Shown: positions 1-64,000 of the stretch, in pieces
Position numbering within the stretch: the stretch's first letter is position 1
Layout: each line of letters starts with the position of its first letter
Source of the DNA: Fulvivirga ligni
GTDB lineage: Bacteria; Bacteroidota; Bacteroidia; Cytophagales; Cyclobacteriaceae
Reading direction: 5' to 3'
Assembly: GCF_021389935.1 (NCBI RefSeq)
Contig: NZ_CP089979.1
Location: forward strand, 1 to 64,000
DNA: 64,000 nucleotides
The notes under the pieces: generated by a model
Databases searched by the model: none
Seen by the model: the letters and a program-made list of their open reading frames with translations, nothing else
Told to the model about the DNA's origin: nothing
Translations under genes and position numbers: made by a program

Positions 1-262
1 TCCGAGAGTTACTCCCTAATGGCTGGATTTGATCACTAATGGGTTCGCTTTTTTCACCAATTACAATAGGAGTAGAAACCACATCATTGTAGCTGATTGA
101 TGCACTGCCAACAATGCCAATAATGTTAATGACAATAAATATAACGGTGATTCCAGCCTGAACCACCCAACTTGGGGCTTTACCAAGAACTTCCTTGACC
201 TCATCAGACCGCTGGTCTAGGGTAGCAATTTTCCTCTTAATAGTTTGAGGATGTTCTGACAT
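1..262 (-). CDS. HlyD-family membrane fusion protein, N-terminal part (runs off the window)
   Basis: The frame opens with ATG at 262 and stays open to the window edge, about 87 codons. The start reads MSEHPQTIKRKIATLDQRSD, followed by one hydrophobic segment (about residues 36-56, VVQAGITVIFIVINIIGIVG) and an extracytoplasmic stretch. A short cytoplasmic N-terminus plus a single membrane span is the usual N-terminus of periplasmic adaptor (HlyD/NHLM-type) proteins that partner with peptidase-containing ABC exporters. It lies 17 bases after the stop of such an exporter on the same strand, which supports the call. The partner is decayed, so export by this pair is doubtful. The C-terminal part is outside the window. 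Confidence 0.6.
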   Translation of the reverse strand, partial: MSEHPQTIKRKIATLDQRSDEVKEVLGKAPSWVVQAGITVIFIVINIIGIVGSASISYNDVVSTPIVIGEKSEPISDQIQPLGSNSR

Positions 263-279
263 ATTGTTAATTTCCTAAT

Positions 280-2474
280 TCAAGTTGATTCTTCACCAAA
301 AGTAAAATACATACCTTTTTTTTCGGTTAAATACCTATGGGTTCCCTCTTCAACAACCCTCCCCTGGTCTAACACTATAATTTTATCAGCATTTTTCACC
401 GTACTTAATCTATGCGCCACTATAATCACCGTTTTACCCTCATAAAATTTTTCAGATTTTCCATAATCTGTTTTTCATTATTGGCATCAAGCGCACTGGT
501 GGCTTCATCCAGGAAAATGTAGGCGGGCTTTTTTGGATACCGCACGGGCGATTAGAATGCGCTGTTTTTTTAAGGCCACCGCTAATGTTAACTCCACTCC
601 TTCTATTTTGGTATTGTACCCTGACGGAAGTTCTTCTATAAAGTCGGCAATGCAAGCAATTTTTACAGGCATGTTCCAATCTGTACCCTGTCTATGCCTG
701 CCTGAGAGAATCTGACTCAGTGATGTTTCTTACAATGGTGTCTTCAAAAATGAACCCATCTTGCATAACACTTCCACAGTTCTTCCTCCAATAAGGCGTA
801 CTAATAGCCTTTAGTGCTTTGCCTCCAATTGAGATGGTCCCTTGATAAGGTTCATAAAATTTGAGCAAAAGCTTAATCAGGGTAGTTTTTCCGCTGCCAC
901 TTCACACCTACCAACGCTGTCACCTTACCTTCCGGCACATCAATATTCAAGTTACTCAACACATCTATAGATTCTTCGCCTCCATATCTGAAGCTTGCGC
1001 TATCTATTCGTATGCTTTTGTTCAGTGGGAATTTGGTGAGGAATTCCCCATCACCTTCCTCATCTTTTTTGTTATGGATTTCAGCCAGGCGCTCCAGACT
1101 TAATTTCGCATCCTGTCCATTTTGGATAAAAGTTATGAAATTGGTTATAGGAAGATTTAGCTGTCCTATAATGTATTGAACGGATAACATCATACCCAAT
1201 GTAAGACTTCCATCTATTACAGATTTCGCCGCAACAAAGGTGATCAGGATGTTTTTCAATTCATTTAAAAACCGACCTCCTGTATTTTGTATTTGCGACA
1301 GGGTAAGGCTATTTATGGATACCTTAAAAAGTTTGATCTGAATTGCCTCCCATTCCCACCTTCTTCGTCTTTCCGACCCATTCAACTTGATTTCCTGCAT
1401 TCCAGAAATCAGTTGGTAAATGCTACTTTGATTATCAGCTGACCTATCAAACCTCTTATAATCCAAGGTTTTCCTTCTCTTTAAAAAAAGCAAGGTCCAT
1501 CCAAAATAGATAATGGAACCAATAAAGAATATGGCAAATATAGGCACACTATAATAGACCAAAACCACACCAAATATTATCAAGTTGAAGGCAGAGAAGA
1601 GGGTATTCAAGGTAGTAGTTGAGATAAACTCCTGAATACGTTCATGATCATAAATCCTTTGTACAATATCTCCTGTATTCTTAGAATCAAAAAAAGCAAT
1701 TGGCAATCGCATTAATTTCATGAGAAAATCTGAAATTAAATTGATATTTATCCTGCTGGTCATATGCAACAAAATCCATCCTCGAATCAACTCCACAGTT
1801 GTTTGCGATACAAACAAGACTAATTGGGCCATCAAAATTAGATAGACAAAATTAAGGTTGCGGTAATTAATGCCATAATCAACCATAGCCTGGGTTAAAA
1901 ATGGAAAAATTAGCTGCAATAAGCTCCCTACTAATAATCCTAAGGCCAGCTGTAGTATATATTTACCATAGGGCTTAAAGTACCAAAACAAAAGGTGAAA
2001 TCATATGCTTTATCCACACCTCCAGACATTCCTTTAAATTCAGGTGTCTGTTCTAGAACCAACGCATAGCCTGTAGCTTTTTCTTCGTAACCTTCACCTG
2101 TCCATCCCTCTAAGAAATCCCTCACTTGGTACTTCACAAGTCCGTGTGCTGGATCGGCCACGTAAACTTTATTCATTTTAATTTTATATACTACTACGAA
2201 ATGACGCTCTCTCCAATGCACAATACAAGGAAGTGGCACTTCCTTCAAGAGAGTTTTCCAATTTATTCTGACAGCAAGAGTATTATACCCAATACTCTCC
2301 GCAGCTTCGGCCAGTCCACTAAAGGAAACTCCTTCATTAGTTATTCCTGATTTTTCTCTCAGAAAATCTACTGAATAGGATTTTCCATGATATTTTGCAA
2401 TCATTCTTTAAACAACTGGGGCCACAATCTGTAACATCCAACTGCCTGTAAAATGGAAATTTCCTCAACCTCAT
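280..2474 (-). pseudogene. Peptidase (C39)-containing ABC exporter, broken by many frameshifts
   Basis: Read across frames this is a full SunT-type bacteriocin exporter. The N-terminus holds the C39 peptidase motif DVTDCGPSCLK and a later ERHFVVVYK histidine region (about 2195-2440). A six-helix membrane domain occupies about 1100-1990. The ATPase domain shows Walker A remains near 900, a signature near 560-600, FLDEATSALDA near 490-510 and the H-loop [14 protein letters not shown] near 395-430. Single-base indels break the frame near 2404, 1990 and 897 and at several points between 480 and 720. The peptidase and membrane domain would otherwise be typical for export of double-glycine leader peptides together with the HlyD gene downstream. 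Either a true pseudogene or a stretch of poor sequence; the density of indels here is far above the rest of the window. Confidence 0.8.
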
Positions 2475-2956
2475 ATTGTGACAATATAAGAACTATTATA
2501 GAGTTTCTAATAAAACAAGATTTAAATGTTAAATAATTGAATCATTGATAGATATTGCCATCATAGTAAAATGAGATGCAGCTCGAACTATTTAATTGTA
2601 TCGAGACCTACGCATCCGTTAATTAAGTTAGGTATAAACACAAATCTTGCTGCCCAGTCGTGCAATGAAAGAATGTTGAAAAACAGGCTCATCTCAAGTC
2701 CTTAGTGGTAGTTGCGATCTATAAAATGCTCCAGCTCTCGGAAGACCTTGCAGCAAGAAAGACTTTTTTGTTACTTTTTTGGTCGATTGCAAAAAAGTAA
2801 AGAACTGTGGAGATGGAGTGCCGAAAGTAAGCAGTACAAATGCTGAGCTCTACAAATCCTGGTTATAAATAAGGATTAGGTTGGATTGGCAGCAGTTTCG
2901 CAGATGGAGACGCCTACGAAGGCGAAATGAGTTTTTTTTCATTTGGTTAAAATAAA
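2475..2956. other. Intergenic flank, no gene recognised
   Basis: About 480 bases upstream of the decayed exporter. I looked for a short double-glycine leader precursor gene on the minus strand, as expected next to a C39 exporter, and saw no convincing one. No RNA gene was recognised. Confidence 0.5.
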
Positions 2957-2985
2957 AAAGCAGAACCTTCTACAGATTCTGCTTT
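2957..2985. terminator. Palindromic terminator left of the distal att copy
   Basis: Arms AAAGCAGAA (2957-2965) and TTCTGCTTT (2977-2985) form a perfect 9-bp stem with an 11-base loop. On the minus strand it would follow a tRNA 3' end. The same arrangement (palindrome, then tRNA 3'-end copy to the right) occurs at 36755 and 61970. This one may be the original tRNA-Pro terminator displaced when the islands inserted. Confidence 0.6.
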
Positions 2986-2988
2986 CTT

Positions 2989-3005
2989 GTCGGGATGACT
3001 GGATT
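2989..3005. repeat. Attachment-site copy: 17-bp tRNA-Pro 3' end
   Basis: GTCGGGATGACTGGATT is identical to 62026-62042, the 3' end of the intact tRNA-Pro gene read on the plus strand; the match ends inside the T-loop. It marks the left end of the inserted DNA. The next bases (ATAACC) no longer match the tRNA T-loop, as expected for an att site whose other side is island DNA. Confidence 0.75.
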
Positions 3006-3175
3006 ATAACCTCCCCTTAATATCTATTGAATATCAATTAGTTACGTTAATTTTCATTTTAGAGGTACACGAATTGGTGCTCAAAATTGTTTTCGTAATT
3101 TATCTTACATAAAGATAATGACCTAAAAATTCATAACAAATTATTTTTCCACATGCTATTCTCTATTATTAATGA

Positions 3176-4009
3176 TTACTTCAAAATTCCGTTTTGAAAA
3201 GCTTTTAAAATCTTAATGGCATAAGCTATTTCCCAATCATTAGTTCTAGCCCATTCTTTGGCTATATCAGACTCTTTCTCATTGTCAATATTCTGATCGA
3301 GTACCATATAAATGCGTTCAGCAAGTTCATCCGATTTCTTTAGAAACTGAGCTGCTTTTCTCCCTAAAACCTCAGCAGCAATAATCAATGGGTCAAACCC
3401 TTCCGCTGGGAATGTATCATAGTAATGATCCAAAATTTCATCATAATTGAATTCAAAGTAGTATTTGATAATGAGTAAAATGTCTACCAGATCATTTTCC
3501 CTTTCTTCTGGCCTGTCACTCCAAGCAACTAGTTTCAAAAGTATCATTCCTGGCAAAGGAGGAATATTGACAAAACGATTCTCAATTTGAACTACCTCAG
3601 GTTCCTCCAAAACTTCTTTCATCCCCAGAACATGTAGATCTGAATATCTTTGATGGAATTGTTCAGTATCATGTTCCTCAATTTCTCCAAAAGGAAGGAT
3701 ATCAACAGCCACATTATACGTGGGAGAATAAAATGTCCAAGGAGCTTTAACCTTATTAAAACCTTTAGCTTCAAAAGATTTAGTCAAGTCATCATATTCA
3801 TGTATTGAGGAGATCATGATTGCAAAATCAATATCCTTTGTCCCTCTATTTGGCTTATTTCCTTTTTTTAGAAGCTCTAAAGCTATGGCACTAGCCCCAA
3901 TTAGATAGTAAGGAATATTATGACTGATCATGACTTCATCAACATGATCAAAAACTTCCTTGAAAAAGGGAATTGCAAGTTCTTTATAACTTTGATTGGA
4001 TGTGTTCAT
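3176..4009 (-). CDS. abiEii: AbiEii/AbiGii-family nucleotidyltransferase toxin
   Basis: 277 residues. The N-terminal half carries a nucleotidyltransferase core: YYLIGASAIALELL (about 34-47, the G-S turn) followed by RGTKDIDFAI (about 55-64) with the D-x-D metal pair, and a later third acidic strand AVDILPF. In type IV toxin-antitoxin (AbiE) modules this protein modifies a cellular target, reported to be tRNA for related enzymes, and stops growth when a phage infects. It overlaps the end of the upstream gene by 26 bases, the standard antitoxin-then-toxin order. Length and motifs look complete. The exact substrate cannot be told from the sequence. Confidence 0.85.
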   Translation of the reverse strand: MNTSNQSYKELAIPFFKEVFDHVDEVMISHNIPYYLIGASAIALELLKKGNKPNRGTKDIDFAIMISSIHEYDDLTKSFEAKGFNKVKAPWTFYSPTYNVAVDILPFGEIEEHDTEQFHQRYSDLHVLGMKEVLEEPEVVQIENRFVNIPPLPGMILLKLVAWSDRPEERENDLVDILLIIKYYFEFNYDEILDHYYDTFPAEGFDPLIIAAEVLGRKAAQFLKKSDELAERIYMVLDQNIDNEKESDIAKEWARTNDWEIAYAIKILKAFQNGILK

Positions 4010-4946
4010 TAAAAATCATTTCAGCAGTTTCAGTATTTCTTTTGCCTCCCTCAACCATTAATTCTGCATATATTAACATTGGAGGAACTATGCCACGACC
4101 TTTATTGTCCCAAAACATCTCAAGCACTTCAAGTTCTCCCTTCTCCCTTGGAATCAACCTGTAGTTCTTCATCAGGCTAATGCTTGTTTCCTTTGTGTAT
4201 AAGATAAACTTTTCCGGCCTTAAATGATTAGTTAGCAAATCTGCTGCCGGTTCTCCTCCCCATGCCGTTAATTCATTATCCAGTTTTATATCATCCCAAG
4301 CCCCTTGAATGTGATAATATCCTCTAATTAATTTAGGTCTTAGCTGAGTAGCATATTCATTAATCCACCTATCCAGAAGTTCTCTTCGATTTTTCCAAAC
4401 ATATGTTTTCTTTCTCAATACCATTAAATATCCAGTTTTTTTCAACCCATCAATAACTTGTGGAATATTGCCCAATCCCACATTGGCTATTTCAGCAATA
4501 TCACGCTGTGCTCTATTAATAAGATCAGCATTTTGCAATAAATGAAATACAACCTTTAGTCCTGTTTTGGTAAAAGCCCTATTAGCATTATCACTTCGTA
4601 TGGGGTATTTATTATTGGTATCCACATACCAGAAAATATCTGGCGTCTTTATAAAAACATTACCATTGCTTTCAAGGTAGGCTATACCCAATTCTCTCAG
4701 TTGCTCTTTGATCTTAGGAAATATTATCTCAGAAATAAGAATTACATTACCTTTTTCTCTGTGAATTTTTTCAATTTGATGTAGTTGATGGTTCCGAATC
4801 TCTTTTTTCACCTCAGCAACAAATACAAGATGTTTACCATTAATCTCAAATTGCAGTTGTCCATCCTCAATCGGATCAATCTGAGACCAGGTTGCCTTAA
4901 TTTCTTTTAGGTTTTGCAGAGCAATATCGACAATTTCTCTTTCCAT
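3984..4946 (-). CDS. abiEi: AbiEi-family antitoxin / autorepressor
   Basis: 320 residues from the ATG at 4946. Middle part has a winged-helix DNA-binding region (about 135-185: RAQRDIAEIANVGLGNIPQVIDGLKKTGYL), followed by the C-terminal domain typical of AbiEi antitoxins. I chose 4946 and not an in-frame ATG at 4982, because the perfect inverted repeat at 4963-4981 would otherwise lie inside the coding region. AbiEi proteins neutralise AbiEii and repress their own promoter by binding inverted repeats. Stop overlaps the toxin start. Confidence 0.85.
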   Translation of the reverse strand: MEREIVDIALQNLKEIKATWSQIDPIEDGQLQFEINGKHLVFVAEVKKEIRNHQLHQIEKIHREKGNVILISEIIFPKIKEQLRELGIAYLESNGNVFIKTPDIFWYVDTNNKYPIRSDNANRAFTKTGLKVVFHLLQNADLINRAQRDIAEIANVGLGNIPQVIDGLKKTGYLMVLRKKTYVWKNRRELLDRWINEYATQLRPKLIRGYYHIQGAWDDIKLDNELTAWGGEPAADLLTNHLRPEKFILYTKETSISLMKNYRLIPREKGELEVLEMFWDNKGRGIVPPMLIYAELMVEGGKRNTETAEMIFNEHIQSKL

Positions 4947-4962
4947 GTTCACAAATATAATA

Positions 4963-4981
4963 TGTTCACGAAACGTGAACA
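4963..4981. promoter_or_regulatory. AbiE operator: perfect inverted repeat
   Basis: TGTTCACG-AAA-CGTGAACA, two perfect 8-base arms, ends 16 bases upstream of the abiEi start. An extra half-site TGTTCAC lies at 4946-4952 next to the start codon. Position and symmetry fit autoregulation by AbiEi. Confidence 0.7.
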
Positions 4982-5017
4982 AGAATTATTTATGAACAAT
5001 AAAATTCAATCTAACAT

Positions 5018-5857
5018 CTAAAGGTGGATCAGCTCAATATTGGCTCTTTCACAACAAATTTCTAAGACTACAGAAACATGACGGATGCATAACAACAAAT
5101 CATCCATCCGAACCCTATACTCCCTCTTATACCTCCCATCACTATAAGCACTCTGCAAAAGCTTCAATAACCTCTTATCTTCCTCTGTGTGTTGAGGAAA
5201 TATGCTCCTCACCTCATTAGTGACTAAACCTGACAATCTAATTAGCCTACTAAGATTATGGGTACGTCTGTGGTAGCCTGTTCCGGCTTTGATCAAGGCA
5301 GTAAGTGCTTGCTCGGCTGACTGATGCAGCATGAACATGGCAAGAGCATTTTGGTCACTTAACCTACATAGCTCTGCTGTCTTTAAAAATTCTTTAGCTT
5401 TATTAATGCCGGTGTTGTAGAAGTCTTTGATTTCTTTTTGATCTGTAATTTCTCCAAGTGTGACATCATCAAATAGTGACCTCTGAGAGCTGTGGATAAT
5501 ATCAGCGGATTGGAAGACTTTTACAGCAAAACTATGACCTGCCTTTAACCACTTTTCAAAGATGCTAGTCTGTAATACAATGCAAATTATGGGAATGATA
5601 GATTTACAGCGACACTCAATAATTTCCTCCCACTCATATGTGTTCTTGTCATTCAGTTCAGGAATCACAATTAAAAGGTAGTACTCCGAAGTATAATTCA
5701 CCGTTGTGGGGTTAGAAATGAAAATACTCTCACTTTTTATTTCCCGCTGTGAGCTACCTAGTAGATAAATCATGTCAGGCTTCACCACCTCCCTGATAAC
5801 ATTAATCAGTTGCTGATAAGAGCATTGGCCTAAGCTGTTGATTTCCATAGTTTTCAT
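5018..5857 (-). CDS. HEPN domain protein with N-terminal nucleotidyltransferase-like region
   Basis: 279 residues. The N-terminal half (about 15-110, DMIYLLGSSQREI and EYYLLIVIPEL) resembles the strand pattern of minimal nucleotidyltransferases but I cannot point to a complete G-S/D-x-D triad. The C-terminal half (about 145-265) is helical and HEPN-like: AMFMLHQSAEQALTALI, then RRTHNLSRLI. HEPN/MNT proteins are widespread in Bacteroidota and often act as toxin-antitoxin pairs or RNases. Its neighbour 5873-6235 starts upstream on the same strand, 15 bases apart. Function not known beyond the fold. Confidence 0.65.
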   Translation of the reverse strand: MKTMEINSLGQCSYQQLINVIREVVKPDMIYLLGSSQREIKSESIFISNPTTVNYTSEYYLLIVIPELNDKNTYEWEEIIECRCKSIIPIICIVLQTSIFEKWLKAGHSFAVKVFQSADIIHSSQRSLFDDVTLGEITDQKEIKDFYNTGINKAKEFLKTAELCRLSDQNALAMFMLHQSAEQALTALIKAGTGYHRRTHNLSRLIRLSGLVTNEVRSIFPQHTEEDKRLLKLLQSAYSDGRYKREYRVRMDDLLLCIRHVSVVLEICCERANIELIHL

Positions 5858-5872
5858 TTGCTCTGTCGATAA

Positions 5873-6235
5873 TCAGGCGAGTTTAACAGGCTGTTTAGCA
5901 TCCGAGCTTAGTTTCCTAGCCTTTAAGGCTTGAAATATGGCTATTGAAGCTTCGCTGGTAGAGTATTCATCCTTGGCTTCTTCCATTTTCTTTATATGAT
6001 CGGTAAGCATATCAAAGAACCAATTATAGGTATCATCATCCGGTCGGATGCCAACTAAAGCAAATATGGGAGACTCCAGGCTGATGGCCCAGCCGGAGGG
6101 ATCAAAGCCAACACTCTCCAAATCACAAAGTAGCCAATGGATATTGAGCTGCTTTTGAATTAGACAGAGAATAAGGTCTTCTTCCACTTGAATGCGAAAG
6201 AATGGAAATCTGGGGCGTTCTAGATGTAGTTTCAT
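5873..6235 (-). CDS. Hypothetical protein, first gene of a pair with the HEPN gene
   Basis: 120 residues, ATG start at 6235. A Bacteroidota-type small protein with no motif I recognise: sequence MKLHLERPRFPFFRIQVEED, a central YNWFFDMLTDHIKKMEEAKD helix and a basic tail. No signal peptide or membrane span. It precedes the HEPN gene by 15 bases, so the two are likely co-transcribed. It diverges from the XRE gene at 6398, sharing the intergenic region with direct repeats. Confidence 0.55.
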   Translation of the reverse strand: MKLHLERPRFPFFRIQVEEDLILCLIQKQLNIHWLLCDLESVGFDPSGWAISLESPIFALVGIRPDDDTYNWFFDMLTDHIKKMEEAKDEYSTSEASIAIFQALKARKLSSDAKQPVKLA

Positions 6236-6311
6236 AATGACAAACTTTTAATTGCGTGATATTATTCCTTCAATCTAGATATCACAGTTTTGCTATTCCA
6301 TATACCCACAT

Positions 6312-6341
6312 GGTATTTTAGTAATGCAAGCAGGTATTTTA
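6312..6341. promoter_or_regulatory. Direct repeats in a divergent promoter
   Basis: GGTATTTTA occurs at 6312-6320 and again at 6333-6341, 21 bases apart, i.e. two helical turns on the same face. They lie between the divergent genes at 6235 and 6398. The spacing suggests a tandem-site regulator. No binding protein can be named. Confidence 0.4.
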
Positions 6342-6397
6342 CCCACGTAAATTATTCTTTGTTTTATTATATTTGTATAACAAACAGCTGAAATCAC

Positions 6398-6787
6398 ATG
6401 GAGAAGAAAATACACCACGGAAGAAATGTAAAGCGCTTTAGAGAAATGCTGGGCATCAAACAAGAAGGTTTAGCTCTTGAGCTTGGTGATGATTGGAACC
6501 AACGTAAAATATCTCTTCTCGAGCAAAAAGAAGAGATTGAAGCTGATTTACTGAAGCAAGTGGCGGAAGTATTGAAAGTACCTGTTGAAGCTATTGAGAA
6601 TTTTAGTGAAGAGGCAGCTATTAATATTATCTCTAGCACTCTTCATGATCAATCTGGATCCATAAATCATCATCCTACTTTTAATATTAATCCCATGGAA
6701 AAAATCATGGAATTATTCGAAAGGTTGTTAGCTAGTGAGAGAGAAAAGACTCAGCTATTAAAAGATATACTGGATAAGATGAAATAA
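6398..6787 (+). CDS. XRE-family HTH regulator
   Basis: 129 residues. The N-terminal HTH is HHGRNVKRFREMLGIKQEGLALELGDDWNQRKISLLEQKEEI in meaning: a Cro/C1-type helix-turn-helix (about 8-60) followed by a linker and a C-terminal helix (MEKIMELFERLLASEREKTQLLKDIL, about 101-126) that may dimerise as a coiled coil. A truncated paralogue lies at 22091-22462. It may control its divergent neighbour pair (5018-6235). Target unknown. Confidence 0.75.
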   Translation: MEKKIHHGRNVKRFREMLGIKQEGLALELGDDWNQRKISLLEQKEEIEADLLKQVAEVLKVPVEAIENFSEEAAINIISSTLHDQSGSINHHPTFNINPMEKIMELFERLLASEREKTQLLKDILDKMK

Positions 6788-6885
6788 ATGCTGAAGCACA
6801 TATAACTTTATTGGTATATCTCCTATAGATAACTCCTCCTAACAATACTCCCACAAAGATTATTTAATATCTGTATTCTCAAACG

Positions 6886-7445
6886 CCGAGTTCCGAGGCA
6901 AGGGCATCTTGCCCAGCCAGGGCCAAGATCCAAATGTATACATTTGTACATCTTGCTAATTTCTAAGAAGCTTCCCAATATATAATCTTGAGGCTCCCTC
7001 AACTATCTAACAAAAAGCTTATCAAATTTTCAGTGCACTTACCTCTTAAAGGCCTTAACTATTTGAGGAAAGATTCTGTCAAGGGCAGCTCGGGCAGGTG
7101 GAGCCATGATGCTGTTTATATACCCTTGACAGGTTCTTTCTGAAAATAAAACTTTGCCTGGGAATGGAGGTAATGATTTAATAATCGCTTTGGTCACTGC
7201 TAGACAGCTACTAGGGTTAGGCAAAAGGTAAGGGTAGAACTATGTCTGGCAGGAAGGTGCGTTGGCTGTATAGTTCTTCTCTTACCAAGGGTTCCGAAAG
7301 CTGCTGAATGGAGGTACGGAATAAAGCGGCTGGAGGATGAAGGCCTTATTCGATTTTACTATTTTAAAATCCTTACCATCTTTCCCCCTACTTGTGAAAA
7401 AAGTATAGCATATCTCAACATTTTAGTATTACAACTAAACGTAAA
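6886..7445 (+). ncRNA. Candidate structured element, copy A, upstream of HTH gene
   Basis: About 560 bases with no conserved reading frame but clear similarity to 54837-55420, which also sits directly before a paralogous HTH gene. Stems seen: 6906-6911 with 6924-6929 (plus an inner CCC/GGG); 7076-7085 with 7123-7132 (perfect 10 bp); 7227-7244 with 7269-7286 (about 16 of 18 paired); 7299-7305 with 7325-7331. Compared with copy B, the first stem changes an A-T pair to C-G and the last changes C-G to T-A, so pairing is kept. It could be a noncoding RNA, a long leader of the HTH gene, or a DNA element such as an origin. Strand is assumed from the HTH gene. Confidence 0.5.
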
Positions 7446-7449
7446 GATT

Positions 7450-7749
7450 ATGGCAACAGAAATTATCACCACAGACGATCTAAGAGAGTTTAAACTTGAA
7501 CTAATTGATGAGTTTAAAAAGATTTTAAAAGAACATGCCGGAACCCCTGTAAAAAAATGGCTTAGATCTCCAGAGGTAAGGACCATGTTACACATTTCGC
7601 CAGGTACATTGCAAAATCTAAGAGTAAACGGCACTCTACCATTCACTAAAATAGGCGGAGTTCTATATTATGATTACCAGGATATTCATAAAATGCTAAC
7701 AGAAAATAGAGTTCATAACAGCCGCAATTTTGATCCAATTTTAAAATAG
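7450..7749 (+). CDS. HTH (excisionase/MerR-like) domain protein, copy A
   Basis: 99 residues. An N-terminal charged helix (DLREFKLELIDEFKKILKEH, about 9-28) is followed by a winged-helix HTH_17-like domain: WLRSPEVRTMLHISPGTLQNLRVNGTLPFTKIGGVLYYDYQDI (about 37-80), the pattern SPEV/R..L-IS-GTLQNLR-NGTLPFTKIGG-YY seen in Bacteroidota excisionase-like proteins. It is a close paralogue of 55424-55717 in island B. These small proteins often act as recombination directionality factors or element regulators, which would suit an integrated island. Not linked directly to the integrase gene. Confidence 0.7.
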   Translation: MATEIITTDDLREFKLELIDEFKKILKEHAGTPVKKWLRSPEVRTMLHISPGTLQNLRVNGTLPFTKIGGVLYYDYQDIHKMLTENRVHNSRNFDPILK

Positions 7750-7907
7750 CAAATCAAGAAATATAGTATCCTAATGATATAAATATATGACCCAAAAAAG
7801 AGATTTAATTTCTACTCAATCAACAAACACCCAAAAATTCCAATTAATTGGAAACCCTATATTGGCTTAAATTGTTTCATATTTAAAGCATTAATGCTGA
7901 ATTAAGA

Positions 7908-7923
7908 GTTTAATGTATTAAAC
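7908..7923. promoter_or_regulatory. Inverted repeat upstream of XRE gene
   Basis: GTTTAAT-GT-ATTAAAC, perfect 7-base arms, ends 7 bases before the ATG at 7931. Likely an autoregulatory operator of the XRE protein. Confidence 0.5.
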
Positions 7924-7930
7924 TTAAAGC

Positions 7931-8230
7931 ATGGATTTTGGATTTAATTCAAACAGAGAAATATTAGCTGAAATGGGAAGGAGGTTTAAAGAGGCAAGAA
8001 TCAATAGCTCTTTTACACAGCAGGAGTTGGCAAAGCACACTGGTGTGAGCAGGACTACTATCACCAGGCTAGAAGGTGGTGCCGGTATCTCCATGCTGCA
8101 TTTTATTGCCTTGCTTCGAGCTGTAGATCATGTCAATGACCTTTCCAGAATCATCGATGTAAGCCAATTCATAGATCCGGAAAAAGAATTCAAACATCAA
8201 CAAGCACAAAGCAAAAGGGTAAGACATTAA
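7931..8230 (+). CDS. XRE-family HTH protein, HipB-like
   Basis: 99 residues. Cro/C1-type HTH (about 12-65): RRFKEARINSSFTQQELAKHTGVSRTTITRLEGG, then ISMLHFIALLRAVD. The C-terminus is basic. Proteins like this often sit before a HipA-type toxin or a restriction gene, but here the next gene on the plus strand is 9316 and no partner is present. It may be an orphan antitoxin or a plain regulator. A perfect inverted repeat just upstream suggests self-repression. Confidence 0.7.
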   Translation: MDFGFNSNREILAEMGRRFKEARINSSFTQQELAKHTGVSRTTITRLEGGAGISMLHFIALLRAVDHVNDLSRIIDVSQFIDPEKEFKHQQAQSKRVRH

Positions 8231-8254
8231 CTATCAAAATACTCCTCGGGATTA

Positions 8255-8965
8255 TTAGTGGTGAGTATTATCACAGACATCATCAGGGTAGGTTTGAAAC
8301 TGATTGACGCAAACGAGCGAATTATGATGTATAATTTCACCTTGACATCCATGCACCATCAAGTTAATAGCTGCCATTTTACAGCACATCAGATCGATAT
8401 CCTCACCGAATACATAATTGCCAGGATAAGCCACATGGAAAGCCAACAAATTTCGGCCAGATCCACAAGCAGGGTCGGAAATTCGCGCATTAGAAATGAC
8501 TTCACTATAATTTAGTTGAACCATTAAATCACAAAGGTGCTCAGGAGTGAAAAACTGACCTAAAGCCTGTGATTTACGCTTTGAGGTTATCTCTTCATAC
8601 AAATTACCTAAAGGATCACACCACTCATGACCATAATTTAATAATTGATGATAGACCTTAATAAGATCGCGTACCATTGCGCCAACGGCCAGTCTAATAA
8701 GCCTGGGATCAGCCACAGTACCGGTAGTCCCTCCGGTGCTTACTTTCAATACAGACTGCACCTTATTTTGTCGGTTGAGATACATGGCATAGAAAGATTC
8801 ACGAAGCATCAAATCCTCATCCCATACTTGATGAAAAATCTTATTAGCATCTTCAGATGGCTGAATTATTGGTCTATCATTAATATTAATTTTGGATCTA
8901 TAGACCAGTTGGATTTCAGAAACTATTTTAGTCTGCACTACGGAGTCTTGGATTTTGAAATTCAT
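8255..8965 (-). CDS. Chimera: truncated RadC-like JAB domain fused to an N-6 DNA methylase-like domain
   Basis: 236 residues. Residues 1-93 are the N-terminal part of a RadC/JAB protein: VSEIQLVYRSKI, DANKIFHQVWDED and STGGTTGTVADPRLI. The metal-binding H-x-H...D part that normally follows (HNHPSG) is absent. From about 94 the sequence switches to a small methylase of the type that sits beside radC in Bacteroidota mobile elements: GQFFTPEHLCDLM, then motif I DPACGSGRNLLAF and GEDIDLMCCKMAAINLMVHGC. No NPPY/F motif is visible. The frame is intact across the join. It looks like an in-frame deletion that joined two adjacent genes; activity is doubtful. Confidence 0.7.
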   Translation of the reverse strand: MNFKIQDSVVQTKIVSEIQLVYRSKININDRPIIQPSEDANKIFHQVWDEDLMLRESFYAMYLNRQNKVQSVLKVSTGGTTGTVADPRLIRLAVGAMVRDLIKVYHQLLNYGHEWCDPLGNLYEEITSKRKSQALGQFFTPEHLCDLMVQLNYSEVISNARISDPACGSGRNLLAFHVAYPGNYVFGEDIDLMCCKMAAINLMVHGCQGEIIHHNSLVCVNQFQTYPDDVCDNTHH

Positions 8966-9315
8966 TACAATAAAGTATTTAAGTGAAAATAATTATGTAA
9001 TGCCTTCTAGGTTTTAGGGATTAAGAAGTCCAGCTAGGTTGAGCGTGAGGTAAAAAGGGCACCGGTTTAAGGTGTGATAGCTTGCTACTTTATTCATACA
9101 AACCTTATTTTTTGGAATAATTGATATTACTTCCTACTTGATAAAGCTGGCTAACTAAGTACAGGCGAACACAGGCATTCTAAACCTGATAGTCGTGAAA
9201 ATCGACAGATTGTAACAGATAGCAGGGATATCCTATCAGATCCCTACCGATGCTCTTTCCAAAAGAAATAATTATACTTGTCTACAGAAATAAGCACAAC
9301 GGTAATTGATAGGTA
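8966..9315. other. Intergenic, nothing recognised
   Basis: About 350 bases between divergent genes. I see no gene, RNA or clear repeat. Promoters of both neighbours must lie here. Confidence 0.4.
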
Positions 9316-9576
9316 ATGAAAGAAAGTATAGAGCGCCACATGGCAAAAGACCTTACTGTTAAAGACTTCTTAAGTTTAATAATTAATAGCTCAACAGATT
9401 TAGCAGGTGAAAACTATTTATTAGTGACATATAGCGTTCTATCTGGAGCCACCAGAGTTGCCACAGAAACAATAAATTACTGTGTTGATCACGGATTTGT
9501 GAAAGAAAATAAAAAGGGTCAATCCACAGAATATAGTATAACAGAAAAAGGAAGAGAATTTTATAAAAGCAAGTAA
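9316..9576 (+). CDS. Small winged-helix-like protein
   Basis: 86 residues. The C-terminal part TINYCVDHGFVKENKKGQSTEYSITEKGREFYKSK has the shape of a winged-helix wing (helix, two strands, then ITEKGREFY), as in small regulators of the PadR/MarR-like type or predicted transcription factors. The N-terminus (LTVKDFLSLIINSSTDLAGENYLL) is helical. Alone on the plus strand. Function unknown. Confidence 0.5.
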   Translation: MKESIERHMAKDLTVKDFLSLIINSSTDLAGENYLLVTYSVLSGATRVATETINYCVDHGFVKENKKGQSTEYSITEKGREFYKSK

Positions 9577-9650
9577 GGATGTGGTTTCCTAATTAAAATT
9601 TACTTGATGATTGATCGTATAAATTTTCGGGCGAATAAAAGTCCTAGTTA

Positions 9651-10025
9651 TTAGTTAGGACCTGCTGTAGAATAATCTTGAATTAAGATATCGAGTGGTA
9701 TTTGTAAAGCTTCATGAGCCTTTCTAATCATGGTTAAGCTAAGTTTTCTTTTACGATTTAAAACCAAAGAAGCTTTTGCTTTATCACCAAAAATATGGGC
9801 AACTTCATTTTGATTAAAATCTCTTTCCTCCATCACATACTTGATAGATTCGATGGGGTCTAACTTAGGTAAAGGAAACTCTCTATCTTCATAATCTTCA
9901 ATGAGAATAGCTAGTAATTCAAGTCTATCTCCATCAGGTGTGCCCTTTTGAGCATCGAATATCTTTTCAGCCTCTTGAAGAGCCTGTAAATATTCATTTT
10001 CAGTCCTTATGGGTTTGAGTTCCAA
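9651..10025 (-). CDS. higA: HigA-family antitoxin
   Basis: 124 residues. The N-terminus is MELKPIRTENEYLQALQEAEKIF..., the typical start of HigA antitoxins (LxxIRTExDYxxALxxIExLF), followed by a DYEDREFPLPKLDPIESIKYVMEER segment and a C-terminal XRE HTH (about 70-115: NQNEVAHIFGDKAKASLVLNRKRKLSLTMIRKAHEAL). It lies 26 bases after the toxin gene, the usual toxin-first order of higBA. It would bind HigB and repress the operon. Confidence 0.85.
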   Translation of the reverse strand: MELKPIRTENEYLQALQEAEKIFDAQKGTPDGDRLELLAILIEDYEDREFPLPKLDPIESIKYVMEERDFNQNEVAHIFGDKAKASLVLNRKRKLSLTMIRKAHEALQIPLDILIQDYSTAGPN

Positions 10026-10051
10026 TGTTGTATAATTAAATGTAATGTCTC

Positions 10052-10345
10052 TTATATTGTCTCTGGGTTAATGTTGTTATAGTCGGCATGGGTACCAATG
10101 AATCTGATATAGACAATTGAAGTAGAGAAATTAAAAGCTACTACCAATCGAAACTTATTTTTAGCGATGTTAAAGATTGCCCTATTATTATCGATAATCC
10201 TACTTTTATTAAATAGCTCGGTAATGTCATTAGGCTTCTCTATTTGAGCCGATTTCATTGATTTAATCCATAAAACTAGTCCTGTCTTGCTAGTTGGGTT
10301 CTTTTTGTGAAAATTGTGAAGAGTACCTACAGAGATTATTCTCAT
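10052..10345 (-). CDS. higB: HigB-family mRNA interferase toxin
   Basis: 97 residues: MRIISVGTLHNFHKKNP, then an IDNNRAIFNIAKNKFRLVVAFNF core and C-terminal VYIRFIGTHADYNNI. The pattern (N-x-R-x-VFNI..NKYRL...Y....V.I.F.GTHxxYD) is that of HigB toxins of the RelE-like fold, which cleave mRNA on the ribosome. Paired with higA directly downstream. Confidence 0.85.
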   Translation of the reverse strand: MRIISVGTLHNFHKKNPTSKTGLVLWIKSMKSAQIEKPNDITELFNKSRIIDNNRAIFNIAKNKFRLVVAFNFSTSIVYIRFIGTHADYNNINPETI

Positions 10346-10416
10346 GTTGCTTAAATTTTGTTAAATAAATAAATTCTCTGCTTTCCATAATCTTACTGGT
10401 TTAAAGTCATTATATT

Positions 10417-10439
10417 ATAACTGGATTATACTCAGTTAT
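10417..10439. promoter_or_regulatory. Inverted repeat upstream of higBA
   Basis: ATAACTG (10417-10423) and CAGTTAT (10433-10439) are perfect 7-base arms 9 bases apart, 72 bases upstream of the higB start. A plausible HigA operator. Confidence 0.4.
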
Positions 10440-10478
10440 GCGCCATTATAAAGTTACAAAAAGTTTCCAATATGGAAA

Positions 10479-11210
10479 CTAATTAATTGAAATATTTATC
10501 TCTCTCTTTCTACGAAAATGATCGCCATAATATTTTTTCAGTTTTTGCTTGCCCTTATATAGCTGCTGAGCCACTGAAGCTTTTGAAATATTGAGTTCCT
10601 CTGCTATTTCAATGGATTTCTTGTTTTCAAGAATAAACTTTTTAATCACCTGGAGAGTAATAGAAGGCTTCACCTTTTGAGGACCTTGACTTAGAAGCCT
10701 GTGAAGTGTAGCAGTAGAGATTTTATGGTGATTGCAGAATTCTCGAGTGCTCAAGCCACCTGATTTGTACTCTTTTAATAGCCATACTTGTTTTTCATAA
10801 GCCAGGACAGAACCTTTTCTACCATTAGGAGGAAATATTGAATGGAGAATAGATTCGAGATGATCATTATATTTCTCTTCCATGGAAACAGAAGCATATT
10901 CGGCTGGCTCAGAAATAGTATCAAAGGAATCAGAGGAAAAGGCTGGATTTTCTATATACTCATGATATAGATACGATCTATTTTTAGCTCGGATATGAGC
11001 GGCCTTTGATTGCAATATAAAATATGTAGTTCTTTTACCTTTTAGCAAGTTGAAATACTTGTCTGGCTTGGATAAGATCTCATAAGAATAGTCCTGGAGT
11101 AAGTCATTTTGTAAATCACCATCAGTAAAAAATTTTGTAATTATTTTCTTTGCGTAGGACAGTGATTCATTAAATCGAGATTGAAATACTTTTTGATCGA
11201 ACTGGCTCAT
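10479..11210 (-). CDS. Sigma-70-like / HTH protein of unknown role
   Basis: 243 residues. The N-terminal helices (about 12-50: ESLSYAKKIITKFFTDGDLQNDLLQDYSYEIL) resemble sigma region 2 of ECF factors, and the C-terminus (about 195-232: ENKKSIEIAEELNISKASVAQQLYKGKQKLKKYY) resembles region 4. Between them is an extra HTH with a transposase-like look (YEKQVWLLKEYKSGGLSTREFCNHHKISTATLHRLLSQG, about 138-176). No anti-sigma gene is adjacent. It could be a diverged sigma factor or a DNA-binding regulator. Its overall plan (sigma 2-like, two C-terminal HTHs) is similar to the sigma gene at 57110-57892. Confidence 0.45.
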   Translation of the reverse strand: MSQFDQKVFQSRFNESLSYAKKIITKFFTDGDLQNDLLQDYSYEILSKPDKYFNLLKGKRTTYFILQSKAAHIRAKNRSYLYHEYIENPAFSSDSFDTISEPAEYASVSMEEKYNDHLESILHSIFPPNGRKGSVLAYEKQVWLLKEYKSGGLSTREFCNHHKISTATLHRLLSQGPQKVKPSITLQVIKKFILENKKSIEIAEELNISKASVAQQLYKGKQKLKKYYGDHFRRKREINISIN

Positions 11211-11424
11211 GATTACAAATTTTTAGATTCAAGAAAACCATGATTTGCAATGCAACCGAACTAGAGTATATATTAAATATTAATAGCAGTTTCGAAAACC
11301 TCTAATCATTAGAGCTACACTGAATTCTATTAATAATAAGGTTGGATAGCTAGAAATTCAAAAGGCGCAATAACCTTATACTTTGGAATAAATAAACTAC
11401 TTATTGACACATGAAATAAAAAAA

Positions 11425-11446
11425 TTATCTCATATATATGAGATAA
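11425..11446. promoter_or_regulatory. Perfect 22-base palindrome in the 11211-11491 intergenic region
   Basis: Arms TTATCTCATAT and ATATGAGATAA meet without a spacer. It lies 46 bases past the stop of the ShosT-like gene and about 215 bases upstream of the gene at 11210. Could be an operator or an A+T-rich terminator. Nothing else was recognised in this 280-base region. Confidence 0.45.
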
Positions 11447-11491
11447 GAATAGAAAACTTCTTGCTCAACCCACAGATTTTATAGTTAACTA

Positions 11492-12154
11492 TTATAGACT
11501 ATTTATATCTTGCCTTGTGGTTTTACCTGTGGTGCTGTTAAATGTGATAATTCCACTTTGTGGTTGAGTAATGATGTCCAAGGTTTTATGCTCTTCAAGA
11601 CCTTTGGTCACAAAAACAGAAAAAAGCATAATATTTTGGCCACTATAATATTTTTGTAAATCAAGAAAACAAGCATAGCTAGTTCTACCTAAGGTCACTA
11701 CATCATCTACTAGTATAATATTATTGGTATGGATAATCTCTGGTGAGATTTGTAAAGAAGCCCGATGTTCATGAACTTCAGATCTATCTTTTGCTGAGGA
11801 TCGTGAAGAAGATGCAGAAATACGCTTAGTTCTTTGAATAATTTCAATAGAGGTATTAGCAAGATTGTTTTTGACTAATTCATCCGCAATAATTTTTGCT
11901 GGCCATATTCCTCCATTCAATAATGGAGTGCTTCTTGGAATTGGGATTAAAGTGGTATTGGGCCCTAAAAAACCTTCGAAAAAAGATAAGTTTTTGTTTA
12001 TTGCGCCTATCACAGAATTTATGGTTGATTGCCTTCCAGCTTTAAGTGCTGCGCAAATTTGACGGGATTGTTCTCCCTTCTCGCCAGTATTTTTGGATAG
12101 GTAATTTGCTATTCCAGCGTAGTTTAATGAATTTGTTCCATCTCCAGCACACAC
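11492..12154 (-). CDS. Phosphoribosyltransferase-domain toxin, ShosT-like
   Basis: 220 residues, GTG start overlapping the upstream stop (TAGTG). It has a ComF/type I phosphoribosyltransferase core: TTLIPIPRSTP (about 66-76) and the PRPP-binding loop NNIILVDDVVTLGRTSYACFL (about 144-164; the two aspartates then T-x-G-x-T). In ShosTA-type defence modules a PRTase-domain toxin is paired with a DprA-like antitoxin; here the same pair lies in tandem. Length and motif are intact. An alternative is a competence-related ComF protein, but neither this gene's position nor its partner fits a standard competence locus. Confidence 0.65.
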   Translation of the reverse strand: MCAGDGTNSLNYAGIANYLSKNTGEKGEQSRQICAALKAGRQSTINSVIGAINKNLSFFEGFLGPNTTLIPIPRSTPLLNGGIWPAKIIADELVKNNLANTSIEIIQRTKRISASSSRSSAKDRSEVHEHRASLQISPEIIHTNNIILVDDVVTLGRTSYACFLDLQKYYSGQNIMLFSVFVTKGLEEHKTLDIITQPQSGIITFNSTTGKTTRQDINSL

Positions 12155-12834
12155 TATTCTAACACCGCTTCTTTATTCGAAATGAGATAAGGAACTTCTT
12201 CTAATAGTTCCTGATAATTACCTCTAGTTAACTTTTGAGCTCCATATTCAAGCATTTCATTTGGCCAAGATAAATTATTCTCAGTGAAAAGATTCTCAAG
12301 TAAAAACAGCTTACGACCTAACCTAAGTGCTTCCCAACCTTGGTGCCTAGTACCACTCTGCTCACTAGCTTCGATAATGATAGTTGCATCACTAATCAAA
12401 GCCATAGTGCGATTGCGTAAAATAAAATTCTTGGGTTGGGTAGGGTGTCCTTCAGAAAACTGAGAAATACAAAGGTGATGGTTCATTATCTCCAGCTGAA
12501 GGTTCTGATTATTTTTAGGATAAAATTGTTCTAATGAAGTACCTATAACTGCAATAGTCTTTCCACCATTATTAATGGCTGTGGTATGCGCAATTGTATC
12601 GACCCCTTGGGCAAGACCACTAACTACGGTGAAATTATGGTTAGTGAGGTATTTGGTTATTATTTCAGCTCTTTTCAATCCTTTATGAGATATTTTCCGA
12701 GAACCAACAACAGAAACCTTGCGCTGGGATTTCAATAGATCTAAATCCCCAGAGTAATAGAGCTTATTAGGCGCATTTTTTAATTCATTAGAACTAAAAT
12801 CACTTAAATACTCATTTGTTAGAACAGATTTCAT
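12154..12834 (-). CDS. DprA/Smf-like protein, ShosA-like antitoxin
   Basis: 226 residues. Rossmann-type DprA core: SVVGSRKISHKGLKRAEII (about 40-58), VVSGLAQGVDTIAHTTAI (about 69-86), TIAVIGTSLEQFYPKNN (about 92-108), FILRNRTMALISDATIIIEASEQSGT (about 136-161). This is the nucleotide/ssDNA-binding domain of DprA, without the N-terminal SAM-like and C-terminal winged domains of housekeeping DprA (usually well over 300 residues). The short form next to a PRTase gene, with a 1-base overlap, points to a ShosTA-type toxin-antitoxin defence pair. Confidence 0.7.
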   Translation of the reverse strand: MKSVLTNEYLSDFSSNELKNAPNKLYYSGDLDLLKSQRKVSVVGSRKISHKGLKRAEIITKYLTNHNFTVVSGLAQGVDTIAHTTAINNGGKTIAVIGTSLEQFYPKNNQNLQLEIMNHHLCISQFSEGHPTQPKNFILRNRTMALISDATIIIEASEQSGTRHQGWEALRLGRKLFLLENLFTENNLSWPNEMLEYGAQKLTRGNYQELLEEVPYLISNKEAVLE

Positions 12835-12974
12835 CGTAATTAAGATAGTAAATTATTTACTTTTGCAACAATTAATTGTGGCTTATCAGCTATAAGTCTT
12901 CAAAGTACCATTGATAAGAATAAACACCTAAATTAGTGAACGTGTATAATGTTTCACTTCACATGCTAGTTGAG

Positions 12975-13253
12975 TCATTTATCTGAAATACTCAAATTAT
13001 ACTTGGACAGATTTTGAAGAAAAGTCTCTAATTGTTCAATGGCTTCTAATACATCCGCATTACGATAATTAAATTTTGAATCCTTCAATAATTTCCCATC
13101 TCTTCGGGTTAAGAATGCCTGGAAAATTTTATATTCCGTATCTGTACATCTTTCTTTTAAAGTGATGAAGCCTTTAGTATTAGCATCATGACTATAATTG
13201 TCCATTCTCAGCCATTGTTGCTCTTCACTAAATTCCAGTCTATAATGTTCCAT
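12975..13253 (-). CDS. Small hypothetical protein
   Basis: 92 residues, ATG at 13253. MEHYRLEFSEEQQWLRMDNY..., then a helical C-terminus (ADVLEAIEQLETFLQNLSKYNL). No known motif, signal peptide or membrane span. It lies between the DprA gene and the DUF4209 gene on the same strand, 106 bases from the latter. Could be an accessory of either. Confidence 0.5.
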   Translation of the reverse strand: MEHYRLEFSEEQQWLRMDNYSHDANTKGFITLKERCTDTEYKIFQAFLTRRDGKLLKDSKFNYRNADVLEAIEQLETFLQNLSKYNLSISDK

Positions 13254-13359
13254 TTATATTAATTTTTTTTGCTTTCCTCATAATATACGAGCATATAAGC
13301 TATATTATTTTTCGAGGTGAATTTAATTATTTAATAATGAAAATGACTGGCAGTGTTTT

Positions 13360-15282
13360 TTAATTATTTGTGTCATCATTATTACTTTCTTCTTCCACAA
13401 ATCGGTATTTCACAAAACGCAATATTATGGTAAAAACAACTATGATCTTGTCAAAGTCGTAATCATGAATGTCCAATAAACCATGAGCAACCTTATTTCT
13501 TAAATTTTGTCCTACTTTTTCGCTCAACACAAACTTGATAAATAGTCTGTCGTCCTCACTGAATCCAGTAGGACTTTCTGGTTCATCTTTTATATCGGCC
13601 AAGATATCATCTATGTTTTTTTCCATTACTATTCCTTTATCCTTTGGTTTAAAGGTAGGAATACCTAGATGCTCACACATGTATCGTAATAAGGCTTCAA
13701 CCTTAAGTGTCAAAGAGTCATTTAAGACAACTGCATTGAATTCGTAGTCTTTATCTTTTGACCAAGCTTCTAGTTCATTAAAAAGTAGGCGAATTGGAGG
13801 AATCAATATTTCAACTGGCTTTATATTGCGTAAAATTCCATTATAGTTTCTTGAAATCGGTGCACTTAGCCAAGAATTTGATAAGAATTCAATTGTAGCG
13901 TCAAAATTAATTTTATCATTCTTGTAAGCTTGAATGAAATAATATGTTAGCCATTGTACACCTATTTGATAGTGAAAACCATAGGTTTGCCAAAACGAAA
14001 AGAGCTTTCTTTCTTCTTCAGTAGTATATTTTGCAATTGTATTTCCAAATTTGTCCACAACAGAATTTCCGAAAAATCTTAAGGAACCGTTCTGCGAAAA
14101 TGATTCTTCTGAACTTTTTTCAATTACTTCGAGGCTTGAAAACATTTGTGAAATAGATAAGGTCTGTAATATTTCCTGAGGACTTTTTGCTTCAATTTCT
14201 TTATTAATATTTTCAGCAACAGCCTTTACATGATCTTGATCTAGCTCTTGTTGAACAGTTCCAAAATTACCCGTTCCTCTTATTTCTTGATACCACTTTG
14301 CTAAGCGCTCTATATTTTCTTCATCTTTCAATTCCCTATAAAGGCGTAGTGCGTCTTCAACAAATCCTATCGCAGCCAATTGTCTAGGCGTACCTTCAGC
14401 CTCCTTCGCTAATTGCTCATACAATTCGGCTTTTCTTTTTTTATAGTTGAAATACTCTAATCCCGCTTTTTGATCCAAAACACTTGAGGAATTAAGGATG
14501 TAAATAGCTCCCCACTTGTATTTCTTTGCTTGTGTTTCAACCCCCACTAAATTTTGTTTTAGAATATTTTCCGGTATGATCTCATTTTTGACATATTTAT
14601 AATTGTCAACAAACAATTGTGTTACATCTAGTAAAATTCGGAGGGCGTCATCTCTATCTAAATCCCATCCATTGTGTAGCTCTATCAACCATGAAGCAAT
14701 ATTGTTTTTTAAATCGTGAAACTTTGATCGAATTCCAATTTGGAGAGCCGCTTTGATAGCTTGGTAAAGATGAATAATGTAGCGTTTATTCTTTTCTGAA
14801 GATAATGTTTTATCCTTATATGATTTAGCAAGTTCAAATAAGTCACCACCAAGCTGTTTTTTGAAATCATTATGACGTGAGAAAACAGTTGAATTTTGAA
14901 AATATAGGATTAAACCAAAGTGTGTTTTGGCGTAAAGATTTTTAGTGCTTTTATATCTTTCTTCAATATATTTGAAGTCGTTTTCAGTAAACTGGGTTAT
15001 ATCTGGCCAAACAATAGGAACTTTTTCTCCTTCCTCATTTTTTACTCTTCCACTCATTTGCCCAGTCACACCTTTAACTTTTCCAGTTTCAGAATCTTGG
15101 TCAAAGGACACCCTCAAAGCAAAGCACTGTCGTTCTAATTCAGACTTTTTTAAAATTTCAGTTAACCCTTCTTTATTAAGTATTTCATTTACTCTTTGTA
15201 ACTCTTTAATAATATCATGTTGATTGGTAACATCAAGCGGAACAGAATCTAACTTATTATGAAATTCTTCTAAAGCATTCAT
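13360..15282 (-). CDS. DUF4209 protein (C-terminal HEPN-like)
   Basis: 640 residues from the ATG at 15282; an in-frame ATG at 15309 is less likely. Mostly helical. The C-terminal region (about 545-630) has LKVEALLRYMCEHLGI and, near the end, LRNKVAHGLLDIHDYDFDKIIVVFTIILRFVKYR, the signature of DUF4209, where the R-N-K-V-A-H-G helix is HEPN-like. Such proteins occur in defence islands and may have RNase activity, though here that is inference. Stands alone between a small gene and the STAND ATPase cluster. Confidence 0.65.
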   Translation of the reverse strand: MNALEEFHNKLDSVPLDVTNQHDIIKELQRVNEILNKEGLTEILKKSELERQCFALRVSFDQDSETGKVKGVTGQMSGRVKNEEGEKVPIVWPDITQFTENDFKYIEERYKSTKNLYAKTHFGLILYFQNSTVFSRHNDFKKQLGGDLFELAKSYKDKTLSSEKNKRYIIHLYQAIKAALQIGIRSKFHDLKNNIASWLIELHNGWDLDRDDALRILLDVTQLFVDNYKYVKNEIIPENILKQNLVGVETQAKKYKWGAIYILNSSSVLDQKAGLEYFNYKKRKAELYEQLAKEAEGTPRQLAAIGFVEDALRLYRELKDEENIERLAKWYQEIRGTGNFGTVQQELDQDHVKAVAENINKEIEAKSPQEILQTLSISQMFSSLEVIEKSSEESFSQNGSLRFFGNSVVDKFGNTIAKYTTEEERKLFSFWQTYGFHYQIGVQWLTYYFIQAYKNDKINFDATIEFLSNSWLSAPISRNYNGILRNIKPVEILIPPIRLLFNELEAWSKDKDYEFNAVVLNDSLTLKVEALLRYMCEHLGIPTFKPKDKGIVMEKNIDDILADIKDEPESPTGFSEDDRLFIKFVLSEKVGQNLRNKVAHGLLDIHDYDFDKIIVVFTIILRFVKYRFVEEESNNDDTNN

Positions 15283-15538
15283 TTTTGTCGTATTATAGGT
15301 CAATCTCACTAATTTAAAATTAAAAATGTATAAGGGCAGTGGGTAGGGCTTTGAAAGTCTGAGCCGAATAGCGAAGTCAGTCTATACGTAAGCAGTGGTA
15401 AACATACATGGCGAGCATGTCGGCGACGGAATAATAACCTTCAGCCTTCTGAGATGAATCAATATTATCATTTTCATAGATCACCCAAAACATTATCTTT
15501 CTTATATAACTTTTGAAGTTGTTTCACCTCAGTTAAGC

Positions 15539-17603
15539 TTAAAAGAGTTCATTGAGTATTTTCTCCTTATTACTTATAAATCTAAAATCGGTGATTATTA
15601 TATCAAATGATTGTAATAGCTTTTTTCGCATCTCTTTGCTCCTATCGTCATGATCAGTAATTGTCTCATAAGTTGAGACAATAAAATTAAGGGCTTTATC
15701 TTCAACTTGATAGTGGTGTAGGTCTCCTAATTGTAGTTTATTATTAGTTAGGGCAAATTCAAATAATTCAACTGCCATAAAAGGAAATTTACTATTTTGG
15801 GTAAGCAAATATTTAATTAATTGATCTGTTAATTTAAAATATTTAGACTTGATGAGTTTTTTAATGATTTTGTATAAGTCCTGAAGTGCGACATGTCCGG
15901 CATCGCTGAAATGCCAAAAAATGTCATTGAAATCCTCCTTATCGGCCTTTAGTAAGATTAATTCTAGTAAATAGTCACTCTTTTTTTTAGAGTCCTCAAC
16001 TTTATAATAATTACTTAAAATTTCTCCTATGGCTTTAGAACGGTTATAATTAGTAGAATCTAAAAACATTGGTAGTAACTCTTCGGCTCCTTCTTGCTCG
16101 TAGAGATATGAGTCATAAAGAATTGTAAATAAATAATCACTGTCTTCACTGCCCATAGAACCTGACTCAATCAACAACCTAATTGGTGCATCTAATATTC
16201 TAATCCCATTAGTTCGGAAGTATGGCAATGACTGGATAGCTGTAGCAATAACATGTATATTAGTTTCTTTAACAAATGAGGTTACATAAAGATCATGAGC
16301 CTCATCTCTATTCAATCTATTGAGATAATGGAAGCGAAAGTAGATTGCGGCTCGAGATTCTGGAGGCCCATTCTCCAAAATGTATGCAACAGTATCGAAT
16401 ATAGTTTTCTTAAAACTATTATCACGAGTACGAAGCAGATTGTTAACCGCATCACCATGTAAAGTATTTATGGCTGTTGTATAAAGCCCATTTATACTAG
16501 TATTGGCATTATCAGCAACAAAAGTAGCTGCGTTTTCATTTTTTAAATCGTAAGCTAGTTTTTACAAGATAGTTAATTACCTTCAAGGATGTCTTATCTT
16601 GATTAACAAGACTACCCGCTAAGGATGTGATATATACTTCTTGATTAGAAAAATCCTTTTCCAGAACATTCTCAAACAAAGGCAAAATCAAGTTCAAATC
16701 TGCACCCGATTGGGTCCAGCCGTAGAGTCCGCTTATAGCATATTCAATGGGGAGATTATCTGATTCTATAACCGCTTTTATTATTTCTAACTTTTCCGTT
16801 GAGGGATATTGCTTAACAATATTTCCAAATTCTGATGCTAGCTCTGATCTGCCTCCTTTTAAGAAATCCATTCCCCACCTATCTTCGTCAGTATCATATT
16901 TTCTGAAAGACATTAGCCAATGCTTCTTCTTCATAAAATTTTGCGCACCTGACGGAATAGGACTGTGAACGGCACCAGAAATTACACTCCGCCTCTTTGG
17001 AATATCCTTATGTTTTGAGAATTTTCTTCTCAATTCCATTAGAGACATTTTCAAGTCTGGGTTAGATTGAATTATATCTATGGGCATTCTTTGTAACCAA
17101 TAATATTTAGATAGACCCCATTCAAAGCGAAGTATGGTTTTACCCTCGTCAGTAGTCCAGAATCTTAATTCTTTTTTATCTCTATAGCTTCGTATGGTAT
17201 TCAGTATGATATTTTGCTGTTCGGCATTCATATGCGGAAAACTCTTCTCAACTAATGATCTCAATTCGTATTCCAGATCATCGCGATAAGTCAAAAGCCC
17301 TAAGTGCTTAAAATGGTTGAACAATTCTATAATTTCATTGGTAAATTTATCCTCATTACCATTTAAGGAAAAGGTTAACAATCTAAGAATGGTATCGTGA
17401 TTTGATGACTTAAGTCTATGGAAGAACTCTAAGAAATCGTCAATGTGAGTTGACGCAGTTGCCTTTAGACAACGAGCGAGCATTTGGTATAAAAATTCCT
17501 GAGCACCAATATGGTCATTATTATGTAATTCAATTCGACTATAAGTCCAATCTCTTATCAAGCCATTTTGAGTGCCAGAATCTTTATAAAGATCATTCCT
17601 CAT
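15539..17603 (-). pseudogene. Helical-repeat protein of the STAND/Mrr locus, frameshifted
   Basis: Two open frames (17603-16536 and 16378-15539) join into one protein of about 688 residues if one A is removed from the AAAAA run near 16555-16559: the frame then reads NYLVKLAYDLKNENAATFVAD and continues unbroken through 16379-16535 to ENGPPESRAAIYFRFHYLN. The protein is all-helical with no motif I recognise, like the C-terminal repeat arms of large STAND defence proteins. Its ATG overlaps the stop of the ATPase gene by 11 bases. The 5-A run suggests a sequencing error, phase variation or a recent knock-out. Confidence 0.7.
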
Positions 17604-19443
17604 ACCTTCGAGCAGTATAGGAAATAATTTTTTGTGGAGCTAGTTTGTATAGAGATTTCAGAACTTGATCATAGTCTCCCTTGGTATATGCTCTTTTATC
17701 ATCTTGAGACAAGATTCCCTTTAAGACGTTAAGCACAAAGTCTTCATTATATTTTATGATGTTTTCAAGAACATGGTAATATGCCCAAGTTTCTGAATTT
17801 ATAAAATCCGGACACTTAGCAAGCATGAAAAAGGGATCAGAACTACTCCAATCCTTCACAAAGTATAGTACTTTTTGTATAACCTTAGTATCTTCAATTT
17901 GCTTAAAATATTTCCATGCCATCGGATCATTCACTTCGACATGTTTTCGTAAAAAGTTAATCTGCAAATTCGATATAATCTCGTCAAAATTCTCATCTAC
18001 TAATTTCCGTTCAGGTGATTTAATCTTCCTGGCTTCTCCTTTGAGCAACTCGAGTAAGGAATTATCTATGACAAATTCCAACCAATAGCTGCTGTATGCA
18101 TGTTCATAAAATAAAAAGCTATAGTTCCATGAACTTATCAGGGAAAACTTTATCAAGTCCTGCTCTTCCTGAGTGGGGTTTGATTGAAAAAGTATATTTA
18201 GAAAAATAATGTGCTTAAGGTGAAAAAATATCTCATCATCTGAAATAACCTGTTTTGTATACTTGCAATACAATACAGGATCATAATCCCTCAAATAGGT
18301 AATTATCATTTTTACTGCCGAGCGAATATGAATTGATTGTTCAGAATCCTTTATATAATTGATTAAGTCTGATCTGTTTTCTACAAACTGTTTGGCGAAA
18401 ATAAAATCATAAAAGGATTGATGGAAAAATTGTAATTGCTTGCCCTCACATTTGACCAGTTGTTCACTCTCCAGATAATCAATTTCATCTGAAAAATCTT
18501 CAAATTGGAAAACGGAAATACTTATTCGTTGGCTACTGAACATTTTATCAGCAATTGAATAAAGAGCAATTTTAACTTTAGTTTTATTAGTCTTGACGCG
18601 TTCTGGAATCTGTAACACTTTTTGATTCCAAAGTTCTACGTACAATTCTTGTATCGTAGTTACTTTTAAGCTGTCTTCGTCAGATGCTATTCTTGAAAAT
18701 ATATTTAGGTTATTTGGAATTCTTAGAAGTTCCAGAAGCTTATCTGATATGCGATTCTTGACAATCCCAATTTTTTCAAGTTGCTCGAATACTTGTTCTG
18801 AAGAAAGCTTGGTAACTTGTATAGTATTATTTTTTCTAAACTGTCTTAAACTGGGATCATAGTTCAAATCCTGATTACGAACTGAAATAACTATTTTAAT
18901 ATTGTCATCATTTTCAAAACGATCAATGAACCCTTTAAAGACATCCAGAAATCTTCTGTCAGAGGACATTGATTGTGAGAGGGCATCGATTTGGTCTATG
19001 ACAATGATTGTAGTGCGATATATAGCTTTACATCTCTCTATAAAATCAAATACAGGTAAGGTAAGCCCAATACTATTTTGAAGATCAGTAATTGTATAAG
19101 AGTAAAGTTTATCTGTCTTCAAACCCAAAATGGGAAGATCCAATGACCGACACTTTGAGAAAAAATCTTTCAGAATCACAGTCTTGCCAAATCCGGCTGG
19201 TCCAGCGAGTAGGCATATATTCTGAATATTTCCCTTAGAATCTTTTTTGGCCTCACTTTGAACCCAATTAATCAATTGCTCAGTTTCATTGCGTAGTATG
19301 TGAGAATCTTCAATACCTTCAAAAGTGTTTGGTTCAGATAACAAGCTGATTGAGCCATTATACAGTTGTTTCGAAATTTCCTCTTCAGTAAGATAACCAT
19401 TTAGAGTGTTAAGAATTTCTTTAGTAACTGTATTGTCCGTCAC
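17593..19443 (-). CDS. STAND/NACHT-like ATPase
   Basis: 616 residues, GTG start overlapping the upstream stop (GTGA). P-loop LLAGPAGFGKTVILKDFF (about 79-96), Walker B TTIIVIDQIDAL (about 143-154), and sensor region KIVISVRNQD (about 178-187). A winged-helix-like region and helical repeats follow. The architecture fits P-loop NTPases that sense phage proteins and trigger a nuclease. The upstream gene encodes an Mrr-like nuclease and the downstream one a helical-repeat arm, so a sensor-effector complex split over three genes is likely. Most Avs proteins are a single chain; this is a split version or a different family. Confidence 0.7.
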   Translation of the reverse strand: MTDNTVTKEILNTLNGYLTEEEISKQLYNGSISLLSEPNTFEGIEDSHILRNETEQLINWVQSEAKKDSKGNIQNICLLAGPAGFGKTVILKDFFSKCRSLDLPILGLKTDKLYSYTITDLQNSIGLTLPVFDFIERCKAIYRTTIIVIDQIDALSQSMSSDRRFLDVFKGFIDRFENDDNIKIVISVRNQDLNYDPSLRQFRKNNTIQVTKLSSEQVFEQLEKIGIVKNRISDKLLELLRIPNNLNIFSRIASDEDSLKVTTIQELYVELWNQKVLQIPERVKTNKTKVKIALYSIADKMFSSQRISISVFQFEDFSDEIDYLESEQLVKCEGKQLQFFHQSFYDFIFAKQFVENRSDLINYIKDSEQSIHIRSAVKMIITYLRDYDPVLYCKYTKQVISDDEIFFHLKHIIFLNILFQSNPTQEEQDLIKFSLISSWNYSFLFYEHAYSSYWLEFVIDNSLLELLKGEARKIKSPERKLVDENFDEIISNLQINFLRKHVEVNDPMAWKYFKQIEDTKVIQKVLYFVKDWSSSDPFFMLAKCPDFINSETWAYYHVLENIIKYNEDFVLNVLKGILSQDDKRAYTKGDYDQVLKSLYKLAPQKIISYTARRYEE

Positions 19444-20087
19444 TGAGCGAATCGAGAAAATAGTGGCTGCAATTGTGGTTTATCCGTAAGTTCCAAATCC
19501 AAATCACTAGGAATAATTTTCTTTACATTAATTCTTGAAAGAATATCCCGCACTATAATTGCACAATCTGTCATTTTTAATGACCGCAGAGTAGGCATGT
19601 TTAAGTTACTTGATATCCAACCCTCCAACTCAGGTTCCTTAAGGATCTGATTATTAAAGTCAGTAATTAGGTCGCGACAAGGTGCCGTAAAATCTTTAGC
19701 AACTGCGATGTAATATGTAAAGTCGTTGGTGTCGTGGATTATTCTATCATCCAAAAGGCTATACAGTATTAATTTTGTAATCTCCCTTCCAAAATCGGTT
19801 TTGGCTAGGTTGTGTTTATACTTTTTGCATTGGATTATACCATGGGCTTTTCCATTCCTAAACATCACAACATCTCGTGCTTGTTCTGCAACTCCGCTCA
19901 TCAAACTTATGTCATCATAGTCATTTAGCTCTTGCTTTTCAATTTTCAGCTGGTAAATGCTGTATAACAGTTCTTCAAATCTGCGTGGATTGGAGATTTC
20001 TGTGTATGGGAAGGATTGGTTATCTACAGGGTACGGTTTACTTTGTTCTTCGTGTAGGTGAGGTTTTGAATAATTTACGAGCTCCAT
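19440..20087 (-). CDS. Mrr-like restriction endonuclease-fold effector
   Basis: 215 residues. The central region (about 55-105) has the PD-(D/E)xK pattern: ARDVVMFRNGKAHGIIQCKKYKHN, where D (ARDVV) and the Q-C-K pair are the expected metal and catalytic positions of Mrr_cat domains. The C-terminal half is less clear. It overlaps the ATPase gene by 4 bases. Such a nuclease would degrade DNA once the ATPase senses infection. First gene of the operon; promoter expected at 20088-20150. Confidence 0.7.
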   Translation of the reverse strand: MELVNYSKPHLHEEQSKPYPVDNQSFPYTEISNPRRFEELLYSIYQLKIEKQELNDYDDISLMSGVAEQARDVVMFRNGKAHGIIQCKKYKHNLAKTDFGREITKLILYSLLDDRIIHDTNDFTYYIAVAKDFTAPCRDLITDFNNQILKEPELEGWISSNLNMPTLRSLKMTDCAIIVRDILSRINVKKIIPSDLDLELTDKPQLQPLFSRFAQ

Positions 20088-20368
20088 TTCAATCAGATTT
20101 TATGCAGTAATCAAATATGTTTATTTAAAAGGAGACAGGATGTAAGATTGATTGCTTTTTAAAGTTTTTATTGAGATAATTTCATTTATTTGAATCGAAC
20201 TAACGACAATGAGGAATATCACTTTTAAAGAGGCATAAAAAAGAGCTCAAATATAATAGGGCTATTGGTACGTAAAGTCCGAACTACAAGCTCGAACCAG
20301 CAACTATTTGATGCTGGCACCAGCAGAGGAAATCACAACTACTGTGTTGAGCATGGCGGCTACGGATG

Positions 20369-21019
20369 TTATTTTTTATTGGCTGACAGTCGAACATGAG
20401 ATCTATCTTCCAATAAATTTAAATGGTGTTTTAAGAATTTGTACAATTCTTCAGAAACTTCTCCGTCCAGGTATGCATCCTCCAAATTTTCTTTATCATC
20501 CTTTATTATTTCAAGGATATCTTCATCATAACCCCAAATTCTTGGCATGGGGTTTTTATAAGAGTAGTCTTTAATAGCTTCGGATTTTGTATCCAAATGC
20601 TTTATTTCGAAAGAATCGGTTTTTGATTCGTGTATCAATTTCATCCAAATATTATAAGAACCAGGTATTGTCAATGATGCATCACAAATAATAGGTAAAT
20701 CAAGCCTTTCAATAGCGCACCTGTAGAGTTGATATGCATAACCATTTCCTCTATAAGAAGGTAACGTTCCGATTTTTGAAATTCCATAATAGTTATTGTT
20801 CAAGATACTAAGTGGCAAGAGTCGTAAAAGGCTTAAGGTAAGACCATCCTGGTTAGAAATTTTAAAAAACTTTTCTTGCTCTCTGAAACCAAAATGAATC
20901 CAAAGATTGGAAATATCAAATTTTGGCTGATGAAACTGGATTTGGTTATATTCTATACCGTGGTCACAATTGAAAAAATGTCCTTTGGGAAGTGCATATT
21001 CGCAATTTAAATTAGGCAT
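20369..21019 (-). CDS. GNAT-like acetyltransferase, putative
   Basis: 216 residues. Motif A of GNAT enzymes is visible: ISKIGTLPSYRGNGYAYQLYRCAIERLDLPIICDAS (about 81-116), where R-G-N-G-Y-A is the acetyl-CoA pyrophosphate loop. The rest is poorly conserved. The C-terminus ends in charged helices. The acceptor is unknown. It stands alone between the Mrr locus and the recombinase. Confidence 0.5.
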   Translation of the reverse strand: MPNLNCEYALPKGHFFNCDHGIEYNQIQFHQPKFDISNLWIHFGFREQEKFFKISNQDGLTLSLLRLLPLSILNNNYYGISKIGTLPSYRGNGYAYQLYRCAIERLDLPIICDASLTIPGSYNIWMKLIHESKTDSFEIKHLDTKSEAIKDYSYKNPMPRIWGYDEDILEIIKDDKENLEDAYLDGEVSEELYKFLKHHLNLLEDRSHVRLSANKK

Positions 21020-21153
21020 TATTTAATTAAATTAAATATTGTCACTGATATATTTAGTCCCCATATAATTTTTCTAATAAAGAATGACCTGATGACTGAA
21101 GCTAATTAAATTTCCAAATCGTTGCTCACAGCTTCCAAATACTTAGATTTTTT

Positions 21154-21744
21154 TTATTTTAAAGCAATTTTCCTCTTCTCCTCTCCCTGAGCCCACTGAA
21201 GATAACGATAATAAGTAGCTTTAGAAAGTCCCAGCTCCTTTTGAATCTGAGCAATAGGTGTATCTGAATCCCTGGTCCGCTTCAATGCTGCCCAAGCTTT
21301 GATCTTTCCTTCTTTTGAAATACCTGGCTTCCTCCCTCCTTTTCTTCCAAACTTTCTGGCATGTGCTAATCCGGCCTTAGTCCTTTCACTAATCATTTCT
21401 CTTTCGAACTCGGCAAAGGAGGCAAAGAGGTTAAACATAAGCCTGCCCTGGGAGGTGGTGGTGTCAATATTGTCATTGATACTCACGAAGTCTACTCTCA
21501 TATCTTTGAAAGAACCTATCAGGTTCACCAGGTGCCGAAGAGATCTACCCAGGCGGTCAAGCTTCCAGACTACCACGGTATCTCCCTTCCTTAGATGGCT
21601 GATCATCTTATCAAGTTCCGGTCGTTCTTTAATGGCGCTTTGCTTTTCCTTAAATATCATTTCACAGCCGTACTTCTGCAGCTCTGAAAGTTGCACCTCC
21701 AGCTTTTGGTCTTGGGTGGAAACCCTGGCATAACCTATGTTCAT
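21154..21744 (-). CDS. Serine recombinase (resolvase/invertase family)
   Basis: 196 residues. N-terminal catalytic domain with the serine nucleophile in GYARVSTQDQ (Ser about 9), conserved KLDRLGRSLRHL (about 60-71) and SFAEFEREMISERTKAGL (about 108-125). C-terminal HTH (about 160-185: PIAQIQKELGLSKATYYRYLQWA) of the resolvase/invertase type. Full length. It lies next to two gene relics, one truncated right at position about 22090, so a past recombination here is likely. It could resolve or invert a local segment; no inverted-repeat crossover sites were recognised. Confidence 0.9.
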   Translation of the reverse strand: MNIGYARVSTQDQKLEVQLSELQKYGCEMIFKEKQSAIKERPELDKMISHLRKGDTVVVWKLDRLGRSLRHLVNLIGSFKDMRVDFVSINDNIDTTTSQGRLMFNLFASFAEFEREMISERTKAGLAHARKFGRKGGRKPGISKEGKIKAWAALKRTRDSDTPIAQIQKELGLSKATYYRYLQWAQGEEKRKIALK

Positions 21745-21775
21745 AAAAGTCTGATTTAACGTTGGTTGGTGAGAC

Positions 21776-22093
21776 TTATTTATGAAACCAATTTATGAAA
21801 CTATTTTTAAGTATAAAATGGGATGGGCAGAAAAGTGCCAAAAAACAATCCTTCATCTGTCCTTCCAGTAGTTTTGTCCCCGTACTATCCCATAAGATAT
21901 AAGATCCGTTCTCTAGGCCATTTTCGTAATAATAGGCTATTTTAATTTTACCATTCTCATGCCATTCAGTTGCCTTTCCAGTTGGCTGTCCTCTAGAATA
22001 TTCCACCTGAAAATATTTCTTCCCTGAAGGATAATAGCGCACATATTTTCCATGATTTTTACCGTCCTGAGATTGACTAATTTCTAGTAACAC
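21776..22093 (-). CDS. MORN-repeat (YwqK-like) protein fragment
   Basis: 105 residues from a GTG at 22093. MORN_2 repeats: GKNHGKYVRYYPSGKKYFQVEYSRGQPTGKATEWHENGKIKIAYYYENGLENGSYILWDSTG. These match the YwqK family, listed as antitoxin-like or surface proteins. It starts exactly at the point where the neighbouring XRE relic breaks off, and no signal peptide is present, so it is probably the remnant of a longer gene. The C-terminus after LLEGQMKD is unrelated-looking. Confidence 0.55.
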   Translation of the reverse strand: MLLEISQSQDGKNHGKYVRYYPSGKKYFQVEYSRGQPTGKATEWHENGKIKIAYYYENGLENGSYILWDSTGTKLLEGQMKDCFLALFCPSHFILKNSFINWFHK

Positions 22094-22462
22094 CAGGGCA
22101 GGAATGTAAAACGATTCCGTGAAATGATGGGAATGAAGCAGAAAGCCTTAGCCTTTGAGCTAGGTGAGAGTTGGAACCAACGCAAAATATCTCTACTAGA
22201 ACAAAAGGAAGACATTGAAAACGATTTGCTCCAGCAAGTAGCTGAGGCTTTAAAAGTGCCCGTGGAAGCTATTGAAAACTTTGACGAAGAAGCTGCTATT
22301 TTCAACATCCAAAATAATTATGAGGGCTCTAACTCTAAGGCTGCCAGTGTGGGGGTTACTAACTACCAGTGCCATTTCAACCCCTTAGATAAAGTAGTGG
22401 AACTTTATGAAAGGCTACTAGCCTCAGAAAAGGAAAAAGTAGAACTGCTGAAAAAAAAGTAA
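22091..22462 (+). pseudogene. Truncated XRE regulator, paralogue of 6398-6787
   Basis: From 22091 the sequence reads HQGRNVKRFREMMGMKQKALAFELGESWNQRKISLLEQKEDI in the same frame as the XRE gene at 6398, to a stop at 22462. The first few codons, including the start, are replaced by other DNA; a stop codon pair lies just upstream. An internal ATG at 22124 could still give a short protein without the first HTH helix. The nucleotide similarity to copy A is high but clearly diverged. Confidence 0.75.
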
Positions 22463-22557
22463 ATAGATCTAAATATATTTTTAATAAGGCCGACAATTAT
22501 AACGGCCTGGGTTTAGCACGCGTATTGCTTCGCTACGCGCACTAGATGGGGCTCTTA

Positions 22558-22668
22558 ATGCAGTTCAAAAAGATTGAGCAGATGCCTGAGAACCGTAAAA
22601 GGCTACTCATTGAGGTAATTGATGCTTTTCTCTTAAAATCTGATCTGCAACTAAAACTAGCACAATAA
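22558..22668 (+). pseudogene. Relic: C-terminal 36 codons of an HTH regulator
   Basis: MQFKKIEQMPENRKRLLIEVIDAFLLKSDLQLKLAQ followed by TAA. This is the C-terminal tail typical of small XRE regulators (IEQMPEN-K..L...IDAFL.K..L). The HTH part is missing. It is followed by a terminator at 22673. Confidence 0.4.
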
Positions 22669-22672
22669 AAAA

Positions 22673-22694
22673 AGCCCTGCATTACTGCAAGGCT
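22673..22694 (+). terminator. Rho-independent terminator
   Basis: AGCCCTGC (22673-22680) pairs with GCAAGGCT (22687-22694) with one mismatch, followed by CTCTTTAT. Follows the XRE relics; an A-run on the left allows use from the other strand too. Confidence 0.5.
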
Positions 22695-22792
22695 CTCTTT
22701 ATCTTTCAATCGTGGTCACCAGCAAGATGCTGGCTCCAGAAGGGGGAGACGCCAGCAGTAGACAATAATTTATTCCCTTCATTAGATAACAA

Positions 22793-23146
22793 CTATTCAT
22801 CTTTCACTAAAGAGATATTTATTGTATTATTTTCCTCATATAATTCTTTCGTTTGATGAGTATCAATATACCCCTCCAAAGATGTTTTTATTTCTAAGAA
22901 TGCACTTTTATTAAAACTAACTTTATACTGACCTTTATCATCTGTAGTAACTACTTTTATCTCATTTTCTGAGTAGCTACCGTCTGGACTATTTCCATAT
23001 TTCCAGCAAATCACAGTAACATCAATGTTTTTAATTGGCTCATTTGTCCCGACATCTTTAACCCACCCTTTAACAGTAACTTTCTCTATATCCTTATTGC
23101 ATGAAGCAATACATATAATCGCAATTATTGCTAAATATTTCCTCAT
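22793..23146 (-). CDS. Lipoprotein with CarboxypepD_reg-like domain
   Basis: 117 residues. Lipoprotein signal MRKYLAIIAIICIASC (Cys 16). The body is one beta-sandwich of the carboxypeptidase-regulatory type: TVKGWVKDVGTNEPIKNIDVTVICWKYG...TDDKGQYKVSFNKSAFLEIKTSLEGYI. Located after an RHS tip relic, where an immunity or accessory gene would be expected. A role as immunity protein is only inferred from position. Confidence 0.6.
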   Translation of the reverse strand: MRKYLAIIAIICIASCNKDIEKVTVKGWVKDVGTNEPIKNIDVTVICWKYGNSPDGSYSENEIKVVTTDDKGQYKVSFNKSAFLEIKTSLEGYIDTHQTKELYEENNTINISLVKDE

Positions 23147-23149
23147 GAT

Positions 23150-23650
23150 TTAGTCTTGATTTCTTGGATAATTATATATTCTGGTGTTGACTAATGGTTG
23201 TATTTTGGCCTCTGCTTTTTGTTGAATATTTCCATGATTAACCCCATTTGCAGTCATGTTTATATTAATAACGTTAGTCTTTGATTTGTTAGCTGCTTGA
23301 TTAGGACCTCCATTAGAACCAGGAGAATTGCTTGTACCACTATCACTACTACTACTTCCACTAGACGAACCGGAAGAAGACGCTCCTGTTGACCTTGAAG
23401 TACTTGAATAGCCAGAAGCACCTGTTTGATCTACATTTAAATTAGTATCAAAATTTTCCTGGTATGACAGTATTTACCAAATTTAGCAGAGGACCATCTG
23501 AACCATCATCCGTAAAAAGTAAATCTACATTTACTCCAGATACATTAAGGTTTTCTGATAAGTCAACGGCGCTATACTAAACCACTATGATAAGCATGGC
23601 GGGAATGGAGGCTGTACTCACCAATCTATTGTCCTTCTTCATTATTTTGA
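23150..23650 (-). pseudogene. Orphan RHS C-terminal tip, broken
   Basis: On the minus strand, frames join to read YSAVDLSENLNVSGVNVDLLFTDDGSDGPLLNLVNTVIP, then a frameshift near 23462 and NFDTNLNVDQTGASGYSS, a serine/glycine-rich linker, NKSKTNVININMTANGVNHG and the end NTRIYNYPRNQD at 23150. An in-frame TAG precedes the first part. It resembles the tip of an RHS-type protein left behind when a new tip replaced it. It lies directly upstream of the lipoprotein gene at 23146. Confidence 0.5.
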
Positions 23651-23674
23651 AATACAAAACCGAAAATATTTGTA

Positions 23675-24115
23675 TTATTTTATTTTAACAATCCCTCCGT
23701 GATCTGGAGTAAGGCGCATTAGATAATAGGAAAAAATCATACAACTATCATTTTTAAACTTGTTTTCCGTTGGAATACCTCTACTATCACGTGGCAAGGT
23801 AGTATTTATTTTATAATTAGCAGTATCAATTACCGTTTCAACTATTACTGATTTATCCACGGTCACTTCCCATAATTCATTTTCCTTCCAACAGATATAA
23901 ACTACATCAGAAAGTTTATCAACTTTAGATATATCTAACTTAATATAATTTAAGTCAGGAACTTTTTCATGTTTACCTTTAATTATATACCTATACTGGT
24001 TTTTATCAATTATTGTAATAATACCAGAGCCTTTTTCGGGATAAAAATATATAATTGAGTTCTTATCACAACTGCTCACTATAACTAATAAAATGGCAAA
24101 AATTATATTCTTCAT
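23675..24115 (-). CDS. Small lipoprotein next to the RHS gene, candidate immunity protein
   Basis: 146 residues. Lipoprotein signal MKNIIFAILLVIVSSC (Cys 16). No recognised domain in the rest. It starts 4 bases after the stop of the RHS gene on the same strand, the usual place for a cognate immunity gene. If so, its envelope location would suggest a toxin acting in the periplasm or envelope. This is inference from position. Confidence 0.5.
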   Translation of the reverse strand: MKNIIFAILLVIVSSCDKNSIIYFYPEKGSGIITIIDKNQYRYIIKGKHEKVPDLNYIKLDISKVDKLSDVVYICWKENELWEVTVDKSVIVETVIDTANYKINTTLPRDSRGIPTENKFKNDSCMIFSYYLMRLTPDHGGIVKIK

Positions 24116-24119
24116 AATT

Positions 24120-27100
24120 TTATTTTTTTATTGGATGATCTCTTTGCCGTACGCGCATACGTACACTACCCTTTTTATTGAGGTCATTTTTTCTTAAATC
24201 TATTCCCATATTAAAACCAACTCTTTCAGCTTTTTGAGTGGTTTTGCCTTCAGTTGAAAGTCGTCTTTGTTGGTAGGATTCTAACCCATCATATCCTAAT
24301 CTTGCTATGGTCCATGACAAATTATTTCTTGCTGCAACTATACCTGCTCCCATATTTCCAAAATCTCTGGCCGAACCAATCTTGCCATTTTTAGCCACAC
24401 TTCCCCTATACATATGTTGCTCTGGTGTTACACCTTCACCCCTTTTGTCTATATTTCGTGTTTTTAAGTCTAAAGGTTTTCCCCCAGTAGCATTTGGCAT
24501 ATATTCAATCAAATCGGGATCTTCGTTCACTATGTCATTATCAATAAAGTATTGACCCTCGGTGGAGTTTAAATCAATCACCGCACCTATTACAGCATTC
24601 TCATTATCATCGAAAAAAGAATGTGAAGTAATTGATTTTCCTATACTCTCACCAGTACGGTTATACCCACCATCTTCGTTTTTATTAACAACATAAATGT
24701 TATCATCTCCATCATTTGGATCCCCGCCCACTACAGTATAAGTACCATCCTCATTGTCGATAACATCGGTTGAAAGCATACCATCTGGATCAATAAACCT
24801 TATCGGATTATCGAAGCCATAGTTGTAAGGCGAGTACCTTCGCATTTGATCTGCCAAAGGATCTACCGCATGCCATCTACCAATTGCAGCCTCATACATT
24901 CGCGCGCCGTAATCATCCCAACCTAAGTTAAGATCAGATATGCGCTCTTTCCCATTATAACGGTACTTATTCTCCTTGGCAGTAACCCTCTGATAAGAGT
25001 TAAAAGCCAGTCCAAAAGGATAGTAATCATCAGTTTGAATAATTGCAGTCTCTCTTACAGATATTTGTATATCATCAAAATATACAGAATTAGGACTATT
25101 ACTTTCATTGCTTAAGTAAATATATATAAAGCCAGGCTTGGAAGCCTCTATGTTATTCAAATTAATCTGCTCATGTTCCATATTGGCTGCTAGAGTTATC
25201 TGTGCGTGACCATGCTGATAATATTGCATATTCTCATCAAATAAAATGTAATTCAGGTAAGCAGCAGGCACATTATCACTTGAGCTTCCCGATATTCCTA
25301 TACCAGCTATAGCATTACCCAATGTGTTATAAATAGCTTGTTGAGTTTCAGTCCCAGCATCAATACCTCCAAACCCACCTGTAACAGCACCAATCAAGGC
25401 AGAGACTCCTATGCTACTATTGTAGCCAGTGCCACCTTCATAATATCCATATACGCTCATATCAATTTGATCTCCCGCTGATATTGGCAAACTTATACCT
25501 GCTCCCATAGGTTGGGAATTATTGACCTCAACCACCTCATTTCCTTCGTCATTATTTGCATCTGCATTGATGAAGATCATCCGTGTCTCAGGGATGTGCT
25601 CGAAAGTACTTTCTTCCACATTACCATTCTCTGATTCAAAAGTACCCACAAAGTTCCAGGTTTTTGACTGGGAAGTAAATGTCAACCGTGTGTTCCCCAA
25701 ATGGTCTTTCAAATGGTATTGGTATTCCCAACTTCCATTGGTGGCATTGGGTACTATTCTACCTTCGGCATTCTGAACAAACAGCAAGGTATCATTCTGA
25801 TAAATATACTCTCCGGAATAGTCAGTACGCTTTACAGGCTGCCCTTGTGCATCATAAACAGTCTGGGCCAGTTTTATACCTGCGGCATCATAAGTATACA
25901 ATATGTATTCACCACCTATCTTCTTCACTTTACTTGGTAGGTCTAGGTGGTTGTAATAGATGCTATCAATGCCTTTATTCAGGTCACGGATCATATTTCC
26001 GTTAGGATCATACAGGTAATCATCGCCCTGGTTAGCACCATCCTTAAAGCCTCCTTCTACGGTAGCTACATCGCTCACAGCCAGTAGCTGATTGCTTTGG
26101 TTGGTGCTGGATCCATAGGCATAATTGAGCCGGTCCATGGCGCTGCCGGTAGCATCCATACGGGTAAGGTTTTCTATGTTGCCGTTGAGGTCGTAGCCTA
26201 CGGCGTCCAGATTATAGGCATTGCTAGCGGTGGTGTTGTGTGATTGAGCCTTAATAATACGGTTCATTGGATCATAGCCATAGCCATACCCCATAGCAGA
26301 CGCAGGGTCATTGGCGTTACTCCATTTCACAGCACTGATATTACCATTGTACTGTAAATCAGCCAAATCTATGTTCAGTCCGATATCCTCATTATAACCC
26401 AGGTTCATTCCAAAAAAATCGGATGGCGCTATAGTTTCCGTCTCTGAAAGATCGGCATCATTTATTTTGGTTAGCCAGCCTCGTATATTATAACGGTAAT
26501 CTACTGATTGGACATAGGTGGCCCCATCATCTTCAGAGTGCAGGTTTTTTTCAATGAGCTCCCCAAGTTCGTTGTATTCATTATGGGCTAGAAGAATGCT
26601 ATCTTCCTCATTAATGCTATGCCAGGTATCTATTAAAAGGCCGGCATGGTTGTAGATGAAGGCTAATTCAGTAACTTCAGTATCGGTAGCAGTGATATGA
26701 CTAGCTTTCTTCTTTAGGACCCATCCAGAAAAATTATATATATTACTAACAATATCTTTACCCCCTACATAATTATCTGATATAGCCTGCATTGATCTAT
26801 ACTTATCATCATAATAACTAACCGTACCTAACCATATATTATTATCCAACACCTTAGTCATGGCTCCGGTCACCTGTCCTTTTACTCTATCTAAGGCTGC
26901 TGCAGGAAATTGATATGTACCCTGAGCACAGGTCGCTTGAGACAGTTGGCTTGCGTCATAATCATAATCAGCTCCAAATTCTGATAATGATTTGAAATTG
27001 TAATTATCGTAGTAAGTAATGGTAAGGTAATTATCAAGGTTGCCTAATTGTGGGAAACTCGCATTATTATAGCCAGCAACTACTCCACTGTTTTCATCAA

Positions 27101-29660
27101 AACTCTCATACCAAGCCCTTCCGGTGGTCAAGTTTGCATAGTACTGATCAACCTTATTTTGCATACTTGATCTACTAACAGAGTCTCCTTGATGATAAAT
27201 ACCTGTAGCTACAGGTCTATTTAATGCATCATATTTAGTAAATAGCCAATGATCATTTTCTCGCAGATTGCCATCCTGAGTAAGAACCAATCTATTTCGT
27301 TTATCATAAATCATGTAAATCCAATCGGAGCCCGGTACTCTTTTAGCAATCATTCTTTTTCTACCGTCATATTGATAACAAAACGCCCATTTCTGAAGAA
27401 AATTATCATTAATGGAAGCCCCCTCTTCAATTTTTTTATTAGCCATGGGGGGAAGCACATAACGTAGGTTTCCTAAATTATCAAACACATAATATGTATC
27501 TGCCCATAACGTACCTAATTCATTCGCCTGAACTCTTTTAAGTACAGAAAGTCCCGTTTTATCTGTGAATTCTATTACCTGATTCTCGTGTTCATCAGTA
27601 GTTATATATTTATATAACTCTCCCGCCTCATAACTATTTAAGGCAATTAAATCTCCTGAATTGCTTATATCCCAAATAGTAACATGATCGCTATCGTTAT
27701 TAAACTCATATTTATATTCTATAGAGGCTTGACCTGGCTGCCAACTTGAACCAGGAGCACCTTGTTCTATAATTCGATTTAAAGGTGATGACTCGAAGAT
27801 AGAGACAGAATAAGGATTTGTATCAGTGGCCACGGTAGTTGTATTATCCTGATAAAATTGAAATTGAGGGTTAACAGATGTAGCGTAGGAAGTCTTTTCT
27901 TTAGCAATGAAATTACTCTTAAATTCGCCATTCTCACCCTCAACAAAAGGAAGATATTGAACTGACTCTCTTCCATATTTATCATAAGAATGCGGAATGA
28001 CCACATCCATCTGGGAAGGTGATTGTTCTACAAATACTTCCTGCAATGGTCTGCCTATATCATCTACATAGCTATATTGATCTTGTTTATATGCTATAAC
28101 AGAATTTCTCAAATCATTACCATTATGAAACCCTGCTTTTAAAGCAATGGTTTCTCTTACGTAATTGTAATCTTGCAGTGCCTTAACTTCAATTACCTCG
28201 GAATTAGCTGAAACCCCACTCGCATTGCTTGCTCTTACCCGATAATAATATGTTAAATCTGAATCGACACCACTAATATTTTTAGTCAAACCACCTACAA
28301 AAATATTGTTAAAGGAGGTTAATATCTTTGAAAAGTCACTGGTGGTAGACACGTCCAAACGATAGCCATTAGCCCCAGTCACTGATTGCCAATTCGCAGT
28401 AAAAGACCATTTCTGGATATCAGTACCTGGCAATACCTCAGGGCTTGCAGGTGTTGTTATAACCGATGCTGTAATTGAGCTTGCTGTAACCCCACTACTA
28501 TTAACAGATCTTACTCGATAATAGTAAGTTTTACCTTCTTGAAGGCCAGTAATATATTGGCTGGTTTCAGTTAAAGAATAATTATTATATCCGTCTAGCA
28601 TAACTACAAAGCTACTTTGATCAGACACATCAAGTTTATAACTGGTAGCCCCGGTGGCCGACTCCCAACTGGCCTCAAAGGAATTTCCCGTTATATTTAA
28701 GGCTGAATTAACAGCAGGTACACCTGGTAGAGTTAATATTGTATAAACCGCTGAGTTACCGGAGGTACCGCTACCATTGATCGACCTTACCCTCGCGTAA
28801 TATATATTACCAGGCATTAGTCCTGAAACAGTGGTACTAGTTCCACTTACACTAAGGTTATTATAGCCATTCAGGTTGGGGAAAAATTCTGGTTGTTCAG
28901 AAACATCTATTTTAAAACTAGTTGCGCCATTAGGCTGGCTCCAATGAATAGAAAACGAATTGTCTGTTATCTGAGAGGTATTATTAATTACGGGTGAAGA
29001 GGGTATAAGTCTTGTACTTATTATATTTGAATATCCAGAGCTACCTGCCCCTCCTTTTGCTTTAACCTTGTAATAATATTTATTGCCAGCTCCCAGGCCA
29101 GACACTGTCTTACTAGTACCGGTTACAGTAATATTGTTATATCCTGAAACAATATTATTAAATGAGTTGTCTGTGGCAACTATTAACTGATAGCTTGAAG
29201 CTCCTGTTGTACTATTCCATTTGGCAGTAAAAGAAGAGCTGGTAACAGATGTTGCTGATGTTGCTTCTGGAGCTGAATAAACTGTTACCTGATGTGTGTC
29301 ATAAAAGTAATTACCGAAAGTACTATACTCTAAGGATACGGTTGCCGCTCCTGATGAAGTCCATGATATGTTGCAGCCAGTTTCTGATTGTCCAGTTATA
29401 GTTCCTTTATTTGTACTCCAGGTATAATCTGAACTTGGGGGTGCCGATATAGGATTTCCCCAACCATCTGTCCATGACGCTTCATAATATTTAGAGCTTC
29501 CTACAAAAGCGCTCCCAGATCCAGTGATAGTTACAAAATACAAAGGTGGCAACTCTTCTACATTACTATTTTCAAGGATTGGTAAGGCAACAACTGAACT
29601 CACCAGCGATAAAAATGATATTAATAGAGTAATATATATTTTCATGTCTATTCTGCTCAT
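24120..29660 (-). CDS. RHS-repeat protein with N-terminal fibronectin III domains and variable C-terminal tip
   Basis: 1846 residues with a signal peptide ([27 protein letters not shown]). N-terminal region: an Ig-like segment, then four FN3 domains (about 130-500), each with a GYNN motif and a YYYRVRA-type strand. A long YD/RHS repeat shell follows, ending in the RHS core motif [13 protein letters not shown] and [29 protein letters not shown] (about residues 1545-1630). The last 210 or so residues form the variable tip ([22 protein letters not shown]...). The tip fits no toxin family I recognise. Likely secreted or surface-bound, used in contact-dependent competition. The ATG overlaps the previous stop (TAATG). 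Confidence 0.85.
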   Translation of the reverse strand: [1846 protein letters not shown]

Positions 29661-30079
29661 TAGTTTTTATAGAGATAGAGAGTATTGAAATAGCCCCCCT
29701 GTTCCTCATCGCTGATAATTAATGTGTTATCATTAGGCATTTGAATATTATATGAATAGTTAATGCCCTCTATATTTAGAATTAATTGGCTAGACTCCAA
29801 GGCCCAAGTTCCATTTGCTCGCTGTTGTTGCCCTTGTGCTTGCCATCTAACTGAAATCTCTCCATTGGCTTTAAATATAAATTCTCTTTTGTCCATAGAA
29901 TCCTTCGCCCTTTCTTTTACATCAGAAGGAAGAGCATTATATCTGTCGTGAGTCTCAAGTATCATGAGTTCGACTGTCTGATCAAAATCCAGGTTCCAAT
30001 GACCTACTATAGAATGTTGCGCGAAACAAATATTACCATGTAATAAGATGATCGTAGTTATAAAGAAGAGTGATTTCAT
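29660..30079 (-). CDS. Lipocalin-like secreted protein
   Basis: 139 residues with signal peptide MKSLFFITTIILLHGNICFA. The mature part has the start of a lipocalin-like sheet: SIVGHWNLDFDQTVELMILE, FKANGEISVRWQAQGQQQRANGTWALESSQLILNIEG. It sits between the two RHS genes with 4-base and 1-base overlaps, so it is translated with them. Possibly an assembly partner; no direct evidence. Confidence 0.65.
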   Translation of the reverse strand: MKSLFFITTIILLHGNICFAQHSIVGHWNLDFDQTVELMILETHDRYNALPSDVKERAKDSMDKREFIFKANGEISVRWQAQGQQQRANGTWALESSQLILNIEGINYSYNIQMPNDNTLIISDEEQGGYFNTLYLYKN

Positions 30080-33000
30080 GGCTTATTTTTATAATAATAT
30101 TCATAGCTTTTAAGCATATTTCCTTTACTATCGAAAATACTTATTAGCCTATCAAATGCGTCGTACTTGTAGTAGGATGTCATATTATTTTGGTCGCTTA
30201 CACTAGAAATACCTACACCTGGGTAATGCGTATAAGTGACCATTTGAGCTTGTTCTGGATAAGCCCTTACGTTGTCAATATCACTACCGGCTCCGACATT
30301 AATAATTAAGCTTGTAGGATTATCTACCAGGGCAGTAGCGCAAAGCCATCCATTCAAACCTGGAGTTGTATTTAGCTCAGATCCGCCCGTAACACTAATA
30401 GAGGATCCTAATTTATACCAATATGACACAATATAATTAACATCCTCATCAGACTCAAAATCACTAAACTCAATTGATCCAGCGGTAGAAAAATGCAAGT
30501 AGTGATCTCCTGATGGTGCATTACTATTATAAATATTTTCGTGAGATCCATTAACCTCCCACCCATTATTGGTCTTTGTTTCAAAACTTGTATAAGCAGC
30601 ATTTGTGTGCTTGGCTCCTTTTATTTCAGCAACAGGATACCGTTTTTGATAGTCCCAGATGTAACTTAATAAAATACCGTCATCTGAACTCTTCGACAAA
30701 ATATTGCCATACTCATCATACTCAAGAATAGAAAAGGAATTACCCGGATCACCCTCAACGAATGATTCTGTTACCTTTCCTGGAAGTATTGTTCCCAAGG
30801 GAGATTTTAAATCATCAAGGGTCACTCTATAGCTGCTGTTGAATTCATCGTCAACTGTGCTATATTGATATAATAGCTGGCCTATATAATTTTTGTTAAA
30901 GGATATATAGTTAGCATAATTAAGTTGAGGACTACTTATATCAGGTATTTTATTGCCCATTCCAGTATAAAAACTATAGGTATTGATAGTTCTATTCCTA
31001 CTGTCGTGAGATGTAATTATCGAAGGTAACAGAGTTTGTGAATCATATAGATAGGCAGTACTCTTAGCTAATAACCCGCCATTTTTTGTATAATTGCGCT
31101 CTACAAGCGAATCCATGGTAAGCCAGGGTGAAAAGACATAATAATGAGTTACTTCCCAAGGGCTTGTCTCATACAACTCTGCCAGATCTCCCTCTGAGAT
31201 AGCACATTCTGTGTAGAGCTTATTGATGATGTATCCACTCAGGCGATTATTATTATCAGCCTGCGTCGAATAATAGTATTTTGTGTTTTTAACAGGTAAA
31301 AATTCGTCAGATTCCTTTTGATATACTGTGGTTTCTAATTCTCGACCATTATTGAATATGGCGGTATTTGATGGGCTAGCTCCTAAAATGACACTTCCTA
31401 ATACATTTGCACCATTTTGATCCTCCCTAATATTGAACTTGTGAGAAATCAAGCCAGATTCAGCATTATTATCATAAGCTTCTAGCACCACTGGATAGCT
31501 GACGCTATTGGCTGACTGATTATAAATTGTGGTCAATGAAGATGATAATAAACTTTGATAATTACATGTCCGTGACACACAGATCAAGTCAGCATTTGAA
31601 TATGATCCCTGTATATTACAAAAATTCTCGTAAGTCTTTGTTTGTTCATAAATAAAGGTATTTGGCAAAACACCTGAAGAAACTGTTGAACCTAATGCAT
31701 GGTATAAATAGCTCTTTTTATTAAGTAATTCACCTGCCTTCGAATAGGTTTCAATCTTTCCAACTCTCACCCCTCCCACGGGATAGTTATCCGAAGTTGA
31801 AGTAGAAGCGCCATAATATGTGATATATCCTTCAGCTCTTGTCAGATTTCCGTAAGCGGTTAACACTATATTGTATTCACCAGCTTCAAGATATACCGTT
31901 CGTGAGTTTTCAAGATAATCACCAATATCATTGCCCGAAAGAGTCCCTAAAGATGCCACGCCTTGGTCATTACTGCTTACTATTACCAGTTCTGCTCTAT
32001 CCTGATGAGTAGGAAAGTTACCCGTCATATTCGTGTTACGCACCGTTAACTCAACATTTTGATTATTAGTAATGGTAATGGCGCCTAGATTTTTTGAGAC
32101 GGGATCGGCATCCGCTCCTCTTATATAATCATAGACATTTATGGTAGGGGGCGGGTCTGCACGTGAAGTGTATACAGTATTTGCTTCATAAACGATTTTA
32201 TCATATCCACCTGTGGGGTAAATCATTTTTATGAGTGTCCCCTTCTTGGATAGAACAGTGTCAACCTCTCGGTCTGCGGTTGCATATGGAAACAAGGATG
32301 CCTTTTCTGGATTATTAGGCGGTTTAACCAATGTTGTATTATTCAATTTACCGTTATAATAACCCCATTCATCTTGAGCATAAGATAATCTGTTAGGCAA
32401 TGCTCCAGGATCATCATACTCCATTTGATATAAGATAATAGAGTCAGCTTCATTCTTAGCTATCTGACTCACAGTTTCAAGAAAATACCTATTGGCATAT
32501 TTTTGATAGGATAGCTTATAAGATTTGCTTATCTGATTAAAAAGATATGAGTTAACATCAGTTAATAGCACATCACCATAATCATCTCTAGTGGAGTAAT
32601 TAAAAGTAATAGAATCACCTCTGGAGGAGATGATAGAAGTCAAATACTTGGTTTGAACGTCAATAATAGTGGTACAATTTTGATCTTGGTAAACAGGGCA
32701 CAAGCAATCATATCCCATCGTTCCCTGTTGGGATTGAGCAGGATTTTGATAATACATGGTCTCATTTTTACCTGATGCGTATTGATATTGTATCGAATTA
32801 TAATTAAAATCTATAGTGTCTCCTGCATACAAAATTATTTTTTGTAAAAACCAGGCCGTAGGTCTATAACTTTCATGGGTCTTCCCACAGCTTAATGGTT
32901 TTTTGCTACTCTCTATAAAACCTGCACCCCCAAAATAATATTCATTGCCTTGTATATCATTAACTTTGAAGTTCCATGTACTCCCAATAAAATCTTTTGT

Positions 33001-33600
33001 TATTTTAATGTTCGTTTTTGGCAATTGCAAAACATTTCGATTCTCATCAAGAATAAACTTACCATATATTCCACTAGCTGAATAAGTAAAAATATCTGGC
33101 TCTAAGTCATAGGTATTACCTGGATAAACAGTTTTGAGAAAATTTATGAAATCACGAGAATCAGGGGTCACATTCTCAGGTGGAGATAAGTATTCAGTCG
33201 TTTCATCAGCACTCTTTCCTGAAATGACACGAGTTATAGCTCCCCCAGCATTTAATTGAAATCCCATACCAACCCTCCCTGATATTTCGTCTACTTTGAC
33301 TCCATTTGAGGAATAGTTTAAATCTATTGGCAGTTGAAATCCTCCTAAGCTTATTTTTGTTAGTGGAATGTGAAATTTTGCGGTTCCTGAAACCAAACCA
33401 ACATCTGGGCGACTAAAATTACCTAGATTGGCTACGGCGGGTGAAGGCGGTAGTATATCCATGTTTTTCAGCCGCAACTCAGCTCCAGTAGGAGATTGGC
33501 TAAAGCATGGAAGGAAAATAGAAAATGTAAGGATTAGAACAAAGAAGAATTGCTGAATACTTTTCAGTAATCGAGTACAATGCAAAGCCATAAAAGACAA
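30076..33600 (-). CDS. RHS/YD-repeat secreted protein, N-terminal shell component
   Basis: 1174 residues. Signal peptide (about 1-35, ending LPCFSQ). The start SPTGAELRLKNMDILPPSPAVANLGNFSRPDVGLVSGTAKFHIPLTKISLGGFQLPIDLNYSSNGVKVDEISGRVGMGFQLNAGGAITR is the typical N-terminus of the partner protein upstream of Bacteroidota RHS genes. The C-terminus carries YD repeats (YYKYDAFDRLISIFDSKGNMLKSYEYYYKN). It likely forms part of the same secreted shell as the 1846-residue RHS protein. First gene of the operon; promoter expected in the 280-base region upstream. Confidence 0.8.
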   Translation of the reverse strand: MSFMALHCTRLLKSIQQFFFVLILTFSIFLPCFSQSPTGAELRLKNMDILPPSPAVANLGNFSRPDVGLVSGTAKFHIPLTKISLGGFQLPIDLNYSSNGVKVDEISGRVGMGFQLNAGGAITRVISGKSADETTEYLSPPENVTPDSRDFINFLKTVYPGNTYDLEPDIFTYSASGIYGKFILDENRNVLQLPKTNIKITKDFIGSTWNFKVNDIQGNEYYFGGAGFIESSKKPLSCGKTHESYRPTAWFLQKIILYAGDTIDFNYNSIQYQYASGKNETMYYQNPAQSQQGTMGYDCLCPVYQDQNCTTIIDVQTKYLTSIISSRGDSITFNYSTRDDYGDVLLTDVNSYLFNQISKSYKLSYQKYANRYFLETVSQIAKNEADSIILYQMEYDDPGALPNRLSYAQDEWGYYNGKLNNTTLVKPPNNPEKASLFPYATADREVDTVLSKKGTLIKMIYPTGGYDKIVYEANTVYTSRADPPPTINVYDYIRGADADPVSKNLGAITITNNQNVELTVRNTNMTGNFPTHQDRAELVIVSSNDQGVASLGTLSGNDIGDYLENSRTVYLEAGEYNIVLTAYGNLTRAEGYITYYGASTSTSDNYPVGGVRVGKIETYSKAGELLNKKSYLYHALGSTVSSGVLPNTFIYEQTKTYENFCNIQGSYSNADLICVSRTCNYQSLLSSSLTTIYNQSANSVSYPVVLEAYDNNAESGLISHKFNIREDQNGANVLGSVILGASPSNTAIFNNGRELETTVYQKESDEFLPVKNTKYYYSTQADNNNRLSGYIINKLYTECAISEGDLAELYETSPWEVTHYYVFSPWLTMDSLVERNYTKNGGLLAKSTAYLYDSQTLLPSIITSHDSRNRTINTYSFYTGMGNKIPDISSPQLNYANYISFNKNYIGQLLYQYSTVDDEFNSSYRVTLDDLKSPLGTILPGKVTESFVEGDPGNSFSILEYDEYGNILSKSSDDGILLSYIWDYQKRYPVAEIKGAKHTNAAYTSFETKTNNGWEVNGSHENIYNSNAPSGDHYLHFSTAGSIEFSDFESDEDVNYIVSYWYKLGSSISVTGGSELNTTPGLNGWLCATALVDNPTSLIINVGAGSDIDNVRAYPEQAQMVTYTHYPGVGISSVSDQNNMTSYYKYDAFDRLISIFDSKGNMLKSYEYYYKNKP

Positions 33601-33882
33601 ATTTTATTTTTGGATTTGCAATGTAAGATACATTCTCAACTATTTTTCTTTAAACAGGTGATTAATATTACATCATTTTTTATATTACTTACATCTTTAA
33701 TTATATAAAAAGATTAAATGAAGAGCAATTTGTTAACCCACAACATTTACTAATAGAATCAAATATTACATCTGTGAGTTAAAACAGCCAAACATTTAAT
33801 TCTTGCATTTTGGACTGAATTAGCTTGACACTTTGCTAAATTACGCTGTTCTACCCTTAATTCATTGTGCAAACTAACTACT

Positions 33883-35193
33883 TTATTTTACCAACCTTAC
33901 TCCGGTTTTAAAGACAAGTGGCGATTTATAGGGGCTGTTTAAAGGGTCATGAATCACATTAAACATCACTAAAGTCTGCATCTCCAGCCATTTGCTCACT
34001 TTGAATTTTCTACCAACACCTACTAAAAGTGTTTGCTTCCAGCTTCTATCCGGTTGCTCTGGAGTGCCGGTGGTAGTCCGGATCATTTCACCTTCCAGCT
34101 GTAAGAAGAAGTTTCTGAACACCATGTGGTTGCCAAATAAGCTATAACCATAGGTTTCATCATCCTCCTGTCCTATTCCCGATTTACCGGCGCCAAATGT
34201 GGCTCTATAAGTACCTGTAACGCCTATTTCCGATTGTTTATTGATCTTATACGCCACCACAGGAGCCAGGTCCACCACTACAGGGTTGGTCTGGCTAATG
34301 TTGAAGTTGCCTCCAATAGAAAGACGCTCCCAGAAAGATTTATCTTCCAAAGAATTCCTTTTCTTGGCGGTGCTGAGATCATTACTATTGGGCACATAGC
34401 TGTACTTCTGCTTTAGTGTACTCATCTTTGATTGTGCCTGCAGAATTTTATCTGAATGTTGAGTGATAAATTCTCTCGCTTGAGAAGCCATCTTTTGCTT
34501 AAGCTCCTGCCGGGCTTCCATCTGTTGCAGTTTCTCCTGAGTTTGCTCCCATTCATCTTTATATTCCGTGAGATTCCCCAGCTCTGAGTCTTCCATGCCT
34601 CCCAACTCCTCAAACTCTTTTCTGTTCTTGAGTTCATTTTCAGCTCTTTTTTCCAGCTCCTTTTGTGCGCTTTCCATGGTCAATGAATCCATTGGCATAT
34701 CAGAAATTTCCGTGCCAAGCTCTTCTTCAAGCCGTTTTTTCCCTTCTGCTTTTACAGTAGACTTAACTCTGGCAGAATCCAGACCATTTAAATTTACGCC
34801 CGCTTCCTCCTGCAGCTCATTGCGCCCCATTTCCTTAGCATGGTTCACTATGGTAGAATCAGTAACCAAGGGTATATCTACATAATTACTGAGGGAATCT
34901 TCAGCCGCACTTTTTACCTTATTTTCAGTCTGCTCTACCAGAGTGCTATCCAACGGTGGCAAGCTGGTGCCTAAACTATCTTCAAGTGCTTGCTTAATCT
35001 CATTTTTTAGTTTGCGCTTATATTCTTTTTCCTTCTGCTTTACTTCTTTACGAAAAAACTTTTTCTGTAGTTTGCTTCTCTTGGCCGGATCTTTAATCTG
35101 CTCCAACTGCTGCTTTTGAGCCTCCGTGACCTCCTGTGCAGAAACCACGGTACAGGTCAATACCATAAAAAGAAAAACAAGTAAATAGCGCAT
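33883..35193 (-). CDS. Outer-membrane beta-barrel protein with long coiled coil
   Basis: 436 residues with signal peptide MRYLLVFLFMVLTCTVVSA. Residues about 20-270 are a highly charged helical region (E, K, Q rich, with repeated DSL/LDS motifs) that should form coiled coils in the periplasm. The last 150 residues are alternating aromatic/polar strands (SIGGNFNISQTN..., VGVTGTYRATFGAG..., ending LVFKTGVRLVK) like a small outer-membrane barrel. Alone on the minus strand between the RHS cluster and the integrase. Possibly a surface or structural component; function unknown. Confidence 0.65.
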   Translation of the reverse strand: MRYLLVFLFMVLTCTVVSAQEVTEAQKQQLEQIKDPAKRSKLQKKFFRKEVKQKEKEYKRKLKNEIKQALEDSLGTSLPPLDSTLVEQTENKVKSAAEDSLSNYVDIPLVTDSTIVNHAKEMGRNELQEEAGVNLNGLDSARVKSTVKAEGKKRLEEELGTEISDMPMDSLTMESAQKELEKRAENELKNRKEFEELGGMEDSELGNLTEYKDEWEQTQEKLQQMEARQELKQKMASQAREFITQHSDKILQAQSKMSTLKQKYSYVPNSNDLSTAKKRNSLEDKSFWERLSIGGNFNISQTNPVVVDLAPVVAYKINKQSEIGVTGTYRATFGAGKSGIGQEDDETYGYSLFGNHMVFRNFFLQLEGEMIRTTTGTPEQPDRSWKQTLLVGVGRKFKVSKWLEMQTLVMFNVIHDPLNSPYKSPLVFKTGVRLVK

Positions 35194-35303
35194 GAGTGGA
35201 TATATGAATTATTTACAAATTAATAAAATAGAAGAGTATAATAATAATGGACAGATAAATTGGGTATTAAAGTACTTACTATATTCTAAACAATAACAAA
35301 TTA

Positions 35304-36533
35304 CTATTCAAGTCTCTGCCTTAAGACGGCCATATCACGACTCACCTTCTGACGAATAACTTTAGCATAAATTTGAGTCGTGCTTAATTTCGTATGACCA
35401 AGCATTTCACTTACCGTTTCTATAGGTATGTCATTTGCCAAGGTTACAGTGGTAGCAAATGTATGTCTTGCAGTATGAAATGTAAGTTTCTTTTTGATAC
35501 TGCATATTTCTCCTAACTCTTTTAGGTATTGATTCATTTTTTGATTTGAATAAACTGGAAAACATTTTCCACTGTTGCGAATAGAATGAGGAGAATGATT
35601 TTCATATTGATTTAATATCCTCATGGCTTTAGGCAGTAAGGGTACTGCAAATAACTTATCAGATTTTTGCCTTCGTCCGGTTATCCATTTCTGGTCATCA
35701 ACTCCCACTGTAATATTTTCTTCTGATAAATTATAGGTATCGATATAGGACAATCCTGTATAACAAGCAAAAACAAAAACATCCCTCACTAACCTCAATC
35801 TTTCCAGGCTAAGATTTGCATTTTCAAGGGATAAAAGCTCAGGCATATTTAAATAACACCTTTCAGTATGTTTAAACTTTAATCGATACTTTATAAATGG
35901 ATTTTTGGTTATCCATTCTTCTCTTAAAGCCAAATTCATCATTTTACATAACCTTTCCATATGCTTCATAGTGCCATTCTGATTACATGGAAAATTAGCC
36001 TGCAAAGGATTGTTTCTAATATATCTTTCAAATGATTTAATGAATCCATAATTCAATTCCTCAAGATAAATATCTTTAACTCTAAGCTTGGTTTTAAGGA
36101 ATTGCCGGATATAACTTTCCGTACTCCGATAATTCTTCATAGTCCCTTCCTTAAGTTCGTAACTCATCTCCTTATTATGATATTCAACGAGTTGAAGTAA
36201 AGTATTTGATTGGCTATCTTGTCCAGTATATCTGTCTTTAATGGCATTCATCGTTACAAGCCTTCTTTCCCTTTCCAACTCCTCTTTACACTCGTATAAT
36301 CGATTTTGAATAGTACCTAAATAGCTATTTAAGCTAATGCCATCTACAGCAGACTTACGCACCTGGCATTTACGAGCATCCCAATCTTCCGCCCTTACCT
36401 TACGCTTAATAGACATATCAACATACTGCCCATTTACAGTGATCCTCACATAGATAGGAACTAAGCCTTCCGCTGCCTTATATTTCTTGACATAAAAGGA
36501 GATTCCAAATGTTGCTTTATTTCTCATATTCAT
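35304..36533 (-). CDS. Tyrosine-type site-specific integrase, island A
   Basis: 409 residues. An N-terminal arm-binding region, a SAM-like core-binding domain (about 105-200) and a catalytic domain. Box II LTFHTARHTFATT (H-x-x-R) and LGHTKLSTTQIYAKV with the tyrosine nucleophile are present. Box I reads ACYTGLSYIDTYNL, with Ser where the canonical first Arg sits, as known for IntDOT of CTnDOT; such Bacteroidota integrases are active. The gene lies next to the tRNA-Pro repeat at 36810, so it likely integrated island A. Confidence 0.9.
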   Translation of the reverse strand: MNMRNKATFGISFYVKKYKAAEGLVPIYVRITVNGQYVDMSIKRKVRAEDWDARKCQVRKSAVDGISLNSYLGTIQNRLYECKEELERERRLVTMNAIKDRYTGQDSQSNTLLQLVEYHNKEMSYELKEGTMKNYRSTESYIRQFLKTKLRVKDIYLEELNYGFIKSFERYIRNNPLQANFPCNQNGTMKHMERLCKMMNLALREEWITKNPFIKYRLKFKHTERCYLNMPELLSLENANLSLERLRLVRDVFVFACYTGLSYIDTYNLSEENITVGVDDQKWITGRRQKSDKLFAVPLLPKAMRILNQYENHSPHSIRNSGKCFPVYSNQKMNQYLKELGEICSIKKKLTFHTARHTFATTVTLANDIPIETVSEMLGHTKLSTTQIYAKVIRQKVSRDMAVLRQRLE

Positions 36534-36754
36534 TATATTTTAAAGTGTTTTGATACCATTTTATGCCCCTTTGCAAAAAGGGCATAAAAAACGAAATCAA
36601 TTCGAAGCAAACCAATTCATTGTAAATGAATTAACAAATTGATATTCAAACATTTAACATCAAAAACATCTTAAAAATAACAATAAAAAAGGGACCATGA
36701 ATAGGGCATATTTTTATTGATTTTCTTTGCTTTTAATTGGTGGGATAAAAAACA

Positions 36755-36788
36755 AAAACCCCTTAAAACATATGTTTTAAGGGGTTTT
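36755..36788. terminator. Perfect 34-base palindrome, bidirectional terminator
   Basis: Left arm begins AAAACCCCTTAAAACAT and the right arm is its exact complement, ending GGGGTTTT. Lies between the integrase promoter region and the att copy at 36810. On the minus strand it follows the tRNA 3'-end copy, as at 2957 and 61970. Confidence 0.8.
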
Positions 36789-36809
36789 GCTCTTATTTGT
36801 TATAAAAAA

Positions 36810-36822
36810 GTCGGGATGACTG
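36810..36822. repeat. Attachment-site copy between the two islands
   Basis: GTCGGGATGACTG matches the first 13 bases of the att copies at 2989 and 62026. The following bases (TACTTGAACC) are still tRNA T-loop-like but diverged from the tRNA-Pro gene. This is the expected junction of two elements in tandem. The rest of 36534-37029 holds only the 36755 palindrome and promoter-type A+T-rich DNA. Confidence 0.65.
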
Positions 36823-37029
36823 TACTTGAACCCCATTTCACAATTATCTTATTATCAAATACTTACTAAATGTTTTAATATTCAGTTCACCGTATAGGTC
36901 TCATTTATCAATTTCTCTTGACTTTGATTAATCAGTGATTTAATGTAGTAAAAGTTGACGTAAAAATCAATTCCATTTTTTTCTTCGCTTAACAGAATTA
37001 TGCGCTTTGGTTAAGTCTTGCTAATATTT

Positions 37030-40000
37030 TTACCTATTCAAATCCGGGTAATCCATCATTCGTTTCATGGTATCAAAAAAGGCTTGGTAGAAAGAATCGT
37101 CTTTTGCATAGAGTTTATATAGGTCTAACTCTTTTTTTCTTTGCTGGCTCATTACATCATCAAGTATCTTCTTAAAGGCTAAATCTCTGTTTTGAACATC
37201 AGTATTATCAGCTACTTTTGATTGATAGTCCGGGTGTGCCTGAATATACTTACTTAGAGTGAGAAATTTAACCCGCTGATCCTCTGGTGTTGCATCCCAG
37301 CCATGAAACCATCTTTCATTAAATGTCCTGATTATTTCATCCAGCATGTCCTTTTCTTCATCACCTCCATGAGCTCCTCTTGGATTAGGGTTTTGCGGAT
37401 CTAGTTCCGTGGATGAATCATCTAACTCAATAGCATGGTTCAGTTTAGTCCGCTCCAATCCATAGGTAGATAAATCAACGGATTCTAAGAGTTCATCAAT
37501 TAATTCATCTTCTTTGGTTTTAACAATTAGTTTGGGAATTAGAAATTTCAAAAACCAGAAAAGCTTTTCCCAATCTAAAACCTCATAAGGCATGATAGAA
37601 GCCATTTGACCATATATTTTTACGAATTGCTTGGATTTGATTTTAAAATCAGCTTTTTCATCATCTTCTAAACCCAAGTCTTGATTGAAACGATCTGCTG
37701 AAGTGTCTATAATAGGACTCAGCTGCTGGGCATCTACACCTTCAAAATACTTCTCTACAAAAGACTCTACTTCGTACCATTCGTAAACGCCTGTATCATC
37801 CAGAGTACCTTTCAATTCGTGTAATACATTAATGTCTGTGGCTCCACTTAGTGAAGTAGAGGTATAAAAAGGATCGAAAGAAGATTTAATTTCGTCTACC
37901 TGATTAAAGAAGTCTAATATGAACAAGTCCTCTGTTTTCTTACCTAGCTTATCCGCAGCACGATTTAATCTACTTAGGGCCTGAACGGCTAAAACACCTT
38001 GCAGCTTCTTATCTACATACATAGTACATAGCTTAGGTTGATCGAACCCGGTTAGGTATTTATTAGCTACCACTAAAATGCGATACTCGTCAGTATCGAA
38101 TTTATCTCTGGTATCTTTTTCTGCAAAACCATTTAAATCACCTTCTGTGTATTCAATGCCATCCACTACTTTCTTTCCTGAAAATGCTATAGCGATTTTA
38201 AACGGATTACCTTTGTCTGCTAGAATTTGATTTATTGATAGGTAGTAGCGAACTGCCGACTCAATATTTTGAGTAACTACCATCCCTTTTGCCTTTCCCT
38301 TGAGCTTTTTGGTATTATATACCTTACTGATAAAATGCTCCATCATTATCTCAGCTTTAGTAGCAATGGTGCGTTTATCTCGCTCTACATAGGCCCGCAG
38401 TTTTTTCTGAGCTTTTTTTGTGTCAAATAAAGGATTATCCTCTATTGACTTTTCTATCTCATAGTAGCTTTTGTAGGTGGTATAGTTTGCCAATACATCT
38501 AGAATAAAACCTTCCTCAATGGCCTGTTTCATTGAATATAAATGGAAAGGCTTAAACGTCCCATCCTCTTGCTTACTACCGAACCGTTCTAAGGTGGCAT
38601 TTTTTGGAGTTGCCGTAAAAGCAAGATAGGAGGCATTGCCTTTCATTTTACGGGCTTGCATGGCTTTCAGTATTTTATCCTGAGCATCCGCCTCCTCTTC
38701 TTCATTCTGCCCCATGGCCTGGTTCATTTTACCAGCTGCTGTTCCGCTTTGTGAGCTATGTGCCTCATCTATGATTACAGCAAAGCGTTTATCACTTAAA
38801 TCAGCAATACCATCTACTATGAATGGAAATTTTTGAATAGTAGTAATGATGATCTTTTTGCCTTGTTCCAAACTATCTTTTAAGTCTTTGGACGACAAGG
38901 CAGGTGCCACAATGTTTTTAACTTCCGAAAATTCCTTGATATTCTCTCGAAGCTGTTTATCCAACAACCTTCTATCAGTCACTACAATTACGGAATCAAA
39001 CAAGGGATTTTGCATACCCTTTGAACCGAGTAACTCTTCACGTTCTGGGTAGGCTTCTATCAATTGATAAGCAGCCCAGGTTATGGAATTAGATTTTCCG
39101 GAACCGGCAGAATGCTGAATTAAATAGGTGTGCCCTACTCCATTCTGGGAAGCATGCTTGAGTATTCTACGCACAACATCTAGTTGGTGGTAGCGCGGGA
39201 AAAATAAAGTTCGTTTGTTTAATGCATCAGTGGCTTTGCCATCAAAGCGAACGAAGTGCTGAATGATGTTAGCCAAACTCTCTCTGGTGAAGACTTCTTC
39301 CCACAGATAGTTTGATTTATGACCAAAGGGGTTTGGTGGATTACCTTTACCATTGTTGTGTCCTTTGTTGAATGGAAGAAAAAATGATTTGCTCCTATCC
39401 AGTTTAGTGCACATATATACTTCATCTGGATCTACTGCAAAATGGACTATGGCCCGACCAAAATTAAGCAGGGGTTGACGGATGTCTCTGTCATATTTGT
39501 ATTGTTTGATGCCGTGCACTTTGGCATTTTGCCCGGTCCACTGATTTTTGAGTTCCAGGGTAGCTATGGCCAGGCCATTAATAAACACCACCATATCAAT
39601 CTCTTCTCGGGGATTTTCCAGATTATAGCGTACCTGACGTGTAACGCTAAACTCATTTTTAGAGAAGCTATCTTTCACCGCTTGGCTGCTGCTGGCCATA
39701 GGTAGTTGATATAATAAAGTTAAATGAGCATCCTCCACTTCTAAACCCTTTCGCAATAAACGGAGAATGCCATATTTTTTAACCATCCGATCATAGCGCT
39801 CCAGAATTTTTAATTTCCAGTCGGCAGAGCGTTGTAACTTTTCGAGTTCTTCCTTTTGGGTTTCTTCTAAAAAGTGCCAAAACCGGGTTTCGTCTATAGC
39901 GTACTTGGCATTGAAATCATTAGTAACACCAAAGTGATAATTTTTTTCAGAGCCATATATGGATTTTGCTTCTTGAACAATATTATCCATTTCCTTCATT

Positions 40001-40077
40001 TCTTCCAGGCAGGTTCCAGTTAAAGCTTTTTCTATAGCGGCTTCTAAGGCTTGTTCATTGGTTTGTGACGCACTCAT
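37030..40077 (-). CDS. hsdR: Type I restriction enzyme R subunit
   Basis: 1015 residues. N-terminal nuclease domain with the PD-(D/E)xK strand DMVVFINGLAIATLELKNQWTG (about 160-181). Motor domain: Walker A IQHSAGSGKSNSITWAAYQL (about 322-341), DEAH box AVIIDEAHSSQSG (about 432-444), and helicase motif VVANKYLTGFDQPKLCTMYVDK. The C-terminal helical region binds the M/S core. It restricts unmodified DNA at sites picked by HsdS. Last gene of a tight minus-strand operon starting with hsdM. Full length. Confidence 0.95.
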   Translation of the reverse strand: MSASQTNEQALEAAIEKALTGTCLEEMKEMDNIVQEAKSIYGSEKNYHFGVTNDFNAKYAIDETRFWHFLEETQKEELEKLQRSADWKLKILERYDRMVKKYGILRLLRKGLEVEDAHLTLLYQLPMASSSQAVKDSFSKNEFSVTRQVRYNLENPREEIDMVVFINGLAIATLELKNQWTGQNAKVHGIKQYKYDRDIRQPLLNFGRAIVHFAVDPDEVYMCTKLDRSKSFFLPFNKGHNNGKGNPPNPFGHKSNYLWEEVFTRESLANIIQHFVRFDGKATDALNKRTLFFPRYHQLDVVRRILKHASQNGVGHTYLIQHSAGSGKSNSITWAAYQLIEAYPEREELLGSKGMQNPLFDSVIVVTDRRLLDKQLRENIKEFSEVKNIVAPALSSKDLKDSLEQGKKIIITTIQKFPFIVDGIADLSDKRFAVIIDEAHSSQSGTAAGKMNQAMGQNEEEEADAQDKILKAMQARKMKGNASYLAFTATPKNATLERFGSKQEDGTFKPFHLYSMKQAIEEGFILDVLANYTTYKSYYEIEKSIEDNPLFDTKKAQKKLRAYVERDKRTIATKAEIMMEHFISKVYNTKKLKGKAKGMVVTQNIESAVRYYLSINQILADKGNPFKIAIAFSGKKVVDGIEYTEGDLNGFAEKDTRDKFDTDEYRILVVANKYLTGFDQPKLCTMYVDKKLQGVLAVQALSRLNRAADKLGKKTEDLFILDFFNQVDEIKSSFDPFYTSTSLSGATDINVLHELKGTLDDTGVYEWYEVESFVEKYFEGVDAQQLSPIIDTSADRFNQDLGLEDDEKADFKIKSKQFVKIYGQMASIMPYEVLDWEKLFWFLKFLIPKLIVKTKEDELIDELLESVDLSTYGLERTKLNHAIELDDSSTELDPQNPNPRGAHGGDEEKDMLDEIIRTFNERWFHGWDATPEDQRVKFLTLSKYIQAHPDYQSKVADNTDVQNRDLAFKKILDDVMSQQRKKELDLYKLYAKDDSFYQAFFDTMKRMMDYPDLNR

Positions 40078-40083
40078 AGATAT

Positions 40084-40869
40084 TTATTTATATCGGGTAG
40101 TTCTAAGGTGAGGTCCGATATACCCAATATATATCTTTTTGGTATTATTGTCTGGATAGAAGTGAAATCTAAAAAGGCCGGTTTTTATGTGAAGTTCAAA
40201 AATCTGAGTACCTCCATTGGGCATACGAAACCTTCTTTCCTCGCCAAACTGTTGCATAGTGGATTGTGACTCCGGTGAAATATTTAATGATGACGTGTCA
40301 TTAATCAGTTTGTAAGAAAAATCGCCTTTCTTCCAACCATTACATATGTGATTCAACGTTTTTAAACGATCAATAATTTGGTAGAATGAGGGTGAGTTGC
40401 CTAATTGCTCAACCTGTTGTCGGACTTGTGTACAAATTATGAGGGCTGGAAACAACTGCACCCGCTTTTCCCAAAAGTTTCTAAAACTAATATTCTCTAG
40501 TAACCCATTTTTAAATGTACTGTAGGTCTCATCGTCCGTAATGCATTTGTTTTGGTTCAATTCTAGACCCTCAAAATTCACTCCTAGAAATGCACACTCA
40601 TGTGTATCAAAAGCATTTAATAACTCTTGCTCACTTGAGATATAATTATCCATTCGCAAAAACGACTCTAGAAATTTTAGAATAAATTGAACTCGCTGTC
40701 CATCTCCCTCACATAAGTGTAGATATCCTTCTGAACTCCAAAAAGAATTATGTCGGTATTTCTCATCATCATCATCAAATTCAATTGCCACCAAAGACTC
40801 CATCCCCTCAACTAACGACATGATTGATTCAGCCTTAATAGCTTCATTCAGAATACTAAGATTAGCCAT
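40084..40869 (-). CDS. Hypothetical partner of the DUF3696 ATPase
   Basis: 261 residues from the ATG at 40869, which overlaps the ATPase stop by 8 bases; the longer frame up to 40980 lies inside the ATPase gene and is not preferred. No known motif. C-terminal sequence RMPNGGTQIFELHIKTGLFRFHFYPDNNTKKIYIGYIGPHLRT looks like a small beta-rich domain with a catalytic-like H pair, similar in style to toxin-like RNases/RelE-type folds, but this is weak. Position suggests it works with the DUF262 and DUF3696 proteins. Confidence 0.5.
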   Translation of the reverse strand: MANLSILNEAIKAESIMSLVEGMESLVAIEFDDDDEKYRHNSFWSSEGYLHLCEGDGQRVQFILKFLESFLRMDNYISSEQELLNAFDTHECAFLGVNFEGLELNQNKCITDDETYSTFKNGLLENISFRNFWEKRVQLFPALIICTQVRQQVEQLGNSPSFYQIIDRLKTLNHICNGWKKGDFSYKLINDTSSLNISPESQSTMQQFGEERRFRMPNGGTQIFELHIKTGLFRFHFYPDNNTKKIYIGYIGPHLRTTRYK

Positions 40870-42004
40870 GATTTTTTCGATATTTAAGAAGTGCTCTAAA
40901 ATCCATTTGGCTTTGATCAAAAAATCCAGAAGGCCAATTAGATAATTCTCCAATTTCATTGATTGATATTGTTTGCACATAGGGCTGAGTCATTTCTTGA
41001 TTTTGACTAAAAAAATTTATGCTAACATTATCAGGATTTATTAGGGCTGCTGCTGCTGCAACCTGAATGCCATTTAGAACATGATCACTATGTGTTTCAA
41101 CAATTACCTTGACACCTGAAGAGGCTATGATTGACAAGAACCTTCCAATTCTTGACTGTGCTGACGGATGTAAATGAGCCTCTGGATTTTCAATTACCAT
41201 AAAGCTGCCCTTCCTAGCGATCAAACCAGTTACCAAAATGGGTAGCACATAACTAATTCCGAATCCTATGTTTGGAGCAATAATGGAATCGCCCTTTGTA
41301 AAGTGATTCTCAACTCTAACTTGAGCAGATCCTGTTTGTGTATCGTATTTGGCTGATATTGAAACCCCAGGTATGAGGTAATCTAGCCAAGCATTTACTT
41401 GCTGTTCAAGGCGTGGACTATTATGACCTTCAAACCTCCTATCATTAGGAACTTGATACTTGTAAGAAAACTCAGTATCACCAATTAACTGTGCAACATA
41501 TTCACCTTGAAAACCAGTATTTGGATAATCATAAAACTGGATAGTTTGACTGATGCGCGGACCAATTCTTTCAGCATTCAAATAATAGAATTCTTGAAAG
41601 AATAGACCTGAATCTCTTAAGAATTGGCTTCCTTCTACTGCTGTAGGTTCAAGCCAAAGTTTTAATGGTTCTATTTCATAGGTTACTTGAAATTTCCCTA
41701 TATCATTATGAAGACTTAGATGGGTGACGAATTCTTCTGTTTGTCTGTTACTTATGCTTGAACTGTCTCCAAATGCTAAACAATAGGAGCCATTGAGATC
41801 TACTTTAAGATTATTAGTTTCAGAGTAGTTATATTGATTCTTTTCCCATTTTGCACAATGTTCAATTGTTCTTCTCAAAAAGAGTAAAGTTTGAATAGCT
41901 GTGCTTTTTCCATTGCCGTTTGCGCCAGCAAATACCGTGAATCTATTAATAGGGATTTCAACCTCCTGGAAACACTTAAAATTATGTATGCCTAGTTTCT
42001 CCAT
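40862..42004 (-). CDS. DUF3696 AAA ATPase (OLD/RecF-like)
   Basis: 380 residues. P-loop FTVFAGANGNGKSTAIQTLLFLRR (about 23-46), then a long insert, and the C-terminal Walker B/D-loop region MVIENPEAHLHPSAQSRIGRFLSII (about 265-289) with the H-loop VIVETHSDHVLNGI (about 297-310). The C-terminal NWPSGFFDQSQMDF is the mark of DUF3696. Such ATPases act with partner proteins in anti-phage systems. Overlaps the DUF262 gene by 1 base and the next by 8. Confidence 0.85.
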   Translation of the reverse strand: MEKLGIHNFKCFQEVEIPINRFTVFAGANGNGKSTAIQTLLFLRRTIEHCAKWEKNQYNYSETNNLKVDLNGSYCLAFGDSSSISNRQTEEFVTHLSLHNDIGKFQVTYEIEPLKLWLEPTAVEGSQFLRDSGLFFQEFYYLNAERIGPRISQTIQFYDYPNTGFQGEYVAQLIGDTEFSYKYQVPNDRRFEGHNSPRLEQQVNAWLDYLIPGVSISAKYDTQTGSAQVRVENHFTKGDSIIAPNIGFGISYVLPILVTGLIARKGSFMVIENPEAHLHPSAQSRIGRFLSIIASSGVKVIVETHSDHVLNGIQVAAAAALINPDNVSINFFSQNQEMTQPYVQTISINEIGELSNWPSGFFDQSQMDFRALLKYRKNHG

Positions 42005-43371
42005 TATACTAATGTTAAGTTTTCGACAATTAAGTTTTGAACTTTTTCAAAAACATAAAGAAGGTTACTTCTCCCATTTGTACCATAAGATAAGTAATTA
42101 AGAAATTCATGATCATCTTCAATTGCACTTGCCAGTGGCACTAATAGCTGTAGTTCTTCATTTTTTGACCGTATTAGTTCATGGTCGTAGGAAGAAAGCA
42201 ACACCGAAAGTGAAACGAATAATGCTTTATTAATGAGTTGTTTGTAAGCGTCTGGCTCAATATCGCCCCTTCTAATTTTCCGGAAGGCATACCTTTGTCC
42301 CAATAAGTATTTTGCATTATCCATGGCTGTTTTAAATAAATCCACAAAATGTTCTAATTCGGATTGAGGGCTTTTGTACAAATCCTCTGTCAAAGAGTCT
42401 AGCGCATTATCCATTGCTCCATTATAATCCTGCATATTGTTTTGCTCGAAATACCTTTGGAATAAGATGAAACGAAGTGCTACTTCCTGATCCTCCATTC
42501 GAGTGGATCTAATGCTATAGTCTGTAGCAGATTGAAATTCTTCTAACTCAGTCATTCTTCTCAAGGTATCCCTTAGCCCGGTTCCTGCCAAACAATTTCT
42601 TATTTCCTGATTGTTTAATGGTTTGCCGCCAGTGTTAATCCTTCTAAAAATGTCATACTTCACTTTTGCAGGAGAAGAGGGGTCAATGACATTAACAGAA
42701 AATTGCGTTTGATTAAACCAGCGCAAATATTTAGGGTCGAGTCCTTTCTTCGTTCCTTCATCCTTGAAGTAACGGCCATCACAACTATCATTTAAATATT
42801 CCAAATTTCTTAATCGAAATTTATTGTCCATGAAATCTTTGATGGTGGAAATCCGCTGAAGGCCATCTACAATGGTAATTCTACCCTCGTCATCTTCCGA
42901 AAAATAGAACATGGGCAATGGAATTCTTAAGAGAATTGATTCAATTAATCTTGACTTTTGAAAGTTATTCCAGACCAGATTTCTTTGAAAATCAGGAGAC
43001 AGATCAATATCATTATCATCTATCATATCAGATATAAGCCTAAGACTAAACTGTTTTGCATGCACTTTTATGTCTTCAGGGTCAAAAGGCTGAATGGTTT
43101 CCGTATAATCAGTTGCATTGATATCAGTACCTGACTGTTCTGCTTCAATTACCTGAAGTACTAATTGGTCCAGTTTAGTGCGAATATCCTCCTCAGTTTC
43201 TGAGATACGATTATCCTGTTCTTGAATAATAAAAGAATTATCCTCTAAAATCAATTTCATCCATGACTCATTTTCGACATTCATTAATTCGAACTGATCC
43301 TGGTCTGTGTTTAATCGAAACACAGTAAGCAGCACAAATTCATTTTCTCCGGTTTTGAATTCTATTTTCAT
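42004..43371 (-). CDS. DUF262 (GmrS-like N domain) protein
   Basis: 455 residues. The DUF262 core shows PDFQRNLVWNNFQKSRLIESILLRIPLPMFYFSED (about 122-156) and the DGLQRISTIKDF motif (about 165-176; DGQQR in most relatives), the ParB-like fold that binds or hydrolyses NTP. The C-terminal half is helical (FRRINTGGKPLNNQEIRNC). DUF262 proteins act in modification-dependent restriction (GmrSD type) and in anti-phage systems. Here it is inside a type I operon, between hsdS and the ATPase. Confidence 0.85.
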   Translation of the reverse strand: MKIEFKTGENEFVLLTVFRLNTDQDQFELMNVENESWMKLILEDNSFIIQEQDNRISETEEDIRTKLDQLVLQVIEAEQSGTDINATDYTETIQPFDPEDIKVHAKQFSLRLISDMIDDNDIDLSPDFQRNLVWNNFQKSRLIESILLRIPLPMFYFSEDDEGRITIVDGLQRISTIKDFMDNKFRLRNLEYLNDSCDGRYFKDEGTKKGLDPKYLRWFNQTQFSVNVIDPSSPAKVKYDIFRRINTGGKPLNNQEIRNCLAGTGLRDTLRRMTELEEFQSATDYSIRSTRMEDQEVALRFILFQRYFEQNNMQDYNGAMDNALDSLTEDLYKSPQSELEHFVDLFKTAMDNAKYLLGQRYAFRKIRRGDIEPDAYKQLINKALFVSLSVLLSSYDHELIRSKNEELQLLVPLASAIEDDHEFLNYLSYGTNGRSNLLYVFEKVQNLIVENLTLV

Positions 43372-43391
43372 GGTCTATTTTCTTAATACTT

Positions 43392-44714
43392 TTAAAAACT
43401 AACTTTTATCTTCCCCATTACAGCACTATCTATCAAGGTAGCTTTATATTCTTTGAGTTTTTCTATTTGGGCTTGTTGGTGTAACATCGCTTGTTCTATT
43501 TTATTTAATTGCAATTCTATGTGCTGAACAATTACATTTTGTTCATCTATTGGTGGTATAGGTGTATATATAGTTTTTAAGTCATTAATATTAAATCTAA
43601 ATACCTTAATCCCTGTAGCATACTTTCTTAATTCTTTAGAAAAGACCTTTGATGAAAAATGCAAATATTTACTATTTACTGTTTCGCTTTTTGGTTTTAG
43701 TAGCATCTGTTCGCCACCTAATAATCCCAAATCATTCCTATTGTAAAAAACCGTATGACCTAAATCTTCAATTGTCTCAGATGTTGAAATAAAAATAGTA
43801 TCACCATGATTTACAACTTGTGAAGCTTTATAAAATTCATTGTTGACATAGAATTCATATTTTTCATCAACCTCAGTAACTTTATATGCTTTCCCGTATT
43901 GTAAAGCAACATATTCACCTTTACCTAATAATTCCTCTTTACTAAAAGTTGAATTGCCTCTAACGAAGTGACATACACCAAATAATTTCTTCACCTCCCA
44001 ATGCTCCGGTATTTCCCCAATCCATTCCACGCCAGAGTCTCTGAGTTTTACTTTGGGGTCTAAACCTTTGGTCACTGCATTTTGAATGATGATTTGCTTG
44101 CGTTCTTTGAGCAGGGCAATCATCTTTTCTTTTTGGGCAATGGCCTGGTCTATTTTGGCGGTTTTGTCGTCTAGGAAATTGGCGATGGCGGTTTGTTCGG
44201 GGAGGGAAGGAAACGGAACTACAACATCTCCGAACTTATCAAAATATAGACGTAATCTCATATCCATTATGCCTCTAGAATGCCTTTTAAGTTCTGACAC
44301 GCAGCTTGGCATTCTGAACATATAATGAAAAAACCTTCCGTTTACTTCCTTTCTAGCTCTTAGTATATCGTAAGCAGGACTTGTAACACCATCATAATCT
44401 GATACCCCTATCGCTCCCATCCATGCTAGCAACTTATTCACAATTACATCACCCTTTCTTACTCTCCAATAACCATCAGTTGTAGATGCTTTATTGCCTC
44501 TCTCTTCAAGGTCCTTACGGGGCTTAACTCCAATATCTGTGTAAACAGAGAGTAATTCTTCGTTATTGTTTTTGGGAGCTGGCTCAATGATGAGTCTAAA
44601 AAGTGACTTGACTCTTTTTGGTTCCCAGCACTCGGGAATTTTGCCTAACCACTCTACTCCAGAATCTTTGTAGGCTGGATATTTTTTAATGTTTATCTGA
44701 ATGCCTTGGCTCAT
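43392..44714 (-). CDS. hsdS: Type I restriction specificity subunit
   Basis: 440 residues with the two half-S repeats: first YPAYKDSGVEWLGKIPECWEPKRVKSLF (about 13-40) and second KVKLRDSGVEWIGEIPEHWEVKKLF (about 221-245), each followed by a TRD and a long conserved helix (PSLPEQTAIANFLDDKTAKIDQAIAQKEKMIALLKERKQ, and PIDEQNVIVQHIELQLNKIEQAML). Full two-TRD specificity subunit. Sets the sequence recognised by HsdM and HsdR. Confidence 0.95.
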   Translation of the reverse strand: MSQGIQINIKKYPAYKDSGVEWLGKIPECWEPKRVKSLFRLIIEPAPKNNNEELLSVYTDIGVKPRKDLEERGNKASTTDGYWRVRKGDVIVNKLLAWMGAIGVSDYDGVTSPAYDILRARKEVNGRFFHYMFRMPSCVSELKRHSRGIMDMRLRLYFDKFGDVVVPFPSLPEQTAIANFLDDKTAKIDQAIAQKEKMIALLKERKQIIIQNAVTKGLDPKVKLRDSGVEWIGEIPEHWEVKKLFGVCHFVRGNSTFSKEELLGKGEYVALQYGKAYKVTEVDEKYEFYVNNEFYKASQVVNHGDTIFISTSETIEDLGHTVFYNRNDLGLLGGEQMLLKPKSETVNSKYLHFSSKVFSKELRKYATGIKVFRFNINDLKTIYTPIPPIDEQNVIVQHIELQLNKIEQAMLHQQAQIEKLKEYKATLIDSAVMGKIKVSF

Positions 44715-44739
44715 TGTTGTTGTCTTTCATTATTGGATC

Positions 44740-46131
44740 TCATGCAAGGATCATTTGAATTTTCCGTTTTATTAGAGCAATATCTTGCGCTATTTCTCTT
44801 TCCTTCTGCCTAAAGCGACTGACTAAGCTCTCTTGCTGATCTAAGGTAGGAAGTTTAATTTTTAAGTTTTTAAGTTGTGGTAAACTCAGTCGAGGAATAA
44901 CTGCTCCATCTGTCCCAAACCGCTGGTATCTAAAGAGATAATCTAAATATTCTGGAATCAATTTACTCTGATTCACCCTTAAAACGTAGACACTTTGGTG
45001 AACTTCAACTTTCGTATCCAAATTATTTAAGGCATGCTCTCCCATTCTAGAGCCAAAAGAAATGATCAAAATATCTCCTTTTTGAGAAAGAGAAGTTTGC
45101 TGTTTGTTTGCTGATTGAATCAAATCATTGACATTCATTTGATAGTTCTTCAGATTCTGCGAACGTAAAATATAATGTCCTGAATCAGCTATATTTTTAA
45201 ACTGAGGTTCAACAAAATCTATGAGATATTTCAGTTTGGAATCGTGTTCTAATGCACTTGTCGAGTTTTTCAAGTAAGAAATAAAGAATTCTCTTTTTAA
45301 TCGTATCAATTTTTCCAGTGTGTCTACAGTCTTATCTATTGGAGAGATAGTGTGAGCATCCGTAACAAATTCTGAATCATCTCGCAGTGGAAAATTTACA
45401 GATAACTCTGGCTCATTCTTTTTGGCCTTAAGCAAGCTTACCAGATTCCCCAAGTCATATATTGGAACAATGAGTTGTGAGAGTCCTAGATTTGGATCAA
45501 AACCGTCTTTGCTAATCCCAAAATCTTTCACATTCTTCGTTACAAAGTATACTGTATGATCCCGGGTGGTTTCATCTAATATTTTCAATTGATCATTGGA
45601 TTCAATCCATTCTTGTATTGAATATAAAATCAGGTAATCGTTAATGTTGTTTTGCCTACTTTTAAACAATACATGATCCTTAGTAATCCCAAAATTGAGG
45701 GCTTTTTGTTTTAAGTTTTCGGATACATTTATGGGTTTTGCTGATTCATATAGAGTTTTTACTCTAAGGTTAAAGCTTTCACTCAGCTCTCTAAAAGGAA
45801 TACCAAATTCTTCGACCTGAAGCAAAGCATTTCTAAACACCGAACGGGTTTCATCAGTCTTGCAGTGCGGAATTATTTTTGATCCCAAAATTGATTTAAA
45901 ATGCTGTATAATATTATCTTGATAAGCTTTGATAAGGGGCTCAATGGTTGCTTCTTTAAATTCCAAATCAATAATCTCGTTCTTAAGAAGAATGAAACTA
46001 TTAGACTCTTTCAAGGCAATTAAACCTTCCAAATTATCACGATTAGACGTGGTGTAATCAAATTTTGACTCATGATTTTTCCCACAAGCAAAATTAATCC
46101 ACGCACTTGTATCTAGGAATACATAATCCAT
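44740..46131 (-). CDS. PIN-domain protein fused to a half-HsdS recognition domain
   Basis: 463 residues. Residues about 1-225 are a PIN-like domain of the DUF4935 type: MDYVFLDTSAWINFA with D7, then EIIDLEFKEA, and INDYLILYSIQEW and VTKNVKDFG supplying the other acids. A helical linker (about 255-300) leads to a half-specificity domain: GHYILRSQNLKNYQMNVND, ILIISFGSRMGEHAL, VYVLRVNQSKLIPEYLDYLFR and the conserved helix PTLDQQESLVSRFRQKEREIAQDIALIKRKI. It overlaps the hsdM stop by 1 base. A complete hsdS follows, so this is an extra protein, not the only specificity subunit. PIN domains are usually RNases. I know no standard type I system with such a fusion. Confidence 0.7.
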   Translation of the reverse strand: MDYVFLDTSAWINFACGKNHESKFDYTTSNRDNLEGLIALKESNSFILLKNEIIDLEFKEATIEPLIKAYQDNIIQHFKSILGSKIIPHCKTDETRSVFRNALLQVEEFGIPFRELSESFNLRVKTLYESAKPINVSENLKQKALNFGITKDHVLFKSRQNNINDYLILYSIQEWIESNDQLKILDETTRDHTVYFVTKNVKDFGISKDGFDPNLGLSQLIVPIYDLGNLVSLLKAKKNEPELSVNFPLRDDSEFVTDAHTISPIDKTVDTLEKLIRLKREFFISYLKNSTSALEHDSKLKYLIDFVEPQFKNIADSGHYILRSQNLKNYQMNVNDLIQSANKQQTSLSQKGDILIISFGSRMGEHALNNLDTKVEVHQSVYVLRVNQSKLIPEYLDYLFRYQRFGTDGAVIPRLSLPQLKNLKIKLPTLDQQESLVSRFRQKEREIAQDIALIKRKIQMILA

Positions 46132-48476
46132 TACACCCCAAGTATATCCTGTATCATATTTTCGGCTAGTTTTTCAAGTTCAATGATTTCTGCACTCACT
46201 TCCTCCAAGCTTCGCAATGGCTTGTGTTGGTAGAAATACTTGTTAAAACTGATTTCATATCCAATTTTGGTTTTGTCCAAATCAATCCAGGCTTCTTCCA
46301 CATGTGGTTTTACTTCTCGCAGGAAATACTCGTGAATGTTTTCGGCCAAAGGCACACTTTCACTGTCACGCAGGTCGGTTTGGTTATCGTAAATGATGTA
46401 TTCGTCTTTTTTACCACTTGGGTAGTAGCCGTAATCGGGTAGTTGTGCTATGGTGCAATCCAAATGCTGCAAGAGTTGGTCAAGCTTATCACCATTGAGC
46501 TTCTGGGTTTTCTTAATCACCTTTTCGGCTGTTTCATCATACCAGCTCACGGTTTGCAGGATGGCATTCTTCTCAGAGGCTGATAGTTTAATTTTTCTCG
46601 CCTTTAGTTCATCATCTACTAAGTTGGTAAACACATTAAAATCATTGTATTCATCGGTGCCAATAGCCTGCATTAACTGCTGGGCAGTTTCCAATAGCTC
46701 TTTTTGCTTTTTCCATGTGGCAGTGGCCGTAAGTGTTTTACGCTTTTTGGCGTTCATATCCAGGTCGTTTTTCTCACACCACTCCAAAAGTTCTTTTTCA
46801 ATAGATTTCAAATCTGAATATACTTTTTCACCATAATTTTCATAGGCCCATTGCATGGGTTCTTTTAAGGTTTTATCAAAGCGCAATTCCGCAATGCGTT
46901 CCCTCGTAAATTGAGCTTTTAGCCTGGCAGGCCTGTCAATGGTTACTTTGTAATAACCAAAATCGGAGTTGTTAAATACTTTGGCAGCCAAACCATCCTC
47001 TGCTTGTCGTTCAATAGGCTCAAAATTGGTATTTGCCTGTTGAATTTCTTTGATATGAGAAGGTGTCAGTTCGCAGTTCTTGTTACCCAGGTTCTTGCGC
47101 AGTTTGGCATATCGTTGCGAGGCATCAATCAGTAATACTTTCCCTTTTCGCTTCGCTTCTTTGCTGTTGTGCAATAACCAGATATACGTGGTAATGCCTG
47201 TATTGTAAAAAAGGTTATTGGGAAGCTGTATAATACAGTCTAACAAATCATTTTCTATAATGTATCTTCTGATATTGCTTTCACCACTGCCTGCATCACC
47301 CGTAAACAAACTAGAACCATTATGTACCGAAGCAATTCTAGAGCCTATAATACTTTGACTTGTCGGCTTCATTTTATTCACCATCTCCATCAAAAAGAGT
47401 AATTGCCCGTCAGAAGAACGAGAAGTAGCATCCACCTCTTCCGCATTGCCCCAATAATCTTTTAGGGTAATTTGAAAACGGGGGTCAATAATATCTTTAC
47501 CATCTTTGATGTATTTCACCTCACTGCTCCATGACTTTCCATATGGAGGGTTAGACAGCATAAAATCAAACGTATGGCCTGAAAACTCGTCTGTAGATAG
47601 CGTAGAACCAACTCTGATATTTTCGGGGTTGTTCCCCTTGATCATCATGTCAGACTTACAAATGGCATAGGTTTCATCATTAATTTCCTTGCCGTATAGG
47701 TAGACATCACCCATGGCACGAATGGCTCCTTCCTCATCTTTGATAAAATTCTGAGATTCGGTAAGCATTCCTCCCGAGCCACAAGCTGGGTCGTAAATTG
47801 TCATAACCGGCGGTAATTGATCTTTGATAGGATCAAAAACAATATGCGTCATTAAGTCAATTACCTCACGTGGCGTAAAGTGCTCGCCAGCCTCTTCGTT
47901 ATTCTCTTCGTTAAATTTTCGAATCAGTTCCTCAAACACATACCCCATTCCTAAATTAGAAAGTGGTGGTAGTTTTCTACCTTCAGGGTCTTCCTTTTCA
48001 AAGGGAGTCAGGTTAATGTGTGGTGAGGTAAATTTCTCCAACACATCCAATAGCACATCTTTGGTAGCCATGTGTCGGATTTGACTCTTGAGTTTAAACT
48101 TCTCTATAATCTCTTTGACATTAGGGCTAAAGCCATTGAGGTAATCCTCAAAGTTAGCCTGGAGAATCTGTTGACTATTAGTGGCTGTGTCATACAAACG
48201 CTGCAGTGTCCATTCACTGGTATTATAAAACACGTACCCACTAGCATCTCTCAGCCCCGTCTCATCCCATTCGGTAAAACCGGCCTCATCTCGCTGAAAA
48301 GCAAGCTCTTCCATCACTGCTTCTTTGGTGGGTTCTAGCAAAGCATCCAGCCTGCGCAAAACCACCATAGGCAAAATCACATCTCTGTACTTACCTCTTA
48401 CATAAACATCTCTTAAGCAGTCGTCCGCAATGGACCAGATAAAACTTATTAATCTATTGTGTACTGATTGATTCAT
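46131..48476 (-). CDS. hsdM: Type I restriction modification methylase subunit
   Basis: 781 residues, longer than common HsdM (about 500), with an extra C-terminal helical region (about 560-781). Motif I TIYDPACGSGGMLTES (about 228-243), motif IV DFMLSNPPYGKSW (about 303-315), and FTPREVIDLMTHI just before motif I. N-6 adenine methylase that pairs with HsdS. First gene of the operon. The extra C-terminal part is typical of the large Bacteroidota HsdM subfamily. Confidence 0.95.
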   Translation of the reverse strand: MNQSVHNRLISFIWSIADDCLRDVYVRGKYRDVILPMVVLRRLDALLEPTKEAVMEELAFQRDEAGFTEWDETGLRDASGYVFYNTSEWTLQRLYDTATNSQQILQANFEDYLNGFSPNVKEIIEKFKLKSQIRHMATKDVLLDVLEKFTSPHINLTPFEKEDPEGRKLPPLSNLGMGYVFEELIRKFNEENNEEAGEHFTPREVIDLMTHIVFDPIKDQLPPVMTIYDPACGSGGMLTESQNFIKDEEGAIRAMGDVYLYGKEINDETYAICKSDMMIKGNNPENIRVGSTLSTDEFSGHTFDFMLSNPPYGKSWSSEVKYIKDGKDIIDPRFQITLKDYWGNAEEVDATSRSSDGQLLFLMEMVNKMKPTSQSIIGSRIASVHNGSSLFTGDAGSGESNIRRYIIENDLLDCIIQLPNNLFYNTGITTYIWLLHNSKEAKRKGKVLLIDASQRYAKLRKNLGNKNCELTPSHIKEIQQANTNFEPIERQAEDGLAAKVFNNSDFGYYKVTIDRPARLKAQFTRERIAELRFDKTLKEPMQWAYENYGEKVYSDLKSIEKELLEWCEKNDLDMNAKKRKTLTATATWKKQKELLETAQQLMQAIGTDEYNDFNVFTNLVDDELKARKIKLSASEKNAILQTVSWYDETAEKVIKKTQKLNGDKLDQLLQHLDCTIAQLPDYGYYPSGKKDEYIIYDNQTDLRDSESVPLAENIHEYFLREVKPHVEEAWIDLDKTKIGYEISFNKYFYQHKPLRSLEEVSAEIIELEKLAENMIQDILGV

Positions 48477-48741
48477 GTTGCCAATAACTATAAATAAAAA
48501 TTTGCCCTATTTACAATGAAATAATGATCTGCAATTTAATTTAAACACATCAAATTAGGGTTTTCCAAACAGCATTAAAGATAAGGCCATTGAGTTCTTA
48601 TAATTAGGCTAATCTAATAAATTTTTGATTTTTTAAGAATTGCATTAGTTATGGGAGCTTATGTAAAACCTTCCCAAATAATTTGACTGATGTTTAAAAA
48701 ATATAGGGAACTATACACGACTAGCTCCTGTTTTTTTTATT
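48477..48741. other. Divergent promoter region, no gene seen
   Basis: About 265 bases between hsdM (minus) and the small gene at 48742 (plus). It must hold the hsdM promoter. No repeat recognised. Confidence 0.4.
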
Positions 48742-49026
48742 ATGAAAGAAAATATTAAATCATACATAGGTAAGTTCGGTGAGAATATGTTGATTAAGTT
48801 TTTCCTAATTGAAAGGGATAATCTCAATGGCGTAGATTATTTGGATGACGATTTTGAGAAATTTAAGCATACAGGACTATTTTCTAGAAAAAAGTCTACA
48901 TCAGAAGAAAGTTATATTGCAATCACTCCAGAAGGCACAGAACTTTATAATTTGTTGGCTGGGGCTTGGAATAGAGGTGAGATATACGAAAAATCAGGAA
49001 AGATAAATTTTGCTTATGTCCTTTAG
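48742..49026 (+). CDS. Small hypothetical protein, first of a pair
   Basis: 94 residues. The C-terminal half ESYIAITPEGTELYNLLAGAWNRGEIYEKSG is winged-helix-like. No other motif. It overlaps the next gene by 11 bases, and a terminator lies at 49520 after both. Possibly a regulator/partner pair; unknown. Confidence 0.5.
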   Translation: MKENIKSYIGKFGENMLIKFFLIERDNLNGVDYLDDDFEKFKHTGLFSRKKSTSEESYIAITPEGTELYNLLAGAWNRGEIYEKSGKINFAYVL

Positions 49027-49282
49027 CTATACAAACAACCAAGTACAGGAAATTGGAAGTTTTCTGCAGAATCACATGCATAAGCATAACATTGCCGCTA
49101 TGAGTGCAGATGAATGTGCTGATTTATTGCATGAGCGATTCCTATTGATAAAAACTCCTCCAAAAGGAGGGTTTAACTTTAGAGAAATGCTAAGACAGGG
49201 AAGAGATAAAAAGATATTATTTATGAAAGGAGCATTTCAAGAAAGACCAAGAACGAGATGGGTCATAAGGAATTTGTCTTAA
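49016..49282 (+). CDS. Small hypothetical protein, second of a pair
   Basis: 88 residues from the ATG at 49016; the frame also has a TTG at 49010. Sequence MSFSYTNNQVQEIGSFLQNHMHKHNIAAMSADECADLLHERFLL, then GGFNFREMLRQGRDKKILFMKGAFQERPRTRW. The GGFNFREMLRQGRD patch recurs in small Bacteroidota proteins near restriction genes. Function unknown. Confidence 0.5.
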   Translation: MSFSYTNNQVQEIGSFLQNHMHKHNIAAMSADECADLLHERFLLIKTPPKGGFNFREMLRQGRDKKILFMKGAFQERPRTRWVIRNLS

Positions 49283-49519
49283 TATAAATTAGAAAATCAC
49301 GCAGGGTCAGATCGTTCCTCAAACTATTTCATTTGATGTGTAAATGATTCATGCTGCCTATTCGTCTAGAGTATTATAAATTCAAAATTATCTTATATTA
49401 AATGCCTTATCAATTAGCATTAAGAGAGCTATAAACTATAAAAGCACCAAAGGTTTATACTACTCACTTCAAGATATATTCTTTCGTTAAAAGGACTTAG
49501 AGTTATTAAAAAACTAAAT

Positions 49520-49551
49520 AGGCAGAATCCCATCAGTTTCTGCCTTTTTTA
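49520..49551 (+). terminator. Rho-independent terminator
   Basis: AGGCAGAA (49520-49527) pairs perfectly with TTCTGCCT (49538-49545), followed by six T. It lies 238 bases after the small gene pair. The rest of 49283-49689 holds nothing I recognise. Confidence 0.75.
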
Positions 49552-49689
49552 TAGATAATTGCACAGCATCAACTATCATAATTACATAATTCTTAATCAA
49601 ATAACCTCTTTAATTTGTTTCTGTTCACTATTATGTACATCAGAATTTGATCTGATTTATTGTCAATTCTACAACTTCCCACAACTAAA

Positions 49690-49709
49690 AATACCCAAGG
49701 TTAGGTATT
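49690..49709. promoter_or_regulatory. Palindromic operator shared with 58352
   Basis: AATACCCAAGGTTAGGTATT is nearly a perfect palindrome (one mismatched pair) and nearly identical to the fully palindromic copy at 58352-58371. It ends 36 bases before the ATG at 49746. The two promoters it precedes drive envelope genes in this island, so it is probably a regulator site. Confidence 0.55.
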
Positions 49710-49745
49710 GAAATGATCCCATTAACCTGACTATATTGAAAATAT

Positions 49746-51731
49746 ATGTCTGGTACTATAAAATATAAGCCTTCTGTAATAATCTACATTTCAGTCATAC
49801 TCATTTTTTTCTGGAATGGGTCACATGCTCAGGTAGCCAGCCCGCCCACCCTTGAGCTAGGAATAGCGGAAGTGTTGGGAACTAAAGGAAGTATTGATCT
49901 TCAGATTCTCTCGGAAATCATAAGAGAAAAACAGGTGGAGTTAAAACGGGAATTTATCAAAAAAACAATTTTTAATGATCTAGGCACTCAAAATTATACC
50001 ACCTGGGAGTACGCTTATAATTGTTTTACAATTTTATTAGAGAGTGAGGACAAGAAGTCCATTGAAAAAAACCTACTCAGGAACAGCGCAAATTTGGCGG
50101 TGGTCTATGGCTTCTCCGAATTTTATCTACAAATCTCAAGAAAACTGGGAAACCATCCACTATATAATGTATATGTTAATTTCAAAGTAGACACTACCAA
50201 GTTTTCTCAGGGCGTTTTATTAAACCAATTAAAAGAATATGAGTTCAAAAAGCACACCTTTTCAGATTTCTTCCTGGATCTTGTCTATGATATTTTAAGA
50301 TCCAATAAAACTATTACCGATGACTTGGGATTTTTAATTGATGGATATGCGCTTGGTGAAGGTTATTATAAGGATCATAGTGCTTATCAAGCAATTCGTA
50401 ACAATCAAGAAATTGTAACACTGAGGCAAAGAATCGAAAAAGAGGTTTCATTCTTATTTAAGTATTTTATTCTTTTAAAAAATTATGGAGATCAATCACT
50501 GACCCCTGTTGAATTAAATGAGCAACTGAAGATAGAAGTAAGTAGTATCCCGTTAGATTCAGCAGGATCACTGCGGTCAACCTTAAATCATCATTCGGAT
50601 AATGTGTTCAGTGACCTTCAGAAAATAAGCACGTCAGATGTGAAATCCGAACTTAGTGACAAAATCAGCAGAAATTTACAAGCGTTTATGAGCTTTAAAA
50701 AGAGAGCAGAAGTAACGCAGGATGACCTTTACTTCATTGAAGAAAGTTTAATGCCCTTGTTGATCGAATTAACCTCAAGTAAAGGATTTAACCATAAATA
50801 TCTTATGCTGGCAAGTCAATATGAGCAATGGATAGCATCGGAATTGTCAAATCAAATGTTGTTAGATCTGAAAGATGCTGATATTGCTCATTTTAACCAA
50901 GCCAAGTTACCTAATTACTTGCATGTCCTTGACTTTTTCATTCGGCTGGATCAGTTAGACAAAGCTGAAACCTATCAATTTGTACTGAATACAATTCAAA
51001 CTGTAGGGGATATGTTCAAAGAAAAGAAACTAGGGTTTTATCTCTCAACACTTACTGCTAATATTCAGAAATACAGCATCATCGATGAAGATAAAAATCA
51101 AATTTCAATTAAGGTTGAAGAGATCATCAGCCGTATTTATGAGAGATACGCCAACCGGGATAGCCATATCTTAAATTTTTATTTTTCAATCGGAGCTAAT
51201 CAAGCCATAAGTTCTAATTACAATTTCCGGACAAACACCCTACTTCCCGATTCCGCAGGATTCCAGATCGACACACTAAGTTCTTGGGCTTATGCCGGAG
51301 AGAAGATTGGTCTTAAGTTAAAGTTACTTGACTTTAAAAAACGTAATAGTCATAGCCCTGGGGAAAAGACTGGTAATTGGGGTCTATTAGGCTGTCCTTC
51401 AACTATTAAAACCATAAAGTCCCGAGAACCTCTAGTTTCGGATCTCTATCTCATTGCCTATGGGTCGGGACTGGTTTATAAACTAGTAGAGCTCTCCTCG
51501 GAAAATGAATTTGACGATCCGATATGGGGGGTCGGGCTGGGTGTGGCATTTTACAATGCCTTGGATTTAAATTTTACATACAGCCGCCCTATCAGATCAG
51601 ACAATGACTTTTTTGACCGTTTTGGAAACCAGCAAATTTTCGCCATTTCTGTTGATGTCAAGATTACAGAATACCTGTCCCGATTGGGAAATAAGAAAAA
51701 GAAAAAAGAAGAAACTTCTGAAAGCAACTAA
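49746..51731 (+). CDS. Exported protein with predicted C-terminal barrel-like strands
   Basis: 661 residues with signal peptide MSGTIKYKPSVIIYISVILIFFWNGSHAQ. Most of the chain is helical (about 60-480). The last 100 residues (YLIAYGSGLVYKLVE, IWGVGLGVAFYNALDLNFTYSRPI, FGNQQIFAISVDVKITEYL) look like strands of an outer-membrane barrel. No family recognised. It is followed after 1 base by the patatin gene, so they form a two-gene unit with one regulated promoter. Confidence 0.55.
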   Translation: MSGTIKYKPSVIIYISVILIFFWNGSHAQVASPPTLELGIAEVLGTKGSIDLQILSEIIREKQVELKREFIKKTIFNDLGTQNYTTWEYAYNCFTILLESEDKKSIEKNLLRNSANLAVVYGFSEFYLQISRKLGNHPLYNVYVNFKVDTTKFSQGVLLNQLKEYEFKKHTFSDFFLDLVYDILRSNKTITDDLGFLIDGYALGEGYYKDHSAYQAIRNNQEIVTLRQRIEKEVSFLFKYFILLKNYGDQSLTPVELNEQLKIEVSSIPLDSAGSLRSTLNHHSDNVFSDLQKISTSDVKSELSDKISRNLQAFMSFKKRAEVTQDDLYFIEESLMPLLIELTSSKGFNHKYLMLASQYEQWIASELSNQMLLDLKDADIAHFNQAKLPNYLHVLDFFIRLDQLDKAETYQFVLNTIQTVGDMFKEKKLGFYLSTLTANIQKYSIIDEDKNQISIKVEEIISRIYERYANRDSHILNFYFSIGANQAISSNYNFRTNTLLPDSAGFQIDTLSSWAYAGEKIGLKLKLLDFKKRNSHSPGEKTGNWGLLGCPSTIKTIKSREPLVSDLYLIAYGSGLVYKLVELSSENEFDDPIWGVGLGVAFYNALDLNFTYSRPIRSDNDFFDRFGNQQIFAISVDVKITEYLSRLGNKKKKKEETSESN

Positions 51732-51732
51732 G

Positions 51733-54700
51733 TTGAATAAAACAGTGGCAAAAACAATAACAGATGGTTCATGGCAATCATGGCTCTTAAAAAAATTAAA
51801 ATGGCTAGTGCTGACCTGGCTTGTATTGACCATAATTCAAATCGTTATCATCTCGAATTTTCACATTAACGATTTTATAGCCCATCCCCAACATGAGCAC
51901 TTCGACTGTGAACAACTGCTAAGGGGTGTAAATTGCGCTATTGTTCAAGCCGGCCATTGCTGGTGGTATTGGGCCTTTTTTATAATTGATATTTTTTGGG
52001 CTCTGTTTCTGCTATTATGTATAGGCATTTGGGCAAAGGATAACAATAATTGTCCCTTGCTGCTTGTCACGAAGAGTAAGACACCTGCCGCTTACATTTT
52101 TGTTGCCGCGGCCTCACTCGCTTACCTGACTGACCTGATGGAGGGCGTTATGTATTCTTTTTTTATATACGTTCCGTGGATCATTTATATCATTGATGCC
52201 AAAACAATTGCCTACATCATATGCCTGGGCTTCCTTTTATATGGCCTTTTTAAGAACCCGTTGCTTCAACGTCCGAAAATATATCCCAGGTTTCTAATTA
52301 CCTGCATATTAAGCATCTTGTGCATCGGAATCATTTATGGATTAATAATGCTTATTCCCCAGGGAAGGACGATTGTCATTGATCTTTTCTTTCTGCCCTG
52401 GAATATCCCCATATTGTTTTTGTTGCTTACCTTCCTGGCCATACTTGTCTCTCATTACCCAGTATATTTTGATATCTGGCTGTATGACAATAACCGATGC
52501 ATAGATTTGAAGATGGATGAAAAAGATAAAATATTGGGCATGGGAATCATTTACTATGCGCCAAAGAATGACCATAAGAGTTATCCGGACTATGATGACA
52601 ACAGGGTGAAAATCATGCGGCGTAGTTTGGGGATCTTATTATATATAGCAGTAATAAACATTATGATCTCCGTAGGCGCCCATATTTATGGCATTGTGGT
52701 AAACGCCATTGGAATTTCGGCCATCCTGTTCGGATTGGTCATCGCCTGGTACTTTTACTTGGGCAGAAGGTACACCTCCTGGAGAAAAGAGCTGGCTGAA
52801 GAATCCCTTGATAATCATACGGCTGAAAGCATAGTCAAGGAAATTCGTGGACACGTCATCATTTTCAATGTGGTTTATATCATCGCCTTTCTGCTGCCGG
52901 TGATAGCCTGTGGGCTGGGACTATGGTTTGCCTTGCATCCTGTGACATATTGGCTGGTACTGGCAGCTTTGCCATGGCAAATACTGGGTTATATTCAATT
53001 TAAGATTGTAAGGACTTATTTTAAATATATCTATTATTCCGAGTGGCTTAAAAACAGGAATCCTGCCATGTTCAATGCCACCGTGTTGTCCGTCTTTAAG
53101 CGGTTCAACCCAAAGACCAGTAAAGCCGATCCAACCAGGCCTCCAAAATGGTATTGCTTGGGGCTGTTAAGTGACAACATCAGCTACCTCAAGCTGATGC
53201 GCTTTGGAGGCATTACATCGTTGATGGTTTTGCTAATAGCCAATTTTTGGTTTGATCTGACAACGGTATTGAACCCGATGAATATCATATTATGCTACCT
53301 CATCGTATTTTATTATTTTCTGACCATCCTGTTCAAACATATCCTGTTCTATTACCGGAATCAGCCGGTACCTTTCAGTAATTTCTATCGTTACGGTATG
53401 CTCATCGTAGTCTTGGCGATAATGGCCGTGGCAACCTACTTTGGTACGAGGGGGAATAACCTGCATACGCTGGAGACAGCGCCCATCCGGAATGAAATGT
53501 CCAGCTCGGATTTTTTTAGGGATATCCAAAACCATCCCGATACCTCGTTTTTCTTGGTGGGGTCCTATGGGGGTGGTCTTAAGGCCAACTTATGGAATAT
53601 GCTGCTACTGAACGATATTCAGGAAAATGCACCTCAATTTTTTGATCGAACGCTGGCCCTTTCCGGCGTGTCCGGCGGTGCACTGGGGATTGGAAATTTT
53701 GTCGTTGCCCTTAAGGAACATCCCCATGATATCAATGATAAGGCACGACAGATCGGTGAATCGAATGTGCTGTCCAATGAACTTACCTATCTGCTGGGCA
53801 GGGACTGGATACGTGAATACCTCCCCTGGTCAGAAGGTGGGGACCGGGCTTTTAAGAGTATGGCCTATCATGCCAGGAATGCAGGGATGGGTAAATTTAA
53901 TGAAGTGAGCTATTTGGATTATTGGAAAGATTTTTATGCGTCTCGGCAAAGGCAGGGATTGCGTTTCCCGGCCCTGATACTAAACTCAACCATGGTCGGG
54001 GGCAAGCATGGTGTGGCATCATCAGTCAAATTCCCGGAGGAGGCTTTCCCGGGTGCTATTCGCACCGAAAAGTTACCCCATAACTCCTTAAAAGGGTTGA
54101 CATTTTATAGTGCTGTCTCCACGACCAATCGTTTTCCTATTGTCAGCCCGTCCGCCAAAATTGAAGGAATGGGAAGTTTTTTGGACGGGGGATACTTTGA
54201 AAATTCAGGATTACTGAGCCTGATCAGCTTATATAATTACATCCAGGACCATGAGGATAGCCTTGATCTGAATCCCATTTTTGTTAACATCATTAATGAT
54301 CAAGATTTTTATATCCGGTCAAAACTGGAAACTTGGGGCATTGAAGTGAAGGAGTTGGAGGACTCTGATGAATTCGGGTCGATCATTTCCACGGTGACCT
54401 CTATTGACAAATTACCCGACTATGTTGGCAACGAAATTGAAGCTAGAGGCCATCGGCTAATAAAAGTTTTAATGCCCCATATGCTAAGCTATAATTTAGT
54501 CAGGGAACAGCTCAAAGGTGAAATAAAAAACCCCCTTGGGTTGATGAATAAAATTGCAGAACATAATGAGCAGATCATACAGGCATTAAAAGATTATGAC
54601 GGCTACTGCTACGAAGAGTGGGGAATAGTTCAGCCGCCATTAGCCCGATTGTTAAGCATTCCTGCTGTTCGTTATGAAGAGGCCATGGTGAAATGTCATC

Positions 54701-54744
54701 CTGCCGTTAGGGATTCATTAGAAAAAATTTATCAACACCTTTAA
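51733..54744 (+). CDS. Multi-pass membrane protein with C-terminal patatin-like phospholipase domain
   Basis: About 1003 residues from the TTG at 51733; the frame extends to 51604 but that part overlaps the upstream gene. The N-terminal 600 residues contain about ten hydrophobic segments (KWLVLTWLVLTIIQIVIIS, WYWAFFIIDIFWALFLLLCIG, and later ones to about 53400). The C-terminal domain has the oxyanion glycines GSYGGGLKANLW (about 608-619), the serine elbow LALSGVSGGALGIG (about 639-652) and DGGYFENSG (about 816-824), the catalytic dyad of patatin phospholipases. Local G+C is clearly higher than in neighbouring genes (34 of the 60 bases from 53641 are G or C), pointing to a separate origin. 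It may hydrolyse membrane lipids on a signal. Confidence 0.75.
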   Translation: MNKTVAKTITDGSWQSWLLKKLKWLVLTWLVLTIIQIVIISNFHINDFIAHPQHEHFDCEQLLRGVNCAIVQAGHCWWYWAFFIIDIFWALFLLLCIGIWAKDNNNCPLLLVTKSKTPAAYIFVAAASLAYLTDLMEGVMYSFFIYVPWIIYIIDAKTIAYIICLGFLLYGLFKNPLLQRPKIYPRFLITCILSILCIGIIYGLIMLIPQGRTIVIDLFFLPWNIPILFLLLTFLAILVSHYPVYFDIWLYDNNRCIDLKMDEKDKILGMGIIYYAPKNDHKSYPDYDDNRVKIMRRSLGILLYIAVINIMISVGAHIYGIVVNAIGISAILFGLVIAWYFYLGRRYTSWRKELAEESLDNHTAESIVKEIRGHVIIFNVVYIIAFLLPVIACGLGLWFALHPVTYWLVLAALPWQILGYIQFKIVRTYFKYIYYSEWLKNRNPAMFNATVLSVFKRFNPKTSKADPTRPPKWYCLGLLSDNISYLKLMRFGGITSLMVLLIANFWFDLTTVLNPMNIILCYLIVFYYFLTILFKHILFYYRNQPVPFSNFYRYGMLIVVLAIMAVATYFGTRGNNLHTLETAPIRNEMSSSDFFRDIQNHPDTSFFLVGSYGGGLKANLWNMLLLNDIQENAPQFFDRTLALSGVSGGALGIGNFVVALKEHPHDINDKARQIGESNVLSNELTYLLGRDWIREYLPWSEGGDRAFKSMAYHARNAGMGKFNEVSYLDYWKDFYASRQRQGLRFPALILNSTMVGGKHGVASSVKFPEEAFPGAIRTEKLPHNSLKGLTFYSAVSTTNRFPIVSPSAKIEGMGSFLDGGYFENSGLLSLISLYNYIQDHEDSLDLNPIFVNIINDQDFYIRSKLETWGIEVKELEDSDEFGSIISTVTSIDKLPDYVGNEIEARGHRLIKVLMPHMLSYNLVREQLKGEIKNPLGLMNKIAEHNEQIIQALKDYDGYCYEEWGIVQPPLARLLSIPAVRYEEAMVKCHPAVRDSLEKIYQHL

Positions 54745-54836
54745 TTTTGGACGATATACGTCTCAAGTCAGTGTCTTGTATTTAAACACTTTGAAGGTCT
54801 ATATATTTGATAATTCAATATGTATAACATACCATC

Positions 54837-55420
54837 CGAGTTCCGAGACCAATCTCTCTTGCCCAGCCAGGGCCAAGAGCCAAATGTGTATACATTTGTA
54901 CATCTTGCTAATTGGTAAAAGCTTACTCATAGTGTAAAACCGAGCCTGCTCCAACTATTAAAAAAATCATCTTAAATTCCCCACCCACTTACCTCTTAAA
55001 GGCCTTCACTATTTGAAGAAAGATTCTGTCAAGGGCAGCTTCGGGTAGGTATAGGCAGGGCGCTGTTAATATACCCTTGACAGGCTCTTTCTGAAAATAA
55101 AACTTTGCCTGGAAATGGAGGTGATGGGGGTATCATATTTAGTAATTAATTAATCTAATAATTTATTCGCTTGATAGCTATAAGGTTACCGGGGTTAGGC
55201 AAAAGGTAAGGGTAGATCTATGTCCTGGAAAGAAGGTGCGTTGGCTTCATAGTTCTTCTCTTACCGCGGGTTACATAAGCTGTTGAATGGAGGCACGGAA
55301 TGAAACGGCTGGAGGAAGAAGCTCTATTCAATTTAATACATAAAAGTTACCACGTTGTCCCCCACTTGTGAATAGGGCAAAGTATATATCAACATATTAG
55401 TATTAACACTAAATTTAGAG
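54837..55420 (+). ncRNA. Candidate structured element, copy B, upstream of HTH gene
   Basis: The partner of 6886-7445. Equivalent stems: 54856-54861 with 54874-54879; 55026-55035 with 55074-55083 (perfect 10 bp); 55205-55222 with 55248-55265; 55278-55284 with 55304-55310. Compared with copy A, pairs change together at the first and fourth stems while both arms stay complementary. It is about 25 bases longer, mostly from an A+T-rich insert near 55130-55180. It lies between the patatin gene and the second HTH gene. Confidence 0.5.
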
Positions 55421-55423
55421 ATT

Positions 55424-55717
55424 ATGGCTACTGAAATTATCACCCAAGACGATCTTAGAGAATTTAAACTTGAATTGATAGATGAGTTTAAAAAAATTTT
55501 AAAAGAGCATGCTGGAACACCTGTGAAAAAATGGCTTAAGTCACCCGAAGTAAGGAAGTTACTGGATATCTCTCCTGGAACATTACAAAACTTACGAATA
55601 AATGGCACTCTACCCTTTACTAAAATAGGGGGAGTTATATACTATGATTATCAGGATATTGAAAAAATGTTAATGGAGAATAGAGTTCAAAATAGTCTAC
55701 ATTTTGCCTCTCTTTGA
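55424..55717 (+). CDS. HTH (excisionase/MerR-like) domain protein, copy B
   Basis: 97 residues, paralogue of 7450-7749 with the same order of parts: DLREFKLELIDEFKKILKEHAGTP helix, then WLKSPEVRKLLDISPGTLQNLRINGTLPFTKIGGVIYYDYQDI. Only the last dozen or so residues differ strongly. It may be an excision or transfer regulator of island B. It converges with the dCas12f operon. Confidence 0.7.
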   Translation: MATEIITQDDLREFKLELIDEFKKILKEHAGTPVKKWLKSPEVRKLLDISPGTLQNLRINGTLPFTKIGGVIYYDYQDIEKMLMENRVQNSLHFASL

Positions 55718-55903
55718 GTATCATAAATAATTTAAACTGGGCTCAATTTAATCATAAAAAAGTCATGCCTGAGGAGATCTATTGTGAATCAACAAGAATT
55801 TGAAGCCTTACTCAGCTTAATTCTCATCTTTAAAATTCATCTTGAAATAGTAATTGCAATTACGACCTGCCCAAGGAAGAGTATTAAGCTCAAGTTGACC
55901 GTA

Positions 55904-56010
55904 CATCAAAAATAAGAGTACCCACGCGTTGTATATGCTGTTCACATTTAGTGAGTGTATTTATTCATTACCTCACCTTACGGGTGTACAAGCACCCTCA
56001 GTCGGATAGT
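55904..56010 (-). ncRNA. Candidate Cas12f-type guide RNA (scaffold 55928-56010, possible guide to 55904)
   Basis: On the minus strand, directly after the dCas12f stop. Hairpin 1: GGGTG (55993-55997) with CACCC (55982-55986), loop CTTGTA. Spacer GTAAG. Hairpin 2: GTGAG (55972-55976) with CTCAC (55951-55955), 15-base loop. Then TAAATGTGAACAGCATATACAAC to 55928. This order (G-rich stem with a GCTTG loop, short A-rich spacer, long GAG/CTC stem, A-rich tail ending in CAAC) closely follows the core of Cas12f guide scaffolds. The bases after CAAC, GCGTGGGTACTCTTATTTTT (55927-55908), would be the guide. The remaining 55718-55903 holds no gene; a 14-base palindrome lies there. Confidence 0.6.
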
Positions 56011-57108
56011 CTAATCTACTATCACTTCAATACCTGCTTTATCAGCTTTGTATTTTATTTTAGTAATCAGCTCATAATAGCTCCAGTTCCTTAACACAAA
56101 TTCTTCCTCCTTGGCTATAGTGATCTTCTCTTCCTGATTTAATAATATGAGTGTTCCTGCCTGGTGTTTAATGCAAAAGTCAATCAATCTCTTACTGTAT
56201 ACATGTATACGATGATATACATAGTTTCTTTCTGCCTCTCTAAGCCTGTCTACTGCTTTTAACTTTCTTTTAATTCCTTTGCCGGATCTATTATAGGTGG
56301 CTCCCACCTGTGCCCTTTTAGTAGCAGCCTGGATAGCTAATCTCCTGTATAGAAACTCTTCTCTTGTACCAATAGTAAGCTTGGCCTTATCTATTTTCAC
56401 TACTATAGGATATTGCAAAGATAAAGAAGCTTCTGCCATTACCTCCGGTTTAATTTCCTGCTGATCTCTCTCTATTTCAAATACCGGTAGCCAGAAAATC
56501 TTACCATCCTTGAGCTTAATGTGAGAAGTACACAGTTTGGTCTCTCCATTAATCACTTTTTCCAATAGCCTGCGCTTATCAGTATAATCATTCCCTAAAT
56601 AAGTGCGAAAAGGAATTTGAAATAGACGGAAACAAAATGCAGTTTTCTCAGAAACATGGGCAAGCCCTCCAAGACATTCAGGACTAAATGGAAAAGCCAT
56701 GTCCCTCCTGAAATTTTTTAATGAACGTTCACCCTTCCAATATGCATTTTTATTCTTATTGAAAGAAGCAATTAAAGTCCTGTTGAGGTTGGACAGAATA
56801 TTGGTAGGGATCTCTCCCAGGAAACGGTCTGATACCACTCGATACGTACAATTGATACGAGAGCGTTGCAAGATACCAGCATCATCCTTCTTTTTATCAA
56901 CCAGTTTATATTTTATCCCTTCCGATAAATAAAAGAATTCTTTGATCATCTCCTGTGTATAAAGATGGGACACGATTAAATTGGCTGCTCTAAAGCAGCG
57001 GTTCTGCCATTGATAGAGCTTATTCAAAACCTCCTTTCTTTCCTCTTGCGTAGGCAGGTCTACTAATAGCTGGATCTTACGAGTAAGTTTAAGGGTAGAC
57101 TTTTCCAT
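56011..57108 (-). CDS. Nuclease-dead Cas12f/TnpB-like protein
   Basis: 365 residues from the ATG at 57108, one base after the sigma stop; the open frame upstream overlaps the sigma gene and is not used. N-terminal helical part (1-125), a WED-like strand group with LKNFRRDMAFPF (about 130-141), then a RuvC-like region: PIVVKIDKAKLTIG (234-247), a long bridge-like helix with GKGIKRKLKAVDRLREAERNYVYHRIHVYSKRLIDFC (277-312), AGTLILLNQEEK (317-328) and NWSYYELITKIKYKADKAGIEVI (341-363). Canonical RuvC-I (D-x-G) is distorted and the RuvC-II glutamate (E-D/N-L) is replaced by L-N-Q. The chain ends at VD, before the RuvC-III and zinc ribbon. It is therefore predicted not to cut DNA, but could still bind RNA and target DNA. 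Confidence 0.8.
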   Translation of the reverse strand: MEKSTLKLTRKIQLLVDLPTQEERKEVLNKLYQWQNRCFRAANLIVSHLYTQEMIKEFFYLSEGIKYKLVDKKKDDAGILQRSRINCTYRVVSDRFLGEIPTNILSNLNRTLIASFNKNKNAYWKGERSLKNFRRDMAFPFSPECLGGLAHVSEKTAFCFRLFQIPFRTYLGNDYTDKRRLLEKVINGETKLCTSHIKLKDGKIFWLPVFEIERDQQEIKPEVMAEASLSLQYPIVVKIDKAKLTIGTREEFLYRRLAIQAATKRAQVGATYNRSGKGIKRKLKAVDRLREAERNYVYHRIHVYSKRLIDFCIKHQAGTLILLNQEEKITIAKEEEFVLRNWSYYELITKIKYKADKAGIEVIVD

Positions 57109-57109
57109 G

Positions 57110-57892
57110 TTAAGCTGTTTGCAATGCCTGATGGTGTTTATCTTGTAATAGCTTATACGCAACCATGAATTGGCTATGCACTTCCTTTTGCGATAGATTG
57201 AGCTGTCTGGCAATGGCAGCAAAGGAATACTTTTTTTCACAGCGAAGTTTCAATACCTCCGCTTGCTCCTCAGTCATACTACCCTGCACCTTCATACCTA
57301 ACGCTGGCCTGTTTTTAGTTTTTCCCTGGTTGATAATCATTTTAATATCCCGGATGGCCATTTTCACTTCATAACAAGTCTCCTGAACATTCTTTCCCAT
57401 AGACTGGGCAATAGCTTTATACTGAAAGCCATATTTTAAGCAAAGTTCAATTAAATGCCTTCTGTCAGCATCCAGCAAGGGAAGTACCCTCCCAACTCTA
57501 TCAAAGGCCTGTTGCTCCTGCTCCTGTGCTTGCTGGATTTCAAACTCACTTTCAGGATCGTAGCCAGCCATATATTCTTGGTAGTTATCAAACTCCTCTA
57601 ATGAATTGATCTTCCTAAGAAACTTGTTCTTAGGGCTGCTATAATAGGTAATGCAACTTTTGGTAATCACAAACCTCAAGAAAAAGAAAATATGCTCAGG
57701 AGATTGAATATTCTCTCTGTTTACCCACAACCTCAAAAAAGCATCCTGCAATAATGAATCTACAATAAAGCTATCATTGATTAGGTTCATGCCGATCCAG
57801 AAGATGCGGCGACTGTATTGAGAGTAGATTTTATCTAAGGCGGAAATGTGACCCTTTATAAAGCTCGAATAAGATGTGCTTAAATGACTCAA
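57110..57892 (-). CDS. ECF-type sigma factor, partner of dCas12f
   Basis: 260 residues, TTG start at 57892 (an upstream stop excludes a longer frame). Sigma region 2: ALDKIYSQYSRRIFWIGMNLINDSFIVDSLLQDAFLRLW (about 18-56). Region 4: GRVLPLLDADRRHLIELCLKYGFQYKAIAQSMGKNVQETCYEVKMAIRDIK (about 134-184). An extra C-terminal HTH follows: MTEEQAEVLKLRCEKKYSFAAIARQLNLSQKEVHSQFMVAYKLL (about 206-249), unusual for ECF factors, which normally end after region 4. Directly followed by the dCas12f gene (stop, one base, ATG), so they are made together. In the recently reported sigma-dCas12f systems of Bacteroidota, dCas12f and its RNA recruit the sigma factor to start transcription. Confidence 0.85.
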   Translation of the reverse strand: MSHLSTSYSSFIKGHISALDKIYSQYSRRIFWIGMNLINDSFIVDSLLQDAFLRLWVNRENIQSPEHIFFFLRFVITKSCITYYSSPKNKFLRKINSLEEFDNYQEYMAGYDPESEFEIQQAQEQEQQAFDRVGRVLPLLDADRRHLIELCLKYGFQYKAIAQSMGKNVQETCYEVKMAIRDIKMIINQGKTKNRPALGMKVQGSMTEEQAEVLKLRCEKKYSFAAIARQLNLSQKEVHSQFMVAYKLLQDKHHQALQTA

Positions 57893-57935
57893 ATTTTAAT
57901 TCTTATTATTAAAAATTGAAAACAAGAAACTTATA

Positions 57936-57986
57936 AACTAAACGATTAGTTCTACTTTAAACTTATTTGCTTAGTTATAACTAAGC
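57936..57986. promoter_or_regulatory. Two related operators between the sigma operon and the XRE gene
   Basis: Site 1: AACTAA-ACGA-TTAGTT (57936-57951). Site 2: GCTTAGTTATAACTAAGC, a perfect 18-base palindrome (57969-57986). Both use TTAGTT/AACTAA half-sites. They lie in the 119-base gap between the divergent starts at 57892 and 58024, so the XRE protein probably controls both sides. Confidence 0.6.
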
Positions 57987-58023
57987 ATAAATGTAATGAT
58001 CTTTTCCCTAATTGCAAAAGGTC

Positions 58024-58257
58024 ATGAATAAAAAAAGCGATTTTGAAATGGCTGTGGTCAGCAGGGTAAAAGATCTACGGGTAGCAAGGAATCTGTCTCA
58101 GGATGATTTAGCTATTTTTCTGGATCTTTCTCGTGGTTTTATTGGTCAGATTGAAAGCCCGAGATACCCTAGTAAATACAACCTAAACCATCTTAATACC
58201 CTCGCTAAACATTTTGGATGTTCACCAAAAGATTTTCTTCCAGAAAATCCTCTATAA
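58024..58257 (+). CDS. XRE-family regulator divergent from sigma-dCas12f
   Basis: 77 residues from the ATG at 58024. HTH: VSRVKDLRVARNLSQDDLAIFLDLSRGFIGQIESPRYPSKYNLNHLNTLAKHFGCSPKDFLP (about 12-73), the short Cro/C1 type that autoregulates. Divergent from the sigma-dCas12f operon with two inverted repeats between, so a likely repressor or switch for it. Confidence 0.75.
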   Translation: MNKKSDFEMAVVSRVKDLRVARNLSQDDLAIFLDLSRGFIGQIESPRYPSKYNLNHLNTLAKHFGCSPKDFLPENPL

Positions 58258-58351
58258 AACTATTTTCTTTTATCTCAATAGTAATAGGATCTAATCTCAA
58301 AAATGCCTGAAAAAGCATTTAATCAACTAATATTATGGAGAAATCTTCAAA

Positions 58352-58371
58352 AATACCCAATGTTGGGTATT
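58352..58371. promoter_or_regulatory. Perfect palindromic operator shared with 49690
   Basis: AATACCCAATGTTGGGTATT is a perfect 20-base palindrome, 124 bases upstream of the ATG at 58496. Same motif as 49690-49709. Could bind the same regulator. Confidence 0.55.
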
Positions 58372-58495
58372 GATTTCCTTTATCAATAGACTTAATTTTT
58401 CAAGTATAAAATTCAATAAATACTTTATTGATTTCATTATCCAGGCAATAAAGCCACATCAAAATTTTTATTCCTGCACATACAATGATTCAATT

Positions 58496-59692
58496 ATGAA
58501 AAACTATTTATTCTTTCTTTACCTCATTATCCTTATTGTTTCCAACGAAACAGAACTTGTGGCACAAGAACCAATATCTGAAAAAATAAATCAGTTTCTG
58601 ACCGAACTTGCAAATGAGTCAAATACGTTAGATTCTTTACTTAAAGAACATAATTCTAAAAAACCAACACCTATTCGAGAAAAACTGAACAAAACGTATG
58701 ACTCTATAGCTAATCTGATAATTGACCACAAATTTCAAATTACAGATTCCGTAGCCCTATATAGCAAGAGAAATGAACTATTAGCCATTTTGAATTCATT
58801 AACAAAATGGGAAACAGAACGTGCTAGATTATTAAGTAGAAAACAAAATATATCTAAGCAAATAATTCAATATTCAGCGATAATTGATTTAAGTAACGCT
58901 ACTGAAGCATTAAGAAATGAAATTGACAGTGCTGGAATTTATAATAAAAAATACAGCCAAGATGTTCTTGTATCATTTGCAGCATCTGTTCGACATATTA
59001 GAGATCAGGCATATTCAGAATCGGCCTATCATTCCTTGGCAGAATCTATGGTCATCTTTGAGCCAGGAACAAATGAAAAGGCACACGACTGGATTAGAAA
59101 TGGTATGAATATTCTTGGGATAGCAGGTGGAGTTACAGCATATTCAGGATTTAGCAATAACAACCAAATTGCTGGTTTATCTTCGATTGCTATTACCTCC
59201 TTAATTTATGTAGTAGGTCAAAAAATAATTACAAAAAACAAAGACAATGACACTGAAATAAAAAGATCTTTCGAAGCTTTATCAAGAAATGTACTTTACG
59301 GAAATATTATAAGAGAAGACTCGTCAAATTTGATTAAATTCAGAGTCATTGCGGATACCTTATTTAATCTTATTGATTATGTTCCAAATACTGAGGCCGG
59401 AGAGATAATAGGAGATTGGCAACCTAATTCAAAAATTATTGATCATGGATATCTTTTACTGTCTTGTATGGAGAATAGTTTAGTTTTTTGGAATAAAATA
59501 ATATTAGCATCTAATGAGATGTTATTCAGTACTGACACCTTTTTAACTGGCGATGGCAGACAGAACCTTGAGAATAATAAACTAAGAGCTCAAACTTTGA
59601 TATCAGTAAGAGAGGACAATATAATTAGGTTTCGGTCAAAGTTATATTACCTGCAAAAACAATTCGGTGACAATAATATAGGAGAAAACTAA
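58496..59692 (+). CDS. Exported/membrane-associated helical protein
   Basis: 398 residues from the ATG at 58496; a TTG-started frame from 58370 is not preferred because it would cover the palindrome and hide the signal peptide. Signal peptide MKNYLFFLYLIILIVSNETELVAQ. A long helical region follows, then ILGIAGGVTAYSGFS and SIAITSLIYVVGQKII (about 203-240), possible membrane segments. The C-terminus is helical. No family recognised. The operator is shared with the 49746 gene. Confidence 0.55.
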   Translation: MKNYLFFLYLIILIVSNETELVAQEPISEKINQFLTELANESNTLDSLLKEHNSKKPTPIREKLNKTYDSIANLIIDHKFQITDSVALYSKRNELLAILNSLTKWETERARLLSRKQNISKQIIQYSAIIDLSNATEALRNEIDSAGIYNKKYSQDVLVSFAASVRHIRDQAYSESAYHSLAESMVIFEPGTNEKAHDWIRNGMNILGIAGGVTAYSGFSNNNQIAGLSSIAITSLIYVVGQKIITKNKDNDTEIKRSFEALSRNVLYGNIIREDSSNLIKFRVIADTLFNLIDYVPNTEAGEIIGDWQPNSKIIDHGYLLLSCMENSLVFWNKIILASNEMLFSTDTFLTGDGRQNLENNKLRAQTLISVREDNIIRFRSKLYYLQKQFGDNNIGEN

Positions 59693-59820
59693 ATATATCA
59701 TCAAATTAGACCTTTAGCCTTGGCATAATATAAATATACACGGACGAATACAGGCTGTAACTACCTAAAGTGCTATGAGGGAAATTACCAAGATTAATAA
59801 TTATAAAAAATTACCAACCA

Positions 59821-60447
59821 GTGTATTATTTAATAAATAAGGATGAAACTCAACGGTTTCCGACAAATGATGATAGTTTTTTTATCGAAAATGGCGATAA
59901 CGATGAAATTGCTCTATTGCATAAAGCTTTTCAAGAATTTGGTGGATATGCTGACAGTTACCAATCTGGTGCTTTATGCTTATTGGATTCTACTCTATCA
60001 TTAAATAAAAGCTTAAGAGATTACAATGTTTATCCAATAATCTTTCTTATGAGGCATTATATTGAGTTAAGATTAAAAGAATTAATTATAGGTATAAACT
60101 ATTGCCGTGATCAAACCAATGTTTTTCCATTACATCATAACATACTTGAGCTTTGGAAGGACTTTAAAATTAAGTATGAGTCTATTGGCGAGAATATAGA
60201 TGATTCTCGTTTCTTAGTGATCGAAGGGTTATTAAAAGAAGTTAATTCAAATGATCCAAATTCAATGATTTTTAGATACCCTATGGATAAAAAAGGAATA
60301 AGGACTCAAAAGTTGCGGAATATCAATCTTAAAAATTTAAGAGAAACATTCGTAAGAGTATGTTTTGTCCTCGATGGAATTGCTGCTCAAATTGAATCTT
60401 ATGTAGATTGGACGGAAGATGCTCTAAGTAACTTGTATGGCGGATAA
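59821..60447 (+). CDS. HEPN-like protein, hypothetical
   Basis: 208 residues from a GTG at 59821. Central helices VYPIIFLMRHYIELRLKELIIGINYCRDQTNVFPLHHNILELWKDF (about 78-124) look HEPN-like, with the R-H...H-N pattern, followed by RYPMDKKG (about 158-165). Such small proteins in islands often are toxins or abortive-infection parts. No partner gene is adjacent on this strand. Confidence 0.45.
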   Translation: MYYLINKDETQRFPTNDDSFFIENGDNDEIALLHKAFQEFGGYADSYQSGALCLLDSTLSLNKSLRDYNVYPIIFLMRHYIELRLKELIIGINYCRDQTNVFPLHHNILELWKDFKIKYESIGENIDDSRFLVIEGLLKEVNSNDPNSMIFRYPMDKKGIRTQKLRNINLKNLRETFVRVCFVLDGIAAQIESYVDWTEDALSNLYGG

Positions 60448-60523
60448 TATAAAAATTAAATTAATTAATTTTTATATTATCCTATTTCTAATAAGGTGAT
60501 AATTTCAAAGTACGCCTAATTCA

Positions 60524-61750
60524 TTATGCTTGGAACAACTTCTCGCGAAGCATCCCCATATCTTCACTCACCTTATGTTCTACCACTTTAGCATAAATCT
60601 GGGTTGTAGTAATTTTAGTATGACCTAACATTTTACTAACTGATTCTATTGGTACCCCATTACTTAAAGTGACTGTAGTAGCAAAGGTATGTCTGGCTAG
60701 GTGAAAGGTGAGGTTTTTCCGTATTCTACACAAATCAGCTATTTCCTTTAAATATGAGTTAAGCTTCTGGTTTGATATGACAGGAAATAGGGTTCCATTA
60801 ATTTCAGCTCTGGGATGTTCTTTGTATTTACTTATAATATCCATCGCCTTGGGTAAAATCGGAATACTTACTTTCTGCTGCGTCTTTTGCCTAGTGGTCA
60901 TTATCCATAATTTACCATCTACCCCCTTACCTAGATTTTCTGGTGCTAACTTCATTACATCAATATAAGCTAAGCCGGTATAACAGCTAAAAACGAATAA
61001 ATCCCTAACCCAATCTAACCTGGCTATCTCGAACTTCTTATCCTGCAACCTTATCAACTCATCCTGATCGAGAAAACCTCTCTCAACTTTATTAAACTTC
61101 AGCTGATATCTTTCGAACGGGTCTTTTGCCATCCACTCTAACCGTACTGCCAACCGTATCAACTTCCTTAATCTTTCAAGGTGCTTCATCACACCATTAT
61201 TTGATAAGGGTTTCTGATGATCTGTTGGCTGATATGCCCTCAAATAAAGCTCAAACTCTGTAATAAACTTGTAAGTAAGCTCAGACAAATACATATCTGA
61301 TTTTCTGTAACGCTTCTTGAGGTAGCGTAGAATATATTTCTTGGTAGTAAAATAATTCTTTAAGGTGCCATCAGACAAAACATTTTTGAAATTGGTATTA
61401 TGATAATCAACTAACCGAGTAATAGTATGTCCATCTTCATCCAGACCAAGAGCCATGTTCTTGAGAGCTTCTGCCGTAATCAATTTTTTCTCAATCTGCA
61501 TTTGCTGATAGCTATTAGTAATGCCAGATCTAAATTGTTCCAGATAATGATTTAGTTTCTTTACTTCCATAGCATTACCTTTCGCCCGACCACCTAATTC
61601 ATTCCAATTGGTGACTTTAATTCTTTTTTTCATGGAGATCTCTACTCTTTCAGAATCTACAGTAATACGGGCATAAATAGGCACCAGACCATTTTTAAGC
61701 TTATTCCTTCTGATAATAAATTGTACTCCGAATGTTTTTGAACTTCTCAT
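60524..61750 (-). CDS. Tyrosine-type site-specific integrase, island B
   Basis: 408 residues, same domain layout as the integrase at 35304. Box I SCYTGLAYIDVMKLAP (Ala in place of the first Arg, as in IntDOT-like enzymes), box II LTFHLARHTFATTVTLSNGVPIESVSKMLGHTKITTTQIYAKV with the final tyrosine. It lies beside the tRNA-Pro gene. Clearly related to but not identical with the island A integrase, so the two islands each brought their own. Confidence 0.9.
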   Translation of the reverse strand: MRSSKTFGVQFIIRRNKLKNGLVPIYARITVDSERVEISMKKRIKVTNWNELGGRAKGNAMEVKKLNHYLEQFRSGITNSYQQMQIEKKLITAEALKNMALGLDEDGHTITRLVDYHNTNFKNVLSDGTLKNYFTTKKYILRYLKKRYRKSDMYLSELTYKFITEFELYLRAYQPTDHQKPLSNNGVMKHLERLRKLIRLAVRLEWMAKDPFERYQLKFNKVERGFLDQDELIRLQDKKFEIARLDWVRDLFVFSCYTGLAYIDVMKLAPENLGKGVDGKLWIMTTRQKTQQKVSIPILPKAMDIISKYKEHPRAEINGTLFPVISNQKLNSYLKEIADLCRIRKNLTFHLARHTFATTVTLSNGVPIESVSKMLGHTKITTTQIYAKVVEHKVSEDMGMLREKLFQA

Positions 61751-61969
61751 AATGACTTCTTTTAGTTGTATTTGATAAATAGTTCACCAGAAAGTGGTGA
61801 ATTCACTAAAAAATCGAGTCAAATGCCTTTAAATAAAATGATCACTATTATCTGAATATCAGATAGTTAACGCCTTTCTGGTGACCTAAATATAAAAAAT
61901 AAAAAAGGTCACCGTATAGGTCTCATTTTCATTGATAATAAACGTATTACATTGGAGAGATAAAATTAA

Positions 61970-62003
61970 AAAACCCTCCAAATCGTGAAATTTGGAGGGT
62001 TTT
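61970..62003. terminator. Terminator after tRNA-Pro (minus strand)
   Basis: AAAACCCTCCAAAT (61970-61983) pairs perfectly with ATTTGGAGGGTTTT (61990-62003), loop of 6. It follows the 3' end of the tRNA on the minus strand by about 24 bases. Nothing else was recognised in 61751-61969. Confidence 0.8.
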
Positions 62004-62025
62004 GTACTTAGATGGTTATCTAATC

Positions 62026-62042
62026 GTCGGGATGACTGGATT
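62026..62042. repeat. Attachment site in the intact tRNA-Pro 3' end
   Basis: GTCGGGATGACTGGATT, the same 17 bases as at 2989; its first 13 are also at 36810. It covers the 3' acceptor arm and the 3' side of the T-arm of the tRNA-Pro gene (CGTCATCC-type arm on the minus strand). The common target type for tyrosine integrases. Confidence 0.75.
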
Positions 62043-62101
62043 CGAACCAGCGGCCCCCACTACCCTAAAGTGGTGCGCTAACCGGGCTGCGCCACATCCC
62101 G
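62027..62101 (-). tRNA. tRNA-Pro, anticodon AGG
   Basis: 75 bases, cloverleaf intact. Acceptor CGGGATG (62101-62095) pairs with CATCCCG (62034-62028), discriminator A. D-arm GCGC/GCGC. Anticodon stem CCACT/AGTGG with loop TTAGGGT, so anticodon AGG, reading CCT codons. T-arm CTGG-TTCGAAT-CCAG. CCA is not encoded. A34 in proline tRNA is uncommon in bacteria. The attachment site of both islands. Confidence 0.9.
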
Positions 62102-62172
62102 AGCCCTAAATTTGGGTTGCAATTATAATAAAATTTTTATTTTCTAACACAAAAGAACGGTATTCCTTGTGC

Positions 62173-62823
62173 TTACTTTTTCTTACTTTTCAAGCTTTTA
62201 AAGAAACGAGCCCAGTTAAATGGATTCAGCAACGGATTGGGTCTTGGGCCAAAGCGATCGTTTTGATAGGTAGCCCAGTTATCCATGTAAAACCTGTAGT
62301 TAGCATAGCCGTCCATCGGGGTGGTTTGCACCATCAGAGCCAGTAGCTCGTCATTCAGATTTTGTGAATTTACATCTTCATCTACCGGCAAGTTCAACGC
62401 CAGCACAGCTTCTTTAAATATCTCTTCTGTGGGAAACGGCATAATCTCCACTGTCTCCAGGAAGGTGGTGTCAGATACCAGCTCAACCAAAATAGTGAGG
62501 TTATCTGTCTCTGTATCTGGTATGGTGTAGTACTGCTTTCTATAACCTACCGCACTGATTACTATCTCATCTCCTACCAGCGTGGGCATAGAAAAATAGC
62601 CTAAACGATTAGTGGATGTCCCTCTTCCGGCCTTAGGCACATATACGTTTACCCCTGGCACTCCTGCTACACTGTCTTCTCCTAATACGATACCTGAAAG
62701 CTGAATAACCTTCTTTTTACCCTGAGCCTGAGCCTGGCTGGAAACCATGATGGCCACTACACTTAGCAAAACACATAGGATAAAAGGTGATAATCGTTTA
62801 TAGAAGGCTTTCTCTTTTGTCAT
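62173..62823 (-). CDS. CarboxypepD_reg-like exported protein
   Basis: 216 residues with signal peptide (MTKEKAFYKRLSPFILCVLLSVVAIMVSSQAQA). Then one carboxypeptidase-regulatory beta-sandwich (IQLSGIVLGEDSVAGVPGVNVYVPKAGRGTSTNRLGYFSMPTLVGDEIVISAVGYRKQYY, about 40-99), as found at the N-terminus of TonB-dependent transporters, but with no plug or barrel. The C-terminus is short and charged. Core chromosome gene, upstream of the islands on the far side of the tRNA. Confidence 0.75.
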   Translation of the reverse strand: MTKEKAFYKRLSPFILCVLLSVVAIMVSSQAQAQGKKKVIQLSGIVLGEDSVAGVPGVNVYVPKAGRGTSTNRLGYFSMPTLVGDEIVISAVGYRKQYYTIPDTETDNLTILVELVSDTTFLETVEIMPFPTEEIFKEAVLALNLPVDEDVNSQNLNDELLALMVQTTPMDGYANYRFYMDNWATYQNDRFGPRPNPLLNPFNWARFFKSLKSKKK

Positions 62824-62935
62824 CTAAACACACATTGTCGAAATTCCGAAGTTATCAATTGAACGGCAAATTTCCTTATAATGTTCACTAATTATTTTTA
62901 AATTTGGTTTTATACTTTTCCATTATTCTGATATT

Positions 62936-63319
62936 ATGAGGTTAAAAAATTTTAGTTTGTCTTTCGGCTCACAAATCTTCAAAGCCTGCTCAGATGAGTC
63001 AAGAGTAAGAATTCTTCACCTCATATTTCAAAACAAGGAAATGTGCATCTCAGACCTGGAGCAGATTCTGGATTTCACTCAAACCAAAACGTCGCGGCAC
63101 CTTATTTATTTGAAAAACTCAGGAATTCTCAGTACCCGAAAACATGATCAGTGGGTTTTTTATTATCTAAAGGATGAAGTATATGATATCATTAATCAGA
63201 TATTTCAGTTTTTACAAAAAGATCAGGTGCTCCGCGGTGACTTACAGACCTACAAAACCATGTATTCTAACCGTGAGCTTGCTCTTAACAAGTTAGAAAC
63301 CAGAAACTGGCAGCGCTAA
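62936..63319 (+). CDS. ArsR/SmtB-family regulator
   Basis: 127 residues. Winged HTH: SQIFKACSDESRVRILHLIFQNKEMCISDLEQILDFTQTKTSRHLIYLKNSGILSTRKHDQWVFYYLKD (about 13-81). Has the ArsR fold with the D-x-x-R-x-x-I-L start. No obvious metal site. Two bases before the HAD gene, so co-transcribed. Confidence 0.85.
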   Translation: MRLKNFSLSFGSQIFKACSDESRVRILHLIFQNKEMCISDLEQILDFTQTKTSRHLIYLKNSGILSTRKHDQWVFYYLKDEVYDIINQIFQFLQKDQVLRGDLQTYKTMYSNRELALNKLETRNWQR

Positions 63320-63321
63320 AC

Positions 63322-64000
63322 ATGAAGTACAACACCATTTTCTTTGATCTGGACCACACGCTGTGGGACTATGAGAAAAATTCTTCTGAAGCTCTTACTG
63401 AGCTTTATGATAAATATAACCTCTATAAATTAGGAGGCTTTTCATGCACTGCCTTTATCAAACGATTCTCCATCATCAACTATGGTTTGTGGGATCAGTT
63501 TAACCATGGCATTATCGGCAAAGAAGAGATCAGAAGAAATAGGTTTACTAATATCTTTAAGCATTTTAAGGTAACAGAGCCGAGCTTGTCATTAGAAATA
63601 TCTGATGAGTACCTAAAGCTTTGTCCTACCAAAACCAATTTGTTTCCCCACGCTCATGATGTGCTTACTTACCTTCAAGGTAAATACAAGCTCTACATCC
63701 TGACTAACGGCTTTAATGAGGTGCAGCAAATAAAGGTTAGCAGCAGCAACATTGGCAACTACTTTCAGGGTATGATTACCTCAGACACCACTGGCCATAA
63801 AAAGCCAAACCGAGAAATTTTTGACCACGCTCTGCAGGTAGCTGGAATAAAATGTAGCGAAGGTGTTATGATTGGCGACAGTCTTAATGCTGACATCGTA
63901 GGTGCCCAAAATGCTGAGATAGACGGCATCTTTTTCAACCCCGCCAGGGTAAAGCATAAGGAAAAACCCAGCGCAGAGATCAATTGCCTTAGTGAGCTCA
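63322..64000 (+). CDS. HAD-family hydrolase, YjjG-like nucleotidase (runs off the window)
   Basis: 226 codons seen, no stop before the window end. Motif I FFDLDHTLWDYEKNSSEAL (about 7-25, D9 and D11), motif II YILTNGFNEVQQIK (T near 132), motif III K near 153 (GHKKPNREIF), motif IV MIGDSLNADIVGAQNAEID (about 183-201). YjjG-type enzymes remove phosphate from non-canonical pyrimidine nucleotides. Directly downstream of the ArsR gene. Confidence 0.85.
   Translation, partial: MKYNTIFFDLDHTLWDYEKNSSEALTELYDKYNLYKLGGFSCTAFIKRFSIINYGLWDQFNHGIIGKEEIRRNRFTNIFKHFKVTEPSLSLEISDEYLKLCPTKTNLFPHAHDVLTYLQGKYKLYILTNGFNEVQQIKVSSSNIGNYFQGMITSDTTGHKKPNREIFDHALQVAGIKCSEGVMIGDSLNADIVGAQNAEIDGIFFNPARVKHKEKPSAEINCLSEL

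What the first reader, a model, noticed from the sequence alone, without database searches (positions are those of the whole stretch)
56011..57892. Sigma factor plus nuclease-dead Cas12f operon: candidate RNA-guided transcription system
Seen: an ECF-like sigma gene and a Cas12f/TnpB-like gene one base apart on the same strand. The Cas12f-like protein is 365 residues; its RuvC-II glutamate is replaced (L-N-Q) and the chain stops before RuvC-III and the zinc ribbon, so cutting is not expected. Known: nuclease-dead Cas12f proteins linked to sigma-E factors in Bacteroidota were recently reported to drive RNA-guided transcription (from memory; I cannot check whether this locus is in that set). Inference: this locus makes such a complex and switches on a target gene without a normal promoter.
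Basis: partly seen in the sequence, partly recalled or inferred. Interest (0 to 1): 0.95.

Follow-up and report, generated by a model that had tools for sequence, protein, structure and literature searches.

The report
RNA-guided gene activator on mobile island
A bacterium carries, on what looks like a mobile stretch of DNA, a disarmed CRISPR-type protein paired with a transcription-starting factor and a guide RNA, a known kind of RNA-aimed gene switch whose relatives appear to be aimed at folded leader RNAs in front of nutrient-uptake genes.

Summary
Confirmed. Minus strand 56011-57108 encodes a 365-aa nuclease-dead Cas12f, one base after a sigma-E gene (57110-57892). The dCas12f matches PDB 9n9c 'Nuclease-deactivated Cas12f' end to end (E 2.7e-181), the sigma matches 9n9q chain 'RpoE' (E 2.8e-92): a member of the dCas12f-sigmaE RNA-guided transcription family. 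All three RuvC residues are lost.

The operon lies by an integrase in a probable 59-kb tRNA-Pro island.

New here: guides of several relatives match, after a 5' G, sites inside or about 183-210 bp downstream of a covarying ~150-nt leader RNA without a credible Rfam match. It heads SusC operons and, in 34 of 59 loci, sigmaE-dcas12f itself. The matched strand is half of a terminator-like hairpin, so initiation there could give terminator-free mRNA.

Own genome: one leader, before a susC-susD-tlpA-like operon at 5.60 Mb, with only 13/17 guide identity (7-nt seed). A coding-region site matches better (14/17). The target here is unproven.

The parts
57110..57892 (-). sigma-E/ECF-type sigma factor, 260 aa, TTG start; two stretches match Pfam sigma region 4, the better at the C-terminus (205-247)
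   Evidence: 9n9q_C 'RpoE' E 2.8e-92 over residues 13-260
56011..57108 (-). nuclease-dead Cas12f, 365 aa; RuvC-I Asp to Ser228, RuvC-II Glu lost (LNQ), RuvC-III and zinc ribbon absent
   Evidence: 9n9c_A E 2.7e-181
55928..55999 (-). guide RNA scaffold: three stems, the last repeat-like, ending CATATACAAC, just after the dcas12f stop
   Evidence: alignment A2 of 40 sequences, 18 pairs, 10 with changes on both sides; folded alone z -1.48 (55928-56010)
55911..55927 (-). guide, 17 nt: GCGTGGGTACTCTTATT
   Evidence: scaffold/guide boundary from alignment A2; in 15 genomes' best guide-leader pairs identity falls after position 17
58027..58257 (+). divergent small XRE/Cro-type HTH regulator; 56% identical over 72 aa to an HTH beside a leader RNA in another genome (L185)
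57970..57985 (.). 16-bp perfect palindrome CTTAGTTATAACTAAG between the HTH and sigma genes, candidate operator
60524..61750 (-). tyrosine recombinase (integrase) of the putative island
   Evidence: Pfam Phage_integrase, Phage_int_SAM_5, Arm-DNA-bind_5
62026..62101 (-). tRNA-Pro; its 3' end (62026-62042) carries a 17-bp repeat, GTCGGGATGACTGGATT
2989..3005 (+). other copy of the 17-bp repeat, candidate far attachment site of a ~59-kb island (2989-62042)

Best explanation
This is an intact-looking locus of the dCas12f-sigmaE RNA-guided transcription family carried on a putative integrative island. The guide RNA encoded right behind dcas12f is bound by dCas12f; the complex recognises DNA after a 5' G through about 16-17 bases, and the partner sigma-E recruits RNA polymerase to start transcription downstream. 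In several relatives the sites lie within, or about 183-210 bp downstream of, a structured leader RNA in front of SusC (outer-membrane uptake) operons and, in many genomes, of the sigmaE-dcas12f operon itself. Where the site is inside the leader, the matched strand is the 5' arm of a terminator-like hairpin, so a transcript started downstream would lack that arm and escape termination. In this genome the likeliest target by context is the single leader copy before the susC-susD-tlpA-like operon at 5595710-5595860, but the match is weak. Shown: family, active-site loss, guide RNA anatomy, conserved leader, candidate target positions in relatives. Inferred: complex formation, activation, terminator bypass, target in this host.
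For: Near-full-length PDB matches of both proteins; the dCas12f at L025 (Allomuricauda taeanensis) reads identically to chain 9n9c_A over the 364 residues printed. gRNA scaffold with covariation, found by pattern behind the gene in 55 of 59 loci and by eye in one more, L039. A. taeanensis (G390): the guide's only hit within 2 mismatches besides its own locus is GTTGTGGGATACCCGTT, 183 bp downstream of the leader and 262 bp before a SusC ORF. A. abyssi (G399): one guide matches the leader hairpin over 17 nt in two copies; the other guide's sites lie 186 and 210 bp downstream of the same leaders. Sinomicrobium (G391): 16/16 at two copies, one before SusC. Echinicola (G145): a site with 13 of 15 guide bases 196 bp downstream of a weak leader copy. 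Leader RNA covariation: 147 both-side cells against 47 shuffled; terminator fold 33 against 9.
Against: In this genome the guide matches its only leader at 13 of 17, mismatched at positions 8-11; a site in a coding frame (1194787-1194803, minus strand) has a 5' G, a 10-nt seed and 14 of 17. Own-genome guide-leader matches are not significantly better than cross-genome ones (14.0 vs 13.7 of 16, P 0.066). Some genomes (several Salegentibacter, Paenimyroides, Echinicola) carry leaders whose hairpins their guides do not match. Some guide-like sites have A, not G, before them (L164; L200, L204). No expression or binding data. The TTG start of sigma is unproven.
Confidence: 0.75

Rival explanations
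1. The effector is intact but has no working target in this host: the island arrived recently and the guide is an orphan, or its target lies on another replicon or mobile element.
For: No site with 5' G plus an 11-nt seed in the genome; the 8 one-mismatch sites outside the locus all overlap ORFs of over 200 aa; island features; dCas12f is 84% identical to Sinomicrobium and 83% to one same-genus genome, and 8 of 390 family genomes have it at E up to 1e-20.
Against: The one leader in the genome shares a 5' G, a 7-nt seed and 13/17 bases with the guide and leads a susC operon, as in relatives.
Confidence: 0.3
2. The guide acts on the leader RNA rather than on DNA: it resembles the terminator's 5' arm and could compete for the 3' arm, acting as a trans antiterminator.
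For: The guide-like strand pairs alternatively with a 5' or a 3' arm of the leader, both covarying.
Against: Guides of A. taeanensis, A. abyssi (second) and Echinicola match sites outside the hairpin, 183-210 bp downstream, and a G precedes those sites; neither is needed for RNA pairing. The partner sigma factor would have no role.
Confidence: 0.08
3. A TldR-like RNA-guided repressor; the adjacent sigma gene is incidental.
For: Nuclease-dead TnpB homologues acting as RNA-guided repressors are described (passages of PMC13418256).
Against: Sigma sits just before dCas12f in the great majority of relatives looked at, and both proteins match chains of one solved entry, 9n9q.
Confidence: 0.05
4. A decayed TnpB remnant beside an unrelated sigma gene.
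For: Truncated C-terminus and lost catalytic residues.
Against: In 24 aligned relatives of 44-84% identity the chain ends at the same place (a stop within two codons), the same residues are lost and 65 columns are invariant; solved homologue.
Confidence: 0.02

Closest known systems
dCas12f-sigmaE RNA-guided transcription system of Allomuricauda (Flagellimonas) taeanensis; PDB 9n9c, 9n9m, 9n9o, 9n9q
   Same: Operon order sigma then dcas12f, protein lengths, lost RuvC residues, guide RNA scaffold directly downstream; 72% dCas12f identity
   Different: Different guide (GCGTGGGTACTCTTATT against TTGTGGGATATACGCTA); no leader RNA before sigma, a divergent XRE HTH instead; on a putative tRNA-Pro island
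TldR (TnpB-like nuclease-dead repressors)
   Same: Nuclease-dead, RNA-guided transcription regulator of the TnpB/Cas12 superfamily (passages of PMC13418256)
   Different: TldR represses; a partner sigma is not part of it (recalled). Here a sigma-E is encoded with it
Cas12f proteins with solved structures and RuvC motifs kept (PDB 9nzo, 9nzr)
   Same: phmmer E 3.8e-39 over residues 85-362 for 9nzo
   Different: RuvC-I Asp, RuvC-II Glu and the zinc-ribbon end are lacking here

Membership tests
dCas12f-sigmaE RNA-guided transcription system | Cas12f homologue with inactivated RuvC | tested here: met
   RuvC-I D to S, RuvC-II E lost, RuvC-III/zinc ribbon absent, by sequence
dCas12f-sigmaE RNA-guided transcription system | Genetically linked sigma-E factor of the same lineage | tested here: met
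   One base apart; 9n9q_C 'RpoE' E 2.8e-92 over residues 13-260
dCas12f-sigmaE RNA-guided transcription system | Guide RNA encoded next to dcas12f | tested here: met
   Conserved scaffold plus guide downstream in the window and in 55 of 59 loci by pattern; expression not tested
dCas12f-sigmaE RNA-guided transcription system | Genomic target with 5' G adjacent motif, upstream of the regulated gene | tested here: inconclusive
   Good candidates in several relatives; in this genome only a 13/17 site at the leader and a 14/17 site in a coding frame
dCas12f-sigmaE RNA-guided transcription system | Guide-dependent recruitment of sigma and RNA polymerase, start site set by distance from the R-loop | not testable with these tools
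   Recalled from the literature; the preprint I tried is not held
TldR RNA-guided repressor | No partner sigma gene in the operon (recalled feature) | tested here: not met
   Sigma-E gene linked here and in relatives; repression itself not testable here
Type V-F CRISPR-Cas immunity | Active RuvC nuclease and a CRISPR array | tested here: not met
   RuvC residues lost; one scaffold unit only in the window and no repeat array around the locus

The most novel reading that the evidence does not exclude
dCas12f-sigmaE is the activating partner of an apparently undescribed class of structured leader RNAs (with a divergent XRE regulator) that sit before SusC/TlpA uptake operons in the window's family and in Flavobacteriaceae-type genomes. 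The guide copies one arm of the leader's terminator, so RNA-guided initiation inside the leader bypasses the terminator, and where the leader also precedes sigmaE-dcas12f it closes a positive feedback loop.
Probability: 0.35. Interest if true: 0.85.

Novelty: new member of a known kind. Interest (0 to 1): 0.62.

Why it matters
It places a natural CRISPRa-like system on a putative mobile island. Comparing relatives supplies something directly testable: what natural RNA-guided transcription complexes are aimed at. In several genomes they appear aimed at leader regions of outer-membrane uptake operons, partly inside a covarying leader RNA for which Rfam gave no credible match. If right, it joins RNA-guided initiation with terminator bypass and autoregulation, and gives many genomes in which guide and target can be read off together.

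Tried and rejected
Guide targets in the own genome: the 17-nt guide with up to 3 mismatches gave 9 sites including itself, against 12 for the reversed-pattern control. The best other (2 mismatches, 6097307) overlaps a coding frame and has A before it; a 3-mismatch site (1194787) has a 5' G and a 10-nt seed but lies in a 360-aa frame. 5' G plus 11-nt seed with one mismatch: 9 sites including its own locus (control 10), the 8 others all overlapping ORFs of over 200 aa. A leader-hairpin pattern missed the own copy; the covariance model found it.

Guide-leader co-variation: the permutation test did not reach significance (P 0.066). It used 15 genomes with GCG-type guides that I chose out of 29 with a leader (G396, G398, G412 and G413, with GCG- or GGCG-type guides, were left out). 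Guides and sites were typed: 2 of 4 guides for G391, 3 of 7 for G395, 1 of 5 for G397, 1 of 2 for G399; 1 of 2 leader copies for G395, 2 of 5 for G407; identical sites of G391 entered once.

Leader enrichment: 7 of 8 dCas12f genomes against 49 of 382 others carry it (Fisher P 6e-6). The model was trained mostly on leaders beside dcas12f, so this is biased upward.

Leader counts: regex hits L042:17890 and L046:9811(-) were spurious and dropped; L052's leader is over 2 kb from sigma and not counted as adjacent. Of the 25 loci without an adjacent leader, at least four (L007, L022, L056, L059) have too little upstream DNA to show one. In the rod-structure test one of five measures (further pair types) did not exceed the shuffles, 46 against 45.7. 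In one search a second SusC query picked by script was not a SusC and gave no hits. No structure prediction was run, because a solved homologue of 72% identity exists. Rfam gave only matches below the families' gathering scores for the leader regions.

Papers: seven searches (listings only) did not list the primary dCas12f-sigmaE paper or this leader RNA; passages only were seen of PMC13418256 and PMC13203232. Most subscription papers and bioRxiv preprints are not held, so this is not evidence that the leader is unpublished.

Full report
OBSERVATION. The reported operon is there. On the minus strand a sigma gene (57110-57892, 260 aa, TTG start) is followed after one base by a 365-aa Cas12f-like gene (56011-57108). 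The sigma has Pfam Sigma70_r2 (E 6e-5, just under its cut-off) and Sigma70_r4_2 (E 3.4e-9, best at residues 205-247). The Cas12f-like protein matches PADLOC Cas12f at E 9.5e-52. Of the Cas12f1-like zinc-ribbon domain only profile positions 1-20 of 60 are touched (E 0.075).

CATALYTIC RESIDUES. Against the Cas12f 9nzo, the RuvC-I Asp ('VDLGI') faces Ser ('ASLSL') and RuvC-II 'MERL' faces 'LLNQ'. In an alignment of 25 sequences (the window's and 24 relatives) Ser228 is conserved in at least 90%, and in all 24 relatives a stop follows within two codons of the aligned end. Motif names are from general knowledge.

FAMILY. phmmer against the PDB: P0001 matches 9n9c_A 'Nuclease-deactivated Cas12f' over residues 1-364, E 2.7e-181 (also 9n9m, 9n9o, 9n9q). 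The sigma matches 9n9q_C 'RpoE' over 13-260, E 2.8e-92. The chain 9n9c_A reads identically, over the residues printed, to the translation of locus L025, Allomuricauda taeanensis. That these entries belong to a reported RNA-guided transcription system (Sternberg laboratory, 2025) is recalled; the preprint I tried is not held, and the passages seen of one related paper, PMC13418256, concern TldR repressors and do not name Cas12f. A scan of named genomes gave 59 loci, four of them partial matches. In the window's own family 8 of 390 genomes have it at E up to 1e-20.

GUIDE RNA. Behind dcas12f a conserved scaffold ending CATATACAAC is followed by a variable stretch. A pattern finds it in 55 of 59 loci, and L039 has it by eye; L034 ends just after the gene, L057 and L059 are partial matches. 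40 of the 89 distinct copies found were aligned; the fold has 18 pairs, 10 of them with changes on both sides. In the window the scaffold is 55928-55999 and the guide GCGTGGGTACTCTTATT (55911-55927). The window scaffold alone is not unusually stable (z -1.48); the evidence is comparative.

LEADER RNA. Upstream of sigma in 34 of the 59 loci (pattern count) lies a ~150-nt element. The 40-sequence alignment shows a rod structure: 91% of cells paired and 147 both-side-changed cells, against 47 in shuffles, though the number of further pair types does not exceed the shuffles. A mutually exclusive terminator-like hairpin uses one strand of it (94% of cells, 33 against 9), often followed by a T-rich run. 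Rfam gave only sub-threshold matches. A covariance model found it in 12 of 13 and 17 of 20 genomes at E up to 0.01 (some of these genomes gave the training copies), and in 56 of 390 family genomes, 49 of which had no dCas12f match. Of 93 copies examined with up to about 1.5 kb downstream (all 28, 42 of 45, and 23), 27 precede sigmaE-dcas12f, 25 a SusC-type gene, 5 a TlpA-like gene, and 36 gave none of these, contig ends included. A divergent HTH-like gene stands beside 22 of the 23 copies L170-L192, judged by eye.

GUIDES AND TARGETS IN RELATIVES. GCG-type guides match the terminator arm of the leader: 16/16 in Sinomicrobium G391 (two copies) and Yeosuana G392 (the leader of its own operon), 17/17 in A. 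abyssi G399 (two copies), 15/16 in G394, G404, G406, G407 and G414, 14 in G393 and G395, 13 in G165 and G400, 12 in G000 and G397, 9 in G402. Identity per position stays at 11-15 of 15 genomes to position 17, except position 11 (5 of 15), then falls to 3-7. Other guides hit the same leader regions further down: in A. taeanensis 183 bp downstream of the leader and 262 bp before a SusC ORF; in A. abyssi 186 and 210 bp downstream; in Echinicola G145, a 13/15 site 196 bp downstream of a weak (39-bit) leader copy. A G precedes the site in these cases. Against a strict G: a 15/18 site before SusC in Salegentibacter agarivorans (L164) and two Echinicola-type G207 sites have A. Guides of several Salegentibacter genomes, Paenimyroides and Echinicola do not match the leader hairpin. 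The own-versus-other genome test was not significant (P 0.066), so guides fit a conserved consensus rather than their own copies, and shared ancestry of the motif is not excluded.

THIS GENOME. The operon here has no leader; a divergent XRE HTH (58027-58257) and a 16-bp palindrome (57970-57985) stand in its place. The model finds one leader in the genome, at 5595710-5595860 (108 bits, E 3.3e-24; z -4.77). It leads a susC-type gene (CarbopepD_reg_2 and Plug domains, 1081 aa), susD (476 aa) and an AhpC/TSA-family gene (424 aa); an ECF sigma and FecR lie further on. The guide aligns to its hairpin GCGTGGGCCTACTTATT at 13/17 with G before it, the best of the 16-kb stretch, but with mismatches at 8-11. 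A site at 1194787-1194803 fits better (5' G, 10-nt seed, 14/17) yet lies in a 360-aa frame; the 2-mismatch site at 6097307 has A before it and lies in a coding frame. Hit numbers do not exceed the reversed-pattern controls.

ISLAND. A 17-bp repeat at 2989-3005 and at the 3' end of tRNA-Pro (62026-62042), with a tyrosine recombinase between the operon and the tRNA, suggests a ~59-kb integrative island. It carries a type I restriction-modification cluster.

MECHANISM. Shown: family, lost active site, conserved gRNA, candidate target positions in relatives. Inferred: the ternary complex recruits polymerase and starts transcription downstream. A start anywhere between the guide site and the CCACGCC arm would give mRNA unable to form the terminator. 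I recall a start about 46 bp from the target in the published system, but that number is unverified.

VERDICT. A sound member of a known kind. The novelty lies in the leader RNA and its link to guides, which is strong as anatomy and unproven as function.

Noticed in passing
window 2989-62042: Probable 59-kb integrative island bounded by a 17-bp repeat at tRNA-Pro, with an integrase (60524-61750) and, judged by eye, a second integrase-like ORF (35304-36533), a resolvase-like ORF (21154-21744) and large ORFs at 24120-33600.
   Followed up: partly
window 37030-48476: Type I restriction-modification cluster (HsdR-like, Methylase_S, HsdM-like by Pfam) with other ORFs between, in the same putative island.
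   Followed up: partly
L120:5711-5861 (genome 5595710-5595860) and loci L170-L192: A covarying leader RNA without a credible Rfam match, found in 56 of 390 family genomes, 49 of them without a dCas12f match, usually beside a divergent HTH gene: a candidate regulatory RNA in its own right.
   Followed up: partly
L037, L044, L046, L047: Leeuwenhoekiella loci carry three to six full guide RNA units in a row, about 135-183 bp apart, with different guides: a natural multi-guide arrangement.
   Followed up: no
L016:20004-20089(-) and 11109-11191(+): One Allomuricauda abyssi contig has two guide scaffolds of different classes; both guides have sites in the same two leader regions (L135, L160).
   Followed up: partly
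L005, L032, L036, L054 upstream of sigma: In these loci a small conserved ORF on the same strand, HTH-like by eye, takes the place of the leader RNA before sigma.
   Followed up: no
window 49746-54744: Two large ORFs (661 and 1046 aa) beyond the guide RNA; the second has a sub-threshold patatin match (E 0.052) and looks hydrophobic by eye.
   Followed up: no
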